Shown: piece after piece, positions 1-64,000 of the stretch | How the letters are laid out: every line of letters begins with the position of its first letter | Position numbering within the stretch: position 1 is the stretch's first letter | NCBI GenBank assembly: GCA_022826825.1 | Contig: JAJDUD010000028.1 | Span: forward strand, 62,001 to 126,000 | Direction: 5' to 3' | Source of the DNA: Acidobacteriota bacterium | Lineage (GTDB): Bacteria; Acidobacteriota; Vicinamibacteria; Marinacidobacterales; Marinacidobacteraceae | Length of the DNA stretch: 64,000 bases | Made by a program: the position numbers and the translations under genes | Notes under the pieces: model-generated | Seen by the model: the letters and a program-made list of their open reading frames with translations, nothing else | The model's database searches: none | Told to the model about the DNA's origin: nothing

Positions 1-210
1 GTGATCCTCACGTCGGTGACCACCTGCGCCGGGGTGACCCCGTTGCTGGCGGAGCGGAGCTACCAGGCCGCCCTGCTGATTCCGATGGCGGTGTCCCTGG
101 CTTTCGGGGTCGCCTTCGCGACGTTGGTCACGCTGTTCGTGGTGCCCGTTCTCTACAGCCTCGCGAGTGACCTGACCGGGACGCTGGCGCGCCGCGGGTC
201 GGCTCCGTGA
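1..210 (+). CDS. RND-family efflux transporter, C-terminal end only
   Basis: Only the last 69 residues are in the window; the gene begins before base 1, so the listed start is the window edge and not an initiation codon. The peptide has two long hydrophobic stretches (around residues 24-50) with the pattern 'FATLVTLFVVPVLYSL', typical of the last transmembrane helices of AcrB/CusA-type RND proton-antiport pumps, followed by a short polar tail. By family knowledge the whole protein would be about 1,000 residues in the inner membrane, exporting drugs, metals or lipophiles with a periplasmic adaptor and an outer-membrane channel. Substrate cannot be judged from this fragment. It converges with the galactokinase gene, leaving only four bases between them. 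Confidence 0.8.
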   Translation: MILTSVTTCAGVTPLLAERSYQAALLIPMAVSLAFGVAFATLVTLFVVPVLYSLASDLTGTLARRGSAP

Positions 211-214
211 GCGT

Positions 215-1474
215 TCAGGCCGGGAGCAGGGCCGCCGGCCCGGAGGGCGTGGCGTCGAGCAGGTGGGTGCCGGCGGGGGCCGGGATTCCACGGGGGAGGT
301 AGTAACGCTCGGTCAGATCGGCCCGGATGGCCGCCTCCCGGCCGGGCGGCGCGAGGAGTACCACGGAGCCGCCGAGTCCGGCGCCGGTCAGGCGAGCGCC
401 TCGCGCTCCTGCGCTGCGGGCCGCTTCCACGAGGGCGTCGAGCTCGGGGGTGCTCACCTCGTAGTCGCGCCGCAGGCTTTCGTGGGAGGCATCCAGCGTT
501 TCGCCGAATGCGGTGGCGTCGCCGTCTTCCAGGTGTCTTGCGGCGGCGGCGGTGCGCCCCGCTTCCGTAACGACGTGGCGGAACCGTCCGTCGAGCGGCG
601 CCGGCAACCGGTCCGCGGCCGACCGTAGTTCCTCGGCCGGGTGATTGGCGACGAGCGCCGGATAACCGTCCGCGTGGGGCAGGAACTCCCGGACGAGGCG
701 GTACGCCTCCCGCGTCTGCCGGACCCGTTCGTCGAAGATGCGCCCGGCGGCGGCCGCCTTGTCGGCCCGCCGGCCGCTGTAGGCGACGAGGAAGGAGAAC
801 CGTGACGGGTCCACCGGGACGGGGTTCCAGCCGGACGGCTCGAAAGTGATGTGGAGCGCGTGCCCGGAGACGGCCCCGAGGCAGATCGACTGGTCCATCG
901 CGCCACCTTGGATGGCGACCCCGTGTTCCGCCTCGGCGAGGTCGAGCGCGAGACGCATCGTCTCCGCGCGCGGCAGCGTCTCGCCGGGGGTGAGGCGGCC
1001 GCGGACCCCGAGCAGGGCGACGGCTCCGGCGATCACCACCGCCGATGAGGAAGAGAGACCGGCGGCGACGGGAAGGTCCGAGGCGATCGCCCCGTCGAAC
1101 CCGGCGCGGGCGTCCGGGGTCCAGCCCCCCGTCTCGAGTCCGGCCGCGGCGGCGGCCAGGTAGCGCCCGAATCCCGTCCCCGCCGGCGCGTCGCCCAGGG
1201 TGAGAGCGACCTCTTCGAATCCCGGTTCCGTCGTCCGGCACCGCACCCGCTCGTCCCGGCGCGCCGCGAAGGCGAGCGCGACCCCGTGCGAGAGGGCGGC
1301 CGGCAGGACCGGGAGGCCGCAGTAGTCCACGTGCTCCCCGATCAGGTTCACCCGCCCCGGCGCGAACGCGACCCCCTCCGGAGCGCGGCCGAACCGCTCC
1401 CGGAACGCCCGCTCAGCCGCGGCGACCGGTCGGGTGTGCGCTGTCCCCCTCACCTCAGCGGCCCGCGGTGACAC
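215..1474 (-). CDS. galK: galactokinase
   Basis: 419 aa GHMP-superfamily sugar kinase that would phosphorylate galactose to galactose-1-phosphate, first step of the Leloir pathway, in the cytoplasm. The galactokinase signature 'GRVNLIGEHVDYCGLPVLP' is at about residues 42-60, the GHMP ATP-binding loop 'PVAAGLSSSSAVV' at about 134-146, and a C-terminal GHMP motif 'GARLTGAGLGGSVV' at about 356-370. Length is slightly above the usual 380-390 residues because of an N-terminal extension. The start is a GTG; a later start cannot be excluded. No galT, galE or galM lies beside it, so the gene appears solitary here. Confidence 0.93.
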   Translation of the reverse strand: MSPRAAEVRGTAHTRPVAAAERAFRERFGRAPEGVAFAPGRVNLIGEHVDYCGLPVLPAALSHGVALAFAARRDERVRCRTTEPGFEEVALTLGDAPAGTGFGRYLAAAAAGLETGGWTPDARAGFDGAIASDLPVAAGLSSSSAVVIAGAVALLGVRGRLTPGETLPRAETMRLALDLAEAEHGVAIQGGAMDQSICLGAVSGHALHITFEPSGWNPVPVDPSRFSFLVAYSGRRADKAAAAGRIFDERVRQTREAYRLVREFLPHADGYPALVANHPAEELRSAADRLPAPLDGRFRHVVTEAGRTAAAARHLEDGDATAFGETLDASHESLRRDYEVSTPELDALVEAARSAGARGARLTGAGLGGSVVLLAPPGREAAIRADLTERYYLPRGIPAPAGTHLLDATPSGPAALLPA

Positions 1475-1587
1475 TCACCCGGCCCACCACCACGCTCCCC
1501 CACACCAATCGCGCGCGGCAGCGAAGCGCTGGCAAGTTGCCGTGAAAATGCAATCCCGCCCGATGACGGGGACGGCGAGGAGCGCCA

Positions 1588-1804
1588 GGAGCGCCGGTCT
1601 TCAGACCGGCATCGCCCGCGCAGCGGGCGAAACTCCCGACGTCTTTTCGCCGCAAGGCGCCCTCGCCAAAGGGAATGGCGCAGCGACAACTGCGCGCGCT
1701 TACTTCGCTTCGCCGTCTTTGTTTCGGGTCCCCGCAATGGGGCGCAACAGTGCCGGGAGTTTCGCGGCCTGCGGCCGCGATGCCGGTCTGGAGACCGGCG
1801 CTCC
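1588..1804. repeat. composite hairpin element, copy 1 (217 bp)
   Basis: Intergenic element filling most of the gene-free stretch 1475-1883. It begins GGAGCGCC and ends GGCGCTCC. The left end carries the hairpin 'GCCGGTCTTCAGACCGGC' then a second hairpin 'CGCCCGCGCAGCGGGCG' and the box GCGAAACTCCC. The right end mirrors this with GGGAGTTTCGC, a second hairpin, and 'GCCGGTCTGGAGACCGGC'. The middle differs from the 190-bp copies at 10.7 and 60.7-61.1 kb. No open reading frame in it looks like a protein. The rest of the gap shows nothing I can name. Confidence 0.85.
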
Positions 1805-1883
1805 TCGCCGGCGGCGTCATCTGCCCGATGGGGGGTCGGCGCGCACGTGGGTTTCACCACCGCCTGTCGATGCGGCGCGCAGC

Positions 1884-2132
1884 TCACTCATCCGGGTCGA
1901 ACAACCGCCGATACGCCGCCTCCGCCTCCTGCATCCCCGATTCGGTCAGAACGACCGACTTCGCCTTGTTCACCGGGTTCGGGATCAGGTCCTTCCGGTG
2001 AAGGCGGTTCATCGCGTCCCAGTCGAACGTCTTCCAGGTCCGCGCTCCGTCTTCGTAGCGCTCGTGAATCCCCAGGTGAAGGAGCGCCAGCACGGCCTCG
2101 TCAATCCGGTCGTCTCTGCTGCTCGGGCTCAT
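1884..2132 (-). CDS. DUF6429-family small protein
   Basis: 82 aa, predicted soluble and cytoplasmic, with a winged-helix-like look. The segment 'FDWDAMNRLHRKDLIPNP' followed by 'VNKAKSVVLTESG' matches my recollection of the DUF6429 family, whose members are about 80 residues and of unknown function. The sequence is rich in charged helices and ends in an acidic tail. It lies 24 bases downstream of the helicase gene on the same strand, so it could be co-transcribed with it, but no functional link is known. The alternative is an unrelated small wHTH protein; the family match rests on memory of the motif. Confidence 0.7.
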   Translation of the reverse strand: MSPSSRDDRIDEAVLALLHLGIHERYEDGARTWKTFDWDAMNRLHRKDLIPNPVNKAKSVVLTESGMQEAEAAYRRLFDPDE

Positions 2133-2156
2133 CCCCGCAGCGTACCAGTCAGTGCG

Positions 2157-5100
2157 TCAGCCAGCGGCGCGCCGGAGGGGACCCTGGTCTGCGGAAGACA
2201 AGCCGCCGTCAACCAGGATCAGGTCCTCCGAGGAGGTAACCGGAATCCGCGGGCCCGGGACCAGGATTCCGGAGAGGTTCAACGGATCGGCGGCGCCGAT
2301 CTTGACCCGCGCTCCCGGGCCGGCGCCGTCCCGGCCGGCGCGGCGGAGCGGCGCGACCGCTTCGGGCAGCGCGAACTGTTCCCCGGGGAAGGTGGAGACG
2401 AACTGGCCGCCCACCACCTCGCCGCGCATCTCCAGCCGCCGCAGGACGAGCTGCAGGTCCCGCCAGCGCGACGGGATCCGTTCCCGCTTCAGCAGTTCGC
2501 GGAACACCACGCCCCAGCGCCGGAGGAGCTGGCGCGCCACTCCCTCGTGGTCCGCCGCTTCTTCCCGGTCCCCGCCGGGCGCGGCCAGGAGCGCCCAGCG
2601 GCCCGGCGAGTAGCGGGCCTTCCGCCGGCGGTAGCGTCCGTAGGCGCTCCGCCGCCGCGGGTCCATGAGGGCCCGCAGGTTGTCGAAACCGTCCGCGGTG
2701 ACCCGGCCGCAGGCGGTCAGCTCCCAGAGCGCGTCCTCGAGCGCGGCGGGCAGCAACCCCGATCGCGCCTGGAGTTCGGCGAAGAACTGCGCTCCGCCGC
2801 GTTCGAGGAGCCCCAGCACCTTGCCGGCCGCGGAGGAGAGATCGTCCGCGTCCGTCTCCCGCGGCCGGAGCCAGCGGCCGAGGTCGCTTCGGAGCAGCAG
2901 GCCGATCGGAGCGGCCCGGGTCGGCCGCGCCGGGCTCCCGCCCGCGGACGGCTCCGGAACGGAGGTCCGGCCCCAGACCACCTCGCCCGAGAGACAGTTC
3001 TCGTCCAGCCAGTCGCGCCGGTAGCCGGCGATCCGCAGCGGCAGGATCCGGGACTCCCAGGCCGCGGCCGGCGCTTCGAGTCCCTGGAGCTGGGCGATCA
3101 CCTCCCGGACCCCGTTTGGCCCGTGAAGGCGGGTTTCCGGGGTCAGGTGCTGCCACCCGGCGAGGAAGTCGAGAAAGGCGGCGGCGCTCACCGGCGCCGA
3201 CTCACGGCGGAGCCGGGCAAGGGTCAGCCGGTGGATGCGGGCCAGCACCCGGCGGTGGCACCACTCGGGCGGACCGTCACCGGCCGGTGAGCGGCGGAAC
3301 CGCCCCTGGAGCACGAGTCCTTCGGCCTCGAGCAGCGTGAGCGCCCCCTCGATCCGGGTTTCGGGGAGGGCGAGGCGGGCGGCGAGCGCCGCCGCGGTCA
3401 CCGGGCCGGAACTGTCCATGACGCCCCGCAGGATCGCGGCCACCGCTCCCGCGCGCGTGTCCGGGACGTCACCGGCGTCCGGCGCCACGGGCGTGGGCGG
3501 CAGGGAACCCTCCGGCCACACCGCGGCGGCGAGCTTCAGCCGTTCGGCGGCAACCCAGAACCGGGCGTCTCCAGGGGCGACCGCGCCGGCGCGGCCTCCG
3601 GCCGCGAGTTCCTCGAAGAACCCGGCCCACTCCGGGGTCTCCCGGACCACTCCGAGCGTGAGGAGCGCGTCGTGGAGTTCGTCCGCGTCGCGAACGAGCG
3701 GCGCCGCCTCCGCGGCGGCCCGCGCGATCGCTTCGGGGTCGAGGACGGCCTCGGTGTCCAGCTCGGGCGGCAGCGACCGCCGCATCCGCACCGCCCGGGA
3801 GCGGCGTTCTTCGAGCGGCGCCGGGTCGAGGAAGGCGAACGGGTTGGCGTTCAGGATCTCGGCGGCGAAGGGCGACGCCTCCTGGGTGTCCACCGCCACC
3901 GTCCGCACCTGGCCGCTCCGGATGTCCTCGAGGAGCCCGCGCAGCCCCTCGAGATCCAGCGCCTCGTGGAGGCAGTCGCGGATCGCCTCGTCCACCAGCG
4001 GGTGCTTCGGGATCCGCACCTCTCCGGCGAGGTTCTCGGCGCAGGCGGCCTGATCCGGGAACACCGCCGCCAGCAGGTCGTCGGTGAGCATCCGCTGGAC
4101 GGGAGGAGGCACGCGCTGGCCGTGCCGGCGGCGGGGCACCGCGAGCGCGCGCGAGGCGGTCCAGCGCCAGCGCGCCCCGAAGAGCGGAACGCCGAGCACC
4201 GCCTGGGTGAGCACGTGCTCCAGGTTCTCCGGTTTCAGGAACGAGAAGACCGACTCCAGCGGGAAGGAGTGCAGGTCCGTGAGCGAGATGACGATGCCGT
4301 CGTCGGTCGCCGCCGCCTGGAGTTCCACGTTGAAGGAGCGGCAGAAGCGCTTCCGCAGCGCGAGTCCCCACGCCCGGTTGATCCGGCTCCCGAAGGGCGC
4401 GTGGATGACGAGCTGCATGCCCCCCGAGTCGTCGAAGAAGCGCTCGGCGACCACGGTCCGCTGGCTCGGCATGGCGCCGAGCGCAGCCCGCCCGGCGGCG
4501 AGGTAGCGGAGGACCTGGTCGGCGCCGGCGGCGTCGAGGCGGGAATCGCGCCGCAGCCCGACCCGCGCCTCCGCCGGGTCCTCGTCCACGCCTTCGCGGA
4601 GCGCCGCCACCCGGACGCTCAGTTCCGCGGTGCGTCCCGGCGCCTCGCCCCGCCAGAAGGGGATGGTGGGCGCCGCGCCCTCGGCGTCTTCGACCCGGAC
4701 CTGCCCCTGGGCGATCCGCCGGATCCGCCAGGAAGTGGTCCCCAGCAGGAACACGTCGCCCGCGTAGCTCTCGATGGCGAAGTCCTCGTCGAGCTGGCCC
4801 ACCACCCGGTCGTCGGGTTCGGCGACCACCTGGTACTGCGCCGATTCCGGAATCGCGCCGCCGTTCTGGATCGCCGCGAGGCGGGCGTTCCGGCGGGCGC
4901 GGACGGTGCCGGAAACCGCGTCGCGGTGGAGATAGGCGCCGCGCCGCCCCCGGGTCGTGGCGACGCCGTCGGAGAGCACCCCCACGACCTCGTCGAAGGC
5001 GGCGCGGTCGAGGTTGCGGTAGGGATGGGCGCCGCGCACGAGGGAGAACAGCGCGTCCAGATCGTGCCGTTCGTCCGGCGTCGCTCCCGCTTCGGCGACG

Positions 5101-6347
5101 AGTTGCTGCGCCAGGATGTCGAGCGGCGCCTCGGGGATCCGGATCCGGTCCAGGTCGCCCGCGTCCACCGCCGCCAGCAGCGCCGCGCACTCGACCAGCT
5201 CGTCGCGGGTCGTGGGAAAGAACCGCCCCTTCGGCGTCGCGCCGAGCCAGTGGCCCGAACGGCCCACCCGCTGGAGCGCGACCGCGATGGAGCGCGGCGA
5301 ACCGAGCTGGCACGCGAGGTCCACCGACCCGATGTCGATCCCCAGTTCGAGCGAGGCAGTGGCGACGATGGCCCGGACCTCTCCTTCCTGGAGCCGCCGC
5401 TCGGCCTCCAGCCGGACCTCCCTGGCGAGGCTCCCGTGATGGGCCAGCACCGCGTCTTCCGGCAGCCGCTCGCTCAGCACGTGGGTCAGCCGCTCCGCCA
5501 TCCGCCGGGTGTTGACGAAGACCAGGGTGGTCTCGTGCTCCTCGATGAGCGCGGCGATCCGGTCCCGGATGTCCTCCATGACCTCGTGGGTGGCGACCGC
5601 CCCGAGTTCGGAGTCCGGAACCTCCACCGCCAGGTCCATCTCCCGCCGGTGCCCGACGGGAACCACCGCCGGTCCCTCCGGGGTCCGCGGGCTGAGGAAC
5701 CGGGCGACCTCGGTCAGCGGCCGCACCGTCGCCGAGAGCCCGATGCGCTGCAGCGGCCGGCCGGCGAGCCGGTCGAGGCGTTCGAGGGAGAGCGCCAGGT
5801 GGCTGCCGCGCTTGTCGCGGGCGAGCGCGTGGATCTCGTCCACGATGACGGTGTCGGCGGTCGAGAGCAGCTCGCGTCCGCGGCCGGCGGTGAGCAGCAG
5901 GTAGAGCGATTCCGGGGTGGTGACCAGGATGTGCGGCGGTTTCCGGGTCATCCGGGCCCGCTCCGCGGCCGGAGTGTCGCCGGTGCGGAGTTCGGCGCGC
6001 ACCGGCGGCAGGGCGGCGCCCTCCGCCGCCGCCCGGGCGGCGATTCCGGCGAGCGGAACCTGGAGGTTCCGGCGGATGTCGGCGCTCAGCGCCTTCAGCG
6101 GGGAGACGTACACCACGCGGGTCTCGTCCGGAAGCGTCCCGCTCCGGGCCTCCCGGGTGAGCCGGTCCAGCGCGAAGAGGAACGCGGCGAGCGTCTTCCC
6201 CGAACCCGTCGGAGCGGTGATCAGCACGTCCTCGCCCCGGGCGATGGCCGGCCACCCCTTCGCCTGGGGCTCGGTGGGCGCCTCGAAACGCTCGCGGAAC
6301 CAGCCGGAGACGGCGGGATCGAAGCGGGCGAGCGGGGAGGTGGTCAC
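2157..6347 (-). CDS. lhr: Lhr-family ATP-dependent DNA helicase
   Basis: 1,396 aa superfamily 2 helicase. Motifs in order: Walker A 'APTGSGKT' (about residue 43), DEIH box 'VDEIHALARDKRGSH' (about 180), motif III 'GLSAT', motif IV 'TLVFVNTRRMAERL' and motif VI 'QRVGRSGH' (about 360). A long C-terminal half with winged-helix and beta-barrel-like regions follows. Length and layout fit full-length Lhr (core plus C-terminal domain, about 1,500 aa in Escherichia and Mycobacterium), which translocates 3'-5' on single-stranded DNA, unwinds RNA:DNA hybrids and acts in DNA repair. The start is a GTG about 67 bases after the DoxX gene on the same strand. The long antisense ORFs in this stretch are shadows. 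Confidence 0.92.
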   Translation of the reverse strand: MTTSPLARFDPAVSGWFRERFEAPTEPQAKGWPAIARGEDVLITAPTGSGKTLAAFLFALDRLTREARSGTLPDETRVVYVSPLKALSADIRRNLQVPLAGIAARAAAEGAALPPVRAELRTGDTPAAERARMTRKPPHILVTTPESLYLLLTAGRGRELLSTADTVIVDEIHALARDKRGSHLALSLERLDRLAGRPLQRIGLSATVRPLTEVARFLSPRTPEGPAVVPVGHRREMDLAVEVPDSELGAVATHEVMEDIRDRIAALIEEHETTLVFVNTRRMAERLTHVLSERLPEDAVLAHHGSLAREVRLEAERRLQEGEVRAIVATASLELGIDIGSVDLACQLGSPRSIAVALQRVGRSGHWLGATPKGRFFPTTRDELVECAALLAAVDAGDLDRIRIPEAPLDILAQQLVAEAGATPDERHDLDALFSLVRGAHPYRNLDRAAFDEVVGVLSDGVATTRGRRGAYLHRDAVSGTVRARRNARLAAIQNGGAIPESAQYQVVAEPDDRVVGQLDEDFAIESYAGDVFLLGTTSWRIRRIAQGQVRVEDAEGAAPTIPFWRGEAPGRTAELSVRVAALREGVDEDPAEARVGLRRDSRLDAAGADQVLRYLAAGRAALGAMPSQRTVVAERFFDDSGGMQLVIHAPFGSRINRAWGLALRKRFCRSFNVELQAAATDDGIVISLTDLHSFPLESVFSFLKPENLEHVLTQAVLGVPLFGARWRWTASRALAVPRRRHGQRVPPPVQRMLTDDLLAAVFPDQAACAENLAGEVRIPKHPLVDEAIRDCLHEALDLEGLRGLLEDIRSGQVRTVAVDTQEASPFAAEILNANPFAFLDPAPLEERRSRAVRMRRSLPPELDTEAVLDPEAIARAAAEAAPLVRDADELHDALLTLGVVRETPEWAGFFEELAAGGRAGAVAPGDARFWVAAERLKLAAAVWPEGSLPPTPVAPDAGDVPDTRAGAVAAILRGVMDSSGPVTAAALAARLALPETRIEGALTLLEAEGLVLQGRFRRSPAGDGPPEWCHRRVLARIHRLTLARLRRESAPVSAAAFLDFLAGWQHLTPETRLHGPNGVREVIAQLQGLEAPAAAWESRILPLRIAGYRRDWLDENCLSGEVVWGRTSVPEPSAGGSPARPTRAAPIGLLLRSDLGRWLRPRETDADDLSSAAGKVLGLLERGGAQFFAELQARSGLLPAALEDALWELTACGRVTADGFDNLRALMDPRRRSAYGRYRRRKARYSPGRWALLAAPGGDREEAADHEGVARQLLRRWGVVFRELLKRERIPSRWRDLQLVLRRLEMRGEVVGGQFVSTFPGEQFALPEAVAPLRRAGRDGAGPGARVKIGAADPLNLSGILVPGPRIPVTSSEDLILVDGGLSSADQGPLRRAAG

Positions 6348-6414
6348 GAACTGCCGGGGCGCGGGCGCGCCGCGGGGCAGGGGAAGTGCGGGACCGGACG
6401 CGGCGGTTCGCGAA

Positions 6415-6795
6415 TCAGCGGTTGTCGAGGCTCCACTTCCCGGCGCCGGCGGTCGCGATGAAGAGGAAGATGAAGCAGTACAGCACCGCCAGCTCGCCCT
6501 CGTTCACGATCGGGAGGATGCCCATCCCGTTGAACTGGTGCGCCATGAAATAGGCAACCGCCATCTCGCCGCTGCAGATGAAGGCGGCCAACCCCGTCTT
6601 CCAGCCGACCATGATCAGGATGCCGCCGATGACCTCGATCACCACGGCGAGGGCGTCGAGCGACAGCGGATCGAACGCCTCGCCCCCCGCCCACTCGACG
6701 ACCTCCTCGGCGCCGTGGCAGAAGAACAGGAACGCGACCACGATGCGCATGAGCGCATACGCGGTCTCCCGGTGCTGGCTGAGGATGGACTTCAT
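6415..6795 (-). CDS. DoxX-family inner-membrane protein
   Basis: 126 aa with four hydrophobic segments and the DoxX-type opening 'ALMRIVVAFLFFCHGAEEV', then 'GGILIMVGWKTGLAAFICSGEMAVAYF' as the second and third helices (quoted here as two parts of one run). DoxX proteins are small four-helix membrane proteins; some act with oxidoreductases or in thiol and oxidative-stress complexes, but most have no defined role. The start is well supported by the Shine-Dalgarno AAGGAGTAA about seven bases upstream of ATG. It precedes lhr on the same strand with a 67-base gap, so read-through transcription is possible. Confidence 0.85.
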   Translation of the reverse strand: MKSILSQHRETAYALMRIVVAFLFFCHGAEEVVEWAGGEAFDPLSLDALAVVIEVIGGILIMVGWKTGLAAFICSGEMAVAYFMAHQFNGMGILPIVNEGELAVLYCFIFLFIATAGAGKWSLDNR

Positions 6796-6954
6796 GACGG
6801 TTACTCCTTACGTTCGGCGACTCGGCAAGCATTCTAGGGCGCGCCACGACGCCCCACCCGCACCGCCGGAGCACAAGGCGGCGTTCCGGCGGAATAATCC
6901 CGCCATGGGCTGGCCCCGGGTAGCGGACGTTACGGACGCCGGAGGCGCCTCACG

Positions 6955-8223
6955 GTGAACGCCGGGCGCGGGAGCCGGTCCGGGTCGCTGACCCGCCACG
7001 ACCTTGCGGAGCGGGACCGGACCGATCCGTTGGCGCCTTTCCGCGCCCGGTTCCGGCTCCCGGAGGGGCTGATCTACCTTGACGGCAATTCGCTGGGGCC
7101 TCCCTCCCGGCGCATGCGCGCACGGATGGACGCCGTCGTTGCCGAGGAATGGGGCCGGGACCTCATCGGGTCATGGAACCGCCACGGCTGGTTCCGGTTG
7201 CCGGAACGGGTCGGGGCGCGGATCGCTCCGCTGCTCGGGGTGGACGCCGACGAGGTGATTGCGGCCGACTCGGTTTCGCTCAACCTCTTCAAACTGCTGG
7301 GAGCGCTGTTGCGGGTGACCGGAGAGCGCCGCGTGGTGCTCGCCGACGAGGGGAACTTCCCGACCGACCTGCACGTGGCCGCCGGCCTGACGCGCCTGCT
7401 GGCGGACACCGGCGCCAGCCTCCGCCTCGTGCCGCCGGAGGAGTTCGAGGCCGCGCTCGCGGCCGACGTCGCGGTGGCGACACTCACCCAGGTGGACTTC
7501 CGGACGGGGCGGAAGCGCGATCTGCAGCGCGTGACCGAGGCGGCCCGCCGGTCGGGCGTTCCCGTCGTGTGGGACCTCAGCCACAGCGCCGGCGCCCTGT
7601 CGCTCGACCTTCACCGGGACGGGGTCCAATACGCCGTCGGCTGCGGCTACAAGTACCTGAACGGGGGTCCCGGAGCGCCCGGCTTCCTCTACGTGGCCCG
7701 CGAGCTTCAGGAGACGCTGGACTCGCCCCTCGCCGGGTGGATGGGCCACGCCCACCCGTTCGACTGCGGCCTGGAGCACGACCCCGCGCCCGGGATGCGG
7801 CGCTTCCTGGTCGGCACCCCGCCGATCCTCTCCATGATGGCGCTGGAGGAGGGGCTCCGCGCCTTCGAGGACGTGGCGATGGACGAGGTGCGCCGGAAGG
7901 GCAGGGCGCTCGGCGATCTCTTCCTGGAGCTCGCCGAGGAGCGCCTCGACGCGTTCGGAGTCGTCCCGGGCAGCCCCCGCGATTCCGCCGCCCGCGGCAG
8001 TCAGGTCTCGCTGCGCCACGCCGAGGCCTATCCGGTCATGCAGGCGCTCATCGCCCGCGGCGTCGTCGGGGACTTCCGCGAGCCAGACTACCTGCGGTTC
8101 GGGCTGGCGCCCCTTTTCGTGCGCTACGTGGACATCTGGGACGCCGTCGCGGCTCTCGGGGAGGTGCTGGCGCGCGAGGAGTACCGAAAACCGCGGTTCC
8201 GCCGCCGCCGGGAGGTGACCTGA
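6955..8223 (+). CDS. kynU: kynureninase
   Basis: 422 aa PLP-dependent fold-type I aminotransferase-like enzyme that hydrolyses kynurenine to anthranilate and alanine (or 3-hydroxykynurenine to 3-hydroxyanthranilate) in tryptophan breakdown. The N-terminal substrate-site motif 'IYLDGNSLGPPSR' and the PLP-lysine region 'GCGYKYLNGGPGAPGF' are both present and diagnostic. 'VVWDLSHSAGALSLDL' carries the PLP-binding aspartate. Length fits the family (about 410-430 aa). The GTG start has a good GGAGG about eight bases upstream. No tryptophan dioxygenase or kynurenine formamidase is nearby. Confidence 0.94.
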   Translation: MNAGRGSRSGSLTRHDLAERDRTDPLAPFRARFRLPEGLIYLDGNSLGPPSRRMRARMDAVVAEEWGRDLIGSWNRHGWFRLPERVGARIAPLLGVDADEVIAADSVSLNLFKLLGALLRVTGERRVVLADEGNFPTDLHVAAGLTRLLADTGASLRLVPPEEFEAALAADVAVATLTQVDFRTGRKRDLQRVTEAARRSGVPVVWDLSHSAGALSLDLHRDGVQYAVGCGYKYLNGGPGAPGFLYVARELQETLDSPLAGWMGHAHPFDCGLEHDPAPGMRRFLVGTPPILSMMALEEGLRAFEDVAMDEVRRKGRALGDLFLELAEERLDAFGVVPGSPRDSAARGSQVSLRHAEAYPVMQALIARGVVGDFREPDYLRFGLAPLFVRYVDIWDAVAALGEVLAREEYRKPRFRRRREVT

Positions 8224-8281
8224 TCGCGGCGGCGGTCGGGTTGCGCATCGCTCCGCATTGCGGACATCCTTCGGCGCCGAA

Positions 8282-9433
8282 ATGAGGGACGCGTCGCCCG
8301 CGAGCGCGTGGTGGCGGCGGCGGGCGGTCCGCGCCCCGGTCCGGCGGCTTCGCGCGCTGCCCGCGGCGCTCTGGGCCGGGTGGCTGCTCGCGGGCGCGGC
8401 GGGACCCGCCGAGGCGTACCGGTACTACCCGCCGGAGGCCATCATGGCCGCCGACGCCGTCCGGTGGTGGCCGGACGACTTCCCCCTCCGGTTCCACCTG
8501 CAGGACAACGTCCCGGAGTTTCTCGACGAGGCGCGCTGGCGGGAGATGGTGGAGGAGGCGCTCGCCCGGTGGTCCGCGGTTCCGAGCGCCGAGATCTCCC
8601 TCCGCCTCGCGCCGGGGCTGACGCCCGCCGGCGGCGGCGAGTTCGGCGACGGCGCGGACGTGAACGACGGCCGGTTCACGATCGGCTGGCTGCCGTCCGA
8701 CGGGTTCCCGGGGCCGCTCGCCTACGCGGTGTTCACGTGGTCGGAGCAACGCCGGATGACGAGCTGCGACATCGTGTTCGTGACCGCCACCTTCGACGAC
8801 CTGGCGGCTGGGGGCGCGACGGCTTCGGAACTCGAACGGACTGTCAGGACGACGATCCTCCACGAGGTGGGGCACTGCCTGGGGCTCAACCACACCGAGC
8901 CGGTCCCGGTGTGGCAGGGGCCGCATCCCGACCTGCCGGGCGGCTCGGACGTCACGCTCCCGGTCGCGGCCGGCTTCCGTCCGGACACGGTGATGTCCTA
9001 CGCGCTGTCAAGGCCCCTCAGGCTCTCCGAGGACGACATCGTGGGGGTTTCGCTCCTCTACCCGGCCCCCGGGTTCCTCGAGTCGCGGGGCGCCGTGGCG
9101 GGCGACTTCGTGCGGGACTCCGCGCCCTCCATCTTCGCCTACGTGCAGGCGGTCTATCCGGGGGCGGAGCCACGGCTGGGACCGGGGGCGCTCGCTGACA
9201 AGACCGGCCACTTTCGCCTCGCCGGGCTGCGCCCGGGTCCGGTCCTGCTGTGGATTCATCCCATCCTCATCCACGGGCCGGTGGCGCAGTGGGCGATTCT
9301 GCAGGACGTCTATCTGGCCTCGCGGGATCCCGCTTCGCTCGACATCCTGGACCAGTGGCAATGGGTGCGCATCGAGGCGGGAACGGTCGTGGGCCTCCCC
9401 GCGTCCGAACTGGTCACCGGGAGGTCGCGGTGA
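8282..9433 (+). CDS. secreted metzincin-type zinc protease (matrixin-like)
   Basis: 383 aa from the ATG; the track's TTG at 8258 only adds eight residues. Residues 1-40 are Arg-rich and then hydrophobic, a signal peptide ending near 'GAAGPAEA'. The catalytic motif 'TILHEVGHCLGLNH' is a perfect HExxHxxGxxH zinc site (about residue 200), followed downstream by 'DTVMSYAL', fitting the Met-turn of metzincins. An N-terminal part resembling the matrixin domain precedes it, and the last 100 residues look like a carboxypeptidase-regulatory or transthyretin-like beta domain ('KTGHFRLAGLRPGP'). Probably exported and active outside the inner membrane. The stop overlaps the next gene's GTG by four bases, so the two are likely translated together. 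Confidence 0.8.
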   Translation: MRDASPASAWWRRRAVRAPVRRLRALPAALWAGWLLAGAAGPAEAYRYYPPEAIMAADAVRWWPDDFPLRFHLQDNVPEFLDEARWREMVEEALARWSAVPSAEISLRLAPGLTPAGGGEFGDGADVNDGRFTIGWLPSDGFPGPLAYAVFTWSEQRRMTSCDIVFVTATFDDLAAGGATASELERTVRTTILHEVGHCLGLNHTEPVPVWQGPHPDLPGGSDVTLPVAAGFRPDTVMSYALSRPLRLSEDDIVGVSLLYPAPGFLESRGAVAGDFVRDSAPSIFAYVQAVYPGAEPRLGPGALADKTGHFRLAGLRPGPVLLWIHPILIHGPVAQWAILQDVYLASRDPASLDILDQWQWVRIEAGTVVGLPASELVTGRSR

Positions 9434-10620
9434 GCCGGCGCCGCCGGCGCGGGGCTCCGGGGGCGGGCCTGCGGACCGCCGTCTGGATCGGGTGCGGCGT
9501 CGCGGCGTTCGGCGGCTGCGAGGGAGACGGCGGCGCGCCCTCCGCCCCTCCGGCCGTTCCCGCGCCCACGGCGCCGGCGCCTCCCCCAGCCCCGCCCCCA
9601 GCCCCGCCCCCGCCCCCGCCGGTTCCGGTTCCGCCGCTCCCGGCGAACGTGGCGGCGACCCCGGGCGACGGCGCGGTGACGCTCCGCTGGGCGTCGCCGG
9701 CGGACGGCGAGGGACTCACCGGCTTCGAGGTGCGCGTGGCGCCCGTCGGCGGCCCGCCCCCGGGCGACTGGATCCGGCTCCCGAAGACCGCCCGGCAACA
9801 CACCTTCCAGTCGTTGACCTACGGGCAGCCCTACGTCTTCGAAGTCCGTTCCGTCCATGACCGCGGCACTCCGGCCGACCCGACGGACGACGTGTACGGC
9901 GAACCCGTGCCGGTTCCCGCCACTCTGCTGGGCGAGCCGCCGCCGCCGGCGACGACCTGGATCGGATTCAGCGACCGGCACGTCACGCTGATCGAGGGAG
10001 GCCATGTCCGGCTGGCGCTGCCGTTGTCGGGCGAACGGATCTCGCTCGAGGACATGCCGGGCTTTCCGGTGGAGGTCGCGTCCGACGCGCCGGAAGGCGA
10101 ACTGAGGTGGCTGTACACCACCGCCGCCGACCACGAAGGGATCGGACGGTACGCGCTGGAGCTGTATGCGGTTCGGGATGCCGACGAGGAACCGCCCGCC
10201 AGCTACGAGGTCACGCTGCGCGGCCGGGAGCCGGGAATCGGGATCTCCGCCGGCGCCGGGGTGCTGCGGGTGAACGTGAGGGACGCGGTGCCCGCTCCGG
10301 CGTGCGGGGCGCTGGACCTGACCTCGTCCGGAAGCCGCCCCGCGGACGCGGAGGCCCGGACCGGGGAGTTCGTCTTCGCGGGTCCCGAAGGCGCGGCGCT
10401 GCGGATCCGCGGGCCCTACGTGACGTTTCTCGACAACGCCCCCGACGACCCGCCGCTCCCGGTGATCAGCCCGGTGCGCCTTCCCTACCGGGAGCTTCCC
10501 GACTCCGGACACCGCCAGGAGATCCGCCTCCACTGGTCGGGCGAGCTGGTTCTCGCGGCCGTCGCGCCGGGATGCGACCCGGTCGTGCTGACCTGCGGCG
10601 CGGCCGGCTGCGACCGGTAG
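9430..10620 (+). CDS. putative lipoprotein with fibronectin type III domain
   Basis: 396 aa, read from the GTG that overlaps the upstream stop (GTGA). The signal ends in the lipobox-like 'FGGC', followed by a long Pro/Ala linker (about residues 38-72). Residues 75-165 form an FN3-like domain ('VTLRWASPADGEGLTGFEVRV', split around the usual W and Y strand positions). The rest is beta-rich with a cysteine pair near the C-terminus ('VVLTCGAAGCDR'). No catalytic motif seen. The overlap with the metzincin gene suggests a joint role at the cell surface, perhaps binding or presenting the protease, which is inference. The longer ORF start at 9250 lies inside the upstream gene and is rejected. Confidence 0.72.
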   Translation: MSRRRRRGAPGAGLRTAVWIGCGVAAFGGCEGDGGAPSAPPAVPAPTAPAPPPAPPPAPPPPPPVPVPPLPANVAATPGDGAVTLRWASPADGEGLTGFEVRVAPVGGPPPGDWIRLPKTARQHTFQSLTYGQPYVFEVRSVHDRGTPADPTDDVYGEPVPVPATLLGEPPPPATTWIGFSDRHVTLIEGGHVRLALPLSGERISLEDMPGFPVEVASDAPEGELRWLYTTAADHEGIGRYALELYAVRDADEEPPASYEVTLRGREPGIGISAGAGVLRVNVRDAVPAPACGALDLTSSGSRPADAEARTGEFVFAGPEGAALRIRGPYVTFLDNAPDDPPLPVISPVRLPYRELPDSGHRQEIRLHWSGELVLAAVAPGCDPVVLTCGAAGCDR

Positions 10621-10700
10621 CGGATCCCGGCCCGCGGCGGGGTGCCGCCGCTCGAACCGGCCGCTGCTCCCCGCCGGGGGCGAAAAAAGCACCGGGGCCA

Positions 10701-10890
10701 GGAGCGCCGGCGTTCACGCCGGCATCGCCCGCGCAGCGGGCGAAACTCCCTGAGCGATTCCGCCGCACGGCGCAGCCGACAAACAGGGACGGCGCAGCGC
10801 CATTCCGGCTCCGGCGCGACTTCATGGGCACGCTGGTCGGGGGAGTTTCGCGGCCTGCGGCCGCGATGCCAGTCTGAAGACTGGCGCTCC
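10701..10890. repeat. composite hairpin element, copy 2 (190 bp)
   Basis: Starts GGAGCGCC with hairpin 'GCCGGCGTTCACGCCGGC', then 'CGCCCGCGCAGCGGGCG' and GCGAAACTCCC. It ends with GGGAGTTTCGC, a GGCCTGCGGCC hairpin, 'GCCAGTCTGAAGACTGGC' and GCTCC. Length and order are the same as the two copies at 60.7-61.1 kb. The next 35 or so bases (from TTCCGCTGCATGGACCAGG) are also shared with the flank of the 60.7 kb copy, so a unit slightly larger than the element was duplicated. Confidence 0.88.
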
Positions 10891-11371
10891 TTCCGCTGCA
10901 TGGACCAGGTCCCCACCGGGAAAACGGCGGGCTGTGCACGAGCATCCGCTCACGGCCGTTTCTCCCGGTGCGGGCCAGCCGCGACGCGGCCCCGCTCCAA
11001 CGCCGTGCAGGTTTTCCCGCAGATTGCCAGGCATGGGCGTTCGCTTGCCTGTCGCATGAGTGTCATCGTTCTGCGGCAGATGTTCGTCTACATGTCGCTT
11101 CCTTGATCTGCCATCGCGCAGAATGGCTACCGTCGGTTACTCTTGAGCCAAATGTGCTCCGAAGTGACATCTCGGCGCACCCATGTTGGTCGCTCTGGCT
11201 CGCGCGGTTGCCTGGCTGGCCGGCCTCCGGCGTTCATCGGACTACCGGTACCTCCCCATCGTGACCCCGTTTACCGCAGGGCCGAGCGCTTTCGTGTCCT
11301 GATGAAGCCGATGTCAGGGGTGGCGCTCGGCATCGCCCCCCTGATGCGCTAACCACCGCCGGGGGCGCGGG
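10891..11371. other. gene-free stretch before the PKS
   Basis: About 480 bases without a credible gene. The short track ORFs here have no recognisable motif and overlap each other. In particular there is no trace of a ketosynthase domain before the first acyltransferase of the PKS. The promoter for the PKS operon should lie here, but I cannot pick a convincing -35/-10 pair by eye. Confidence 0.5.
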
Positions 11372-14300
11372 GTGAGCGTGGGCGCCAGGGGTGGGCCGGG
11401 TGGTCACGAGGACGCCTTGGGGAACCGACGGGGGGGTCGGCCGCTCGTGCTGCCGTTGTCGGCGCCATCGGCGGGGGCGCTGCGCCGGCTGGCGGGCCGC
11501 TACCGGTCGTGGGTGGAGGACCGGGAGGCCGAGGGTCTTCCCGACCTGGTCTGGGCGGCGACGGCAGGCCGCAGTCACTCCCGCCACCGCGCGGGGTTGG
11601 TGTTCCGCGGCCGGGCGGAACTCCTCGCCGGGCTGGCGCGGCTGGAGGCCGGGGAGCGAGGTGTGCAGGCGGCGGCTTCCCCGAAGGTGGCGTTCGTGTT
11701 TCCCGGTCAGGGCGTGCAATGGGTCGGAATGGGGCGCGCCCTTTACCGGAGTGACGCGGGAGTACGGGAAGTGCTCGATCGGTGCGACGCGATATTCGCG
11801 GAGGAGGTGGGCGAACGTCTGTTGCCGGTGATGTTCGGGGAGGAGGGAACGGATGCCGATCTGGACGCGGCCGAATGGGCGCAGCCCGCGCTGTATGCGT
11901 TGGCGTGCGGGCTGACGGCCTTCTGGGAGCGGGTTGGACTCCGGCCGGCGGCGGTACTGGGCTTCAGCGTGGGCGAGTGGGCGGCCGCGCACGCGGCCGG
12001 AATGGTGAGTCTCGAAAACGGGATGCGGTTCGCGATTCGCCACGGACGTCTGGTGGCGTCGGTTCCTTCCGGAGGGGGCATGGGAGTGGTGTTCCTGACG
12101 GGAGAGGAGGCGTCGCGCCGCATCCCGGAGCTGGACGCCAGCGACGTCGGAACGGGGGTCACGACCGCGGCGGACAACGGCGCCCACCAACTGCTGACCG
12201 GTCCCCGGGAGATGGTGGCGGCCGTGCTGTCCCGCCTGGCGGGGGAGGGGGTGCGAACGGCCCTGCTTTCGGTCCGCGTGGCGGGGCACAGCGCGCTGGT
12301 GGACCCGATTCTGGACGGGGTCGAGGCGGCCGGAGACGCGATGGAGACCCGTCCGGGTTCGGCGCTGTTCGTGAGCTGCCGCACGGGGAAGGTGATCGCG
12401 GGGCCGGAAGACCTCGACGGGCGGTACTGGCGCGACCAGCTCCGGTGGCCGCTGCGTTTCGCGGCGGCGGTGGGAACGCTGGCGGAGCTCGGGGTCCGGG
12501 TTCTCGTGGATCTCGGACCCCGCGGCCGGACGGCGCTGACGGCGAGCGGGGCGTGGCCGGTCGGGGAACCGGCGCCGTTGCTGGTTCCGACGCTCGCGGG
12601 GCCGTCGGCTGCCGCGGAGGACGCTGCCGCGGCGTTGTCGCGGGCCTGGGAGTCCGGGGCGCCGGTTTCGCTGGCGTCCCTCCTCGGGGAAGGTGGCGAG
12701 CGCCCGGCGGCCGGGCGCCACCGCATCGACGAACCCCGGTCGTGGATGGATGAACCGGGCGGGGATGAGCCGGGCGGGGACAAGCCGGGCGGGGACAAGC
12801 CGGGGACGGCCGACGGCCTCGGGGCTCCAGGGGCGGACGCGCCACTGGCGGCGCGCACTCGGGAACTCGAGGCGCTGATCCTGAGGGAGGTGCAGGATCT
12901 GTTGCGGCTGGAGGCGCCGCCGCCGGCTGACCGGGGCTTTTTCGAGCTGGGGATGGAGTCGCTCCAGGTGGTGGCGCTCCGGGACCGGCTGCACCGGGCG
13001 CTCGGAAGTGCGGCCGGGGTCTCGCCGGCGGCGATCTTCTCGTATCCGGACGCCGCCCGGCTGGCGGCGTACCTCGCGGAGCGGCTGGGAGAGTGGTCCC
13101 GGAAGCCGGCCAGGTCTCCGGGCGCGCCGGAACGCGCCGAGGAGCCGATCGCGGTCGTGGGGATGAGTTGCCGTTTCCCGGGAGGCGGCGGGGTGGAGGA
13201 GTTCTGGCGGCGGCTCGCGGGCGCGGAGAATCTGGTCACCCGGGGCCGGCCGGACGGCGCCCTGCCCGGCGCGAGCGGGCGGGAGTCGGAGATGTGGGGT
13301 GCGTACGTGCCGGGAGTGGATCGTTTCGATGCGGGCTTCTTCCGGACCGCGCCGGTGGAGGCGGAACTGATGGATCCGCAGCAGCGGTGGCTGCTGGAAG
13401 TGACCTGGGAGGCGCTGGAGGACGCGGGGATCGCTCCGGGAAGCCTCAAGGGGAGCCGCACCGGCGTCTACGCGGGGATGTTCGCGAGCGACTACGAGCG
13501 GTTGTTGGCGCACGCCCCGCCGGGGCTCTACGTCTCGACCGGGTCGAGCTTCTTGGCGGCGGTCGGGCGGGTGGCGTACACGCTGGGTCTTCAAGGGCCG
13601 GCGGTCGCCTTGGACACGGCGTGTTCGGCGTCGCTGGTCGCGCTGCACCAGGCGGTCAGCGCGCTGCGGCTCGGGGAAGTGGATCTCGCGCTCGCGGGGG
13701 GCGTGAACGCGATCCTGACCTGGAAGCTGACGGAGGCGCTCACGGCGGCGGGGATGTTGGCGCCGGATGGCCGCTGCAAGACCTTCGATGCCTCGGCTGA
13801 CGGGTATGTCCGGGGCGAGGGCTGCGGGATGGTCGTGTTGATGCGCCGGTCGGCGGCGCGGGCGGGAGGACACCGAATTCTGGGTCTGGTCCTGGGGAGT
13901 GCGGTGAACCAGGACGGGGCGAGTGCGGGATTCACGGCCCCGAACGGGCTGGCGCAGGAGGGGCTGATCGCGGAGGCGCTGGAGCGGGCGGCGGTGGATC
14001 CGGGTTCGGTGGACTACCTGGAGGCGCACGGGACGGGGACGGAGCTGGGCGATCCGATCGAGCTGGAGGCGGCGGCGTCGGCGTATGGGGAGGGCCGGCA
14101 CGCGGACCGCCCGCTGCTGGTGGGTTCGGTGAAGACGAACGTAGGGCATCTGGAAGCGGCGGCGGGGATGGCGGGCGTGATCAAGGTGCTGCTCGCGATG
14201 CGGGAGGAAGAGATCCCGCCGCAGCTTCATTTTCGGGAACCGAACCCCCGGCTGGACTGGGGAGCGCTGCCGGTCTCGGTGGTGACGGAATCGGTGCCGT

Positions 14301-17300
14301 GGGCGGCGGTGAAGGAACGCCCGCGGCGGGCGGGCGTGAGTTCGTTCGGGTACTCGGGGACGAATGCCCACGTGGTGATGGAAGCGCCGCCGGAGCCGGA
14401 GCCGGAGGAGGCGAGCCCGCGCCAGACGCGGCTGCTGCCGATCTCCGGGCGAAGTGCGGCAGCGGTGCAGGAGCTGGCGGGCCGGTACCGGGAGTGGCTC
14501 GGGAAAGGGAGGTTGCGGCCGTCGCGGCTTGCGGACGCGGCGTGGACGGCGGGAGTCGGCCGCGACCACTTCGCTTCGCGGTCGGGTGTGGTGTTTTCGA
14601 CCGAGGCCGAACTCCGGGAGGAAATCGGGGCGTTGGCATCGGCAGCGGAGGGGCGGGTTGCGGCGGAGCCCCAGGCCGGAAAGGTCGGGTTCCTGTTTAC
14701 CGGACAGGGGAGCCAGTGGGCGGGGATGGGGCGCGAGCTCTATTGGCGCGAGCCGGTGTTCCGGGAGGTTCTGGACCGGTGCGAGGCGGTGTTCCGGGAC
14801 GAACGGCAGGGTTCCCCGGGAGCGGAGGCGGGGCTGCTCGCCGTGATGTTCGGGGATGCCGGCGGGTTGGACCGGACGGAGTGGACCCAGCCGGCGCTCT
14901 ATGCGCTGGAGAGCGCGCTGACGGCGCTCTGGGCCAGCGTGGGGATCCGTCCGGAGGTGGTATTCGGCCACAGCGCGGGCGAGATCGCGGCCGCGGCCAG
15001 CGCCGGCGCCTTCGATGTCGAAACGGGGATGCGCTTCGCGACCCGGCGCGGAGCGCTCATGGGGGCGCTCCCGCGCCGGGGGAAACGGGCGGGTGGCATG
15101 CTCGCGGTCTTCGCCTCGGGCGAGACGGTAGCCACCGCGCTGGCGGCGGCCAGGACATCCGGGGGGCAGGCGTTGGATCTGGCGGCTGACAACGGAGCGC
15201 ACCAGGTCGTAAGCGGTCCGCTCGATCTCCTGTCGGAGTTCGGGGCGCGTCTCGCGCAGCAGGGACTGCGGGTGGAGCGCCTCCCGGTGAGCCACGCGTT
15301 TCACAGCGCGCTCATGGAGCCGGTGCTGAACGCACTGGAGGCGGCGGTCGGGAGCGCCGCGGCGCCGCCGGTGTCCTGGGTGGACGGGCTGAGCGGCGGC
15401 TTGTTGGCAGAGCTCCCCGACGGCGCGTGGTGGCGGCGGCAGGCGCGGGAGCCGGTGCGGTTCGCCGCCGCGGTGCGCACGCTTGCCGAACTCGGCGTGG
15501 GCATCCTGGTGGAGATCGGTCCTCGCGCCGTGCTCGGTCCCATGGCGGGGCTCACCTGGCCGGAGGCCGCGGGGCCGGTAACGGTCGCGAGTCTCCGGGG
15601 CGGGGGGAACGGCGACTTCGTCTCCGCCGTGGCGCAGGCGTACGAGGCGGGCGTGGACATCTCCTTCGCGGGGCTCTTCGCCGGAGAACGCCGCCGCCGG
15701 ATCTCGCTGCCGACGTATCCGTTCCAGCGGGACCGGCACTGGGTGGAGGCGCCGGCACGCCGTCGCTCCGACGGTGGGCATCCGTTGCTGGGGGCGCGCC
15801 GGGAGCTCCGGCGGGGCGAGACGGCGTTCGAGATCGAACTCGGCGCCGGCGACTTCCCCTGGCTGGCGGACCACCGGGTGTTCGGGGAGGTCGTGGGACC
15901 GGCGGCGCTCTACGCGGCGCAGGCGTTCGCCGCGGCTGCGGAGCTCGGGCGGGGTCCGGATGCGTCCCTCACCGACGTGCAGCTTCACCGGCCGCTGGTG
16001 TTGTCGGAAGGGAGCCGGTCGGTTCAGGTGCTGGTGGATCCGGGAGGGCGCTTCGAGGTGGCGAGCCGGGCGGCGGGAACGGAATGGGAACTCCACGCCG
16101 AGGGCGCCCTCGGTCCCGGTGGGGGCGCGGGGACGCGGGCGACGATCGGAGAACTGCGGGAGGGTTTGTCGCAGCTCCCGGTGGCGGATTTCCAGGCGCG
16201 GCTGGCGGAGCGCGGGATCGTCCCCGGGCCGGCGTTCCGGGTGCTCGACGAGGTGTGGGCGGGTGTGGACGCGGCCCTCGGCGCGGTAGCGCTGCCGACG
16301 GACGCCGCGGTGGCGGGTGCGGCCACGGTGTTGCTGGATGGCTGTTTCCAGACGCTCCACGCGACATCGGCGCTGGAGGACCCGGGTGGGCAGGCATGGC
16401 TCCCGTTCGGCTGGGAAAGCCTGTGGCTCGCCGGCCCCCTGCCGGAGCGTTTCTGGTGCCGGGCGCGGCTACGGAGCCGGTCGGCCGAGTCGCGGGTAGC
16501 CGATCTGGAGTTCCACACGCCGGCGGGCGAAGCGCTGGGCGGAGTCCGGGGGTTCAGCCTGAAGCGGGCGACCAGGGAGACGCTCCTCGAACCACGCGTG
16601 GACGATCTGCTCTACGAGGTGTCCTGGCGGGACGGGCCGCCGGCGGGACGGCTCGCGGCCGACTGGCTGCGTGGCCCGCTGGCGGTGACGTCGGCGCTGG
16701 ACGCTCCCGCGGAAACCCTGGACGCGGAGGGGCTCGATGCGGAGGCCCTCGCGGGCCTGCAACGGGAACTGGAGCGGGCGGCGCCGGGGTATGCGCTACG
16801 CGCCCTCGAAGAACTCGGGTGGGCGCCGCGGCGGGGAGAGCGTTTCGGGGCGGAGGAACTGCGGCGGCGGCTCAAGGTGACCGGAGATCACCGGCGGCTG
16901 TTCGGACGGCTCCTTCGTTTGCTGGAGGATGCCGGGATCGTGGCGCGCGGCCCCGAAGGCGACTGGCTCGTGACCGCGGGCCGTGAGGATCCGGCGCCGG
17001 AGCGCGCCGCCGCCGCGGACGGGGCTCCGGAGCGGATCGAGCGGGCGCTGCTGCGCCGCTGCGGGGCGTCTCTGGCCGAGGTTCTGCGCGGCCGGGCCGA
17101 CCCGCTGGAACTCCTCTTCGGCGGCGTTCCCGGGGCGCCGGAGCTCTACCGCGACTCCGCCGCCCTGCGAGCGGCGAACCGGTTGACCGCGGACGCCCTG
17201 GGAGTCGCGGCGCGGGAGGTTCCGGAAGGGCGCCGGCTTCGCGTGCTGGAGGTGGGCGCCGGGACGGGCGCGACCACGGCGGCGGTGCTCGCGGCGTTGC

Positions 17301-20300
17301 CGGCGCAGCGGACCGACTACGAGTTCACCGACATTTCGGCCGGCTTCTTCGCGGACGCGGAGCGCCGGTTCGGCGGGAGCGGGGCGACCTTCCGCACGCG
17401 GCCGCTGGATATCGAGCGGGACCCGGCGGCGCAGGGGTTCCCGGTGCACGGGTATGACGTCGTGCTGGCGGCGAACGTGCTGCACGCGACGCGGGACCTC
17501 GCGGAGACGCTGAGACACTGCCGCCGCCTGCTGGCGCCGGCGGGGCTGCTGGTGGCCGTCGAGGGGATGCGGCCGCAGGGATGGCTGGACCTGACGTTCG
17601 GGTTGCTGCCCGGCTGGTGGCGCTTCTCGGACGGGATCCGGACGGACTCGCCGCTGGTGGGGCCGGACGTGTGGGTCCGGACGCTCGCGGACGCGGGGTA
17701 TGGCGAGGTGTCCTTCGCCGGGGAGGAGTTGGGCCACGCCGTGATCCTGGCCCGCGGCGCGGCGCGCGTGGAGGAGGAGTCCGGTCTCTTCGTGCTGGCG
17801 GGGAGCGGAGCGTTCGCGGATGCGCTCGGGGAGGAGTTGCGCACCCGGAAACAGGCGGTGGTCGCCGGGCCGGCGGGGGCGGGCCGCGAGGAATGGCGCT
17901 CCTTCTTCGCCTCGCTGCCGGGCGACGCGGCCCTCCGCGGGGTGGCGCACCTCGACGCGGTCCGGGACGACGGTTCGGAACACACCACCGAGGAACTGCG
18001 GGGGGAGGTGGAGGCGGTGGGCGCCGGCGCGCTGTCGCTGCTGCAGGGGATGACGGATGCCGGGATCAGCGCGTCTTCCGGGGTCTGGTTCGTGACCCGC
18101 GGCGCTCAGGTGGTTGAGCGGGAGCGGAAGGGCGCGCTGTCGGGGGCGGCGCTCTGGGGTCTGGCAAGCGTGGCGGCCCTGGAGCACGGCGAGTTGAAGC
18201 CGCGACTCCTGGACCTCGATCCGGAGCGCGTGCCGCCGGTGGGAGTGGTGGCGGACGAGCTGCTCCACGCCGACGAGGAGACCCGGGTGGCGTGGCGCGG
18301 GGGCAGGCGCCGGGTGGCCCGTCTCGGGCGGCAGCCGGGACGGCCCGGACTTCCCCACGGGGGCGGCTGGAGGTGGGCGCCGGCCCCGGACGGGACACTC
18401 GAACGCCTCCGGGTGGAGCTGCGGCCGCGGACCCCGCTGGAGGCGGGGGAGATCCGGGTGGCGGTGGAGGCGGCGGGGGTGAACTTCCACGACGTGATGT
18501 CGGGGATGGGGCTGGCGGACGCCCGCCCGACGTTCGGGGCCGAGATGTGCGGCCGGGTGCTGGAGGTGGGAGCGGACGTGGAAGAGTTTCCGTGCGGCGA
18601 CCGGGTGGTCGGGTTCGCGCCGGGGTCGCTCGCGCCCGAGGCGGTGACGCGGGCGGAGCTGGTCGCGCCGGCGCCGGCCGGGTTCCCGGCGGCGGCGCTG
18701 GCCACGGTCCCGGTGGCGTACGCGACGGCGTCGCTCGCTTTCGAGTTCGCGGGACTGGAAGCCGGGCAGTGGGTGCTGATCCATGCCGGGACCGGCGGCG
18801 TGGGTCACGCGGCGATCCGATTGGCGCAGGCGGCGGGGCTCCGGGTGCTGGCGACGGCGAGCGCGGTCAAGCAGGCGCACCTGCGTTCGCTGGGGGTGGA
18901 GGCGGCGTTCGACAGCCGGAGTACCGCCTTCGGGGACGGGGTCCTGGAGGCGACGGGCGGTTCCGGCGTGGGGATGGTGCTGAACAGCTTGACCGGCGAG
19001 GGGTTCATCGAGACGGGGCTCGCCTGCCTGGCGCGGGGCGGGAGTTTCGTGGAACTCGGGAGGCGAGGGATCTGGAGCCGGGAAGCGATGGAGGCGGCGC
19101 GCCCGGACGTCCGGTACTCGGTGTTGGTGGTGGACCGGTTGATCCGGGAGGAGCCGGCGCGCGCGGGAGCGCTCCTTCGTTCGGTCGTGGGGTGGCTGGA
19201 TTCCGGGGAGCTGGCGGGACTTCCGTGCACCTCCTGGCCGCTTGCGGAGGCGGGCGCCGCGCTCACCCACCTGCGCGAGGCGCGTCACCTCGGGAAGGTG
19301 GTGCTGCGGCCGGCGGCGCTGGCGACGGGCCGGTTGCGCGGGGACCGGAGCTATCTGGTGACCGGCGGGCTCGGTGGAATCGGGCTGGAGCTGGCGCGCT
19401 GGCTGGTGGAGCGGGGCGCCGGCGCCGTGGTGTTGAACGGTCGCCGGGCGCCCGGCGCGCGCGCGGAGGCATCCATCGCGGCGCTTCGCGAGCGCGGGGC
19501 GGAGCTCCGGGTGGAGGTCGCGGACGTGACGGACGGCGCGGCGGTGGAGCGGCTGGTGGAGGCGATCGGACCGGCGTCCGGGCTGCCCTGCCTGGGCGGC
19601 GTCATCCACAACGTGGGGGTTCTCGCCGACGCCCCGCTCCGAGATCAGGACTGGCCGGCCTTCGAGCAGGTGCTGGGCCCCAAGGTGCTCGGAGCGTGGC
19701 ACCTCCACCGGGCGACCCGCGGGATGGAGCTGGAGCTGTTCGTCCTGTTCTCCAGTCTGGCCGGTGTGCTCGGAAACCCGGGGCAGGCGAACCACGCGGC
19801 GGCGAACGCGTTCCTCGACCAGTTGGCGCTCCATCGCCGGGCGTTGGGCCTGCCCGGCCAGGCCGTGCAGTGGGGGGCCTGGTCGGGTCTCGGGGAAGCC
19901 GAGGAAGCGCGGGGGCGGATCGGAGCGCGGCTGGCGGCGCGGGGTTGGGGCTGGATGACGCCCGCCGCGGGGCTTCGGGCCCTGGAGCGGTTGCTCCGGG
20001 AGGACGCCGGCAGCGTGGCGGTTGCGTCCGTGGACTGGCCGGCGTTCGGGCGGAGCGGGGTCCCCGAGCCGGCCTTCGTCGCGGGACTGGTGGAGGATCG
20101 GCCGTCCGGAGGCCGGGCCGCCGCGAGCGACCTGGGGTCGCTGCTGCGCGGGGCGCCGGCGGCGGAGCGCGAGCGGCTCGCGCTCGAGTTCGTGAGCGAG
20201 GAGGTGCGGGCGGTCCTGGGGCTCGCGGCGGCGCCGCCGCCGGAAGCCCGCTTCTTCGATCTGGGCATGGACTCGCTGATGGCGGTGGAGCTTCGGAACC

Positions 20301-20518
20301 GGTTGAACCGGGCGCTCGCGGGAGCGTTCTCGGCCCCGCACAGCATCGCCTTCGACTACCCCAGTCCCCTCAGACTCGCTCACCGCCTGCGCGCGGCGCT
20401 CGACGGCGCCGAGGACGCCGAGACCGCCGGCACGGGGGACTCCGCGACGCCTCCGCGCCCCCTTTCCGTCGAGCAGTTCGCCGAGATGCTCGTGGACCTC
20501 GAGGACGAGATTGCCTGA
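11372..20518 (+). CDS. modular type I polyketide synthase: AT-ACP + KS-AT-DH-cMT-ER-KR-ACP
   Basis: 3,048 aa. Approximate domain order: KS-AT-type linker (20-100); AT1 (105-430, 'FPGQGVQW', 'GFSVGEWAA'); ACP1 (490-570, 'FELGMESL'); KS (590-1005, 'DTACSASLV', 'EAHGTGT', 'KTNVGHLE', all three catalytic positions intact); AT2 (1100-1450, 'GHSAGEIAA' and malonyl-type 'HAFH'); DH (1470-1730, 'HRVFGEVVGP'); C-methyltransferase (about 1850-2130, 'LEVGAGTGATT'); ER (2340-2645, 'HAGTGGVGHAA'); KR (2655-2900, 'GGLGGIG'); ACP2 ('FDLGMDSL', about 2970). It would load a starter, extend once with malonyl-CoA, methylate and fully reduce. AT1 has 'VAGH' where malonyl ATs have HAFH. The KR reads 'QANHAAAN', with His where the catalytic Tyr usually sits. 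The KS-AT-DH-cMT-ER-KR-ACP order resembles synthases of methyl-branched chains. Confidence 0.93.
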   Translation: MSVGARGGPGGHEDALGNRRGGRPLVLPLSAPSAGALRRLAGRYRSWVEDREAEGLPDLVWAATAGRSHSRHRAGLVFRGRAELLAGLARLEAGERGVQAAASPKVAFVFPGQGVQWVGMGRALYRSDAGVREVLDRCDAIFAEEVGERLLPVMFGEEGTDADLDAAEWAQPALYALACGLTAFWERVGLRPAAVLGFSVGEWAAAHAAGMVSLENGMRFAIRHGRLVASVPSGGGMGVVFLTGEEASRRIPELDASDVGTGVTTAADNGAHQLLTGPREMVAAVLSRLAGEGVRTALLSVRVAGHSALVDPILDGVEAAGDAMETRPGSALFVSCRTGKVIAGPEDLDGRYWRDQLRWPLRFAAAVGTLAELGVRVLVDLGPRGRTALTASGAWPVGEPAPLLVPTLAGPSAAAEDAAAALSRAWESGAPVSLASLLGEGGERPAAGRHRIDEPRSWMDEPGGDEPGGDKPGGDKPGTADGLGAPGADAPLAARTRELEALILREVQDLLRLEAPPPADRGFFELGMESLQVVALRDRLHRALGSAAGVSPAAIFSYPDAARLAAYLAERLGEWSRKPARSPGAPERAEEPIAVVGMSCRFPGGGGVEEFWRRLAGAENLVTRGRPDGALPGASGRESEMWGAYVPGVDRFDAGFFRTAPVEAELMDPQQRWLLEVTWEALEDAGIAPGSLKGSRTGVYAGMFASDYERLLAHAPPGLYVSTGSSFLAAVGRVAYTLGLQGPAVALDTACSASLVALHQAVSALRLGEVDLALAGGVNAILTWKLTEALTAAGMLAPDGRCKTFDASADGYVRGEGCGMVVLMRRSAARAGGHRILGLVLGSAVNQDGASAGFTAPNGLAQEGLIAEALERAAVDPGSVDYLEAHGTGTELGDPIELEAAASAYGEGRHADRPLLVGSVKTNVGHLEAAAGMAGVIKVLLAMREEEIPPQLHFREPNPRLDWGALPVSVVTESVPWAAVKERPRRAGVSSFGYSGTNAHVVMEAPPEPEPEEASPRQTRLLPISGRSAAAVQELAGRYREWLGKGRLRPSRLADAAWTAGVGRDHFASRSGVVFSTEAELREEIGALASAAEGRVAAEPQAGKVGFLFTGQGSQWAGMGRELYWREPVFREVLDRCEAVFRDERQGSPGAEAGLLAVMFGDAGGLDRTEWTQPALYALESALTALWASVGIRPEVVFGHSAGEIAAAASAGAFDVETGMRFATRRGALMGALPRRGKRAGGMLAVFASGETVATALAAARTSGGQALDLAADNGAHQVVSGPLDLLSEFGARLAQQGLRVERLPVSHAFHSALMEPVLNALEAAVGSAAAPPVSWVDGLSGGLLAELPDGAWWRRQAREPVRFAAAVRTLAELGVGILVEIGPRAVLGPMAGLTWPEAAGPVTVASLRGGGNGDFVSAVAQAYEAGVDISFAGLFAGERRRRISLPTYPFQRDRHWVEAPARRRSDGGHPLLGARRELRRGETAFEIELGAGDFPWLADHRVFGEVVGPAALYAAQAFAAAAELGRGPDASLTDVQLHRPLVLSEGSRSVQVLVDPGGRFEVASRAAGTEWELHAEGALGPGGGAGTRATIGELREGLSQLPVADFQARLAERGIVPGPAFRVLDEVWAGVDAALGAVALPTDAAVAGAATVLLDGCFQTLHATSALEDPGGQAWLPFGWESLWLAGPLPERFWCRARLRSRSAESRVADLEFHTPAGEALGGVRGFSLKRATRETLLEPRVDDLLYEVSWRDGPPAGRLAADWLRGPLAVTSALDAPAETLDAEGLDAEALAGLQRELERAAPGYALRALEELGWAPRRGERFGAEELRRRLKVTGDHRRLFGRLLRLLEDAGIVARGPEGDWLVTAGREDPAPERAAAADGAPERIERALLRRCGASLAEVLRGRADPLELLFGGVPGAPELYRDSAALRAANRLTADALGVAAREVPEGRRLRVLEVGAGTGATTAAVLAALPAQRTDYEFTDISAGFFADAERRFGGSGATFRTRPLDIERDPAAQGFPVHGYDVVLAANVLHATRDLAETLRHCRRLLAPAGLLVAVEGMRPQGWLDLTFGLLPGWWRFSDGIRTDSPLVGPDVWVRTLADAGYGEVSFAGEELGHAVILARGAARVEEESGLFVLAGSGAFADALGEELRTRKQAVVAGPAGAGREEWRSFFASLPGDAALRGVAHLDAVRDDGSEHTTEELRGEVEAVGAGALSLLQGMTDAGISASSGVWFVTRGAQVVERERKGALSGAALWGLASVAALEHGELKPRLLDLDPERVPPVGVVADELLHADEETRVAWRGGRRRVARLGRQPGRPGLPHGGGWRWAPAPDGTLERLRVELRPRTPLEAGEIRVAVEAAGVNFHDVMSGMGLADARPTFGAEMCGRVLEVGADVEEFPCGDRVVGFAPGSLAPEAVTRAELVAPAPAGFPAAALATVPVAYATASLAFEFAGLEAGQWVLIHAGTGGVGHAAIRLAQAAGLRVLATASAVKQAHLRSLGVEAAFDSRSTAFGDGVLEATGGSGVGMVLNSLTGEGFIETGLACLARGGSFVELGRRGIWSREAMEAARPDVRYSVLVVDRLIREEPARAGALLRSVVGWLDSGELAGLPCTSWPLAEAGAALTHLREARHLGKVVLRPAALATGRLRGDRSYLVTGGLGGIGLELARWLVERGAGAVVLNGRRAPGARAEASIAALRERGAELRVEVADVTDGAAVERLVEAIGPASGLPCLGGVIHNVGVLADAPLRDQDWPAFEQVLGPKVLGAWHLHRATRGMELELFVLFSSLAGVLGNPGQANHAAANAFLDQLALHRRALGLPGQAVQWGAWSGLGEAEEARGRIGARLAARGWGWMTPAAGLRALERLLREDAGSVAVASVDWPAFGRSGVPEPAFVAGLVEDRPSGGRAAASDLGSLLRGAPAAERERLALEFVSEEVRAVLGLAAAPPPEARFFDLGMDSLMAVELRNRLNRALAGAFSAPHSIAFDYPSPLRLAHRLRAALDGAEDAETAGTGDSATPPRPLSVEQFAEMLVDLEDEIA

Positions 20519-23500
20519 ACCGCCCCGGGCGCCGGACCCCGCCGCGGAGCTCACGCCGGAACTGGCCGGCCGGGTTCGCGCGCATCAGCAGCGAATCTCC
20601 CGGCGGCGCCGGCGGATCGCGGTCGTCGGAATGTCCTGCCGGTTCCCGGGGGGCGGGAGTGCGGCGGCGTTCTGGCGCTCGCTGGCGGCGGGCCGCAGCG
20701 CCATCACCGCCGGACGCGAGCCCGCGCCCGGCAGCGCTGGCTGGGGCGGCTACCTGGAGGAAGTGGACCGGCTGGATGCGGGGTTCTTCCGGATCGCTCC
20801 CGTGGAGGCGGAGCTGATGGATCCCCAGCAGCGGCTGCTCCTGGAGGTGAGCTGGGAGGCGCTCGAAGACGCGGGGATGGACCCGGGGCTGGAGGGCCGC
20901 CGCGGCGGGGTGTACGCCGGCATCGCGAGCGGCGACTTCCAGCGGCTGCTCGACGGCGAGCGCTCGGCCTACGCGCTGAGCGGGGGCAGCTTCGCGGCGG
21001 GGCCGGGGAGGGTCGCCTTCACGCTGGGATGGACGGGACCGGCGATCGCCGTGGACACGGCGTGCTCGTCGTCGCTGGTGGCGATCCACCAGGCGATGAC
21101 CGCGTTGCAGCGGGGCGAGGCCGACCTCGCGCTTGCCGGCGGAGTGAACGTGCTGCTCGACCCGAGCCGCATCGAAGCCTTGCAGGCGGCGGGGATGCTG
21201 GCGCCCGACGGCCGCTGCAAGGCATTCGATGCGGCGGCGGACGGGTTCGTGCGCGGCGAGGGCTGCGGAATGCTCGTCCTGAAGCGGCTGGGAGACGCCG
21301 AACGGGACGGAGACCGGATCCTGGGAGTGCTGCTCGGTTCGGCGGTGAACCAGGACGGGGCGAGCGCGGGGCTCACGGTCCCGAACGGCCCCGCGCAGGA
21401 GGCGGTGATCCGGGAGGCGCTCGGCAAGGCGGGGGTTCCGCCGGCCACTGTGGACTACCTGGAGGCGCACGGGACGGGGACGGAGCTCGGAGATCCCATC
21501 GAGGTGCGGGCGGCGGCGGCGGTGTACGGAGAGGGGCGGGAGGCGGATCGCCCGTTGCTGCTCGGTTCGGTGAAGACGAACGTCGGCCATCTGGAGTCGG
21601 CGGCGGGCGTCGCCGGATTGATGAAGGTGCTGCTGGCGTTCCGTCACGGACGGATCCCGCGCCAACTGCATTTCGAAACGCCGAACCCCCGGATCGAGTG
21701 GGACGCGCTCCCGGTGCGGGTGACGTCGGAGCCCGCGCGCTGGCCGGAGGTTGTCGGCCGCCCACCCCGCGCGGCGGTGAGCTCCTTCGCGCTCTTCGGG
21801 ACGAACGCCCACCTCGTCCTGGAGGGCTACGGGCGGCCCGGGGAGGAGGCCGGCGCCGCGGTTGCCGTCGCCCGGCCATCCGGGTCCGGCGAGGACTTCG
21901 CGCCGGCCCGGCGGGAGACGCGCGTCCTGCCGCTCGCGGCCCGGAGCGGAAAAGCCCTCCGGGACCTGGCGGGGCGGTACCGCGAGTGGCTGGACGAAGC
22001 GCGGGACGGGGCGCCCGAGGAGTGGAGTGCGGCGCGGCTCGCGGATGCGGCGTGGACGGCGGGCGTGGGGCGGAGCCACTTCCGGGTGCGCGCCGGGCTC
22101 GTCTTCCGAAACGCCGGGGAGCTGCGGGAGCAACTGGCGCGGCTCCTGGCCGGGGACGGCGAGCCGGAAGGGCCGGCCCCGCGCAAGGTGGCGTTCCTCT
22201 ACACCGGGCAGGGGAGCCAGTGGGCCGGAATGGGGCGCGAGCTGTACGAGCGGGAGCCGGCGGCGCGCGCGGTGCTGGACCGCTGCGAGGCGGTGTTCCG
22301 GGAGGAGCGGGGAGCGTCGCTGCTCCCGGTGATGTTCGGGCGTGACGAGGCCGGCGGAGACGTCGACCGGACGGAGTGGACGCAGCCGGCGCTGTTTGCG
22401 CTGTCGGCGGCGCTGACCGAGCTGTGGAAGGGAGTCGGGGTGGTTCCGGAGGCGGTGCTGGGGTACAGCGCGGGGGAGATCGGAGCCGCCTTCGCGGCGG
22501 GGGCCTTCGGGCTGGAGGACGGGATGCGCTTCGCTTCCCGTCGCGGGGCGCTCATGGGCTCGCTGCCCGCCGGCGGGGCGATGACGGCGGCGTTCGCGTC
22601 TCCGGAGCGGGTGCTGGCACTCGTGGAGGGGGCGCCCGGTTCCGGGACGGGTCCGGGGTTGTCGCTCGCGGCGGAGAACGGGACGCACTGCGTGGTCAGC
22701 GGCCCGGAGAGCCTGCTGTCGTTCGTGGAGGCGCGGCTCCGGGAGGACGGGATTCGGACGGAGCGGTTGCGGACGAGTCACGCCTTCCACAGCGCGCTGC
22801 TGGACCCGGTGCTCGGGGAGCTGGAGACGGCTGCGGAGGGGCTCGGCGGCAGCGTCGCCGGCCCGGTGTTGGTGAGCAACCTGACGGGCCGGGCGCTCGG
22901 GGCGGACGACGTGTTGGACGGGGCGTACTGGCGGCGGCAGGCGCGTTCGCCGGTGCGGTTCGCGGAGGGGGTCCGCTCGCTCGCTGCACTCGGGGCCGGG
23001 TTGCTGATCGAGGTCGGTCCGCGCCCGGTGCTCGGTCCGCTCGCGGCGCTCGGCTGGCCGGATGCGGCGCCGGGCGCCGCTCCGGCGGTGATCGCGACCC
23101 TGGGCGGCGGGACGGGCTTTGTGGAGGCGGTGTCCGAGGCCTACGGAGCCGGAGCCCGGCTGGACTTCCGCGGGCTCTTTGCCGGGGAGCGGCGTCGCCG
23201 CGTGGCGCTGCCGACCTATCCCTTCCAGCGGGACCGGTACTGGGTCCGGACGCGGGAACACCGGGGGAGCGGCGCCGAGCACCCGCTGCTCGGGTTCCGC
23301 CACGAACTCGCGAACGGCGGGGTGGCGTTCGAGGCCGCGTTGGGCGCCGACCACCCCGGCTGGCTCGGCGAGCACCGGCTCTTCGGCAGGACGGTGGCCC
23401 CGGTCTCGCTCTATGCCCTCCAGGCCGCCGCGGCGTTCCGCGCGCTGGCGGGGAAGGGCGCCGGGCCGGCCGGGACGCCCCCCGTGGGGGACCTGCGGGT

Positions 23501-25607
23501 GGAGCGGCCGCTGGTGCTGCCCGCGGAGGACGGCGAGCGGCTGGTGCAGTTTCTGGTGGGGCCCGGGTCCCCGGAGCGGAGCGGCCCCGAGGGCCGCCGC
23601 TTCGAGGTGTTCAGCCGGGGTTCGGCGAACGAGCCCTGGGTGCGGCACGCTACCGGCCGGCTGGGGCCGGGGCCGGAGGAAGCGCCGGCGGAACGGCTGG
23701 ACGGCGAGCGGCTGCGGGCGGAGTTGACACCGGTTCCGCTGGACGACCGCTCGCGCCGGCTGGCGGCTCGGGGAGTCGTCCGGCGGCCGGTGCTGGCCGG
23801 GTTGTGGTCGGGCGCCGCCGAGGCGTTGGGCGAGGCGTCCCTGCCCCCCGGACCGGTACGGAGGGATGACGGCGTCGAGCGGACGGCGCTGGACGCCGGG
23901 TTCGAGACGCTGGGCGCGCTGCTCGACGGGCCGGAGGAGGGGGAAGAAGACGGCGCTCTCTGGCTGCCGGTGGGCTGGGACCGGTTCTGGTTTCGGGGTG
24001 CGGCGGGAACGCGGATCTGGTGCCGCGCCCGGCTCGCCGGCGAGGGAGAAGGGGACGGGGCTCGCGAGGCCTCCGGGACCCGGCGGGCGGAGCTCCAGTT
24101 CTACGGGCCGGAGGGAGAGGCGCTCGGCGGGGTGCGCGGCCTCCGGCTGCGGCAGGCCGGCCGGTCGGCGGTGCTGCGGGCGGCGGACGAGGTGGAGGAC
24201 CTGCTGTACGAAGTGGTGTGGCGGGAAACCGCGGCGGCCGGCGGTGAGGGGCCGGTTGCGGCGGACTTCGTGCGGCGCCCGGAAGAGGCGGCCCTGAGCG
24301 TTCCCGGTTTCGGCGAGCTGCTCGCTGCGGAGGGACTCGATCTCCCGGGGTTCGCCGAGTGGAGCCGGGGTCTCGAGGAGGTGTCGCGGAGCTACGCGCT
24401 GCGGGCGCTCACGGAGCTGGGCTGGGAGCCCCGGGCAGAGGAGCGGGTGGAGCTGGAGTCGCTCCGTCGCCGGCTGGGGGTGGTGTCCGAGCACGGCGGC
24501 GTTCTGCGTCGGATGCTGGGACTGCTGGAGGACGGCGGAGTGCTGGCGCGGGAGGGGAGCGGCTGGCGGGTGACGGCGGGATCCGGGGACGGGCTTCCGG
24601 ACGGTTCCGGGCCGCCGGAGGAGGTCTTCGAGCGGGCGCTCGGCCGGAGTCCGGCGGGTTCGCTGGAGCTCGGGCTGCTGCGGCGTTGCGGAGAGTCGCT
24701 CGCGGAGGTGCTGCGGGGCCGGGCGGAGGCGCTGGAGCTTCTGTTCGGGGACGAGCCGGGCGCCGCGTCGCTCTACCGGAAGTCGCCGTGGCTGCGGACG
24801 ATGAACCGGATGGTGGCGGCGGCGGTGTCGGAGGCGGTGTCGGGTCTGCCGGGAGGGCGGCGGCTGCGGGTTGTGGAAGTGGGCGCGGGGACCGGCGGCA
24901 CGACGGAGTGGGTGCTGGGAGCGCTGCCGCGCGGCCGGACGGACTACGTCTATACGGACGTGTCGGCGGGGTTCTTCGGGGAGGCGGAGGAACGCTTTTC
25001 GAAGGAGGGGGTCCGGCTGGAGTTTCGGGTCCTGGACATCGAGCGGGACCCGGTGGAGCAAGGCTTCGGAGCGCACGGGTTCGATCTGGTGATCGCGGCG
25101 AACGTGCTGCATGCGACCCGTGATCTGGCGCAGTCGCTGGCGCACTGCCGCCGGCTGCTCGCGCCCTCGGGATTGCTGGTGGCGCTGGAGGCGACGGAGC
25201 CGCGGGGCTGGACGGATCTGACCTTCGGGCTGCTGCCGGGGTGGTGGCGTTTCGACGACGCATATCGTGACGGGCACCCGCTGGCTTCGCCGGAGGTATG
25301 GCGCCGGGCGGCGTCGGAAGCGGGGTATGGGGAGTGCCGGGTGCTGGACTCCGGGGCCCTCGTGGGGGAGGCGTTCGGGGTGCTCCTGGCGCGGGGTCCG
25401 GCGGCGGTGCGGGCGGAGCCGGGACTCTGGGCGCTCGGTCCGGGTGAGGGGGCGCTGGCCGGGGCGCTCGCCCGGGAGCTGGAGCTTCGCGGGCAGCGGG
25501 TGATCGCGGCTGACGGCGGGTCCGGCTGGGGGCGGGAGCGCTGGCGGGAGTTCTTCGCGGGGCTTCCGGCAGGGGTGTTGACGGGGGTGGTGCACCATAA
25601 GCGCTAA
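20511..25607 (+). CDS. type I polyketide synthase KS-AT-DH-cMT, truncated 3' by IS4-family insertion
   Basis: 1,698 aa, starting at a TTG that overlaps the upstream PKS stop by eight bases. The first 34 residues are charged and may be a docking segment. Domains: KS (35-440, 'DTACSSSLV', 'EAHGTGT', 'KTNVGHLE'); AT (560-905, 'FLYTGQGSQW', 'GYSAGEIGA', 'HAFH', malonyl type); DH (920-1220, 'HRLFGRTVAP'); C-methyltransferase (about 1450-1640, 'VEVGAGTGGTTEW'). The sequence then enters the linker before the reductive domains and stops. The last codons 'HHKR' and the stop come from the IS terminal repeat. Any ER/KR, the ACP and a release domain are absent, so as it stands this protein cannot carry or release a chain. 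Call it a broken gene unless the join is an assembly error. Confidence 0.9.
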   Translation: MPEPPRAPDPAAELTPELAGRVRAHQQRISRRRRRIAVVGMSCRFPGGGSAAAFWRSLAAGRSAITAGREPAPGSAGWGGYLEEVDRLDAGFFRIAPVEAELMDPQQRLLLEVSWEALEDAGMDPGLEGRRGGVYAGIASGDFQRLLDGERSAYALSGGSFAAGPGRVAFTLGWTGPAIAVDTACSSSLVAIHQAMTALQRGEADLALAGGVNVLLDPSRIEALQAAGMLAPDGRCKAFDAAADGFVRGEGCGMLVLKRLGDAERDGDRILGVLLGSAVNQDGASAGLTVPNGPAQEAVIREALGKAGVPPATVDYLEAHGTGTELGDPIEVRAAAAVYGEGREADRPLLLGSVKTNVGHLESAAGVAGLMKVLLAFRHGRIPRQLHFETPNPRIEWDALPVRVTSEPARWPEVVGRPPRAAVSSFALFGTNAHLVLEGYGRPGEEAGAAVAVARPSGSGEDFAPARRETRVLPLAARSGKALRDLAGRYREWLDEARDGAPEEWSAARLADAAWTAGVGRSHFRVRAGLVFRNAGELREQLARLLAGDGEPEGPAPRKVAFLYTGQGSQWAGMGRELYEREPAARAVLDRCEAVFREERGASLLPVMFGRDEAGGDVDRTEWTQPALFALSAALTELWKGVGVVPEAVLGYSAGEIGAAFAAGAFGLEDGMRFASRRGALMGSLPAGGAMTAAFASPERVLALVEGAPGSGTGPGLSLAAENGTHCVVSGPESLLSFVEARLREDGIRTERLRTSHAFHSALLDPVLGELETAAEGLGGSVAGPVLVSNLTGRALGADDVLDGAYWRRQARSPVRFAEGVRSLAALGAGLLIEVGPRPVLGPLAALGWPDAAPGAAPAVIATLGGGTGFVEAVSEAYGAGARLDFRGLFAGERRRRVALPTYPFQRDRYWVRTREHRGSGAEHPLLGFRHELANGGVAFEAALGADHPGWLGEHRLFGRTVAPVSLYALQAAAAFRALAGKGAGPAGTPPVGDLRVERPLVLPAEDGERLVQFLVGPGSPERSGPEGRRFEVFSRGSANEPWVRHATGRLGPGPEEAPAERLDGERLRAELTPVPLDDRSRRLAARGVVRRPVLAGLWSGAAEALGEASLPPGPVRRDDGVERTALDAGFETLGALLDGPEEGEEDGALWLPVGWDRFWFRGAAGTRIWCRARLAGEGEGDGAREASGTRRAELQFYGPEGEALGGVRGLRLRQAGRSAVLRAADEVEDLLYEVVWRETAAAGGEGPVAADFVRRPEEAALSVPGFGELLAAEGLDLPGFAEWSRGLEEVSRSYALRALTELGWEPRAEERVELESLRRRLGVVSEHGGVLRRMLGLLEDGGVLAREGSGWRVTAGSGDGLPDGSGPPEEVFERALGRSPAGSLELGLLRRCGESLAEVLRGRAEALELLFGDEPGAASLYRKSPWLRTMNRMVAAAVSEAVSGLPGGRRLRVVEVGAGTGGTTEWVLGALPRGRTDYVYTDVSAGFFGEAEERFSKEGVRLEFRVLDIERDPVEQGFGAHGFDLVIAANVLHATRDLAQSLAHCRRLLAPSGLLVALEATEPRGWTDLTFGLLPGWWRFDDAYRDGHPLASPEVWRRAASEAGYGECRVLDSGALVGEAFGVLLARGPAAVRAEPGLWALGPGEGALAGALARELELRGQRVIAADGGSGWGRERWREFFAGLPAGVLTGVVHHKR

Positions 25608-25615
25608 CTTATTTT
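25596..25615 (+). repeat. IS left terminal inverted repeat
   Basis: CATAAGCGCTAACTTATTTT. Its partner at 26933-26952 differs by one base. The two bases outside (AC) also match in inverted orientation, so the true tip could lie up to two bases further out. Confidence 0.85.
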
Positions 25616-25776
25616 GCTACTCAAATCGGCGGGCGAGTTGGTTCAGGCGTCTTCGAGGGGCCTCGGCAAGTGCGCGGGAGATCCGGGACCAATCCCGGAT
25701 CATGCGGGAGAGGCCCACCGGAGGCCGAATCGCGCTGGTGACCTCGGTGAGCACAAAGCCGAACTCCCGCCAGAGG

Positions 25777-26877
25777 CTACGCGGCCGGCGTCGCCGCCAG
25801 GTCGTGTCCCCAGGGGGAAACGGACTCGGCGTGGCGGATGATCTTCTCTACCAGCAGCGCCATGAACAGCTTCCCGTAGAGCCATGCCCGGGCGCTGTCC
25901 TCGTCGTGTTTGGGCAGGTGACCGAGTTGCGCCAGCGATTTGAACCGCTTGAAGACCAGTTCCACCTGCCAACGAACCCGATACCACTCCAGCACCTCCC
26001 GGGCGGAAAACTCCGCCTCGGGGAAGGTGGTGAACACGATGACGAACCGGGCGAACTCCAGAGTCTCCGGCTTGACCTGTTGCCCCTTCCGGCTGGCGAC
26101 TCGGCGAATCTTCCGGTGCGCCTGCCGGATGGCCTCCTGACTCTTGCGCACCGCGCACACCCGGCCCAACACCGTCGCCCCCTCCCTCTCCACAACCCGT
26201 GCCTCCCAGGACCCGACCTGATCGACGCGTCGCAGCGAACTCACCCGCGCCAGCAGGTCCAGCGGCTCTCCCGCCGGCGTCGCCAACACCAAGGCCTGGG
26301 TGTTGACCCGTACCGTCACATAGCCGCCCGCCGCCGCCACATGCACGATCCCCGACGCCAACGAGTATGCCCGGTCCGCCAGTACCAGGTCTCCGGCCCG
26401 GATCGGAAACTGCGTCAGCGACTCTCCGCTCCCCGGACCCTCCGTCCCGGTCAGCTTGAAGAAGTCGCACGACAGCGATGGCAACCGCACGGCGTAGTGC
26501 AGCCTCCACAACGAGCCCGACTTCCCCGGCTCCTTCACCGTCGTCGCATCCATCACCCGGGCTTCCAGGCCCCCCGCCGGCAGGTCCCGCCGTTCCCCCT
26601 CACGGAACAACTCCACGCACAGCCGCCGAAGCCACTCCCCGCTCTTCCGAACCCGCTTCAACAGCGCCACGTCCGACAGCTCCGCCAATCCCGCCCGCCG
26701 TGCCCGCAAAACCGTCTCCCGCAACGAGTGGCCGCAGCCCAAATGGAGCAGCAGCACCCGAAGCAGGTTCTCCTCCGACTTGTCCTTCCGCAGTCCCTTC
26801 AGGGCGCCCGTCTCCCGCGCCAGCGCCCGCCAGTTCCCCGGAAAAAACGACTTCAAAAGCTCCCAGTCCTCCGGCAT
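25777..26877 (-). CDS. IS4-family DDE transposase
   Basis: 366 aa. The IS4 signature Y-x2-R-x3-E-x6-K is exact in 'YRVRWQVELVFKRFK' (about residues 296-310). The first catalytic Asp lies in 'VMDATTVKEPG' (about 109) and the second in 'LADRAYSL' (about 168). Length is normal for the family, and the reading frame is open from ATG to stop, so the enzyme looks intact and the element potentially active. The C-terminus 'SVSPWGHDLAATPAA' follows the usual helical tail. The gene occupies most of the IS and is transcribed against the PKS. Confidence 0.92.
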   Translation of the reverse strand: MPEDWELLKSFFPGNWRALARETGALKGLRKDKSEENLLRVLLLHLGCGHSLRETVLRARRAGLAELSDVALLKRVRKSGEWLRRLCVELFREGERRDLPAGGLEARVMDATTVKEPGKSGSLWRLHYAVRLPSLSCDFFKLTGTEGPGSGESLTQFPIRAGDLVLADRAYSLASGIVHVAAAGGYVTVRVNTQALVLATPAGEPLDLLARVSSLRRVDQVGSWEARVVEREGATVLGRVCAVRKSQEAIRQAHRKIRRVASRKGQQVKPETLEFARFVIVFTTFPEAEFSAREVLEWYRVRWQVELVFKRFKSLAQLGHLPKHDEDSARAWLYGKLFMALLVEKIIRHAESVSPWGHDLAATPAA

Positions 26878-26932
26878 CCCGGTGTCCCTCCCCGCAGTAT
26901 GCGGAACACCCGGAAAGATGCAACGGTAACAG

Positions 26933-26952
26933 AAAACAAGTTAGCGCTTATG
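26933..26952 (-). repeat. IS right terminal inverted repeat
   Basis: On the minus strand CATAAGCGCTAACTTGTTTT, 19 of 20 identical to the left end. Its outward TAA supplies the stop of the truncated lipoprotein gene. Confidence 0.85.
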
Positions 26953-27145
26953 GTTGGAACCCCCCGAGTTCGATCGGTTGTTCCGCGATCTTCCCGGCCT
27001 CCGCCGGGGGCGCTATGAGGCTGCCGGGTTCGATCTCAGGGGGTGGAGCGGGCGCCGGGGTGGTCGGGGTGGCGGGCTGGCCGTCGACGCCGCCGCCGCA
27101 GCCGGCCAGGAAGACGGCGACCAGGGCCGGGGCGAGGAATCGCAC
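26948..27145 (-). pseudogene. lipoprotein gene truncated by the IS (paralogue of the 377-aa lipoprotein)
   Basis: About 65 aa remain from the GTG at 27145 (a TTG at 27157, overlapping the upstream stop as TTGA, is an alternative). The N-terminus 'MRFLAPALVAVFLAGCGGG' is a lipoprotein signal almost identical to that of the full-length gene at 28963-30096. The following Pro-rich linker and 'APPAEAGKIAEQPIELGGF' align with 'APPAEAGKVADEGLELSGL' there. After that the frame runs into the IS end and stops. The body of the protein, about 310 residues if like its paralogue, is missing. It is the last remnant of the minus-strand secreted-protein operon on this side of the IS. Confidence 0.85.
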
Positions 27146-27153
27146 GGTGGCGC

Positions 27154-27609
27154 TCAATCGTCGCCGTCGTCCGCCGAGCGCAGGTGTGCGAAGAGATACC
27201 CCAGGGACACCAGTTCGAGGGTGACGCCGGCCCCGAAGAGGGCCTTGGTGGGGGTGTCCCAGCCCTTCCGCGAGCCGTCAGCTTCGTAGCACTCGACCTG
27301 GGTCTTGAGGCCCTCGCCGAAGTGCCGTGCGTCACCTGCCCCCCGGCAAGTCAGGTTGCGCCAGAGCGCGGCGCCGGCGAAAGCCAGGACGCCGCTCAGC
27401 GCGAAGGCGATGGCGCTGCGCTTCTTGTCGTCCTCGCGGATCGTGCCGGTGGTGATGCTGGCGGTGTTCTGCGCGCGATAGACGCCGCTGGCCGCGGCGA
27501 TCTCGGCAGCCTCCAGCAGCGACCGGGCCGGCGTTGGGGCCGCCGCGTTCGCGTAGAGCGGCATCAGGACCACGGCGTACGCCGTGACGAATGCGATGAG
27601 TCTCTTCAT
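27154..27609 (-). CDS. small secreted/membrane protein, copy A of duplicated pair
   Basis: 151 aa, family not recognised. Start chosen at the ATG of 'MKRLIAF', preceded by GAGGGAAA; the longer track ORF has no signal. Residues 1-27 are a signal peptide ending in 'YANAAAP'. Then comes an acidic/basic segment ('GTIREDDKKRSA'), a hydrophobic helix 'IAFALSGVLAFAGAALW', two cysteines ('LTCRGAGD', 'VECYEADG') that could pair in the periplasm, and a second hydrophobic helix near the C-terminus ('LFGAGVTLELVSLGYLF'). It is nearly identical in its mature part, also at DNA level, to the gene at 28307-28753, so it is a recent duplicate or a product of gene conversion. Function unknown. Confidence 0.7.
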   Translation of the reverse strand: MKRLIAFVTAYAVVLMPLYANAAAPTPARSLLEAAEIAAASGVYRAQNTASITTGTIREDDKKRSAIAFALSGVLAFAGAALWRNLTCRGAGDARHFGEGLKTQVECYEADGSRKGWDTPTKALFGAGVTLELVSLGYLFAHLRSADDGDD

Positions 27610-27637
27610 GGTGGTTTCCCTCATGGGTTGGATTTGC

Positions 27638-27844
27638 CTAGCGGCTCGGGGCGCAGCGGTGCCCGTCCCAGGTGAGGCCCTCGCCGCAGTACGGCCCGAG
27701 CGGGAGGCACTGCCTGTAATCGACATCCCACCGGAAGCCGGTGGAACAGGCCCTCTCCGGGACGGTCTGGAGGTCACAGGCCCGGAGCAGCAGGAGAACG
27801 CCGAGGGCCGACAACGCGAGCAGCAGCGTGGCGACGGATCTCAT
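27638..27844 (-). CDS. small Cys-rich lipoprotein-like protein
   Basis: 68 aa from the ATG of 'MRSVATLLLALSALGV'; the track ORF starts upstream without a clear signal. A strongly hydrophobic N-terminus ends at 'LLRAC', a possible lipobox or membrane anchor. The remaining 45 residues hold four more cysteines ('ACSTGFRW', 'YRQCLPLGPYCGEGLTWDGHRC'), a spacing like a small disulfide-knot or chitin-binding-like module. I cannot assign a family. It sits 28 bases before copy A of the duplicated gene, on the same strand. Moderate confidence that it is expressed; the hydrophobic start and cysteine pattern argue for a real exported protein. Confidence 0.5.
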   Translation of the reverse strand: MRSVATLLLALSALGVLLLLRACDLQTVPERACSTGFRWDVDYRQCLPLGPYCGEGLTWDGHRCAPSR

Positions 27845-27959
27845 TGGGCGGGAGGGACCAGCCCGGGGTGCAAGCGGGGCGGACCAGGAGAGCACTTGGT
27901 TTTCCCCTTCCCGCAATCCCATTGCGCCCCTCCCCCGGACTGGCCCAAAGATGGGGGGA

Positions 27960-28310
27960 CTAGCGACGGAGGTAGGTCAGGCAATCGCGCTGCCCGGCCC
28001 CCACCGGCACGATGGTGTTGCCCGTGGTCGTCTCGAACTCCGGGATCGCCGGCTCGGGGCAGCCGGTTCCCCCGCCGGATCCCCCGTACGCCATCCAGAG
28101 CAGTGCGCCGCCGGCCACGGCGAGAAGAATCCCCCAGGTCTTCCAGCTCGCGCCCGCACCCCGTTTACCCTGAACGGCGACGGAGCCGAGAGCGGAGGGG
28201 GCGGAGAAGACAGCGGCGGAAACCTCCTGGCCCGCTTCCCGCGCTGCGGCTGCGAGCGGCGGCGGACCGGCCAGCAGGACGGCCACAAGGACCGGCGCGA
28301 GGAACGTCAC
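27960..28310 (-). CDS. small secreted membrane-anchored protein, unknown family
   Basis: 116 aa from a GTG that overlaps the preceding stop as GTGA. The signal 'MTFLAPVLVAVLLAGPPPLAAA' resembles the signals of the two lipoproteins in this operon but lacks the lipobox cysteine. A second hydrophobic helix 'WGILLAVAGGALLWMAYG' is at about residues 58-75, followed by a Gly-rich turn and a C-terminal tail with two cysteines ('GTGCPEP', 'QRDCLTYL'). No known domain recognised. Overlap with copy B of the duplicated gene indicates translational coupling. Confidence 0.6.
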   Translation of the reverse strand: MTFLAPVLVAVLLAGPPPLAAAAREAGQEVSAAVFSAPSALGSVAVQGKRGAGASWKTWGILLAVAGGALLWMAYGGSGGGTGCPEPAIPEFETTTGNTIVPVGAGQRDCLTYLRR

Positions 28311-28753
28311 TCGTCGCTGTCCCCCGAGCGCAGGTGGGCGAAGAGATACCCCAGGGACACCAGTTCGAGGGCGACGCCGGCCCCGAAGAGGGCCTTGGTG
28401 GGGGTGTCCCAGCCCTTCCGCGAACCGTCAGCTTCGTAGCACTCGACCTGGGTCTTGAGGCCCTCGCCGAAGTGCCGTGCGTCACCTGCCCCCCGGCACG
28501 TCAGGTTGCGCCAAAGCGCGGCGCCGGCGAAAGCCAGGACGCCGCTCAGCGCGAAGGCGATGGCGCTACGCTTCTTGTCGTCCTCGCGGATCGTGCCGGT
28601 GGTGATGCTGGCGGTGTTCTGCGCGCGATAGACGCCGCTGGCGGCGGCGATCTCCGCAGCCTCCAGCAGTGAGGGCGCGAGTGGGGCCGCGTTCGCGTAG
28701 AGCGGCAGCAGGACGACGCTACAGGCCGTGGCGAGGGCGATGAGTCTCTTCAT
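28307..28753 (-). CDS. small secreted/membrane protein, copy B of duplicated pair
   Basis: 148 aa, starting at the ATG of 'MKRLIALATACSVVLLP', with CAGGAGAA about eight bases upstream. Signal peptide to about residue 24 ('YANAAP'), then the same layout as copy A: 'EDDKKRSAIAFALSGVL' helix, the two cysteines, 'GWDTPTKALFGAG' and a C-terminal helix. The mature part differs from copy A at only a few positions, and the DNA is likewise almost identical over some 400 bases. The signal peptide and the last few residues differ more. Unknown family; probably inserted in or facing the periplasmic side of the inner membrane. Confidence 0.72.
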   Translation of the reverse strand: MKRLIALATACSVVLLPLYANAAPLAPSLLEAAEIAAASGVYRAQNTASITTGTIREDDKKRSAIAFALSGVLAFAGAALWRNLTCRGAGDARHFGEGLKTQVECYEADGSRKGWDTPTKALFGAGVALELVSLGYLFAHLRSGDSDE

Positions 28754-28790
28754 GGTGCGGGTTCTCCTGAACAAGAAGGGGCGGTGCGTC

Positions 28791-28958
28791 TCATCGCGGG
28801 TAGTCCGGGTGCAGGAACGCGCCCGCGAGCGCGTCGATGTCGCCGAACGCGAGGTACTGCGCGAGGGCCCCGTCTCTGCCGTGCGTGAGCGCCCGCGATC
28901 TGAAGATGCCCGGCGCGCCCGCGGCCACGAGTGCCAGCCCGGGCACGAGACAGGACAT
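28791..28958 (-). CDS. putative 55-aa small protein (not in ORF track)
   Basis: Reads 'MSCLVPGLALVAAGAPGIF...' to a TGA. The ATG lies four bases after the stop of the upstream lipoprotein gene, with a GGAG about eight bases before it, the usual arrangement of a coupled gene in this operon. The N-terminus is hydrophobic with an early cysteine and the rest is mixed ('LAQYLAFGDIDALAGAFL'). No family recognised. It is short enough to be chance, but tight spacing and a plausible ribosome site make it worth listing. Confidence 0.4.
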   Translation of the reverse strand: MSCLVPGLALVAAGAPGIFRSRALTHGRDGALAQYLAFGDIDALAGAFLHPDYPR

Positions 28959-28962
28959 GGGG

Positions 28963-30096
28963 CTACTCCGGAATCCGGACCTCGCGCGGGGCCGCGGGGT
29001 CCCGGATCGTGGTGCCCCCGATGATGAGTTCCAGGCCGGCAGGGTGCGGACGCGCGTCCCAATTGGCGCAGCCCGGAGTGCCGGGGTTCGCGGAATCCGT
29101 CTCGTTGGGATTCAGGTAGGCGCGGGTAACCGGAACCCAGCCCTCCCCCGGACGGCGTGCCCGGGCGCGGCGGAAGGCCGCGGCTCTGATGTTCTGGTGG
29201 AGGCAGGTGTTGCCTTGGCGGGCGAAGTCCTCGACGAACGCGCTGGTGGAACGACGGATGTGGGGCTTGCCTCGGAGGGTGCCGATGAAACGCTGCTCGC
29301 CGGCCACGATGTCCGTCACCCACGCGGACACCAGCTCCCGCCCGTCCTCCGTATCCTCCATTTCGAGCCGGAACCGATAGGGGCGGTCCACCTCCCACGG
29401 GTAGTCCACCCGGCACTGGCTCCCGTGTCCTTCGTGCCCGAAGGTGGTGCAGAACGCCCTCTCCCCCGCGGCGACGACATCCGCATCGACGCCGTCCCGG
29501 TCCCACAGGGAGAACTGCAACTGATCGTTGAACTGGCTGCCGCCCCGTTGGAAACCGATGTACCCGGTGCTCCAGACCACTGCGGCGTAGAAGGTCTTGC
29601 CGATCTTCACCAGCGGAGTCATGTCGATGGAGTAGCCCGTCGCCTCCTCATTCACGATCTGAAGAGCGAGCGCGAACCACGGGGGCCGCGCGGGCCAGAC
29701 GCTCAACGTCTGGTACTCGATCATCCGCTCCTCTCCCGCTTCCGAGAGCGTCAGGACCAGTTTCCCGACCCCCGGAAACCCCGGGATCCACGTCCCCGTG
29801 AGGCGTCCCTCGGCGTCGGTTCTCCCCTGCGCCGGGAAGACCCAGCCCGAGTTCTCGTCGGTTGTCCACTCGTAGGCCGTGCCGGGCGGCAGGCCGGAGA
29901 GTTCCAGCCCCTCGTCCGCGACCTTCCCGGCCTCCGCCGGGGGCGCGACCAAGTCGTCGGGGTCGATCTCGGGCTCGGGGGGAGCAGGTTCCGGGGCCGG
30001 CGGTGGCGTGGTGGGGGGCGCGACGGGTTGCCCGCCGGTGTCGCCGCCGCAGCCGGCCAGGAGGGCGGCGAGCAGGGCCGGGGAGAGGAAGCGCAT
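28963..30096 (-). CDS. lipoprotein with possible DUF3472-like domain
   Basis: 377 aa from the ATG that overlaps the upstream stop (TGATG). The lipobox 'LLAGCGG' is at residues 12-18, then a Pro-rich linker to about residue 42. About 50-105 is a small beta domain ('GTWIPGFPGVGKLVLTLSEAG'). About 115-290 reads like DUF3472: 'GYIGFQRGGSQFNDQLQFSL' followed by 'WDRDGVDADVV' and 'YPWEVDRPYRFRLEMED'. That family assignment is from memory of the pattern. Cysteines at 'FCTTF', 'SQCRV', 'NTCLH' and 'PGCANW' could form two disulfides. Likely anchored to a membrane and facing the periplasm or surface. Its truncated paralogue lies at the IS border. Confidence 0.65.
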   Translation of the reverse strand: MRFLSPALLAALLAGCGGDTGGQPVAPPTTPPPAPEPAPPEPEIDPDDLVAPPAEAGKVADEGLELSGLPPGTAYEWTTDENSGWVFPAQGRTDAEGRLTGTWIPGFPGVGKLVLTLSEAGEERMIEYQTLSVWPARPPWFALALQIVNEEATGYSIDMTPLVKIGKTFYAAVVWSTGYIGFQRGGSQFNDQLQFSLWDRDGVDADVVAAGERAFCTTFGHEGHGSQCRVDYPWEVDRPYRFRLEMEDTEDGRELVSAWVTDIVAGEQRFIGTLRGKPHIRRSTSAFVEDFARQGNTCLHQNIRAAAFRRARARRPGEGWVPVTRAYLNPNETDSANPGTPGCANWDARPHPAGLELIIGGTTIRDPAAPREVRIPE

Positions 30097-30815
30097 CACC
30101 CGCTGGCCGGGAAGACGCAGCGCAGCGCCTCGATGTCCTCGAAGGTCGGCACGTAGCCGGCAGCGGGCCCGCCGCGGGTGAGCTGCTCCGACATGAAGAC
30201 CCCGTCGGGCAACGCGAGGTCGATGGAGTGCTTGAAGCCGAGCAGGTGGAACAGTTCGTGGACGACGGCCGTTCGTCCGTTTACGCCGGGCACCACCCCG
30301 GCGCCCACCCAGTAGGCCACGGTCCCGCACCACGGCGACGCCGCCAGGGCCCCGCCACCGCGATGCCCGTCCGGGAGGCCGGCCAGGTGAAAGCCGAGCA
30401 TCTGACCCGGTTTCCGCCACTGGAAGCAGTACGGCGGGGCGGGAGCGGTGGGGGTATCCCAGCCTGCCGGAATGTTCTCCGGCACCGGAATCACGTCCCC
30501 GCTCTCGATGATCGGATAGCCGAGTTGATCTTCGATTCTCTCCGCGAGCCTCTGGACCTCTTCCAGTTGGCCGGCCGAATAGTCCGCGCCCGCGATCTCC
30601 GGGAAGTTGTCGAACAGATCGAACCGGAAGGGTGCCCCGTCCCACTCGCGGGGAACGGCGGCCTGGAAGAAGGACCGGGCGCGCTTCCGCTCGTCCGTGC
30701 AGATCCGCGGCTCGGGCGGCCCCGGAGTGGTGGGGGGCGCGACGGGTTGCCCGTCGGTGTCGCCGCCGCAGCCGGCCAGCAGGACGGCGACCAGAAGGGC
30801 GAGGGCGCCACGCAT
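30096..30815 (-). CDS. lipoprotein with metzincin-type zinc motif
   Basis: 239 aa; start at the ATG of 'MRGALALLVAVLLAGCGG', whose lipobox predicts lipid anchoring. The 300-residue track ORF extends into AT-rich non-coding sequence and is rejected. The linker 'PVAPPTTPGPPEP' resembles that of the next gene. 'AVVHELFHLLGFKHSID' is a complete HExxHxxGxxH zinc site (about residue 170), and 'DGVFMSEQLTRGG' downstream supplies a candidate Met-turn. The C-terminus 'FEDIEALRCVFP' is typical of small metzincins ending soon after the motif. First gene of the operon 30815-26948, so a membrane-tethered protease is made together with its partner lipoproteins. Confidence 0.75.
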   Translation of the reverse strand: MRGALALLVAVLLAGCGGDTDGQPVAPPTTPGPPEPRICTDERKRARSFFQAAVPREWDGAPFRFDLFDNFPEIAGADYSAGQLEEVQRLAERIEDQLGYPIIESGDVIPVPENIPAGWDTPTAPAPPYCFQWRKPGQMLGFHLAGLPDGHRGGGALAASPWCGTVAYWVGAGVVPGVNGRTAVVHELFHLLGFKHSIDLALPDGVFMSEQLTRGGPAAGYVPTFEDIEALRCVFPASG

Positions 30816-31266
30816 TCCTACCACCGGCGGAGGCTGACCATCGCCACGAGAACGAGGGCCGGGAGGACGAGCCTCAGTACGGGAGCCAACACCGCGAGCA
30901 CCACGGGTGCAAGAGCGGGTGCGATGGAGAGAAAAGGAGACTGATAGATACCAATCTGCGGTATATAAGACACTATCGAAACACCCGACGCGGAACTTGG
31001 GAAGAGTGGATATGTACCAATCATACGTACAGATCCCACCATTGAAACATAAAATAGCCGATATCAAACCTTGTATAGGATTGTCCGGGACGACAGCATA
31101 TGTTCCTGATACGTCCTATAAGTACCCCTATGGGTGGCTTCTCAGGAAAGCAGGGGCGAAAGGAACAAACAAATGATATGGCTGATATATGCCAACTTTC
31201 TCATGCGGCCAGGGGGGTAGAATTCCCGTGGGTCTTCGAGAATCCCCGCGCCGGGAGCGGGCTGCC
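30816..31266. promoter_or_regulatory. AT-rich divergent intergenic region
   Basis: About 450 bases between the minus-strand lipoprotein operon and the plus-strand DUF5916 gene. From about 30940 to 31190 the sequence is clearly richer in A/T than anything around it, with runs such as GGTATATAAGACAC and AAAATAGCCGATATC. TACCAATC occurs twice (30949-30956 and 31015-31022), each within GATAxxTACCAATC, 66 bases apart. Promoters in both directions are expected here. The 89-aa ORF 30907-31176 has no signal, motif or ribosome site and is not called. Exact -10/-35 boxes cannot be fixed by eye. Confidence 0.45.
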
Positions 31267-33676
31267 GTGTGCCGTCCCTTCCATACCCTCCGCAACGCCC
31301 TGAGAGCTGCCGCCCTCGGGCTTTCCATCCTGCTGGCGGGGGTTTCCGCGGGCGCTGCAGGTACGCCAGCCGGCCCTGACGGACCCGTCCCCCGGCCCTC
31401 CGATCGGCAGGTACAGGACGATTCGGACGGACTCGCGATCCCCCTTCGCGGCGGCGGCCGCCTCGCCGCCACCCAGCAAGGCGTCAGCGCGGCCATGGCG
31501 AGCCGAATCCTCGGCCCGCCCGCCCCGGCGGCCGGCGAGGCGGTCCGCCGCGATGCCGACGGGCGGGTCACACTGCGCGCCTTCCGGCTCGCGGAACCCC
31601 TTACCGTGGACGGGGTCCTCGACGATCCCGTCTACGACGAGATTCCTGCGGTCGAAGGTTTCCTGCAGCAGGAACCCAACGAGGGCGCCCCGGCGTCAGA
31701 GGCGACGCGCGTCTGGGTCTTTTTCGACGCGGACAGCCTCTACATCGCCGCCGACCTCGAAGAAGAGCACCCGGAGTTGCTGAACGTCAGCGAGATGCGG
31801 CGGGACCACCGGAGCATCGGCTGGAACGACAGCTTCCAGATCGTCCTCGACACCTTCTACGACCGCCGCAACGGTTTCCTGTTCCACACGAACGCCCTCG
31901 GCGCCCTCTACGACGCCCAGGTGACCGACGAGCGGAACACCAACAGCGACTGGAACACTGTCTGGTGGGTCAAGACCCGGATCCTCAAGGACCGCTGGAC
32001 CATGGAGATGCGGATCCCGTTCCGGTCACTCCGCTACGCCGCGGGCGGGGCGCAACTCTGGGGGATCAACTTCCAGCGCAACATCAAGCACCGGAACGAA
32101 AAGGCGTTCCTCACCCCCACGCCGCAGGCGTACTTCCGCGACGCGCTGATCCGGGTCTCCAACGCGGCGACGCTGGTGGGTCTGGAAGCGCCACCCGGCT
32201 CCCGGCGGATGGAACTCAAGCCGTACGCCATCGGCTCGCAGTCCCACGCCCCCCTGCGCGACACGCTGAACGAGTGGTCGGGCGACCTCGGCGCCGACTT
32301 CAAGTTCGGCGTGACCGACGGGCTCACCGCCGACGTCACCTGGAACACCGACTTCGCCCAGGTGGAAGACGACGAGTCGCAGGTCAACCTGAGCCGGTTC
32401 AGCCTCTTCTACCCGGAGAAGCGCGAGTTCTTCCTAAGGGCAGGGGATTTTCGATTTCGGTGGGCACCAGACCCGGCTGTTCCGGGGGCCGGCCGACCTG
32501 CCGATCCCGTTTTTCAGCCGCAACATCGGCATCTCGGGCGGCAGTGCGGTGCCCATTCTCGGCGGCGCGCGCCTCCACGGCCGGGCCGGGGCCTACACCA
32601 TGGGCCTCCTGAACATCCAGACCGGGGAGGTCCCCGGCCTCGACGTGGACACCACGAACTTCAGCGCCTTCCGGCTGAAACGCGACGTCTTCTCGCGGTC
32701 CAACGTCGGCGTCATCGCCACCCACCGGAACATCAGCGCCGACGGCTCCGGAGCCAATTCGCTCCTGGGCGTGGACGGCGTCTTCAACCCGACCGAGCAC
32801 ATCCGCGTCAACACGTTCTACATGGCGACGAGCGAGCCCGGGGTCGAAACCGGACACCGGGCCGCCAGCTACCTGGGCAAGTTCACCTACGACACGGATC
32901 TCTTCGACGTGTCCGCGGAGCGGCTCTACCTCGGCGAAGACTTCAACCCGGGGATGGGCTTCGTGTACCGCCGGGACTTCACGAAGAACGGGGGCAGCGT
33001 CCAGTTTGCTCCGCGTCCGCGCGGCGTCGACGCGATCCGCCAGTTCCAGTTCAAGCTGGAGGGGAACCAGTACGACCGTCCCACCGGCGAGATGGAAACG
33101 CGTGAGTACAACTTCCTGGGCCGGGTCATCTTCGAGACCAGCGACGACATCGCCGTGACGCGCTCCGTGACCGAGGAACAGCTCCTCGAGGGGTTCCCGC
33201 TCTCCAGCGAAGTGGACGTTCCCGCCGGCAGCTACCGCTTCCAGCGGACCGGCATCCTGATCTGGTTCGGAACGCACCGGCCGGTTTCCGGATACCTCCG
33301 CTATGAGTTCGGCGACTTCTTCGGCGGCACCCGGCGGGAGGTCAGCTACTGGGGACGCGCCGAGGTCAACCGGCGCTTCTCCATGGAGCCGAATCTCAGC
33401 CTCAACTGGATCGAGGTGCCCGGGGGCAAAGTGCAGGCGCAGGTGACCCGCCTCCGCGCCACCTACACCGTCTCGCCGCACAGTTTCGTGGGCGCCCTCG
33501 TCCAGTACAACTCGGCGGCGCGGCTGATTTCGGCGAACGTCCGTTTCCGTTGGGAGTATTCCCCGGGCAGCGACCTGTTTGTGGTCTTCAGCACGAACCG
33601 CGACGGGGACGACGGCCTCTCCGGGCTGACCGACCGGGCGCTGGTCGTCAAGTTCACCCGTCTCTTCCGGTTCTGA
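31267..33676 (+). pseudogene. DUF5916 outer-membrane protein with CBM9-like domain, frameshifted
   Basis: Read across two frames: frame one to about 32435, then the frame ending at 33676. Signal 'ALRAAALGLSILLAGVSAG' follows the GTG at 31267 (GGGAG upstream); an ATG at 31189 is possible. Residues about 95-280 are a CBM9-like domain ('PLTVDGVLDDPVYDEI', 'FFDADSLYIAADL', 'WNDSFQIVLDTF'). DUF5916 follows ('LSRFSLFYPEKREFF'). At that conserved spot the frame breaks: 'FFLRAGDF' replaces the expected FFLEGQGIFDF, and 'GQGIFDFGGHQTRLF' is intact one frame over, consistent with loss of two bases after 32435. The second frame runs to 'LVVKFTRLFRF', a beta-barrel-type aromatic end. About 800 aa when joined. 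A sequencing error would give the same picture. Confidence 0.82.
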
Positions 33677-33946
33677 CGCCGGGGGCCGCACCGCGGTCCC
33701 GGGCCGTGCCCGGTTCCGGGAACGAGCCCGCCCGTTCCATCCTGGCGCCATCGCGCTCGCTTTCGGACTGCGTCACCGGCCGGTCGCAGGCGGTTGGCCG
33801 ACACTCGGCGCCGGCTACCCAGCCCGGTTTCGTTCGAGGCTCACCATCATGGTTTCCCGTGAGAATCGCCGTCCGGACCTGTCCACCGCGAGGAGCGCAC
33901 TCCAGCAATCTGGCAGACTTGGTTCCGATTCCCGGGAGAAACTCCG

Positions 33947-35560
33947 ATGCTTCGCCTCTTGACCCCGGCGGCTTCCGCGGTCGTCCTGATCGCGGCCCTG
34001 CCGCTCTCCGGCTGCGGTGAGTTCGGCGCTCGCTTCGACGAGGACCGCCTCCTCGCGCACATCGCCACGCTGTCCTCGGACGAGTTCGGCGGACGGGCGC
34101 CCGCCTCTCCCGGCGAGGAGAAGACCGTCGCCTACCTGACGGGCGCGTTCGAGGAACTGGGGCTCGAACCCGGCAACCCGGACGGCACCTGGGTCCAGAC
34201 GGTGCCTCTCGTGGGTTCCACCGCGATCACCATGCGCGCCTCTTCCGAACCCGGCGGGGACTGGGAACCGGGGGTGGACTTCGTGGCCTGGACGCAGCGG
34301 GTGGTGCCGGAGATCCACGCCTCCGGGCAACTGCTCTTCGTCGGCTACGGCGTCCAGGCGCCGGAGTACCGCTGGGATGACTTCGGGGACACCGACCTCG
34401 CCGGCAAGATCCTGGTCGTGCTGGTGAACGATCCGCCGGGAGAGCACCACTTCGGCGGCGACGCGATGACCTACTACGGCCGCTGGACCTACAAGTTCGA
34501 GAAAGCGGCCGCGATGGGGGCGCTCGGTGCGCTGATCGTCCACGAGACCGGTCCCGCGGGATATCCCTGGGAAGTGGTGAGCGGATCCTGGACGGGCGAG
34601 CAGTTCGCGCTGCGCACTCCCGGCGGCAACCTCGACCGGCTGGAGGTCGAGGGGTGGATCTCGCGGGAACAGGCGGTGTCGCTCTTCGGCGCCGCGGGGC
34701 TGGACTTCGAGGTGGCGCGCCGGGCGGCGACACATCCGGACTTCACCCCGATACCGCTCGAGCTCACCGCCAGCTTCACGCTCGAGACCTCGCACCGCGA
34801 GATCGACTCGGACAACGTGGTGGCCCGTATCCCCGGATCGGAAGCACCCGGCGAGACGGTCATCTACACCGCGCACTGGGACCATCTCGGAACCGTCCTC
34901 GGGATGGAAGGCGACAACATCTACAACGGCGCCTACGACAACGCCACCGGCACGACCGGCCTGCTGGCGCTGGCGAGGGCCTTCATCGCCGAGGGGGCGC
35001 CGCGCCGCAGCATCCTGTTCCTCGCGGTGACCGCCGAGGAAAAGGGGTTGCTCGGCTCCCGCCACTATGCCCGGAACCCGCTCTATCCGGCGGCGGAGAC
35101 GGTGGCGGCCCTCAACATGGACGGCATGAACGTCTGGGGCCGCACCAGCGACATCACCGTGGTGGGCCTCGGCCAGTCCCAACTCGATGACATCGCCGGG
35201 GAGGTGGCGGCGGAGGTGGGCCGCGTCCTGCGCCCGGACCCCGAGCCGGAGAAGGGCTTCTACTACCGCTCCGACCACTTCGAGTTCGCCAAGGTGGGGA
35301 TTCCGGCGTTCTACCCCGACGGCGGGGTGGACTTCATCGGCAAGCCTCCCGGCTTCGGCATGGAGGCGCGCGCCACCTACGTTGCGGAGGCGTACCACAA
35401 GCCGGGGGACGAGGTGGAGGACTGGTACGACCTCTCCGGCATGGTGGACGACCTCGAGTTCCTCTACCGGATGGGCCGCCGCCTCGCCGATTCGACGGAC
35501 TGGCCGGAGTGGAGCGACACCAGCGAGTTCCGCGCCGCGCGGCAAGCCAGTCGCCCGTAG
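33947..35560 (+). CDS. M28-family metallopeptidase lipoprotein with PA-type insert
   Basis: 537 aa. Lipoprotein signal ends 'LPLSGCG' (about residue 24). Residues about 90-250 contain a protease-associated insert ('QLLFVGYGVQAPEYRWDDFG', 'GKILVVLVNDPPG'). The M28 catalytic domain follows with the dinuclear zinc ligands in order: His in 'TAHWDHLG', bridging Asp in 'NGAYDNATGT', the catalytic Glu-Glu pair in 'VTAEEKGLLGS', Asp in 'LNMDGMNV' and His in 'YRSDHFEFAK'. All are present. Such enzymes are secreted or anchored aminopeptidases or carboxypeptidases. Start supported by GGGAG a few bases upstream of ATG. The gap 33677-33946 before it shows no gene. Confidence 0.93.
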   Translation: MLRLLTPAASAVVLIAALPLSGCGEFGARFDEDRLLAHIATLSSDEFGGRAPASPGEEKTVAYLTGAFEELGLEPGNPDGTWVQTVPLVGSTAITMRASSEPGGDWEPGVDFVAWTQRVVPEIHASGQLLFVGYGVQAPEYRWDDFGDTDLAGKILVVLVNDPPGEHHFGGDAMTYYGRWTYKFEKAAAMGALGALIVHETGPAGYPWEVVSGSWTGEQFALRTPGGNLDRLEVEGWISREQAVSLFGAAGLDFEVARRAATHPDFTPIPLELTASFTLETSHREIDSDNVVARIPGSEAPGETVIYTAHWDHLGTVLGMEGDNIYNGAYDNATGTTGLLALARAFIAEGAPRRSILFLAVTAEEKGLLGSRHYARNPLYPAAETVAALNMDGMNVWGRTSDITVVGLGQSQLDDIAGEVAAEVGRVLRPDPEPEKGFYYRSDHFEFAKVGIPAFYPDGGVDFIGKPPGFGMEARATYVAEAYHKPGDEVEDWYDLSGMVDDLEFLYRMGRRLADSTDWPEWSDTSEFRAARQASRP

Positions 35561-35681
35561 CAGTCCCCATCGCGCTGATCGAGCGGTCCGGGCGGAGAAA
35601 GACGGTGCCGCGCCCGACGGGCTCGGAAGAAGGCAAGACGGTGCCGGGCGACGCCCGACGGTATGGGCGGGCAGCAGTCAG

Positions 35682-35708
35682 GGTAGAACCGTTACACTTC
35701 TTTCTACC
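35682..35708. promoter_or_regulatory. inverted repeat upstream of vapBC, putative operator
   Basis: GGTAGAA, 13 bases, TTCTACC: a perfect 7-base inverted repeat in a locally AT-richer patch ending 18 bases before the vapB ATG. Type II antitoxins usually bind palindromes overlapping their own promoter, so this is the natural candidate for autoregulation. Confidence 0.55.
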
Positions 35709-35726
35709 TACGAAATTCAGCACGTC

Positions 35727-35984
35727 ATGAGTCTGAACATCAAGAACGAAGAGACCTGCCGGCTCGCTCGTGAACTCGCCCACCTGACTGGTGAGACCAT
35801 GACCGGCGCGATCACGGTGGCGGTCCGGGAACGTCTTGGCAGGGAGGAGCGCCAGCGGGGGATGGAGGAGCGCCTGCGTCGCATGCGTGCGATCGCGGAT
35901 CACTGTGCCAGCTTGATGGGGCCTGGCCCTTCCGCCGTGGAACACGGAGATTTCCTCTACGACGAACGCGGGCTTCCGAAGTGA
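35727..35984 (+). CDS. vapB: VapB-type antitoxin (Rv0623/PSK family)
   Basis: 85 aa from the ATG of 'MSLNIKNEETCRLARELA'. The N-terminal pattern 'LNIKNEET...LARELAHLTGETMTGAITVAVRERL' (here given in parts) is the DNA-binding segment of the Rv0623-like VapB family. The acidic and Tyr/Asp-containing tail 'FLYDERGLPK' is the toxin-neutralising end. It binds and inhibits the neighbouring VapC and represses the operon. The stop overlaps the toxin's GTG by four bases. The longer track ORF upstream is a shadow of the M28 gene. Confidence 0.9.
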   Translation: MSLNIKNEETCRLARELAHLTGETMTGAITVAVRERLGREERQRGMEERLRRMRAIADHCASLMGPGPSAVEHGDFLYDERGLPK

Positions 35985-36367
35985 TTGTCGACAGTTCGGC
36001 GCTTCTCGCGATCCTGTTTCGCGAGCCAGACGCGCCGCGCTACGAACGAGCGATCGCCAGCGCACGCCGTTGCCGGATGTCGGTCGCTGGTGCGCTCGAA
36101 ACGACCATGGTTCTCGAGAGTCGCGGCGGTGTGAGCGCCGGACGGGATCTGGAGCGCTACCTTGAAGAGACCGGCATCCGGTTGGAGCCGGTGACCGTTG
36201 AGCACCTGGAAGCGGCTCGGGAGGCGTGGCGGCGATTCGGCAAGGGCAATCACCCGGCAGGGCTGAACTTCGGAGACTGTTTCGCGTACGCGCTGGCGGA
36301 GATGTCCCGGGAGCCCCTCCTCTTCAAGGGCGAGGACTTCTCCCGGACCGACGTCGCTGTGGCGTGA
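35981..36367 (+). CDS. vapC: VapC-type PIN-domain ribonuclease toxin
   Basis: 128 aa, GTG start inside the GTGA overlap with vapB. PIN acidic residues are visible: Asp in 'MIVDSSALLAILF' (residue 4), Glu in 'SVAGALETTMVLESR' (about 42), and Asp in 'LNFGDCFAYALAEM' (about 98), followed by 'PLLFKGEDFSRTDV' with a further Asp. These bind Mg2+ for endoribonuclease cleavage, usually of tRNA or rRNA. Full length for the family and apparently intact. Paired with vapB as a standard toxin-antitoxin module. Confidence 0.92.
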   Translation: MIVDSSALLAILFREPDAPRYERAIASARRCRMSVAGALETTMVLESRGGVSAGRDLERYLEETGIRLEPVTVEHLEAAREAWRRFGKGNHPAGLNFGDCFAYALAEMSREPLLFKGEDFSRTDVAVA

Positions 36368-36394
36368 CCCGGCGCGGAGCGTGCGCCGGACCGT

Positions 36395-37111
36395 TCAGGT
36401 GTCGGAGGCCCGTCGCCGCCACCAGTCGCTGAGCAGGAACGGCGACAGCACCACGAAGAACATCGTGAAGCCGACCACCGCCAGGATCGGCAGGTACCAC
36501 GGCCACGGCGCGGCGAAGAAGGGTGACACGGTGCCCGGCGGGGCCGCGGAGAGCCACATGAAGTTGGCGCCGAGCAGGAGATTGGCCACGGCCACGAACG
36601 CGGCGAAGCCAGCCAGATAGCCGAACGCCCGGAACATTCCGCGGAGCGTCGGCCGCATGCCCAGGCCCCAGGTCGCGAAGAGCACCCCGGTCACGATGCC
36701 CGAGTGGGCGACGAAGTACTGGAAGAAGCGGTACTGGGGGAAGTCCACCGCGAGTCCACCGGGCGTGAGGACCGCGTTCGCGGCCCCGACGAGGCCCCAG
36801 AAGTAGACGATCTCGTAGGTCTTCTCGCTGCGGAAGAGTAGGGTCCAGGTGGTCAGGAGCACCGCCACCCCGCAGACGTGGAGCGGCATGTGGTTCCGCA
36901 CCCAGCCGTCGAAACCGATCTGGCTGATCCGCACCGCCCAGTAGGTGAACTCGTTCGCGAGCAGCATCCCGGCGAGGCACCGGGCGATGACCTTCGGCGC
37001 CTCGCCGCCGACCCGCCGGGCGATGACCGCCAGGGCGGCCGGCAGCGCGAGCGTCAGCGTCATCGCCGTGAGATGCGGCGCGGCGAAGGTCGTGAAGCCG
37101 CCGACTGGCAC
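36395..37111 (-). CDS. TIGR02206/YwaF-family integral membrane protein
   Basis: 238 aa with about six or seven transmembrane helices. Motifs 'PLHVCGVAVLLT' and 'YFWGLVGAANAVLTPG' match the YwaF / TIGR02206 family, as does the repeated aromatic pattern 'YRFFQYFVAHSGIV'. Members are of unknown function and found in many bacteria. The C-terminus 'SDWWRRRASDT' is cytoplasmic by the positive-inside rule. It converges with vapC, with 27 bases between. The next gene upstream is more than 140 bases away, so it likely has its own promoter. Confidence 0.82.
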   Translation of the reverse strand: MPVGGFTTFAAPHLTAMTLTLALPAALAVIARRVGGEAPKVIARCLAGMLLANEFTYWAVRISQIGFDGWVRNHMPLHVCGVAVLLTTWTLLFRSEKTYEIVYFWGLVGAANAVLTPGGLAVDFPQYRFFQYFVAHSGIVTGVLFATWGLGMRPTLRGMFRAFGYLAGFAAFVAVANLLLGANFMWLSAAPPGTVSPFFAAPWPWYLPILAVVGFTMFFVVLSPFLLSDWWRRRASDT

Positions 37112-37260
37112 GAGTCCAGTCTATTCGGGGCGCAGCGCCTCCGGGGCTCGCTCCGAGTCGCGACCACTGCGCGATTGAGGCCGAACACGGCCGTTGGCCG
37201 TGATCGAGAACCGGAAAGCCATTGCGTACGTCATTGCCGGCGGGAAATGCTCTTGGCGGA

Positions 37261-38112
37261 TCACGGTCCTAGGTGGAGCCTGCCGGGAATGAGCCCGAGA
37301 GAGTCCTGGAAGAGGACGAGGCCCACCAAGAGAAGGGTGCCGAGTCCCCAGAGCGCAATCACCACTGCGAAGGAACGGCGCCGGCTGATGCCGAGGGCGA
37401 TGGAGAACCCGATCCCGGCGAGCACCACCTGCCAGGCCAGCTGAAGATCCAGCCGGGACGTGATCGCCCCAATGGCGCTGTCGATCTCCAGACCGAACCA
37501 GTTGGCGACGCTGGTCCCAGGAAGCGTTCCGGCCCGTTCCAGCGGCACCGGGTAGGAAAGCCAGGCAACGGCTCCGGCGAGGAGCATGCCCGCCACGTTC
37601 GCCGGCCAGTTTGCGTGCAGCAACACGGACAGGATCGACCGGAAGCTGCCCTTGTCGCCGAGGACGCCGAACGCCAACAGGAAGAACGCGGCGGCAGTCA
37701 GGGGAAGGACAACGGCGCTCAGCGCGGTCATCACGGGTATGAACGCGTTGGTCAGCGCGAGAGTCTTCCTTGCCGTCTCTTGCAGCTCCTGGCGATCAGC
37801 GTCCGAAAGCTCGCGGGCAAACTGGCTGGTCGCCAGCCGGTCCTCGACACTCGCCAGAATCTGAGCGTCCGCATCCAAAGCGAAGATGGACGCGGTCGCC
37901 GCGATCGCGCCGGTCAGGGCGGTAGCGATCAGGGCCGCGGCGATGGTCGGCGAGCGGGCCAGTTCGCCGAAGGTCCGGGACGGGGAATGAAAGACGGAAA
38001 TGAGGTGCCGCAGGCCAAAATCCCGCCCTTTGGCGGGGCGGCCCTCCGCGCCCGGGGTTCTCGCCCGGCGGGGTTCAACTCCCCGCTGGTCATCGCTAGT
38101 CAGCTCACTCAT
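37261..38112 (-). CDS. Yip1-like multi-pass membrane protein
   Basis: 283 aa. A polar N-terminus of about 45 residues is followed by 'FHSPSRTFGELARSPTIAA', the usual lead-in of bacterial Yip1-domain proteins (PF04893), then five hydrophobic segments (about 57-77, 120-145, 155-180, 225-245, 250-270). No catalytic residues seen. Role unknown; bacterial Yip1 proteins are envelope proteins without settled function. The start is close to the end of the PQQ dehydrogenase gene on the same strand (about 120 bases apart). Confidence 0.68.
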   Translation of the reverse strand: MSELTSDDQRGVEPRRARTPGAEGRPAKGRDFGLRHLISVFHSPSRTFGELARSPTIAAALIATALTGAIAATASIFALDADAQILASVEDRLATSQFARELSDADRQELQETARKTLALTNAFIPVMTALSAVVLPLTAAAFFLLAFGVLGDKGSFRSILSVLLHANWPANVAGMLLAGAVAWLSYPVPLERAGTLPGTSVANWFGLEIDSAIGAITSRLDLQLAWQVVLAGIGFSIALGISRRRSFAVVIALWGLGTLLLVGLVLFQDSLGLIPGRLHLGP

Positions 38113-38235
38113 CAGCGATCGTGCCTGCGCCTGAGGAGGCTACCAGCGGGGGACGCGCGCCAACGCTCGGTGCCACTCGGGGTTTTCTGCCGGATGCACG
38201 TCCACGTTGGGCGCGCGGTGCGGCTTTCGGTTGAC

Positions 38236-40395
38236 TCAGGGGCGGTCGCGCGACATCAGGTAGGCGTGGACCTGCCAGATCTCGTCGGCCGAGAGCAGTT
38301 CCCCGAAGGCGGGCATGTTGTTCTCTTCGACGCCCTCTGCCACCACTTCGAAGAAGCGGCGGTGCGTCAGCCGGCTCCGGAAGACGTTCTCGCCCGCACC
38401 GGCGCCGGCCAGATGGCATCCGACGCAGGCGGAGCGATAGATGCGGGCGCCGGCCTCGATCGCCGCCTCGTCGCCCAGCAGCGGATTGGCTTCCTCGACC
38501 GCGGGTGACTCCGGAGGGGCTTCCGGAGGCGTGGCGGACAGCGGTTCCGCGCCCTCCGTCGCCGGGAAGCCGTACCCCGGGAGCACCCGGCCGCCCAGCG
38601 TGGCCCCCGGCTCGCCCACCCGGGGCAGTCCTCCCGGCAGGGTGACCAGGTTCGTTCCCGCCTGTTCGCGCACCGGACGGGCGCCGTCCAGTGCGAACAC
38701 CCACAGGTTCCCCGCCTTCGGCTCGGTGTAGTAGAAGGTCATGTCGCCGCCGATCCCTCCGGAGGGGACCGCGACGTACTGGGTGCCGTCGAGTTCGTAG
38801 GTGATGGGGCTGCCGATGATCCCCGAGCCGGTCTGGAACTGCCACAGCACCCCGCCGCTCCCGGCGTCGATGGCCATGAAGTAGCCGCGCATGTCGCCGG
38901 TGAAGACCAGTCCGGTGGAGGTGGCCACCGCGCCCGCCCAGAACGGGGCGGGGCTCACCACGCGCCACAGCACCTCGCGGTTCACCACGTCGAACCCGAC
39001 GAAGTTCCCGGGGTTCTCGCTCGTCAGGTACTGCTGGTAGTCCGCGCCCAGGTACCACTGCCCGAGGGTCGGGGGTTCGAACTCGTCCTCCGCCCAGAAC
39101 CGGTAGCCCATCGCCCACTGGTTGGACATGAAGTAGAGCGCCTGGCGTTCCGGGTTGTAGGCCAGCGGCTGCCAGTCGATCGCGCCCTCCAGGCTCGGGA
39201 TGATCGGCCCCACCTCGGGCCCTCCCGACTGCGCCAGCATGTCCGGATTCACGGCCGGACGGCCGGTCTCGGGGTCCAGTCCGAAGGCCCAGTTGATTCC
39301 CGGGACGATGGGGTCGCCGTAGAGGAACCGGCCGTTCGTCCGGTCCAGCGCGTAGAAGAAGCCGTTCTTGTCGTGGTGGAAGAGCGCCTTCACCGGCCCG
39401 TGATCGGGCAGGGTGACGTCGGCGAGCACGGGGGTGCTGACCGCGTCGTAGTCCCAGCAGTCCCAGGGGGTGTACTGGAAGCCCCAGCGAATGCTCCCGT
39501 CGTCGGCGTCGATGGCGATGGTGGCCGCGGTCCACTGGTTGTCGCCCTTCCGCACCTGGCAGTTCCAGGGGGCCGCGTTGCCGGTGTTCCAGTAAACGAG
39601 GTTCAGCTCGGGATCGAAGACCCCGGTGGTCCAGGTGGGCCCGCCGCCGTTCTTCCAGGTATCGCCCGGCCAGGTCTCGTTCCCGGGTTCGCCGGGTCCC
39701 GGGATGGTGTAGGTCGTCCAGCGGTGCTCCCCGGTGGCGGCGTCGTACGCCTTCACGAAGCCGCGCACCCCGTACTCGCCGCCGGCCATGCCGGTCAGGA
39801 CCATCCCGTTCACCACCAGCGGCGCGCCGGTGATGCTGTAGCCGTGCTCCCAGTCGGCGACCTCGACCTCCCAGGCCACCTCGCCGGTGTCCTTGTGGAG
39901 GGCCACCAGCCGGGCGTCCATGGTGCCGACGAACACGAGATCCCCGAAGAGCGCCACCCCGCGGTTGATGGACCCGCAGCAGAAGACGCGCTCCACCTCG
40001 ACGCCGATCTCGGGGTCGTAGCCCCAGAGCTTCCCACCGGTGCGGGCGTCGACCGCGAAGACGCGGGACTCGTCGGCGGACAGGTAGATCACGCCGTCGT
40101 GGAGCAGCGGCGTGGCCTCGAGACCGCGGTTTGCGCCGCCGGTCGCGAACACCCAGACCGGATCGAGATCCCCCACGTTCTCCGGCGTGATCTGGTCCAG
40201 TTCCACGTAGCGGTGGGCGTGGTAGTCCCGGCCGTACATGAGCCACTCGGACGTGTTTCCGGCTGCGGCCTCGAGGTCCGCCGTGGTGACGCCCTGCGCC
40301 CGAACGGGCTGGGACCAGCAAAGCCCTATGGCGAGCAGCAGGAACACAGCCCGCGTCCCCACGCCACCTCCGGCGCTGTTCGACATTTCTCGCAC
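38236..40395 (-). CDS. PQQ-dependent quinohemoprotein alcohol dehydrogenase
   Basis: 719 aa. Signal peptide 'AVFLLLAIGLCWSQPVRAQG', exported to the periplasm. An eight-bladed PQQ propeller fills about 40-600: 'WLMYGRDYHAHRYV' at the start, the vicinal disulfide 'FCCGSINRG' that stacks on PQQ, and 'PWDCWDYDAVS' in the catalytic Asp region. The C-terminal cytochrome c domain (about 625-715) has 'ACVGCHLAG' (CxxCH) and a likely Met ligand in 'NNMPAFGE'. It oxidises alcohols and passes electrons to its own heme. GTG 40395 or ATG 40386 could be the start. Pqq synthesis genes are not in the window. Confidence 0.93.
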   Translation of the reverse strand: MREMSNSAGGGVGTRAVFLLLAIGLCWSQPVRAQGVTTADLEAAAGNTSEWLMYGRDYHAHRYVELDQITPENVGDLDPVWVFATGGANRGLEATPLLHDGVIYLSADESRVFAVDARTGGKLWGYDPEIGVEVERVFCCGSINRGVALFGDLVFVGTMDARLVALHKDTGEVAWEVEVADWEHGYSITGAPLVVNGMVLTGMAGGEYGVRGFVKAYDAATGEHRWTTYTIPGPGEPGNETWPGDTWKNGGGPTWTTGVFDPELNLVYWNTGNAAPWNCQVRKGDNQWTAATIAIDADDGSIRWGFQYTPWDCWDYDAVSTPVLADVTLPDHGPVKALFHHDKNGFFYALDRTNGRFLYGDPIVPGINWAFGLDPETGRPAVNPDMLAQSGGPEVGPIIPSLEGAIDWQPLAYNPERQALYFMSNQWAMGYRFWAEDEFEPPTLGQWYLGADYQQYLTSENPGNFVGFDVVNREVLWRVVSPAPFWAGAVATSTGLVFTGDMRGYFMAIDAGSGGVLWQFQTGSGIIGSPITYELDGTQYVAVPSGGIGGDMTFYYTEPKAGNLWVFALDGARPVREQAGTNLVTLPGGLPRVGEPGATLGGRVLPGYGFPATEGAEPLSATPPEAPPESPAVEEANPLLGDEAAIEAGARIYRSACVGCHLAGAGAGENVFRSRLTHRRFFEVVAEGVEENNMPAFGELLSADEIWQVHAYLMSRDRP

Positions 40396-40535
40396 GGAAA
40401 CGAACCTCGGCCCGATTCTGTCAGGAGCGGCCGGTCATCGCTTTCCCGCCGTACTCGTGGGGCCTGTCGGCGGGTTCTTTCTCAGCGATGGCGGTGGCGC
40501 GCCCGAACGATGCAGACCACGCCCTTACGTAAGGG

Positions 40536-42077
40536 TTACCGGCTTGCAGCGATCTTCGACTCGCCGACACCGGCGGCGGCGCCGGCAGGGCCCTCAGCGC
40601 TCTCGACGGCCCGCATCATGTAGGGCTCGATCCGGTCCGGGGCCGGCGGATCGGTGCGGCGCGACACGAACACGAGGACCAGCACGTTGGCGACCGCTCC
40701 ATAGATGCCGGGGTGGACACCGAGGAACTGGAACTCGGGCCAGATGTTCAGCGCCAGCGTCACCGCGCAGCCGGCGAGGAGGCCGTAGATGGCGCCCTCC
40801 CGGCTGGCCCGCCGCCAGAACATGGCGGCGATCATCAGCGGGAAGAACTGGGCGATCGCTCCGTAGGACATGAGCAGGAGGCTGACGAGCGACGCCTCCG
40901 AGCCCACCGCGAGGTAGTAGGCGACCGAGCCCATCCCGAGCGCGGTCCAGCGGATGAGCTTGGTCTCGGCGGCGGGCGCCCGGCGGACCCCGCGGAGCGG
41001 CACTTCGAGGTCCTTCACCAGCACCGACGCCCCGGCGTGCAGGATCGCGTCGCCCGAACTCATGGAGGCGGCGAGCGCCCCGGCGCAGAAGAGGCCGACG
41101 GTGATGGCGGAGAGATCCAGATCCATCAGGATCGTCGGCAGGATGGTGTCCGCCTGCTCCACCCCGGGGTAGGTCATGACGCCCGCGAACCCGATGAACA
41201 GGACCGGGATCAGGAAGATCTGGAAGGTCGGGTAGAAGACCACCATCCGCTTCAGCGTCCGGACGCTCCGGGCCGCGTAGATCTTCATGAAGTAGTGCGG
41301 CCACACCGAGAAGCCGAGCACCGAGATGAGCACGGCGCTCGAGTAGGCCCCGAATCCCCACGGCGATCCCGCGGCGTCGAGCCCGGGCGCGACCAGCAGT
41401 TCGGGTGCGCTCGTGGCCAGTTCCGCGAACATGGGCCCGATGCCGCCGTGGAGCTTCCACGGCAGGTAGAGCCCGAGCCCCCAGGCGAGGCTGAGCATCA
41501 GGATCCCCTGGAAGGTGTTCGTCCAGCCCACCCCCATGACCCCGCTGCGGGCGACGTAGATGAGCACCACCCCGTAGGCGAGCGCGGCGCCCGCCCACTC
41601 CGGCATCCGGCCCTCGGTGACCACCGAGAAGACGTAGCCCGCTCCCTTCATCTGGATCACCAAGTAGGGAATGAGCGCCGCCGCGCTCATCACCGCCATG
41701 ATGGCGGGGATCGCCTTCGGGCTCTCGAACCGGTGGGCGAAGAACTCGGCCTGGGTCACGAACCCGAACCGGCGGCCGAGCATCGCGATCCGCGGCCCGA
41801 GGAAGTACCACGGCAGGAGTCCCACCGTCCCGTAGGAGACGATGTAGAACGCCGCCGCGCCGCGTGAGTAGGCCCATCCCGGCGCCCCGAGGAACGCGAA
41901 GGCGCTGTAGATGGACGCCCCCATGATGAAGTAGAGGACGAGGAAGCCCAGGCTGCGGTCGCCGGCGACGTAGCCCTCCGGCGTGTTCGAGACGTTCCGG
42001 CCCGAGACCACCCCGATCGCCAGCGTGACCAGCAGGTAGGCGATGGTCGTCAGGAAGACGATGACCCAGGCGTCCAT
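40536..42077 (-). CDS. sodium:solute symporter (SSS family)
   Basis: 513 aa with about 13 hydrophobic helices. 'TLAIGVVSGRNVSNTPEGYV' and 'AGDRSLGFLVLYFIMGAS' match the N-terminus of SSS transporters. 'FGFVTQAEFFAHRFESP' and 'SSGDAILHAGASVLVKDL' match the conserved inner motifs. It takes up an organic solute with Na+. Substrate not predictable with confidence. It lies nine bases after the DUF3311 gene, a pairing common for the pantothenate/acetate-like SSS branch. Last gene of the operon 43192-40536. Confidence 0.9.
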   Translation of the reverse strand: MDAWVIVFLTTIAYLLVTLAIGVVSGRNVSNTPEGYVAGDRSLGFLVLYFIMGASIYSAFAFLGAPGWAYSRGAAAFYIVSYGTVGLLPWYFLGPRIAMLGRRFGFVTQAEFFAHRFESPKAIPAIMAVMSAAALIPYLVIQMKGAGYVFSVVTEGRMPEWAGAALAYGVVLIYVARSGVMGVGWTNTFQGILMLSLAWGLGLYLPWKLHGGIGPMFAELATSAPELLVAPGLDAAGSPWGFGAYSSAVLISVLGFSVWPHYFMKIYAARSVRTLKRMVVFYPTFQIFLIPVLFIGFAGVMTYPGVEQADTILPTILMDLDLSAITVGLFCAGALAASMSSGDAILHAGASVLVKDLEVPLRGVRRAPAAETKLIRWTALGMGSVAYYLAVGSEASLVSLLLMSYGAIAQFFPLMIAAMFWRRASREGAIYGLLAGCAVTLALNIWPEFQFLGVHPGIYGAVANVLVLVFVSRRTDPPAPDRIEPYMMRAVESAEGPAGAAAGVGESKIAASR

Positions 42078-42086
42078 GGTTCCGGC

Positions 42087-42329
42087 TTATTCCTGGTACT
42101 CGCGGTCCAGGGTCTCGTCGTCCTCGCGGTCCTTCGCGAAGAGCGTCAGGAAGGTGAAGAACACCGCCGCGATCATCAGCACCAGCCAGAACATGGAGAA
42201 CGGCATCCCGAACACCAGCGGGTGGATGCCCGCGATCCACGGGTAGAGCGGCCAGATGCTGAGCAGGAGGACCGCGAAGGCGACCCAGAAGCCGATCCGG
42301 TGGCGCCGGTGAAAGCCCAGGCTGCTCAC
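42087..42329 (-). CDS. DUF3311-type small membrane protein, SSS partner
   Basis: 80 aa from the GTG in the GTGA overlap with the glutaminyl cyclase stop. Two transmembrane helices: 'IGFWVAFAVLLLSIWPLYPW' and 'FSMFWLVLMIAAVFFTFL', then a charged cytoplasmic tail 'AKDREDDETLDREYQE'. Small two-helix proteins of this type are regularly encoded just before SSS transporters and are thought to help their assembly or activity. The 395-aa track ORF covering it starts in the wrong frame of the cyclase gene. Confidence 0.8.
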   Translation of the reverse strand: MSSLGFHRRHRIGFWVAFAVLLLSIWPLYPWIAGIHPLVFGMPFSMFWLVLMIAAVFFTFLTLFAKDREDDETLDREYQE

Positions 42330-43192
42330 GGCTCCACCAGCTCGATCTCGAAGAGCTTCGGCCACTTCTTCCCGGTCACGAAGATCCGGCGGTTCGCCGC
42401 GTCCCAGGCGATGCCGTTCAGGACGTCCATTTCCGGGTACTGGAGCGCGAACGCGCGCGGCAGGATCCCGGTCAGGTCCACGAACGCGGTCACCTCTCCG
42501 GTATCGGGCCGGATCCGGGCGATCCGGTCCTGGGTCCAGATGTTGGCCCAGATCTCCCCCTCGATCCACTCCAGCTCGTTCAGTTGCGGGAGCGGCTCCC
42601 CGTCTGCCGTCACCCGGAGCGTTCGTACCTGGCGCAACGAGTTCGGATCCAGGAAGCGCAGCTCGTCCGAGCCGTCGCTCATCACCAGGTGCTCCCCGTC
42701 GAAGGTGAGCCCCCAGCCCTCGCCGGAGTAGCGGAACTCGCGCACGAGGCGAAACGGCTGCCGGGTGTAGACGAAACCGATCTCGGCCTCCCAGGTCAAC
42801 TGGAAGATGTAGTCCCCGGCGAGCGCCGCCCCCTCGCCGAAGAACTGCGGCAGCAGTTCGCGCTGCTCCAGGACCTCGCCGGTGTCCAGCTCGACCCGCC
42901 GGAGGGTGGATTCGCCCCGCAGACCGGTGCTCTCGTAGAGGAACCCGTCGTGAAAGAAGAGCCCCTGCGTGAACGCCCGCGGGTCGTGGGGGAACTCCTG
43001 CACCACCCGGTAGCCGAAGACTTCGGGCGGAGCGGGTTCCGGCGGGGGAGGGGGCTCCGGGGGCGGGGCAGGGGCCGGGGCCGGTTCGGGTGGGGACGCG
43101 GCCGCCGCCGGGCTGCCCCCGGATCCGCCGCACGCGGCCAGCAGCAGCACCAGAGGCCAGAGCAGCGGGACGGCCGCGCGCCTCCGGAACAT
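42326..43192 (-). CDS. glutaminyl-peptide cyclotransferase, plant/bacterial type, lipoprotein
   Basis: 288 aa. Lipobox 'LLLAACGG' (about residue 20), then a Pro/Ala/Glu-rich linker to about residue 57. The five-bladed propeller cyclotransferase domain follows: 'FPHDPRAFTQGLFFHDGFLY' and 'ESTGLRGESTLRRVELDTGE', then 'LNELEWIEGEIWANIWTQD' and 'VLNGIAWDAANRRIFVTGKKWPKLFEI' (read in parts). Enzymes of PF05096 turn N-terminal Gln into pyroglutamate. It is anchored outside the inner membrane and coupled to a DUF3311/SSS transporter pair. A Xaa-Pro dipeptidase gene is divergent, which suggests a peptide-processing and uptake theme (inference). Confidence 0.9.
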   Translation of the reverse strand: MFRRRAAVPLLWPLVLLLAACGGSGGSPAAAASPPEPAPAPAPPPEPPPPPEPAPPEVFGYRVVQEFPHDPRAFTQGLFFHDGFLYESTGLRGESTLRRVELDTGEVLEQRELLPQFFGEGAALAGDYIFQLTWEAEIGFVYTRQPFRLVREFRYSGEGWGLTFDGEHLVMSDGSDELRFLDPNSLRQVRTLRVTADGEPLPQLNELEWIEGEIWANIWTQDRIARIRPDTGEVTAFVDLTGILPRAFALQYPEMDVLNGIAWDAANRRIFVTGKKWPKLFEIELVEP

Positions 43193-43272
43193 GCGGGGAA
43201 TGATGGCATGCCCGCCCCCCTCCGCGACCGGTCGCCTCGCCGTTCCGCCGGGCGGCGTATCCTCCGCGCACC

Positions 43273-44601
43273 ATGACCGACGATCTCGCCAGCTCCTTTC
43301 GCGAGCATCTCGAAACCCGCCTGGAGGGAATCGCCGAGGACCTCCGGAAGACCGGCTACGCGGCCCTGGTCCTGGCTTCGGGCCCGCAGTACTTCTATTT
43401 TCGGGACGATCAGCCCGCTCCCTACCGCGCGAACGCGCACTTTCTCCATTTCTGTCCGCTGGAGGGGCCCGGCCACCTCCTCCTGATCCGTCCGGGGAAG
43501 AAGCCGTTTCTGGCCACCCTTTCCCCCGACGATTTCTGGTACGAACCGCAACGGATCGGGGACGCTTTCTGGACCGAGGGATTCAGGATCGCCGAGTGCG
43601 GCAGCCGCAGGCGGCAGATCTCCGAAATCACCAAGCGGCTCCCGAAAGGGCGGTCCGCCGGTATCGCGGAGAGTGGCGGAGTCTCTGAAACCCTCGGGCT
43701 CGCCCACAACCCGCCCGCGCTCCTGACCCGGCTCGACTGGCGCCGCGCCATCAAGACCGGCTACGAGGTGGAGTGCATCGGCGAGGCGAACCGCGTGGGG
43801 GCCGAGGGACACATCGCCGCGGAAGCCGCCTTCCGGGACGGGGGCAGCGAACTGGACGTGCACCGCGCCTTTCTCGCCGCGGTCGGCGGACTGGAAGCGG
43901 ACCTTCCGTATCCGACGATCGTCGGGCTCAACGAGAAGGGCGCCGTGCTCCACTACGAGGGCAAGCGTCCGGACGTCCGGGGCGGCCGGAGCCTCCTGAT
44001 CGACGCCGGGGCGCGCGTCCGCGGATACGCCTCCGACATCACGCGGACCTACGCGGCCGCCTCGGCGGACGAGCGGTTCCGTTCCCTGATCGTGGCGATG
44101 GAAGGGGCCCAGCAGGCGCTGTGCGACGACGTGCGGGCTGGCCGCCCCTGGGCGGAACTCCACCAGGAGGCGCACCTCGCCCTCTCGGGCGTCCTCAGGG
44201 ACGAGAACATCGTCAACGCGTCCCCGGAAGACGCCGTGGACAGCGGCCTCAGCCGGGTTTTCTTCCCGCACGGGCTCGGCCACTTCCTGGGCATCCAGGT
44301 GCACGACGTGGGCGGCCATCTCGCCGACCCGGACGGGCGGCGGGCCCCGCCACCGAAGGCGCACCCGATGTTGCGGAGCACCCGGACCCTGGAGCCGGGC
44401 CACGTCCTGACCGTGGAGCCGGGCGTCTATTTCATCGACATGCTCCTCGATCGCTGGCGCCACGGGAAGAGGGCGAGGCGCGAGGCCATCAACTGGGACG
44501 CCGTGGACGCCCTCACCCCCTACGGCGGCGTCCGCATCGAGGACAACGTCCTGGTCACCGAAACCGGCCCCCGCAACCTGACGCGCGAACATCTGCCGTA
44601 G
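43273..44601 (+). CDS. pepQ: Xaa-Pro dipeptidase (M24B)
   Basis: 442 aa, pita-bread metallopeptidase cleaving X-Pro dipeptides; no signal peptide, so cytoplasmic. N-terminal domain to about residue 160 with 'LASGPQYFYFRDDQPAPYR'. Metal ligands in order: Asp in 'LLIDAGARVRGYASDITRTY' (two), His in 'FFPHGLGHFLGIQVHDVGG', Glu in 'VLTVEPGVYFI' and Glu in 'GGVRIEDNVLVT'. All five are present. Length matches PepQ (about 440). It is divergent from the glutaminyl cyclase gene with 80 bases between them for both promoters. Confidence 0.93.
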   Translation: MTDDLASSFREHLETRLEGIAEDLRKTGYAALVLASGPQYFYFRDDQPAPYRANAHFLHFCPLEGPGHLLLIRPGKKPFLATLSPDDFWYEPQRIGDAFWTEGFRIAECGSRRRQISEITKRLPKGRSAGIAESGGVSETLGLAHNPPALLTRLDWRRAIKTGYEVECIGEANRVGAEGHIAAEAAFRDGGSELDVHRAFLAAVGGLEADLPYPTIVGLNEKGAVLHYEGKRPDVRGGRSLLIDAGARVRGYASDITRTYAAASADERFRSLIVAMEGAQQALCDDVRAGRPWAELHQEAHLALSGVLRDENIVNASPEDAVDSGLSRVFFPHGLGHFLGIQVHDVGGHLADPDGRRAPPPKAHPMLRSTRTLEPGHVLTVEPGVYFIDMLLDRWRHGKRARREAINWDAVDALTPYGGVRIEDNVLVTETGPRNLTREHLP

Positions 44602-44686
44602 GGCAGGGACCGCCGGTCTCCCGGCCGGCACGCGCGGTGCTCCGCGCCGCGCACGTCCCATCGCTGCTCAGGCAAGGTGGCGCGCC

Positions 44687-44906
44687 GGCTTGGAACGCCG
44701 ACCTCCGGTCGGCACAGCGGGCCGAAGGCCCGCGGGCGACCTGCCGCTCGTCGTTTTGGGCGACAGAGGTCCGGGAGTGTCCCCTCCGCCCGGTTGCACC
44801 GAGAGCGAACCATCGCGCAGGTCGGCGCCGTGCCGTGCGCTGCGCGGTCGCGCAGCGCGTGCCGACCGGAGGCCAATTCTCCCGGTGGGGGCCGGCGTTC
44901 CCAGCC
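44687..44906. repeat. inverted hairpin element, second type (220 bp)
   Basis: Left end GGCTTGGAACGCC with hairpin GCCGACCTCCGGTCGGC, then GCGGGCCGAAGGCCCGC. The right end carries GCGCTGCG...CGCAGCGC, then GTGCCGACCGGAGG and a terminal GCCGGCGTTCCCAGCC. Ends are inverted with respect to each other. It follows the same plan as the 190-bp elements (outer hairpin, inner hairpin, core, inner hairpin, outer hairpin) but with different flanking words. Half copies occur at 48308, 54012 and 56736. The gene-free stretch 44602-45096 holds nothing else I recognise apart from the expected promoter of the next gene. Confidence 0.7.
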
Positions 44907-45096
44907 GGCGACGCCATCAGGGCGCTCGGCCGACCCGCAGGGCTGCATTTTCACAGCCACTGGCCGGCACCCCTCGCCGAGTCCGCGTTTTCGTGCTCCG
45001 CCGGGAGTTGCCGAAGGTTCGCTGTGCTACATACAACACATCTATCCTCTTCGGGTTACGTTTTGGTTAGAGCGGAAACTGTGCGACGATCGCCCT

Positions 45097-46062
45097 GTGG
45101 ATCGCGCGGAGTCTGTTCGCCCCGACTGGGTCTCCGACGATCTCTTCCCGTTCGAGAGCAGGTTCTTTGCGACTCCCTCAGGCCAGGAGATGCACTTCGT
45201 GGACGAGGGCTGCGGTAACCCGATCGTCTTCGTCCATGGGAACCCGAGCTGGTCCTTCGAATTCCGCCACCTGATCAAGGCGCTTCGTTCCGATGTTCGC
45301 TGTATCGCGCCCGACCACATCGGCTTTGGCCTCTCGGCGCGGAGCACCTCTTCCGAGGACCATCACCCTCAAACCCACGCACGGAACCTGGCGGCGCTCC
45401 TCGATCACCTCGAACTCCGGGACATCACCCTGTTTATGTCGGATTGGGGCGGACCCATCGGCCTGGATTTCGCCCGCAGGCATCCGGCGCGGGTCCGGCG
45501 CCTCGTGGTCTCGAACACCTGGTGCTGGCCGGTCGGCGGCGACCTCCACTTCCGGTCGTTTTCCTTCTTCATGTCGAGCCCGCTCGGGCAGTACCTCGTC
45601 CGGCGCCGCGACTTCTTCGTAGATGGGCTCATGCCGATGGCGGTCGGCGACCGGAGCGTGCTCACGCCCGAAGTCATGGAGCACTACCGGAACGCGCAGC
45701 CGGACCCCGAGGCGCGCCGGGCCAGCGCCGCGCTGCCCGGCTACCTCGTGGGAGCGCACGATTGGCTCGACTCGATCTGGAAGGAGCACGCCCGCTTCGC
45801 GGACAAGCCGGTGCTCATCCTGTGGGGGCTCAAGGACCTGGCGTTTCGCAGGACGGAACTCGACCGGTGGGCGTCCGCCATGTGGGACTACGAACGCCAC
45901 GAGTTCAAGGAGTGTGGACACTTCCTGGCGGAAGAGGCGCCGGACGAGGTCGTCCTGGCGCTCCGCGCGTTCCTGCGGCGAAACCAGGTTGCCCGGCGCC
46001 ACCCGGACGCCGCTGCGGGGTCAGCCCGATCGAGCGGCGCGCCTCCGCCGTCGTCTGATTAA
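45097..46062 (+). CDS. haloalkane-dehalogenase-like alpha/beta hydrolase
   Basis: 321 aa from the GTG before 'DRAESVRPDWVSDDLFPF'; the 461-aa track ORF extends back through repeat sequence. The oxyanion/halide Asn is in 'FVHGNPSWSFEF' (about residue 48). The nucleophile is Asp in 'LFMSDWGGPIGLDF' with the adjacent halide-binding Trp, the acid is in 'ILWGLKDLAF', and the catalytic His is in 'ECGHFLAEEAPDEV'. An all-helical cap lies between. This set matches haloalkane dehalogenases, though family members can act on other substrates. The C-terminus overlaps the convergent DUF167 gene by 42 bases. Confidence 0.85.
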   Translation: MDRAESVRPDWVSDDLFPFESRFFATPSGQEMHFVDEGCGNPIVFVHGNPSWSFEFRHLIKALRSDVRCIAPDHIGFGLSARSTSSEDHHPQTHARNLAALLDHLELRDITLFMSDWGGPIGLDFARRHPARVRRLVVSNTWCWPVGGDLHFRSFSFFMSSPLGQYLVRRRDFFVDGLMPMAVGDRSVLTPEVMEHYRNAQPDPEARRASAALPGYLVGAHDWLDSIWKEHARFADKPVLILWGLKDLAFRRTELDRWASAMWDYERHEFKECGHFLAEEAPDEVVLALRAFLRRNQVARRHPDAAAGSARSSGAPPPSSD

Positions 46063-46401
46063 CCCGTGGCGAGAGCGCCAGCGGCGGCCCCCCGGCTTCA
46101 GGGGTTGCCCGGACGGTAGCCGTCGAATCCGCTCCTCGACCTCGGCCTCGGTGCAGCCCCCGACCCGAACCAGTTTCTTGGGATGGGAGGTTCCGGCGAC
46201 GATCTGAACCGCGTCGCGCGGCACTCCGAGCCGGTCGGCGAGGAGCGTGACCAGGCGGGCGTTCGCCCTGCCGCGCTCGGGGGGAGGGGAGACGTAGGCC
46301 TTGATCCTCCCGTCCTTCAGTCGCGCGAGCCGCTCGGTAGATGACCGCGGGCGGACCCACACCTGCAGGGTGACCCCGTCGAGGGAACCCGGTTCCGGCA
46401 C
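46021..46401 (-). CDS. DUF167 (YggU) family protein
   Basis: 126 aa. 'VTLQVWVRPRSSTERLARLKDGRIKAYVSPPPE' in parts, then 'GRANARLVTLLADRLGVP' and 'VQIVAGTSHPKKLVRV', are the DUF167 pattern almost end to end. The usual domain is about 75-95 residues. Here an Arg-rich tail of about 25 residues follows ('SRHGLIRRRRRRAARSG'), encoded where the gene overlaps the convergent hydrolase gene. Small alpha/beta protein of unknown function. A degraded piece of the same DNA recurs at 47070-47128. Confidence 0.85.
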   Translation of the reverse strand: MPEPGSLDGVTLQVWVRPRSSTERLARLKDGRIKAYVSPPPERGRANARLVTLLADRLGVPRDAVQIVAGTSHPKKLVRVGGCTEAEVEERIRRLPSGQPLKPGGRRWRSRHGLIRRRRRRAARSG

Positions 46402-46477
46402 GCCGGAAATTGTAGAGGAGCGGCTTTTTCTTCAAGGATTCACCGGTCATCGGGGTAGGCGCGCCGCCACTTCGCTC

Positions 46478-46531
46478 CGACTTTTCCACATTGGCGCCGA
46501 AAGTGGGAAGAAATGGTCCTGAATCTCGTCT
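46478..46531 (+). promoter_or_regulatory. 54-bp conserved leader, copy A
   Basis: Begins CGACTTTTCCACATTG and ends near GAATCTCGTCT, about 50 bases before the ATG of the coiled-coil gene at 46581. The same block, equal length without gaps, lies before the paralogous gene at 52787. The first 16 bases are identical in both, and GGGAA.AAA and GAAT..CGTCT are also kept. Could be a shared promoter or 5' leader. Confidence 0.5.
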
Positions 46532-46580
46532 GTGCATGGAGAGAGGGCGCCCGACCGGATTGCGCCCCCGGAGCAACCCC

Positions 46581-47054
46581 ATGCCGGATATGTCAGAGAA
46601 CCCCACCGAGCCCGGGGGACGAGGGCCGTCTCATGCGACCCCGCGGGCAGCACGCTCCTCGAGCCGGGAGCGCCCGGAGCAGGGCGGCGCACCCCCGATA
46701 CCGCCCAAGGCGGGGGCTCTCTTCCGCGCGCTATTGAAGGCGGGATGCGATATGGACACCGCCTATACTGCGGCGGAAGAGGCGAAGCGAATGGCCGGCG
46801 AGAACGTGATGGCGCGGATCGACGCGACGCTGACACGCCTTGCCGACGACGTGGGAAAGCTGGCGACAAAGGTCGACAAACTGTCCGAAAAGGTGGACCG
46901 GCACGGGGAGATCCTTGCGGATCACGGCACCAAGCTGGAGGTTCTCGCGGTCCGGATGGACGGGCTGCAGAGAGAAATGCGCCTCATGTGGGGCGCGCTC
47001 GGGGCTCTGGTCACCGTCCTGGGTCTGGTCTTCACCCTCCTGTTCTCGCGCTGA
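46581..47054 (+). CDS. coiled-coil protein with C-terminal membrane anchor (paralogue 1)
   Basis: 157 aa from the ATG of 'MPDMSENPTEPGG', GGAG nine bases upstream. A disordered Pro/Arg-rich N-terminus to about residue 50; then 'ALFRALLKAGCDMDTAYTAAEEAKRMAGE', a helical hairpin; then a heptad-repeat coiled coil (about 85-130: 'DDVGKLATKVDKLSEKVDRH', 'TKLEVLAVRMDGLQREM'). One C-terminal transmembrane helix 'GALGALVTVLGLVFTLLF' ends with 'SR'. A tail-anchored coiled coil of this type recalls CCDC90-like or phage XhlA-like proteins, but no family can be fixed. The gene at 52787 has the same plan and leader. Confidence 0.68.
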   Translation: MPDMSENPTEPGGRGPSHATPRAARSSSRERPEQGGAPPIPPKAGALFRALLKAGCDMDTAYTAAEEAKRMAGENVMARIDATLTRLADDVGKLATKVDKLSEKVDRHGEILADHGTKLEVLAVRMDGLQREMRLMWGALGALVTVLGLVFTLLFSR

Positions 47055-47069
47055 GGGACGGCGCGATCC

Positions 47070-47128
47070 GGCGGGCGTTGGCCCTGCCGCGCTGGGGAGA
47101 CGTAGGCGCGAATCCGCCTGTCCTTAGG
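47070..47128. repeat. degraded duplicate of a DUF167 gene segment
   Basis: GGCGGGCGTTGGCCCTGCCG, then GGGGAGACGTAGGC and CTGTCCTTAGG match, in the same order and direction, 46254-46319 inside the DUF167 gene (which has GGCGGGCGTTCGCCCTGCCG, GGGGAGACGTAGGC, CCGTCCTTCAG) with small deletions. The two copies bracket the leader and coiled-coil gene as direct repeats. Confidence 0.6.
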
Positions 47129-47295
47129 CCCCCCGACCCACTCACGGGAAGAGCCGGGAGAGACGCAACCAGTAGCGCCGTGGCGTGCATGCGGGAGCCG
47201 TCAGAGCGCGGCAACACTTGATCGGAGCGGCGTAACTTACACTTCGTTACGCTGGCTTACTGCGCCTCTGATGCGCGGAACAGCAAACCTTGACC

Positions 47296-48228
47296 ATGCA
47301 GGGATACGTCGCGGTTACCGACTACGGCTGGTATGAGCATCTGTCGCGGCAGGCCTTCTGGAGCGAGGTCAACTTCTGGCGTCCTTCCGCACGCGCCGGG
47401 TTCCGGGGCGCGCCGGGCACTCCCTTCTTCTTCAAGCTCAAGCACCCGCACAACGCGGTGTGTGGTTTCGGACAGGTCAACCGCTACGCGCCACTTCCGG
47501 AGTGGCTGGCGTGGGAGTGCTTCGGGGAAGGGAACGGAGCGCCTTCCTACGGGGCCATGAAAGCCCGGTTGCAGAGAATCCGAGCCCGAAGGAGTTCCAG
47601 TGATACCGGCGGCATCGGCTGTATTGTGCTGAGCAATGCAGTCTTCTTTCCGAGCAATTTCTGGATTCCGCAGCCCGTGGACTGGTCTGCGAACAACCTG
47701 ACGAGCAAGCGGTACGACCTTTCGCGAGACGAGGGACACCGCATCTGGAAGGCTTGCATGCGGCACGTGGCGGACCTCGGCGACGTGGGCTACTGGCCAG
47801 CGGATGCTCCAGGGGAAAGCCTCGCGCGCTATGGCAAGGGGCAGCTCGTGACGCCGCGGTTGGGTCAGGGGACTTTCCGCATCGCGGTCGCGGACGCGTA
47901 CGGCGGTGCTTGCGCTGTCACCGGAGAACACTCCTTGCCCGCCCTCGAAGCAGCGCATATCAGACCCTATGCTGATGCCGGACCGCACAAGATTTCGAAC
48001 GGACTGCTACTGCGCGCGGACCTACACCGTCTGCTCGATCAAGGTTACGTGACTGTCACGCGTGATTGGCGGCTGGAGGTGAGTCCCCGACTGCGCACTG
48101 ACTATGAGAATGGCCGCAGTTACTACCCGCACCACGGCCGAGGCATTGCGGTTCCTGACGATCCCGGATGTCGACCAGGAGAGGATTTCCTCCGCTGGCA
48201 TAACGACAACGTTTACCTTGGCGGATAG
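47296..48228 (+). CDS. HNH endonuclease-domain protein
   Basis: 310 aa from the ATG of 'MQGYVAVTDYGWYEHLS', the usual opening of this family; a TTG six bases earlier is less likely. The N-terminal half has 'VNFWRPSARAGFRGAPGTPF' and 'PSYGAMKARLQRI', seen in restriction-like HNH proteins. The C-terminal HNH_2-type nuclease domain reads 'ACAVTGEHSLPALEAAHIRP', then 'NGLLLRADLHRLLDQGYV', giving the His/Asn/His set. Likely a DNA endonuclease, possibly a solitary restriction enzyme; no methyltransferase is beside it. Upstream bases are less GC-rich than average, which may mark its promoter. Confidence 0.85.
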   Translation: MQGYVAVTDYGWYEHLSRQAFWSEVNFWRPSARAGFRGAPGTPFFFKLKHPHNAVCGFGQVNRYAPLPEWLAWECFGEGNGAPSYGAMKARLQRIRARRSSSDTGGIGCIVLSNAVFFPSNFWIPQPVDWSANNLTSKRYDLSRDEGHRIWKACMRHVADLGDVGYWPADAPGESLARYGKGQLVTPRLGQGTFRIAVADAYGGACAVTGEHSLPALEAAHIRPYADAGPHKISNGLLLRADLHRLLDQGYVTVTRDWRLEVSPRLRTDYENGRSYYPHHGRGIAVPDDPGCRPGEDFLRWHNDNVYLGG

Positions 48229-48307
48229 GTCGGACGCCGGACGCGTTGTGACGTCGCGTTAGCGGTCGCTTAGACCCAGCAAGTAGCGCCGTCACCGCCA
48301 GCGGCAC

Positions 48308-48338
48308 GCGTGCCGGCCGGAGGCCGGCGTTCCAAGCC
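48308..48338 (+). repeat. single REP-like hairpin
   Basis: GCGTGCCGGCCGGAGGCCGG continuing to CGTTCCAAGCC; a GCCGGCC/GGCCGGC stem with GGA loop. Same flanking words as the ends of the 44.7 kb element (GCGTGCC...GGCGTTCC.AGCC). It is the main recognisable thing in the gap 48229-48358. Confidence 0.65.
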
Positions 48339-48358
48339 GTACTGGCCGCTCCGCACCC

Positions 48359-51300
48359 CTACTCCTCCTCCTCGCTCTCCTCGGGCGGCCGCGGCCGATC
48401 CAGGCGGATCGACACGCCGCCGAAGAACTCGCTGGTGTTCCGGTTGACCTTGTGATCGCCGTCCAGCAGGTACTGCAGGACCGCGGTGTCCCAGGCGAGT
48501 CCCGCTGACGCCACGACCTTCATCCAGTCGCCGTAAGCCGGCTCGTCGGGCGCCTCGGTGCCGGCAGCCCAGATGGTGATCTTGGGGTCCCAGCCGCGCC
48601 CGGCTCCGCGGCCCGGTGTGCTCGCGCGGCGGCCCTTGATGGGCATCTGGATGTTCACGCCGTTGTGGAGGTCCATATGGAACACCTCCGGTTCGAACTG
48701 CATTCCGTAGCGGCGGTAGCGGTCGTAGGTTCGCCGGTTCATCGCCGCCACCAGGCTCGTGTCCTGGATGGCGTTCGTGATGTAGCCGCGGATCTTGAGC
48801 GCCGCGGCCTTGTGCCGGGGGAACTCGGGGTCGTCGATCACGTCGAAGCCGGGCATGAACCAGCCCTTGTTGAACCCCCAGTTCCGCTCGGTGCGCCGGC
48901 CGGCCCGGACCAGGCCGCTGAACTCGCTGAAGAGCTGGACGAGCTGGTGCGCCGGGTAGCCGTGCGGGTTCAGGAAGATGTCCGGGAGCCACATCCGCCA
49001 CAGGCGGGGCCGGACCTCCGCCTCCGGATAGATCGGCATCGGCTGGTCGGCATCCGTCGTGGAGTCGATCCCGAGGGATCCCCAGTAGCCGGCGTGCAGG
49101 ATGTGCTCCCGGTTGATCTGGTGCATGTCCCAGGCGAGCTGGGCGCCGTCGGGGTTCTGCATCGGGTGGAAGACGATGTTCACCTTGTCGAGGTTCTTCT
49201 TCCGTTCGGGGTCGGTGAGCAGCATCTCGGCCAGCCGCAGCACGTGCGAGGTCGAGGAGACCTCGTTGGCGTGCTGCCGGGCGCTGTAGAGGATGGTCGG
49301 CTTCAGCAGACTCGCCTTTCGTTGCGACCAGTGCGAGGAGTCCATGGGCGGCATCAGGTCCATCGCCCAGGTGGACTGGCCCAGGTAGCTCTCGCCGACC
49401 TGGTAAACGGTGGCCTCGGGGAACTCGGACATCCTCGCCAGGATCCCGTAGGACTCGGCGGGAGAGATCGGGGAGTCCCACTGCACGAGCTGGTCGTCGT
49501 TCCCGGTCGCGTCCCGGAAGGTCATGATGTCCGGGAAGGGAGGCGGCGCCCCGTTCGCCGCCAGGGTCGCCACCCGCTCCGTGTCCGACCCGTAGCCCCA
49601 GTCCCAGGCGGCGGCGATCTCCAGCTCGCCGAGCCCCGCGAACGCCAGCTCGTCCGCATAGAGGCCGGCGCCGCGCAGTCCGGCGAGCAGATCCAGCACT
49701 CCGGCGACCTGCGCGGCGGACATGATCCGCTCGTCGGCGTCGTCCTCACCGTGGCGTTCCACGTAGTAGTCCCGCTCATCCTCGTCCGTGTCCACCTTCA
49801 CCCACAGCCGGAGGCTGTCGAGCCCGGTGTTTCCGGCGCTCACCCGCGCCGTCATCGCCTTCGGCCGGCCCACCTCCACCTTGGGGATGTTCCGCCGCAC
49901 GGTTCCGGTTCGTCCGTCGGTCGTCGTGTAGTCCACCACGATCGCCGGGCGGCTGGTCTTGAACCCCGTGAAGAGGATGTGCGCGGTCCCCGGGGTGCCG
50001 TCGGTCTTCCCCCGCATCTCGGGAATCACCCGGCCGCCGTAGGTCAGTTCCGTTCCCAGCGAGTTCCGTCCCATGTGGCGCAGGAAGGAGTGGGTCACGA
50101 AGTAGATGTCCTCGTGCATCGCGTCGTGGGTGGACTCGATCTCCTGTTCCACCCCCAGGAGGCGCTCCGGTTCCGAGAGCGAGAGCACCACCTTCAACTG
50201 GCCGAAGTACGGCGCGTCCACGGGCCCCCGCGGTTTCCCCTCGTGGAGCTCCATGATGGTGTCGTAGACGCGGGCCAGGGTGTCCGACTGGTAGTGGTCC
50301 CAGAACGCCTCGGCGTCCATGCGGATCCGCTCGTCCACCACGGTTTCCCCGTCAACTTCGGCGGTGATCTGGCCGGTGGTGACCTGGATCAGTTCGTAGT
50401 CGGGATACCGGTCGAAGAACGGCCGGGAAACGACCCGCGGCTCGAACGTCTCGTTCAGCAGGACCTCCCCGTCCGCGCCCTCGGCCACGATCTGGTACGC
50501 GGGAGCATCCTGCTCCGTGCGCAACTCGAACCCCACGTCCCCCAGGTCGAGCGCCAGCGCCTCGGCCATGATCTCGTCGGCGGGGAACATGGCGTGCTGC
50601 CAGCGCAGCGGGGTGTGCATCGCCTGCTGCGGCCAGTCCGGGGGCGGCCGGTGCTCGCGGAAGAGCAGCCGGACGCGCGCCGTGGGCGTCCCGCTCTCGC
50701 GGAGCTCCAGCAGCCGGGGCAGGACCACTTCCTCGATCCAGCTATAGCCCTGCCGGTAGGCGGAGAGGACCACCACGTCGCCGTCGGACACCGAGGCTCC
50801 CCGGCCGCGGAGGTCGGCCACCAACTCGTCGCGGAGCGAGTGGCGCACGGCGGCCGGTTCGCTCAGGGCGACCATGACCCGGACCCGGTCACCCCGGCCG
50901 ACCGCCGGCAGCAGCTGGTCCTGCACGATCCCCCGGAACTCCTCGACCTCGGAGGGCACCGCGAACTCCTCCTCGTGGATGACGGCCGCGTTGTCCACGT
51001 TCCGGTCATCGAGTTCGACCGTCGCGTCACCGAGGCCGAGGCGCTCGGCCGCCGCGGCGACGAAGTCGTCGAGCCCCGGTGCCGGGTCCTTCACCGAGAG
51101 CAGGATCTTCGAGCTCTCGATCCCGAGATGGGAGATCTCCGCGGCGATCCGTTCCAGCTTGTAGAGCGCCGCCGCCGCCTGCCCGCCGGGGCTCCGCTGC
51201 GTGAGGAACTTCCAGGTGTTGAACTCGACGGCGTCCACCGTGGGGTGGTCCTTCATGCGGTTCGCGGCGTCGAGGTGAGGCAGTCCCACGGCGGTCTGGT

Positions 51301-52483
51301 AGAGCGCTCGGGACAGCCCGGCCTGGTCGCCTCCGGTGATCGCGAGCGCCGGCTTCTTGCCGAACGCCTCCGGAATCACGCCGACGAAACCCTCGCCGGC
51401 TCCGAGGTCCGGTATCGCAAGGTCGGCGAGCAGCGGGTTCTCGCCGGCGGTGCCGATCACCACCAGGGTCGGGGCCTTGTCCGGTTCGTCGACATCGCCC
51501 GCGGCGGCCGCGACCGGGAAGTCCATCCCGGAGGACTCGAGGCCCAGCCGGGCGGCCAGCGCGACCGTACCCCCGGGATCTTCGGCGGTCACCGCCAGCC
51601 GCGAGTCGAGCCGGTCCGGGATGCGGTCGCCGTTCGAGTCACCCAGCAGCCCGTCGGGTTCGTAGAGGACGGCGAGCCCGAGGTCGTCCTTGGCGCCGGA
51701 ACCGGGCCGGCCCGGAACGGGTCCGGGCTCCGCGGTGGCGGGGTCGTGGCTGACCGACGCCTCGGACTCGCCGCCGTCGTGCGCGGCGACCACCCGCAGG
51801 GTGGCGAGGCTGTCGAAGCGCAGGTCGTTACCGGCGGATTCCACGGCCGCGGTGATGGCGTTCGCGGCGGCGGCGTCGGCCGCGCTCACCCGCACTTCGG
51901 CGGCGGCCAGCGCGTTCGCACCGGCTTCCACCTCGACCCGCACGGTGTGCGCGGCGCCCGCCGCGTCTCCGGCGGCGCTCATCACCGCCGCCTCGACGTC
52001 CCTGAGGGACTCGCCGTCCATGCGGAAGACGTGCGGCGCCCGGGAGGCGAGCCACGCGGCGGCGGCGGCGAGGCCGGCGTCGTCACCGCCGCGGACCCCG
52101 ACGATCACGGAGTCTCCCGCGGTGTGGAGTTCCACGGCGCCCCGTCCGGCGGCGAGATCGCCCATCCCGGACATCCCGAGCCGGGACAGCGCCTCGTCGC
52201 CCACGGCGATCTCCATCTCCGCGTCGGTGGGCATCGGGAGGTCGAGCGCCAGGGTCTCGAAACCGAGCCGGGCGGCGAGGTCGGCGGCGATCGCGACCTG
52301 GGCCGCCGTGGGGGAGCCCGGCAGCACGACCCGGGCGTTCAGCCGGTCGGCGACGCCGTCCCCGTTCGTGTCGGAAACGGCTCCGCCCAGCGCGTAGAGC
52401 GCGGCGAGCGACTCCGGCTGCGCGGCCGCGGGGGCGGCGGCGAGCACAACGGCAAGACTGAAGACAACGGCAGAAGAACGCAC
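48359..52483 (-). CDS. large secreted M14-family zinc carboxypeptidase
   Basis: 1,374 aa, far above the 300-450 of simple M14 enzymes. Signal peptide 'AVVFSLAVVLAAAPAAAQ'. Two N-terminal units each open with a calcium-loop-like motif: 'DTNGDGVADRLNARVVL' (about 38) and 'DSNGDRIPDRLDSRLAV' (about 283). A long middle region of mixed beta structure follows, then the peptidase domain near the C-terminus: 'YSARQHANEVSSTSH' (HxxE zinc ligands, about 1070), 'FHPMQNPDGAQLAWD' and 'LNPHGYPAHQLVQ' (third zinc ligand). The tail is acidic ('PPEESEEEE'). It probably degrades peptides outside the cytoplasm. The start is preceded by AGGAGG-like sequence on the minus strand. Confidence 0.88.
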   Translation of the reverse strand: MRSSAVVFSLAVVLAAAPAAAQPESLAALYALGGAVSDTNGDGVADRLNARVVLPGSPTAAQVAIAADLAARLGFETLALDLPMPTDAEMEIAVGDEALSRLGMSGMGDLAAGRGAVELHTAGDSVIVGVRGGDDAGLAAAAAWLASRAPHVFRMDGESLRDVEAAVMSAAGDAAGAAHTVRVEVEAGANALAAAEVRVSAADAAAANAITAAVESAGNDLRFDSLATLRVVAAHDGGESEASVSHDPATAEPGPVPGRPGSGAKDDLGLAVLYEPDGLLGDSNGDRIPDRLDSRLAVTAEDPGGTVALAARLGLESSGMDFPVAAAAGDVDEPDKAPTLVVIGTAGENPLLADLAIPDLGAGEGFVGVIPEAFGKKPALAITGGDQAGLSRALYQTAVGLPHLDAANRMKDHPTVDAVEFNTWKFLTQRSPGGQAAAALYKLERIAAEISHLGIESSKILLSVKDPAPGLDDFVAAAAERLGLGDATVELDDRNVDNAAVIHEEEFAVPSEVEEFRGIVQDQLLPAVGRGDRVRVMVALSEPAAVRHSLRDELVADLRGRGASVSDGDVVVLSAYRQGYSWIEEVVLPRLLELRESGTPTARVRLLFREHRPPPDWPQQAMHTPLRWQHAMFPADEIMAEALALDLGDVGFELRTEQDAPAYQIVAEGADGEVLLNETFEPRVVSRPFFDRYPDYELIQVTTGQITAEVDGETVVDERIRMDAEAFWDHYQSDTLARVYDTIMELHEGKPRGPVDAPYFGQLKVVLSLSEPERLLGVEQEIESTHDAMHEDIYFVTHSFLRHMGRNSLGTELTYGGRVIPEMRGKTDGTPGTAHILFTGFKTSRPAIVVDYTTTDGRTGTVRRNIPKVEVGRPKAMTARVSAGNTGLDSLRLWVKVDTDEDERDYYVERHGEDDADERIMSAAQVAGVLDLLAGLRGAGLYADELAFAGLGELEIAAAWDWGYGSDTERVATLAANGAPPPFPDIMTFRDATGNDDQLVQWDSPISPAESYGILARMSEFPEATVYQVGESYLGQSTWAMDLMPPMDSSHWSQRKASLLKPTILYSARQHANEVSSTSHVLRLAEMLLTDPERKKNLDKVNIVFHPMQNPDGAQLAWDMHQINREHILHAGYWGSLGIDSTTDADQPMPIYPEAEVRPRLWRMWLPDIFLNPHGYPAHQLVQLFSEFSGLVRAGRRTERNWGFNKGWFMPGFDVIDDPEFPRHKAAALKIRGYITNAIQDTSLVAAMNRRTYDRYRRYGMQFEPEVFHMDLHNGVNIQMPIKGRRASTPGRGAGRGWDPKITIWAAGTEAPDEPAYGDWMKVVASAGLAWDTAVLQYLLDGDHKVNRNTSEFFGGVSIRLDRPRPPEESEEEE

Positions 52484-52574
52484 TTCACAGCCTCCTTCCC
52501 AATCGGAGAACCGGGGAACCGCCCATTGTAGGGGGTGGGTGCGCGCGCCTCGGACGGTGCCTCTTCAGCCCGTC

Positions 52575-52668
52575 AGCTTCGTGCGCCGGAGTCCGCTGGG
52601 CGCAAGCTCCCCGCATTCGTAGGGCCGGCAGGCGGAAGCGCCCCGCATTTGCCGGGCCGGGCCGGCGC
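52575..52668. repeat. 32-bp tandem repeats, short array (about 3 units)
   Basis: Two full 32-bp units from 52605 (AGCTCCCCGCATTCGTAGGG..., then AGCGCCCCGCATTTGCCGGG...) after one degenerate 30-bp unit. Same family as the arrays at 53286 and 53822. It lies between the M14 gene and the coiled-coil gene, just before the 54-bp leader. Confidence 0.7.
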
Positions 52669-52678
52669 TCCTTCGCTT

Positions 52679-52732
52679 CGACTTTTCCACATTGCATGCG
52701 GGAACGGGAAAAAACGGGTCGGAATTCCGTCT
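52679..52732 (+). promoter_or_regulatory. 54-bp conserved leader, copy B
   Basis: CGACTTTTCCACATTG at its start and GGAATTCCGTCT at its end, ungapped against copy A at 46478-46531. It ends 54 bases before the ATG of the second coiled-coil gene. The match continues a few bases upstream (CTTCGCTTCGACTT). Confidence 0.5.
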
Positions 52733-52786
52733 AGGGAATTAGAGGACGACGATGGGTCCTCCCCTGCATCCACCAAGGAGCCCTCG

Positions 52787-53206
52787 ATGCCCACCCACCC
52801 CCCGCTGCAACCCTCAGCCCCCGAGTCATCCAGAAAGCCGGCCCAATCACCGGCGGACGCCCATCTATCCGGTCCGGGCGCTCCTGCCGCGAAACCGGCT
52901 CGGGAAGGCACGCTGTTCCATCTGCTCGTGGAGCGCGGATGGGATCCCGAGCTCGCCCATACTGCGGACCAGCGGGTACACACCATGACTTCGAAGATCG
53001 CTGCCGCCGGCCTGCAGCCGGTGCTGGCGGAGCTCCGGCAGATCCGCGAGAGCATGGCCTCGAATCTGGACAAGACCGAGACCAACCTGCGGCGTGAGAT
53101 GGCGGAGCGCGAGGCCCGGCTCATCAAGTGGATGTTCGGGGCGATGCTGGCGCAGACGGCGGTCATCGTCGGATTCGTGGTCGGAGTGGTGCCCCTCCTG
53201 AAGTAG
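52787..53206 (+). CDS. coiled-coil protein with C-terminal membrane anchor (paralogue 2)
   Basis: 139 aa; ATG preceded by CAAGGAG at good spacing. Disordered Pro/Ser-rich N-terminus to about residue 42; 'TLFHLLVERGWDPELAHTAD' takes the place of 'ALFRALLKAGCDMDTAYTAA' in the gene at 46581. Then come a helical coiled coil (about 65-110: 'LAELRQIRESMASNLDKTET', 'LRREMAEREARLIKW') and a single C-terminal helix 'QTAVIVGFVVGVVPLL' ending in Lys. Architecture and leader are shared with paralogue 1; sequence identity is low outside the short motif. 32-bp repeat arrays lie on both sides. Confidence 0.68.
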   Translation: MPTHPPLQPSAPESSRKPAQSPADAHLSGPGAPAAKPAREGTLFHLLVERGWDPELAHTADQRVHTMTSKIAAAGLQPVLAELRQIRESMASNLDKTETNLRREMAEREARLIKWMFGAMLAQTAVIVGFVVGVVPLLK

Positions 53207-53285
53207 CCGCTTCCGCCCGTCCAAGGCACGGAGTCCCGGAGCCGGTTGGTCCGAGTCTTGGCCGTTGGCCGAGACGGAGGGCGGC

Positions 53286-53509
53286 AGCTCCCCGCATTCG
53301 CGACGCCGGTGGGCGCGAGCTCCCCGCATTGACGAGGCCGATGAGCACAAGCTCCCCGCACTGGCAGCGCCGGTGGGCGCAAGCTCCCCGCACTGATGGG
53401 GCCGGTGAGCGTCAGCTCCCCGCACTCGCGGGGCCGGTGAAGGTCAGCTCCCCGCATTCGCGGGGCCGGTGGGGATCAGCTCCCCGCATTCGGGGGGCCG
53501 GCGGGCGTC
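53286..53509. repeat. 32-bp tandem repeat array, family 1, seven units
   Basis: Seven contiguous 32-base units each beginning AGCTCCCCGCA(T/C)T and continuing through a variable four to six bases to GCCGGTGxG. There are no unique spacers. The units start at 53286 and every 32 bases after, with no indels. Confidence 0.85.
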
Positions 53510-53595
53510 AGCTTCTTTCCCGCTGTCAAGCGACATCTAAAACTGGGCCACCCCCCGCGGGTCGGACCAGAAGGTGTGGGGTGAGTCGGGGACTT

Positions 53596-53819
53596 CCAGC
53601 CTTGGGCGATACGGAAGCCTGCGGGTTCCAGCCTTGGGCGATACGGAAGCCGGCGGATGCAAGCCTTGGGCGATACGGAAGCCTGCGGGTTCCAGCCTTG
53701 GGCGATACGAGAGCCTGCGGATTCCAGCCTTGGGCGATACGGAAGCCTGCGGGTTCCAGCTTTGGGCGATACGGAGGCCTGCGGGTTCAAGCCTGGGGCG
53801 CTACGCGAGCCGGCGGGGG
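53596..53819. repeat. 32-bp tandem repeat array, family 2, seven units
   Basis: Seven contiguous 32-base units around CCAGCCTTGGGCGATACGGA followed by AGCCTGCGGGTT. Same period as family 1 and aligned to it at CAGC, GC, GG, GCC and GCGGG, but with different bases between. The last unit is the most diverged. The 86 bases between this array and family 1 hold nothing recognised. Confidence 0.85.
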
Positions 53820-53821
53820 TC

Positions 53822-53949
53822 AGCTTCCCGCATTCGGGGGGCCGGCGGGGGTCAGCTTCCCGCATTCGGGGGGCCGGTGGGTGTCAGCTTCCCGCATTCG
53901 CGAGGCCGGTGGGGACAAGCTCCCCGCATTCGTGGCGCCGGTTGGCGGC
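53822..53949. repeat. 32-bp tandem repeat array, family 1, four units
   Basis: Directly continues the family 2 array, switching back to AGCTTCCCGCATTCGGGGGG-type units (three with TTCCC, the last with TCCCC). Period again exactly 32. Confidence 0.85.
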
Positions 53950-54011
53950 GACTTCGGCGTCGGTGCCGTGAGGATGGGCAGGGTTGCGACGTGCGCGGCG
54001 CAGAGCGCCGC

Positions 54012-54029
54012 GCGTGCCGACCAGAGGTC
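54012..54029 (+). repeat. 18-bp direct repeat inside a cut hairpin (left)
   Basis: GCGTGCCGACCAGAGGTC. It follows the hairpin GCGCGGCGCAGAGCGCCGCGC, as in the right half of the 44.7 kb element, but the outer hairpin is broken off immediately after GGTC. The identical 18 bases recur at 56736, where the hairpin is complete. Confidence 0.65.
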
Positions 54030-54210
54030 TACTGTGGCTCCTGTGTAAGTCGCTGATTCAGCGTCGTGTTGCACGCTGTGCCGTATCCGGCTATCACTGT
54101 GGGTACCACGTCTGCGCAGATCGAGTCGAACGGGAACTTTCGAGAACGCACGGGCCACTACGGCATGAGAGTCAGCCGACCCAACGTTGAACTCTTGGAC
54201 CGGGCGGGGG

Positions 54211-55731
54211 TCACGCCAAACCTGCGCGATTGCTCTTGACGAGGGTTAGGTCACACTGGAGATTGCGGTGCGCCTGGTAGACATACGCCTGGTTCTCGTC
54301 CCTGCAGATTCCGCGGCGAACCAGTGCCCGCACCGTTCGCCTCAGGCGCGGAAGATAACGGAACTCGTACTCCTCGTAGCTCATCTCCCTGCGCCTCGCG
54401 CGGCGTTCGAACAGGGCTGCAAGTTCGTCTACGGTGAGGTCGCCGGCAAAGTCCACGTAATGCTTGCGAATCAGCCTTTTGAACTGGCCAAAATGCATCA
54501 TGATCGCCATCTCGAAGATAGTGGTCTTTTCGAAGACGGCGCCATGGCACCGCGCCCATTCCGAACGCTCCTTGGCCACATGGTCCGACAACGTGTCGTG
54601 TTGAATGCTGGGGAAGTGGTGGTGCGCGACGTGATAGTCCTCGCCGAACGAATCGTCGTAGCCCCCGAGAATCGTTCCCGAAGTGACGTGCTTCACGTGC
54701 CTTCCCTCATCGTCGAATTCGAGGAATCCGTGCTGCCCGACGTTGATGACCGCCAAGAAGGTCGACATCGCGAAAAGCGGTTGCAGATAGACGAGAAATA
54801 GAAACAACAGCGCCGCGGCAGCACTGGACCCCGTGCCGATCAACAGTGCGAGGATGCCTGACGGGACCAAGACCCAGTAGATCGCCATCCCCCGCAGCAA
54901 GGTTGCACTCGCACGATCGATCACGGTGGTGACGCCCCGCTCCCGGTGGAACTCGACCAGGCTGGCGATACCGCTCAGGTGCCGGAACATCCGCCACTGG
55001 TAGAGCATCAGGTCGCCGGACTTGGTACGGTCGAGGTCCCAGAGGTAGACGGTGTCCCCTTTTCCGCCATCCAATCGGTGGTGCAGCAGAATGTGGGATG
55101 TCGAGAAGTTGTACGGTACGGTCCCGAAGAAGACACCCAGCCAGTTCTCGAAGAAGTTGCCAATCCGTTGGCCGATCCAGGGGCGGTACATCCGTCCACC
55201 CGAGAGGTGGCCCTCTCGGTGCGCGAGCGTGTAGGCGGTGGCCATGTTGCGCCCGCCGGGACCGACCCACAGGAAGTAGTAGATGGCAACCAGCCACCAT
55301 GGCAGGGACCCAAAGGCGATCTGCCACGCAAACACCGCGCCAAGGAGCGAAGCGGTGCCAACGGTCGACAGGATTGCCGCTGCGAAGTAATCCACATGCA
55401 CCGGCCGCCGATAGACGTACTTGGCGGCAAAACGCCGCAATGCGGATGAGCCGTCGACAAGTCGATAGATGGGGCTCACAATCCGGTCTAGCCCGTGCCT
55501 GAAGGCCTGCCCCTGGATCACCACCGGCACAGCCCAAAGCACAGCAAAGTTGAGCGTCAGCAACATCCCCAGGACTTTGCGGATGCCGACAAACATGGGC
55601 ACGCACCACGGGAATCCCGGCTCGGCGCGCACGGCCTGTCCGATGCCGATTCGTCTCCCCAGCCACCGAGCCGAAGATGACTGGGAATCCGTTCGGGACG
55701 GACGTACCTCTCCGACCGCAGCGACCCGCAA
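54211..55731 (-). CDS. fatty-acid desaturase-like membrane di-iron enzyme
   Basis: 506 aa from a TTG with a perfect AGGAGGT seven bases upstream; ATG 55596 is the alternative. Three histidine boxes: 'TLAHREGHLSGG' (HxxxH), 'TSHILLHHRLD' (HxxxHH) and 'YHVAHHHFPSIQHD' (HxxHH), the eight-histidine di-iron set of integral membrane desaturases and hydroxylases. Hydrophobic pairs lie at about 55-75, 105-160 and 275-320. 'INVGQHGFLEFDDEG' holds an additional His. The C-terminal 110 residues are soluble and basic. Substrate unknown; acyl lipids are likely. Codon use is visibly less GC-rich than in neighbouring genes, suggesting transfer. Confidence 0.85.
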   Translation of the reverse strand: MRVAAVGEVRPSRTDSQSSSARWLGRRIGIGQAVRAEPGFPWCVPMFVGIRKVLGMLLTLNFAVLWAVPVVIQGQAFRHGLDRIVSPIYRLVDGSSALRRFAAKYVYRRPVHVDYFAAAILSTVGTASLLGAVFAWQIAFGSLPWWLVAIYYFLWVGPGGRNMATAYTLAHREGHLSGGRMYRPWIGQRIGNFFENWLGVFFGTVPYNFSTSHILLHHRLDGGKGDTVYLWDLDRTKSGDLMLYQWRMFRHLSGIASLVEFHRERGVTTVIDRASATLLRGMAIYWVLVPSGILALLIGTGSSAAAALLFLFLVYLQPLFAMSTFLAVINVGQHGFLEFDDEGRHVKHVTSGTILGGYDDSFGEDYHVAHHHFPSIQHDTLSDHVAKERSEWARCHGAVFEKTTIFEMAIMMHFGQFKRLIRKHYVDFAGDLTVDELAALFERRARRREMSYEEYEFRYLPRLRRTVRALVRRGICRDENQAYVYQAHRNLQCDLTLVKSNRAGLA

Positions 55732-55738
55732 GTTAGAG

Positions 55739-55777
55739 ACCTCCTACGACACCGACCAAGCCAATGTAGCACCTCCT
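55739..55777 (-). promoter_or_regulatory. double Shine-Dalgarno leader with mini-ORF before the desaturase
   Basis: On the minus strand CGTAGGAGGT occurs twice, 32 bases apart. The first AGGAGGT is six bases before a TTG (55764) that opens a six-codon ORF (MAWSVS, stop TAG at 55746-55744). That stop overlaps the second SD, which serves the desaturase TTG at 55731. Arrangement suggests translational coupling. Confidence 0.45.
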
Positions 55778-56262
55778 ACGCGATATTTCAGCGATTTAAA
55801 GGAGACCATGGTGATATTTTGCCAATTTCCTGGGCCGGGCGCTCTAGCCAGCCGACCCGCGCGGCGGAACCCGGCAGCGACCACCCGGAGCGTGGGGATG
55901 GCCAACAGATTTCGTTCACGGCGGAGGGCGTCCACCACGGCCGCTGTCTGGATCGCGGGCGGTCACGTAGTCCTTGCCCTAGCGGGGCACCTCGAAGCCG
56001 GCCTCCTCCAGAGAGGCGTCGTCCCTGGGGCCGCGCCGCCCTGAGTGCCTTTGACGGGAGTCTTCCGGCCTGCTGGACCGCCAGCGCCGAACTGGAGTCT
56101 TCAAGAGTCCAGCACCCCGGTGTGCTGTGCCGCAGCATCACCGGGAGCGATCCTCCCGCCGCCAGCTATGAACTGACCGTGAGAGATCGGCGTGAGATCG
56201 CGACGTTTCCGGTAGCCGTTAGCGGCTCGGACCCTCATCCCGCGTCCGGCTGCGCTGGCGCA
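55778..56262. other. gene-free stretch in the lower-GC segment
   Basis: About 480 bases with several overlapping ORFs on both strands, none with a recognisable motif or ribosome site. The part near 55790-55830 is AT-rich (GATATTTCAGCGATTTAAAGG) and may hold the desaturase promoter. I see nothing else. Confidence 0.4.
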
Positions 56263-56517
56263 TCACCTCCAGCGCCCGCCCAACATCGCGGCGAGCGTCT
56301 CGTAGTCCTGGGCCAAGCCTGTCATTCGCCCGTCGAGCCGCTCGAACTGCCGCCGCAAGGTCGCGTTCTCCGCGGCCTGCTGCTCGAACCCCTGCCGCAT
56401 AACTTCGACCTCCTCGGCGTGCTGCTGCCGCTCCTCGGCGTGCTGCCGTTGTTCCCTCTCGAACTGCGCGCACAACCGCTCCAAGGCGGTCATCAACTGA
56501 GTCTCTAGTTCGGTCAT
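56263..56517 (-). CDS. MbeD/MobD-like coiled-coil protein
   Basis: 84 aa from the ATG of 'MTELETQLMTALERLCAQFE', with GAGGGAGGG upstream. The whole protein is a long amphipathic helix ('EEVEVMRQGFEQQAAENATL') ending 'LAQDYETLAAMLGGRW', the pattern of MbeD/MobD-like proteins encoded beside relaxases on mobilisable plasmids. The same frame is open upstream to 56640 ('LLEVDGERFVVLPAGALENL'), so a 125-aa version is possible. No relaxase is present, so it is an orphan or remnant. It supports a mobile origin for this segment. Confidence 0.6.
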   Translation of the reverse strand: MTELETQLMTALERLCAQFEREQRQHAEERQQHAEEVEVMRQGFEQQAAENATLRRQFERLDGRMTGLAQDYETLAAMLGGRWR

Positions 56518-56663
56518 ACAGTTCCCTCCCTCGCTCGACAGCTTCAAGGCAGGCCGCCCACCCACGGTCCAGAGCAGATTCTCCAGTGCGCCCGCCGGCA
56601 GCACCACGAACCGCTCCCCGTCGACCTCCAACAGCGTCACGCCCCAGCTCGTCTTCTTGTAGC

Positions 56664-56675
56664 ACGGTAAACCGT
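56664..56675. promoter_or_regulatory. ACGGTAAACCGT palindrome, putative operator
   Basis: Near-perfect palindrome followed four bases later by TACCGT, a third half-site. Sits 24 bases upstream of the longer start (56640) of the MobD-like gene, in an AT-richer patch. Likely a repressor site for that gene. Confidence 0.4.
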
Positions 56676-56735
56676 TGATATACCGTAGTTATGGGGGCAC
56701 TCAGAGGCACCCACCGGAACCTCCTAGAACGTCAT

Positions 56736-56766
56736 GCGTGCCGACCAGAGGTCGGCGTTCCCAGCC
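56736..56766 (+). repeat. REP-like hairpin containing the right 18-bp direct repeat
   Basis: GCGTGCCGACCAGAGGTCGG continuing CGTTCCCAGCC; stem GCCGACC/GGTCGGC. Its first 18 bases equal 54012-54029. It is intact here, so this side looks like the ancestral continuation of the hairpin cut on the left. Confidence 0.65.
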
Positions 56767-56819
56767 GGGGGTGCGACCGGGCGTGGTGGCGGGGTGCGGT
56801 TTCGCTGCGCTGTCGCGGA

Positions 56820-56846
56820 GCGATGCCGGCCGGAGGCCGGCGCTCC
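56820..56846 (+). repeat. REP-like hairpin, right-end half of the 190-bp element type
   Basis: GCGATGCCGGCCGGAGGCCG then GCGCTCC: the outer right words (GCGATGCC ... GGCGCTCC) of the long elements with yet another stem sequence, GCCGGCC/GGCCGGC. Ends 29 bases before the ATG at 56876. Confidence 0.6.
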
Positions 56847-56875
56847 GGGTGCGGCGTTCCCTTATTCTCGGGCGG

Positions 56876-58006
56876 ATGCGGCGCGCCGGGGCCTGGATGG
56901 CGATCTGGCTCGCGGCAGCCGTCGCCGCCGGGTCCTGCCGTCCATCCGCTTGGCCGGGGCCGGAGGCCACCCGCGAAGCGCTGGTCGCCCTTCACCAGGA
57001 GGTGCGGGGCCGGGTGCTGGCCGGCGACCTGGCGCGCGCCAACGGCTTCGCCTACGCGGTGGACGTGGGCGAACTGATGCGCGTCGCCTCCCGGCTCGGC
57101 GACCGGGAGATGTACGTGGCGCTTCGCAGCTTCGCCGTCCGCCGGCTGATCATCGACGAGCCGGACGATCCCACCACCCGCGGCTTCGTGCTCTGGCGGC
57201 GGACGCCGGCGCCCGCCGACGCGGAGGACGCCCCGGACGCCTCGGGAACGACCGAGGCGCTGCGGGTCTCCGAGGGCCTCTGGGAGGGGGCGCTCGCCTT
57301 CGGCGCCAGCGAGGACCGGGAGCTGGCGCTTCGGGTCCTGGACGGCTACGCGCGGCACGCGAGCGACGCCGCCGGCCTGCTCCTCATCCGCAACTACTTC
57401 AACTTCGGCAGCCGGGACTTCGCCACGAACTCCTTCCTCGTGGACTACGCCCCCGACTACCTCGCGCGCGTGGCCCGGGACACCGGCCGGCAGGACTTCG
57501 CGCAACTGGCGGCGCGCAGCTACGAGGTCGTCCGCGCCGCGCGCTCGCCCGCCGGGCTGATCTACGACGTGTTCCAGCCGGAAATGGCCACCCTGTTCGA
57601 CGATCGCCGCACGCTGCTCTACTCGCCGAACGACATCGTCCAGACCTCGAACGCCGCGGCGATCGCCGCCACGGTGCTCGAGGGCGCACCGGAGGTGGCT
57701 TCGCGAGTGCTCGCCTTCTGCCGCGACCGGATGCCGGGGCTGAAACTCGCCTACTACGGGCGCACGGGGGAGGAGGCGCGGCAGAAGCGCCCCGGGATCG
57801 AGATCTGGGGCACCCTCACCGAGATGAGCGTGCGGCGGGGAGACGAGACGGGAATCCGGGCGTTCGCTCCCTTCCTGGTCTCGAACGCCGCCGCCGGCCG
57901 CATCCCGGCCGACGCCTTTCTCTACGTGTCCGCCCACCTCCTGCTCGGCCTCGAAGCGCTCGACAAGTACTTCGGCCTCGACCGGCCCGTCCCCATCCTC
58001 CGGTGA
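56876..58006 (+). CDS. putative lipoprotein, helical (alpha/alpha)-barrel-like, unknown function
   Basis: 376 aa from the ATG of 'MRRAGAWMAIWLAAAV'; the lipobox-like 'AAGSC' is at about residue 22. The rest is a string of paired amphipathic helices with motifs such as 'RNYFNFGSRDFATNSFLVDY', 'SPNDIVQTSNAAAIAA' and 'YVSAHLLLGLEALDKYFG', a look shared with six-hairpin glycosidase-type barrels, including conserved aromatic and acidic positions. I could not match a family with confidence. The GTGA overlap with the following sulfatase-like gene implies one operon, so a role in modifying an envelope polymer is a reasonable guess. Confidence 0.6.
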   Translation: MRRAGAWMAIWLAAAVAAGSCRPSAWPGPEATREALVALHQEVRGRVLAGDLARANGFAYAVDVGELMRVASRLGDREMYVALRSFAVRRLIIDEPDDPTTRGFVLWRRTPAPADAEDAPDASGTTEALRVSEGLWEGALAFGASEDRELALRVLDGYARHASDAAGLLLIRNYFNFGSRDFATNSFLVDYAPDYLARVARDTGRQDFAQLAARSYEVVRAARSPAGLIYDVFQPEMATLFDDRRTLLYSPNDIVQTSNAAAIAATVLEGAPEVASRVLAFCRDRMPGLKLAYYGRTGEEARQKRPGIEIWGTLTEMSVRRGDETGIRAFAPFLVSNAAAGRIPADAFLYVSAHLLLGLEALDKYFGLDRPVPILR

Positions 58007-59586
58007 CCGGCGAGGCCCCCCTTTCCGAACGGGTCCCCTGGCCGCGGGTTACCGTGGCGCTCGTCGGACTGAACCTGCTGCTGACGGTCTCGTTCTCCGC
58101 GGATGTTCCCTGGGTGCGGCTGACGGCCGCGGTTTCGCCGGACCTTCTCCTGCTCGTGGGCGCCGGCATCCTGCTCGGCGGCACGCGCCCGCGGCGATGG
58201 GGCCGGTTCCTTCTCGCCCTGACCCTGCTCGTGGCGGCCTCCGCCCGGATCGCCGGCCTCATCGCGCTCGAACTGCTCGGGCGGCCGCTCGATCCGGCGG
58301 GTGACCTGCCGCACCTCGGGAACGTGGCGGAAATGCTCGCGACCGTGAGCCCGGTCCTGACCCCGGCCGTCCTGGTTCCGCTCAGCGGCCTCCTCCTGGG
58401 CGGCCTGCTCCTGCTCCTCGTCCGCGCGCTGGGCGTCCTCGCGGAAGCCGGAACCCGCCTCGGCCGGGGCCGCCGCGCCGGATTCGGCGCCGCCGCGTTC
58501 GTCCTGTTCGCCCTCCCCTGGCTCTCCCCGCCCGGAGGTTCCGCCCTGATGGCCGCCTGGAACCTCGCGGCGGCCCCCGCCGCCGAGCCGCCCGCCTCCA
58601 TCAGCGCTCCGCCGCTCCCCGGCGCTCCCGACCTCGGGGGCGCCGACTTCTACGTGATCTTCCTGGAGTCCTACGGGGTGGCGGCGTTCGAGGATCCGGG
58701 ACGGCGGCCGGCGCTCGAGGCGGCGGCCGCGCGCTGGGCCGAAGACGCGAGGGCCGGAGGCTTCGACTACCGCTCGGCGCAGGTCCAGAGCCCGACCTTC
58801 GGCGGAGGGTCCTGGCGCGCCCACGCCTCGCTGCTCTCGGGCGTCTGGGTGGAGCGCGAAGCGCTCTACCGGGCGCTGATCGGGTCCGGGCGGGCCAGCC
58901 TCGTCCGACTCTTCAAGGAGGCGGGATACCGGACCGTGGCCTTCGAGCCGGGAATCCAGGGAGCGTGGCCGGAGGGCGCCTGGTACGGCTTCGACCGGAT
59001 CTACGACCGGGAGGGGATCGGCTACCGGGGACCGGCAATGGGCTGGTGGGAGGTTCCGGACCAGTACACGCTCTACGCGCTCCACCAGCGGGAAATCCGG
59101 ACGGCGGCGCAGCCGCTGTTCGCGAAGGTCTCCCTGATCATGAGCCACATCCCCTACTGGCCGGTGCCGCCGTACGTCACCCCCTGGGGCCGTTTCGACG
59201 CGGGGACCGCCTACGAAGGGCCCCTGCGCTCCGTCGCCCACGACGACTACCGGGACCTGGCCGAACTCTCCGAGCGCTACGTGACGAGCCTCGAGTACCA
59301 GTTCCGCGTGGTGGGCGGGTTCCTGCGGGAGTTCGCGCCGCGCCCGGCGCTGGTCGCGGTCATCGGCGATCACCAGCCGCCGAAGCTCTCGCTCCACGAC
59401 TCCGACACCTGGGCGACGCCCCTGCACCTCTTCTCCCGGGACCCGGGACTGCTGGAACCCTGGGAAGAACGCGGCTTCACCCGCACGCTCGTTCCCGAGG
59501 CCGGCACTTCGTGGCGGATGAGCGATTTCCCCCACGATCTCACGGAGTTTTTCCCCGACCGGACCGCCGCGGGCGCACCGCGCTGA
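58003..59586 (+). CDS. membrane-anchored sulfatase / phosphoglycerol-transferase-like protein
   Basis: 527 aa from the GTG overlapping the previous stop. Five hydrophobic helices in the first 200 residues, then an alkaline-phosphatase-superfamily domain: metal Glu in 'FYVIFLESYGVAAF' (about 220), the candidate nucleophile Ser/Thr region 'SPTFGGGSWRAHASLLSG' (about 262-279), and the metal ligands 'VIGDHQPPKL' (about 455). The layout, five helices plus an extracytoplasmic catalytic domain, is that of LtaS/OpgB-like and EptA-like enzymes that add phosphoglycerol or phosphoethanolamine to envelope glycans. Exact donor and acceptor unknown. Acts on the periplasmic face. Confidence 0.8.
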   Translation: MTGEAPLSERVPWPRVTVALVGLNLLLTVSFSADVPWVRLTAAVSPDLLLLVGAGILLGGTRPRRWGRFLLALTLLVAASARIAGLIALELLGRPLDPAGDLPHLGNVAEMLATVSPVLTPAVLVPLSGLLLGGLLLLLVRALGVLAEAGTRLGRGRRAGFGAAAFVLFALPWLSPPGGSALMAAWNLAAAPAAEPPASISAPPLPGAPDLGGADFYVIFLESYGVAAFEDPGRRPALEAAAARWAEDARAGGFDYRSAQVQSPTFGGGSWRAHASLLSGVWVEREALYRALIGSGRASLVRLFKEAGYRTVAFEPGIQGAWPEGAWYGFDRIYDREGIGYRGPAMGWWEVPDQYTLYALHQREIRTAAQPLFAKVSLIMSHIPYWPVPPYVTPWGRFDAGTAYEGPLRSVAHDDYRDLAELSERYVTSLEYQFRVVGGFLREFAPRPALVAVIGDHQPPKLSLHDSDTWATPLHLFSRDPGLLEPWEERGFTRTLVPEAGTSWRMSDFPHDLTEFFPDRTAAGAPR

Positions 59587-59623
59587 TAATTTCCCCCGCG
59601 AACCCGCGGGCGGAGAGAACTGG

Positions 59624-60658
59624 ATGGCGACCTGGATGAAGACGATGCCTCCCGCGTTGGCGGTTGCCGCGGCCATGCTGGCCGCGCCGGGCAGCGCCTG
59701 GCCGCAGACGACCCCGTTCGACCGGCTGCCGGCCGAGCAGTTCGACGCCACCCCGCCCTCGGCGCTCGTGGACGGCGCGCCGGGACGCATGAGCGTCCGG
59801 TCCCGGGACTGTCGGGATCTGCCTACTGGTGAGACCCGGCGGCGCATCGTGGACATCGCGGTCCAGGAGTGGGGCTTCTTCGGGTTCTACGTCATCGACC
59901 AGACCGCGCCCTCGACCCGCACCCGGCGCGCGCGGGGGAGGCGGTGGTGGTGGCGGCCCGCCAATGCGGCGGAGGGCGTGCGCATCGCGCCGACCATCGG
60001 CGGGTACTGGGCGGCGACGCCGCGCGGGTCGTGGATGATCGACCGCCAGAACGGGCGGTGGAACGGGCCGGGCGGCCTGACCTCGCGCTGGCGCGATCCG
60101 TGGTCGGCCGCCTTCATCTCGTGGGTGATGTGCGAGGGCGGACTCGGCAGCCCGGAGCGGTTCCAGCGCGCGATCGCGCACCACGTCTACGTGGACCAGG
60201 CGATCCGCGCCCGCGACGCGTCGTCGTCGCCCGCCGCGTTCCTCGCCTACGACATCGGCGACGCCGCCGTCGAGCCGGGCGACCTCCTCTGCAGCAGCCG
60301 GCGGAGCAGCTACGCGTCCATCGCGCAGCGCCGCCGGAATCTCGGCGTGGGCGCCCGGATGCATTGCGACGTCGTCGTCGGGCTGGAGCCGGACCGCGAA
60401 CGCATCCTCACCATCGGCGGCAACGTGCGGGGCACGGTCGGCCTCAAGCTGATGCCCGCCGCGCTCCGGAACGGCCGCCTCGCGCCCACCCGGCGGCTCT
60501 TCGCCCATCTGAAGCTCCGGGCCGACCCCATCGGGGACGACGCCCTGAGCGCCAGCCCCACCCTGCAGGCGCTCGAAGCCGCGCCGGGCGTCCGGCTTCC
60601 GGCCGCGGTGGCGGACCTGATCCCGTCCCCGGCCCGCGCCACCGGCCCCGGCAACTAG
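59624..60658 (+). CDS. DUF2272-domain secreted protein
   Basis: 344 aa. Signal peptide 'MPPALAVAAAMLAAPGSAW'; ATG 59624 or 59636. The DUF2272 domain covers about 75-250: 'RDPWSAAFISWVMCEGGL' then 'RAIAHHVYVDQAI' and 'AVEPGDLLCSSRR'. In related proteins this domain looks like a cysteine-peptidase fold acting on cell-wall or polysaccharide material, but activity is unproven. Here a Cys sits in 'WVMCEGG' and a His pair in 'AIAHHVY'. It follows the sulfatase-like gene by 37 bases, so it probably belongs to the same envelope operon. Confidence 0.78.
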   Translation: MATWMKTMPPALAVAAAMLAAPGSAWPQTTPFDRLPAEQFDATPPSALVDGAPGRMSVRSRDCRDLPTGETRRRIVDIAVQEWGFFGFYVIDQTAPSTRTRRARGRRWWWRPANAAEGVRIAPTIGGYWAATPRGSWMIDRQNGRWNGPGGLTSRWRDPWSAAFISWVMCEGGLGSPERFQRAIAHHVYVDQAIRARDASSSPAAFLAYDIGDAAVEPGDLLCSSRRSSYASIAQRRRNLGVGARMHCDVVVGLEPDRERILTIGGNVRGTVGLKLMPAALRNGRLAPTRRLFAHLKLRADPIGDDALSASPTLQALEAAPGVRLPAAVADLIPSPARATGPGN

Positions 60659-60666
60659 CCAGCGAA

Positions 60667-60856
60667 GGAGCGCCGGCGTTCACGCCGGCATCGCCCGCGC
60701 AGCGGGCGAAACTCCCTGAGCGATTCGGCCGCGTGGCGCGGCCGACAAACAGGGACGGCGCGGCGCCATTCCGGTTCCGGCGCGACTTCATGGGCACGCT
60801 GGTCGGGGGAGTTTCGCGGCCTGCGGCCGCGATGCCAGTCTGAAGACTGGTGCTCC
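60667..60856. repeat. composite hairpin element, copy 3 (190 bp)
   Basis: Same order as copy 2: 'GCCGGCGTTCACGCCGGC', 'CGCCCGCGCAGCGGGCG', GCGAAACTCCC, core with CGGCCGCGTGGCGCGGCCG, GGGAGTTTCGC and 'GCCAGTCTGAAGACTGG'. The last outer word reads GGTGCTCC, a one-base change that would give a G-U-type mispair. It begins 8 bases after the DUF2272 stop. Confidence 0.88.
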
Positions 60857-60911
60857 CTTCCGCTGCATGGACCAGGACCCCAACGGGGACGGCGTACCAC
60901 GGAACAAGCCG

Positions 60912-61101
60912 GGAGCGCCGGCGTTCACGCCGGCATCGCCCGCGCAGCGGGCGAAACTCCCTGAGCGATTCGGCCGCGTGGCGCGGCCGACAAACAGGGA
61001 CGGCGCAGCGCCATTCCGGTTCCGGCGCGACTCCCTGGGCACGCCGGTCGGGAGAGTTTCGCGGCCTGCGGCCGCGATGCCAGTCTGAAGACTGGCGCTC
61101 C
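60912..61101. repeat. composite hairpin element, copy 4 (190 bp)
   Basis: Tandem neighbour of copy 3, 55 bases further, same orientation and length, with a few substitutions (for example ACTCCCTGGGCACGCCGG in place of ACTTCATGGGCACGCTGG in the core). The pair fills the gene-free stretch before the TonB-dependent receptor gene, which converges from the other side. Confidence 0.88.
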
Positions 61102-61177
61102 TGCCGTCCCGGTCATCGGGCGGACTGAGCTTTCAGAGCAACTGGCCGGCGCTCCTGGCCTTGTGTCTTCTCCCCGG

Positions 61178-64000
61178 TCAGCTCCCGAAGCGCCAGCTCA
61201 GCGACGCCTTGATCCGGCGTCCCTTGGGGTCGTGGGTGAAGCCGTCGTAGGCCTGTTCGATGTTGACCCACGGGGGGATCCGGCCGGTCAGGTTCAGGCC
61301 GTAGACCGTGAGGTTCACCCCGCCGGGGCCGCGCCACAGGAAGCTCATGTCCCAGGTGAGGAACGGCTCGATGAGGGGCACGATCTCCTCGTCCCCCTGG
61401 TCCTCGTAGGACGAGATGTAGTTCACATAGCTCGCCAGCCGATAGTCGTTCCAACTGTAGGCGGCCTGCCAGCGGCTCTTCCAGCGGGGCAGGGGCACCG
61501 CGATCGGGTGCGCGAAGTTCAGGAAGCCGGCGTGCTCCTCTTCCTCCCTCAGGACGAGATCGGTGCCCTCGAGCAGCAACTCCTTGGTGTCGTAGCGGAG
61601 GGTGTAGGTGGAGTCCCAGGCGAGCGAGAGCTGTCCCGGACCGGCGTCGGCGCGGGTCGCCAGGTGGGTGTCGATCCCCGAGGTGGTGAGTCCCGGCCAG
61701 TTCACCAGGTCGATCTGGATGCGCTGGAGGTTCTGCGCTTCGCAGCGGTCGGCCACCGCCAGCTCCGAGGCCCGGCCGCCGGGACAGATGATGAACGGCG
61801 CCACCGCGTTCCGGCTGGCCGGGTCGCCGCTCGCGTAGAGGCTCGAGATCGAGTCGTAGGGCATGGATCCGATCACGTCCTCGAAGTCGTAGCGCCAGTA
61901 GTCCACCGTCGCCTCGACGCCGCCCTGCAGGAAGAGCACCGCGCCGGTGTTGAAGGTGAACGCCCGCTCGGGGACGAGGTCGGTGCGCCCGAACCGGTCC
62001 ACCGCCTGGTAGGCGCCGGTCTCCGAGATCCACTCGAGGGTCGTCAGCGGGCTGGTGTTCAGGTCGTCGAGCGACGGAGTCCGGAAGGTGGTCTGCACCG
62101 AGCCGCGGAAGGACAGCGAGTAGTCCAGGTTCTCGGCCGCCTGGAGGCGCCAGCCGAACTTCGGATCGAAGCTGTTCACCCGGCTGCCGGCCACGTCGTA
62201 GAACTCGTAGTTGGCGGCCATCTGGGTGTCGAGACGGGCCCCGAGCTTGACGGCCAGCTCGCCGAACAGCCGCTGCACCTGCTGGCTCGCGTTGTAGGGG
62301 CGGTGGACGTTCGTGAACAGGTAGGGCCCGAACCGCTTCCCCGCGGCGCAGCTCATGTCGCCCGCGACCGGACAGGGGTTGACCGTCACGTCGCCGGGGT
62401 CGTTCGGGTTGCCGTCGGCCTGCATGCGACGGTACTGGTAGCCGAGGGCGAAGTCGGCCACGTTCTCGACCAGGTTGCCGTTCACGGTGAAGTCGGCCAC
62501 GAACATGTCCGTGGTGCTGAAGAGGTCCACCTCCTCGTTGAGCCACAGCCGCAGGTCCTCGGAGTTTGCGAGGCCGGCCACGTAGTCCGGGTTGGCGGTG
62601 TTCTCGAGGGCCGACCCCGGCTGGTCGGAGAACTGGATCGCGTTGCTGAACGGGTTGTAATACATGCACGGGCCCTGGCCCGCCACCGCGCCGCCCAGCG
62701 GGCCGAGCGCCATGCCGGCGGGGGAGTTCGGGTCCACCGTCACCCCGACGCCGCAGCCCGGACCGCCGAAGCCGCGGAAGGCGCGGAAGATCCGGTCCGT
62801 ATAGACCGCCGGCAGGTTCAGGTTGCCCTGGGCCCGCGAGTAGCTGAGGCCGGCGTCCCAGTGGGCGTCCCGCCCCGCCAGCATGAACTCTCCGCTGAGG
62901 TCGCCGGCGATCCGCTGGGTGCGCGACTCGCGGCGCAGCCGGCGGCCGGGGCCGGAGTTCCCGAACGGACGGCCGTTGAGGTACCAGGGGGCGTCCTCGA
63001 GGCAGGCCCCGTTCGGGTCGGCCTTCGGGTCGCCGGCGTAGGTGGCGCAGAAGGCCTGCCGGCCGGGGTGGTCGGTCCCCACCTCCATGATCGTCGTGCT
63101 GGTCAGGGGAAACGGCGGGTAGGACGGCGTCGTGTACCAGTTCGGGATCACCGCATCGGACCACAGCCCCTCGAGGTGGTACTCGATCCCCTCGCTCAGC
63201 GGACCGTTGATCTCGAGGAAGGCGCGCGTCTGCTGCTGCTCGTCGATCAGGTTGTCGTACGGGGCGTAACGGAACCGGCAGGTCCAGCCTTCGTCGATGC
63301 CGCCGAAATCGGTGCAGCGGGGATCGAAGACATGCGCGGTCCAGGGCTCCGGCGCGCCCACCGCGTAGGTTCCCGGGTTGCCCAGGCTCGACCAGCCCCC
63401 GCGGGTCCCCGGGGGGTACTCGCTGAGGCGGTCGAGCGTCCAGGGGCGCTCCACCATCTGCAGCTCCTGGCGGCCCACCCGCTCCATGGAGAGGACCGCG
63501 CTGGAGGCCCCGATCTCGAGGCCCCAGATCCCGGCGACGGTGGTGTCGCCCCCGCCGTCGAAGTAGTCGTGCGCGACGTTGATCTCGAAGCCGCGGAAGT
63601 CGCTCCGGGTGACGAAGTTGGCGACGCCGCCGACCGCGTCCGAGCCGTAGGTCGCCGAGGCGCCTTCCTTCAGCACCTCGAGCCGGCCCACGGCGATCGA
63701 GGGGATGGTGTTCACGTCCACGAAGCGGCCGCCGATCAGCCTTGCCGGGACCGGCACGTGGCGCCGGCCGTTGATGAGCACGAGCGTCCGCGAGGCGCCG
63801 AGGCCGCGCAGGTTGACGTTGGCCACGTTCTCGGTGAGGGTCGCCGGCTGGTTCGAGTTGTACAAACTGTTCCGTTCGCCGACCACGCCGTGGCTGACGG
63901 TCAGGTTGCGGAAGAGATCCACGAGCTGGGTGCTTCCCTGCTGCTCGAGCGTCTCGCGGCTGACCACGGTCACCGCGTGGGGCATGTTGATGGCGGGCGC
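61178..64000 (-). CDS. TonB-dependent outer-membrane receptor, N-terminus outside window
   Basis: 940 codons to the window edge, frame still open. The plug domain is at the visible N-terminus: 'VTVVSRETLEQQGSTQLVDL', 'NLRGLGASRTLVLINGRRH', 'VDVNTIPSIAVGRLEVLKEG' and 'YGSDAVGGVANFVTR' are classic. A long beta-barrel follows with the TonB-dep_Rec pattern ('PSLDDLNTSPLTTLEWI', 'DLVPERAFTFNTGAVLF', 'YGLNLTGRIPPWVN') and the C-terminal strand 'LSWRFGS'. It imports siderophores, cofactors, glycans or peptides across the outer membrane. No cognate genes remain in the window to name the substrate. A signal peptide and perhaps a carboxypeptidase-like domain should lie beyond base 64000. Confidence 0.93.
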   Translation of the reverse strand, partial: APAINMPHAVTVVSRETLEQQGSTQLVDLFRNLTVSHGVVGERNSLYNSNQPATLTENVANVNLRGLGASRTLVLINGRRHVPVPARLIGGRFVDVNTIPSIAVGRLEVLKEGASATYGSDAVGGVANFVTRSDFRGFEINVAHDYFDGGGDTTVAGIWGLEIGASSAVLSMERVGRQELQMVERPWTLDRLSEYPPGTRGGWSSLGNPGTYAVGAPEPWTAHVFDPRCTDFGGIDEGWTCRFRYAPYDNLIDEQQQTRAFLEINGPLSEGIEYHLEGLWSDAVIPNWYTTPSYPPFPLTSTTIMEVGTDHPGRQAFCATYAGDPKADPNGACLEDAPWYLNGRPFGNSGPGRRLRRESRTQRIAGDLSGEFMLAGRDAHWDAGLSYSRAQGNLNLPAVYTDRIFRAFRGFGGPGCGVGVTVDPNSPAGMALGPLGGAVAGQGPCMYYNPFSNAIQFSDQPGSALENTANPDYVAGLANSEDLRLWLNEEVDLFSTTDMFVADFTVNGNLVENVADFALGYQYRRMQADGNPNDPGDVTVNPCPVAGDMSCAAGKRFGPYLFTNVHRPYNASQQVQRLFGELAVKLGARLDTQMAANYEFYDVAGSRVNSFDPKFGWRLQAAENLDYSLSFRGSVQTTFRTPSLDDLNTSPLTTLEWISETGAYQAVDRFGRTDLVPERAFTFNTGAVLFLQGGVEATVDYWRYDFEDVIGSMPYDSISSLYASGDPASRNAVAPFIICPGGRASELAVADRCEAQNLQRIQIDLVNWPGLTTSGIDTHLATRADAGPGQLSLAWDSTYTLRYDTKELLLEGTDLVLREEEEHAGFLNFAHPIAVPLPRWKSRWQAAYSWNDYRLASYVNYISSYEDQGDEEIVPLIEPFLTWDMSFLWRGPGGVNLTVYGLNLTGRIPPWVNIEQAYDGFTHDPKGRRIKASLSWRFGS

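Follow-up and report, generated by a model that had tools for sequence, protein, structure and literature searches.

A PKS-IS4-lipoprotein junction in an Acidobacteriota draft genome as a probable assembly chimera through a multi-copy insertion sequence

The window analysed here is a stretch of 64,000 nucleotides, bases 62001-126000 of contig C27 (130,178 bp), in the draft genome of an Acidobacteriota bacterium (77 contigs, 3.98 Mb). Within it, a PKS gene and a DUF3472 lipoprotein gene are both cut by the same IS4-family insertion sequence (IS). As judged from the assembled sequence, this PKS-IS-lipoprotein junction is very probably a chimera made by the assembly through a recent, multi-copy IS, and two separate IS insertions have most likely been spliced into one. 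Each flank of the IS has a proper partner elsewhere in the genome, the right one on contig C12 and the left one on contig C40.

Flanks of the element and their partners

The IS occupies positions 25596..26952 (minus strand, 1,357 bp). To its left, the PKS gene (20511..25607, plus strand), which comprises KS-AT-DH-MT and the start of the next reductase part, runs out as GTG GTG CAC CAT AAG CGC TAA, with the stop codon lying in the left IS end. To its right, the N-terminal piece of the lipoprotein (26953..27150, minus strand; about 65 aa, lipobox LAGC) ends in ELGGFQP followed by a stop codon in the right IS end. The 11-mers next to the IS, GGGTGGTGCAC on the left (25585..25595, plus strand) and GTTGGAACCCC on the right (26953..26963, plus strand), match at just 4 of 11 positions. 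The first-pass annotation had read the junction in this way, with an IS4 element in which both genes end and with outer bases that are not repeated, and these descriptions hold. A duplicate of GGGTGGTGCAC is expected next to the true right end of this IS copy, and the bin does not contain it. Further along the window, a DUF3472 paralogue that is 54% identical to the interrupted lipoprotein is encoded at 28969..29895 (minus strand). Genes of this type occur as tandem paralogues in the genus, as in G005:C10 and G007:C28, which have two copies apiece (L069, L070).

The partner of the right target half was found on C12, and not on the PKS side. The left flank on C12 ends in GTTGGAACCCC, the same 11 bp with which the right flank in the window begins, and of the eight left-right flank pairings this is the only one with 11/11 agreement (at this composition, the chance of such a match is about 1.4e-6 for each comparison). 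When C12 and the right flank are joined with the 11-mer kept once, the lipoprotein becomes a single open frame of 383 aa, with the lipobox and the DUF3472 domain. It had been proposed that about 310 residues of the lipoprotein were missing and might flank another copy of the IS; the number was near, the actual remainder being about 320 aa, and it lies beside an IS end exactly as expected, at C12:139-1107.

In four same-genus genomes (G005:C62, G006:C29, G007:C40, G002:C103), the window-right genes (33863..52564) run into the C12 genes. Those of C12 from prfB to 4732-5283 adjoin those of the window from 33863-35557 onward, with order and orientation kept, about 75-97% identity and no PKS. Furthermore, the C12 gene at 2430-3524 lies beside homologues of the lipoprotein paralogue of the window in three relatives. 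The only copy of prfB in the genome is on C12, the second match being a 40%-identical release-factor paralogue. By the 11-bp repeat, the reading frame and synteny, the right flank and C12 are the two sides of one IS insertion. GC content was also tried as a test of flank partners and set aside: C12 (0.679) agrees with window-right (0.683-0.690), and since C40 (0.694) does not separate from them, this match is weakly supportive.

For the left flank, the window-left genes (218..8220), up to the kynureninase-like gene at 6898-8220, adjoin the C40 genes from 261452 to 246486 in four same-genus genomes without this PKS (G001:C164, G002:C34, G004:C191, G006:C31), with order and orientation kept and mostly 67-98% identity. 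The end of C40 itself lies inside an open PKS frame of 420 aa that encodes KR-ACP on the matching strand, 97 bp short of the KR domain, and the contig carries further PKS genes beyond that frame. Synteny and domain order suggest that the PKS cluster is an insert between about 8.2 kb of the window and about 261.5 kb of C40, so that the far end of the cluster would not be lost. The claim of the first-pass annotation that the PKS tail was lost is therefore not supported, as C40 carries a PKS end with KR-ACP and synteny gives each flank of the IS another partner. The right flank of the PKS was also looked for beside an IS end in the bin, which has only six such ends, and PKS sequence follows none of them. 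With a contig of the right IS end and then PKS absent from the bin, it is synteny together with the order of the domains that links the PKS gene to C40.

Comparison with the homologue G004:C8 puts the gap between the IS and the end of C40 at about 120 codons or more, and one or two more modules (C35, C36) could lie in it. C35, a 3.5-kb PKS fragment, was considered as the direct tail and rejected, since it starts near a KR end and has, over its start, 79.5% identity with G007:C74, which makes it an internal module. Assignment of the tail from PKS similarity alone was likewise given up: the homologues are about 51-64% identical and thus non-decisive, and synteny decided. In G006, the 233-kb contig with the PKS-locus region is not the one that carries the window-right region, which means that the two regions do not lie close together in that genome.

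The PKS cluster (window 8220-25595 plus C40:262587-276143, L033) is lineage-specific, and its flanks are directly adjacent in four same-genus genomes. Its G-C skew at third codon positions is +0.23, against about -0.1 in the neighbouring genes, which suggests that the cluster came from elsewhere or has an unusual codon usage. As a test of the junction, GC skew was uninformative, being flat outside the PKS.

Copies of the element and origin of the junction

In a search of the genome, the IS was complete only in the window; four other contigs break off 137-138 bp into it, with left ends on C9, C18 and C12 and a right end on C8. The terminal overlap between C12 and C18 is exactly 141 bp, and C9 shares 140 bp with either. 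A de Bruijn assembler with k of about 141 that breaks contigs at a repeat would leave ends of this kind; a k of 141 is the default maximum of MEGAHIT, which was presumably the assembler of this genome. All four contigs (C8, C9, C12, C18) thus end in the repeat at an overlap of assembler length. Four left flanks are known, which means at least four IS copies, and the flank on C8 is unlike every known left flank, which makes five copies likely; the copy number is at least four and probably five. C9 and C8 were considered as the two sides of one insertion and rejected, their 11-mers being reverse complements and not direct repeats. The flanks of the window copy diverge from the others in the bases nearest the IS (CAC vs CCC on the left, GTT vs GGG on the right), and this early divergence may be the reason that only these two flanks remained joined to the repeat path.

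The junction would then have arisen as follows. Several recent, near-identical copies of the IS would be present in the genome. One would lie inside the PKS gene of the inserted cluster, with window-left on its left and C40 on the far side, and another inside the DUF3472 lipoprotein gene, with C12 on its left and window-right on its right. Each would be an ordinary insertion with an 11-bp target duplication, which is seen for the lipoprotein copy and would apply by analogy to the PKS copy. A short-read graph would collapse all copies into one 1.36-kb path, and the assembler would keep the route that enters at the left of the first copy and leaves at the right of the second, while the other flanks would be cut off 137-138 bp inside the IS. 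Reads would be expected to contradict the join. The junction resembles collapsed-repeat contigs of short-read metagenomes in having an identical multi-copy IS longer than a read, k-length shared ends inside the IS and flanks from different loci, and nothing distinguishes it from known chimeric contigs of this kind.

The mismatch of the flanks is in itself no proof of a chimera, since two of three related IS copies in a Rhodothermales MAG also have no matching flanks. Such flanks are the classical result of homologous recombination between IS copies, and a real inversion or translocation could have joined PKS-left to window-right, leaving the reciprocal C12-IS-PKS-right arrangement in the chromosome, perhaps in part of the population. 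This would retain both C12 and C40, as observed, and would find a parallel in the mismatched flanks of that other MAG. However, the collapsed-repeat contig ends account for the join with no need for recombination, short reads assembled across a 1.36-kb repeat with at least four copies carry no linkage information, and the ancestral order is intact in the relatives on both sides. We regard this event as unlikely, and it is similarly improbable that the join is real in part of the population, through a recent recombination that moved the interrupted PKS gene beside the lipoprotein locus; were it real, one PKS assembly line would be split over two chromosomal places. A deletion between two IS copies, taking out the tail of the PKS together with all DNA as far as the missing part of the lipoprotein, would also yield the observed junction without a direct repeat. 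In that case the intervening DNA should be absent from the genome, but C12 is present with the only prfB and the missing lipoprotein part, and so is C40, which carries a PKS end as well as the genes that ancestrally lay to the right of the PKS locus. A deletion is excluded on these grounds unless C12 and C40 derive from another strain, and we give it hardly any credence. The first-pass annotation had left the choice between a deletion or recombination and an assembler join through a multi-copy IS; the assembler join is strongly favoured, and simple deletion does not survive the presence of C12 and C40.

Taken as an assembly chimera, the junction is most likely an ordinary artefact and no real feature. 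The PKS cluster is to be read from 8.2-25.6 kb of the window toward C40 and not as ending at the IS, and the remainder of the lipoprotein is on C12 and not lost, so that the main use of the result is as a warning to annotators. If the flank junctions are real, each gene is still interrupted by an IS copy, and the PKS module and the lipoprotein may therefore be inactive. The case also indicates that a chimeric MAG contig can be recognised without recourse to reads, from an 11-bp target duplication combined with synteny in the genus.

The mismatched copies of the Rhodothermales MAG (CATQHT010000003.1) are L134 and L135; the right flank of L134 nearly repeats that of L136, and genuine recombination between IS copies or insertion into repeated sequence are both possible there. 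In the window, a dispersed repeat family with up to 94-96% identity occurs at 44686-44820, 48302-48340 and 56736-56846. Its further members are at L011:4143-4279, L009:1111-1229, L007:1-500 and L007:10735-11360. The family thus recurs near the ends of C27, C8 and C9, and it may likewise lead contigs to break.

Classification of the element and its target sites

The IS is bounded by terminal inverted repeats CATAAGCGCTAACTT, identical over 15/15 bp and at 19/20 over 20 bp. Its sole ORF (25777..26877, minus strand) encodes a transposase of 366 aa with a DDE domain, which scores 145 bits against NCBIfam NF033592 (IS4 family; cut-off 115) and 55.1 bits against Pfam DDE_Tnp_1 (cut-off 23). The Y(2)R(3)E(6)K motif, by which the IS4 family is defined in PMC2266710, is present as YRVRWQVELVFKRFK at residue 299. 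The target duplication is about one helix turn, 11 bp between C12 and window-right, and homologous IS copies in other genomes have intact 11-bp duplications at six sites.

In the same review, the IS231 subgroup is characterised by target specificity, repeats of 10-12 bp and CAT ends, listed as CAT-------AA--TAA, and Table 1 gives it a size range of 1450-5400 bp (PMC2266710). Against the eight bases listed there, the left end of our element, CATAAGCGCTAACTTAT, agrees at 7/8 and the right end at 6/8. The element is like this subgroup in having the YREK motif, a transposase encoded by a single ORF, CAT ends that show AA at positions 11-12, duplications of 11 bp and GGG/CCC-type target sites. It is unlike it in its size (1,357 bp vs 1,450-5,400 bp), in a host that is not Bacillus and in the one or two listed bases that its ends do not share. 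Since 1,357 bp is outside the IS231 range, the element is filed only as IS4 family, IS231-like.

A search of seven other same-genus genomes did not find the transposase, and it was found in only one same-family genome, at 66% identity. This distribution agrees with a recent arrival of the IS. Target 11-mers of the form GGGN5CCC are found at three of the five sites in the genome (C9, C18, C8), while 0.2% is expected per site at this composition; together with the six homologous sites, they support an 11-bp duplication at each insertion. IS231 has the same type of target preference. The copies at the end of C9 and the start of C8 (L007:12299, L009:137) sit in near-identical GC-rich hairpins GGGGGTTCGGGGGCTGCGCCC, of which no intact, IS-free copies were found in a search for them. 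The IS of a same-family relative (L077) is also within a GC-rich inverted repeat, and the element may prefer hairpin or terminator-like targets.
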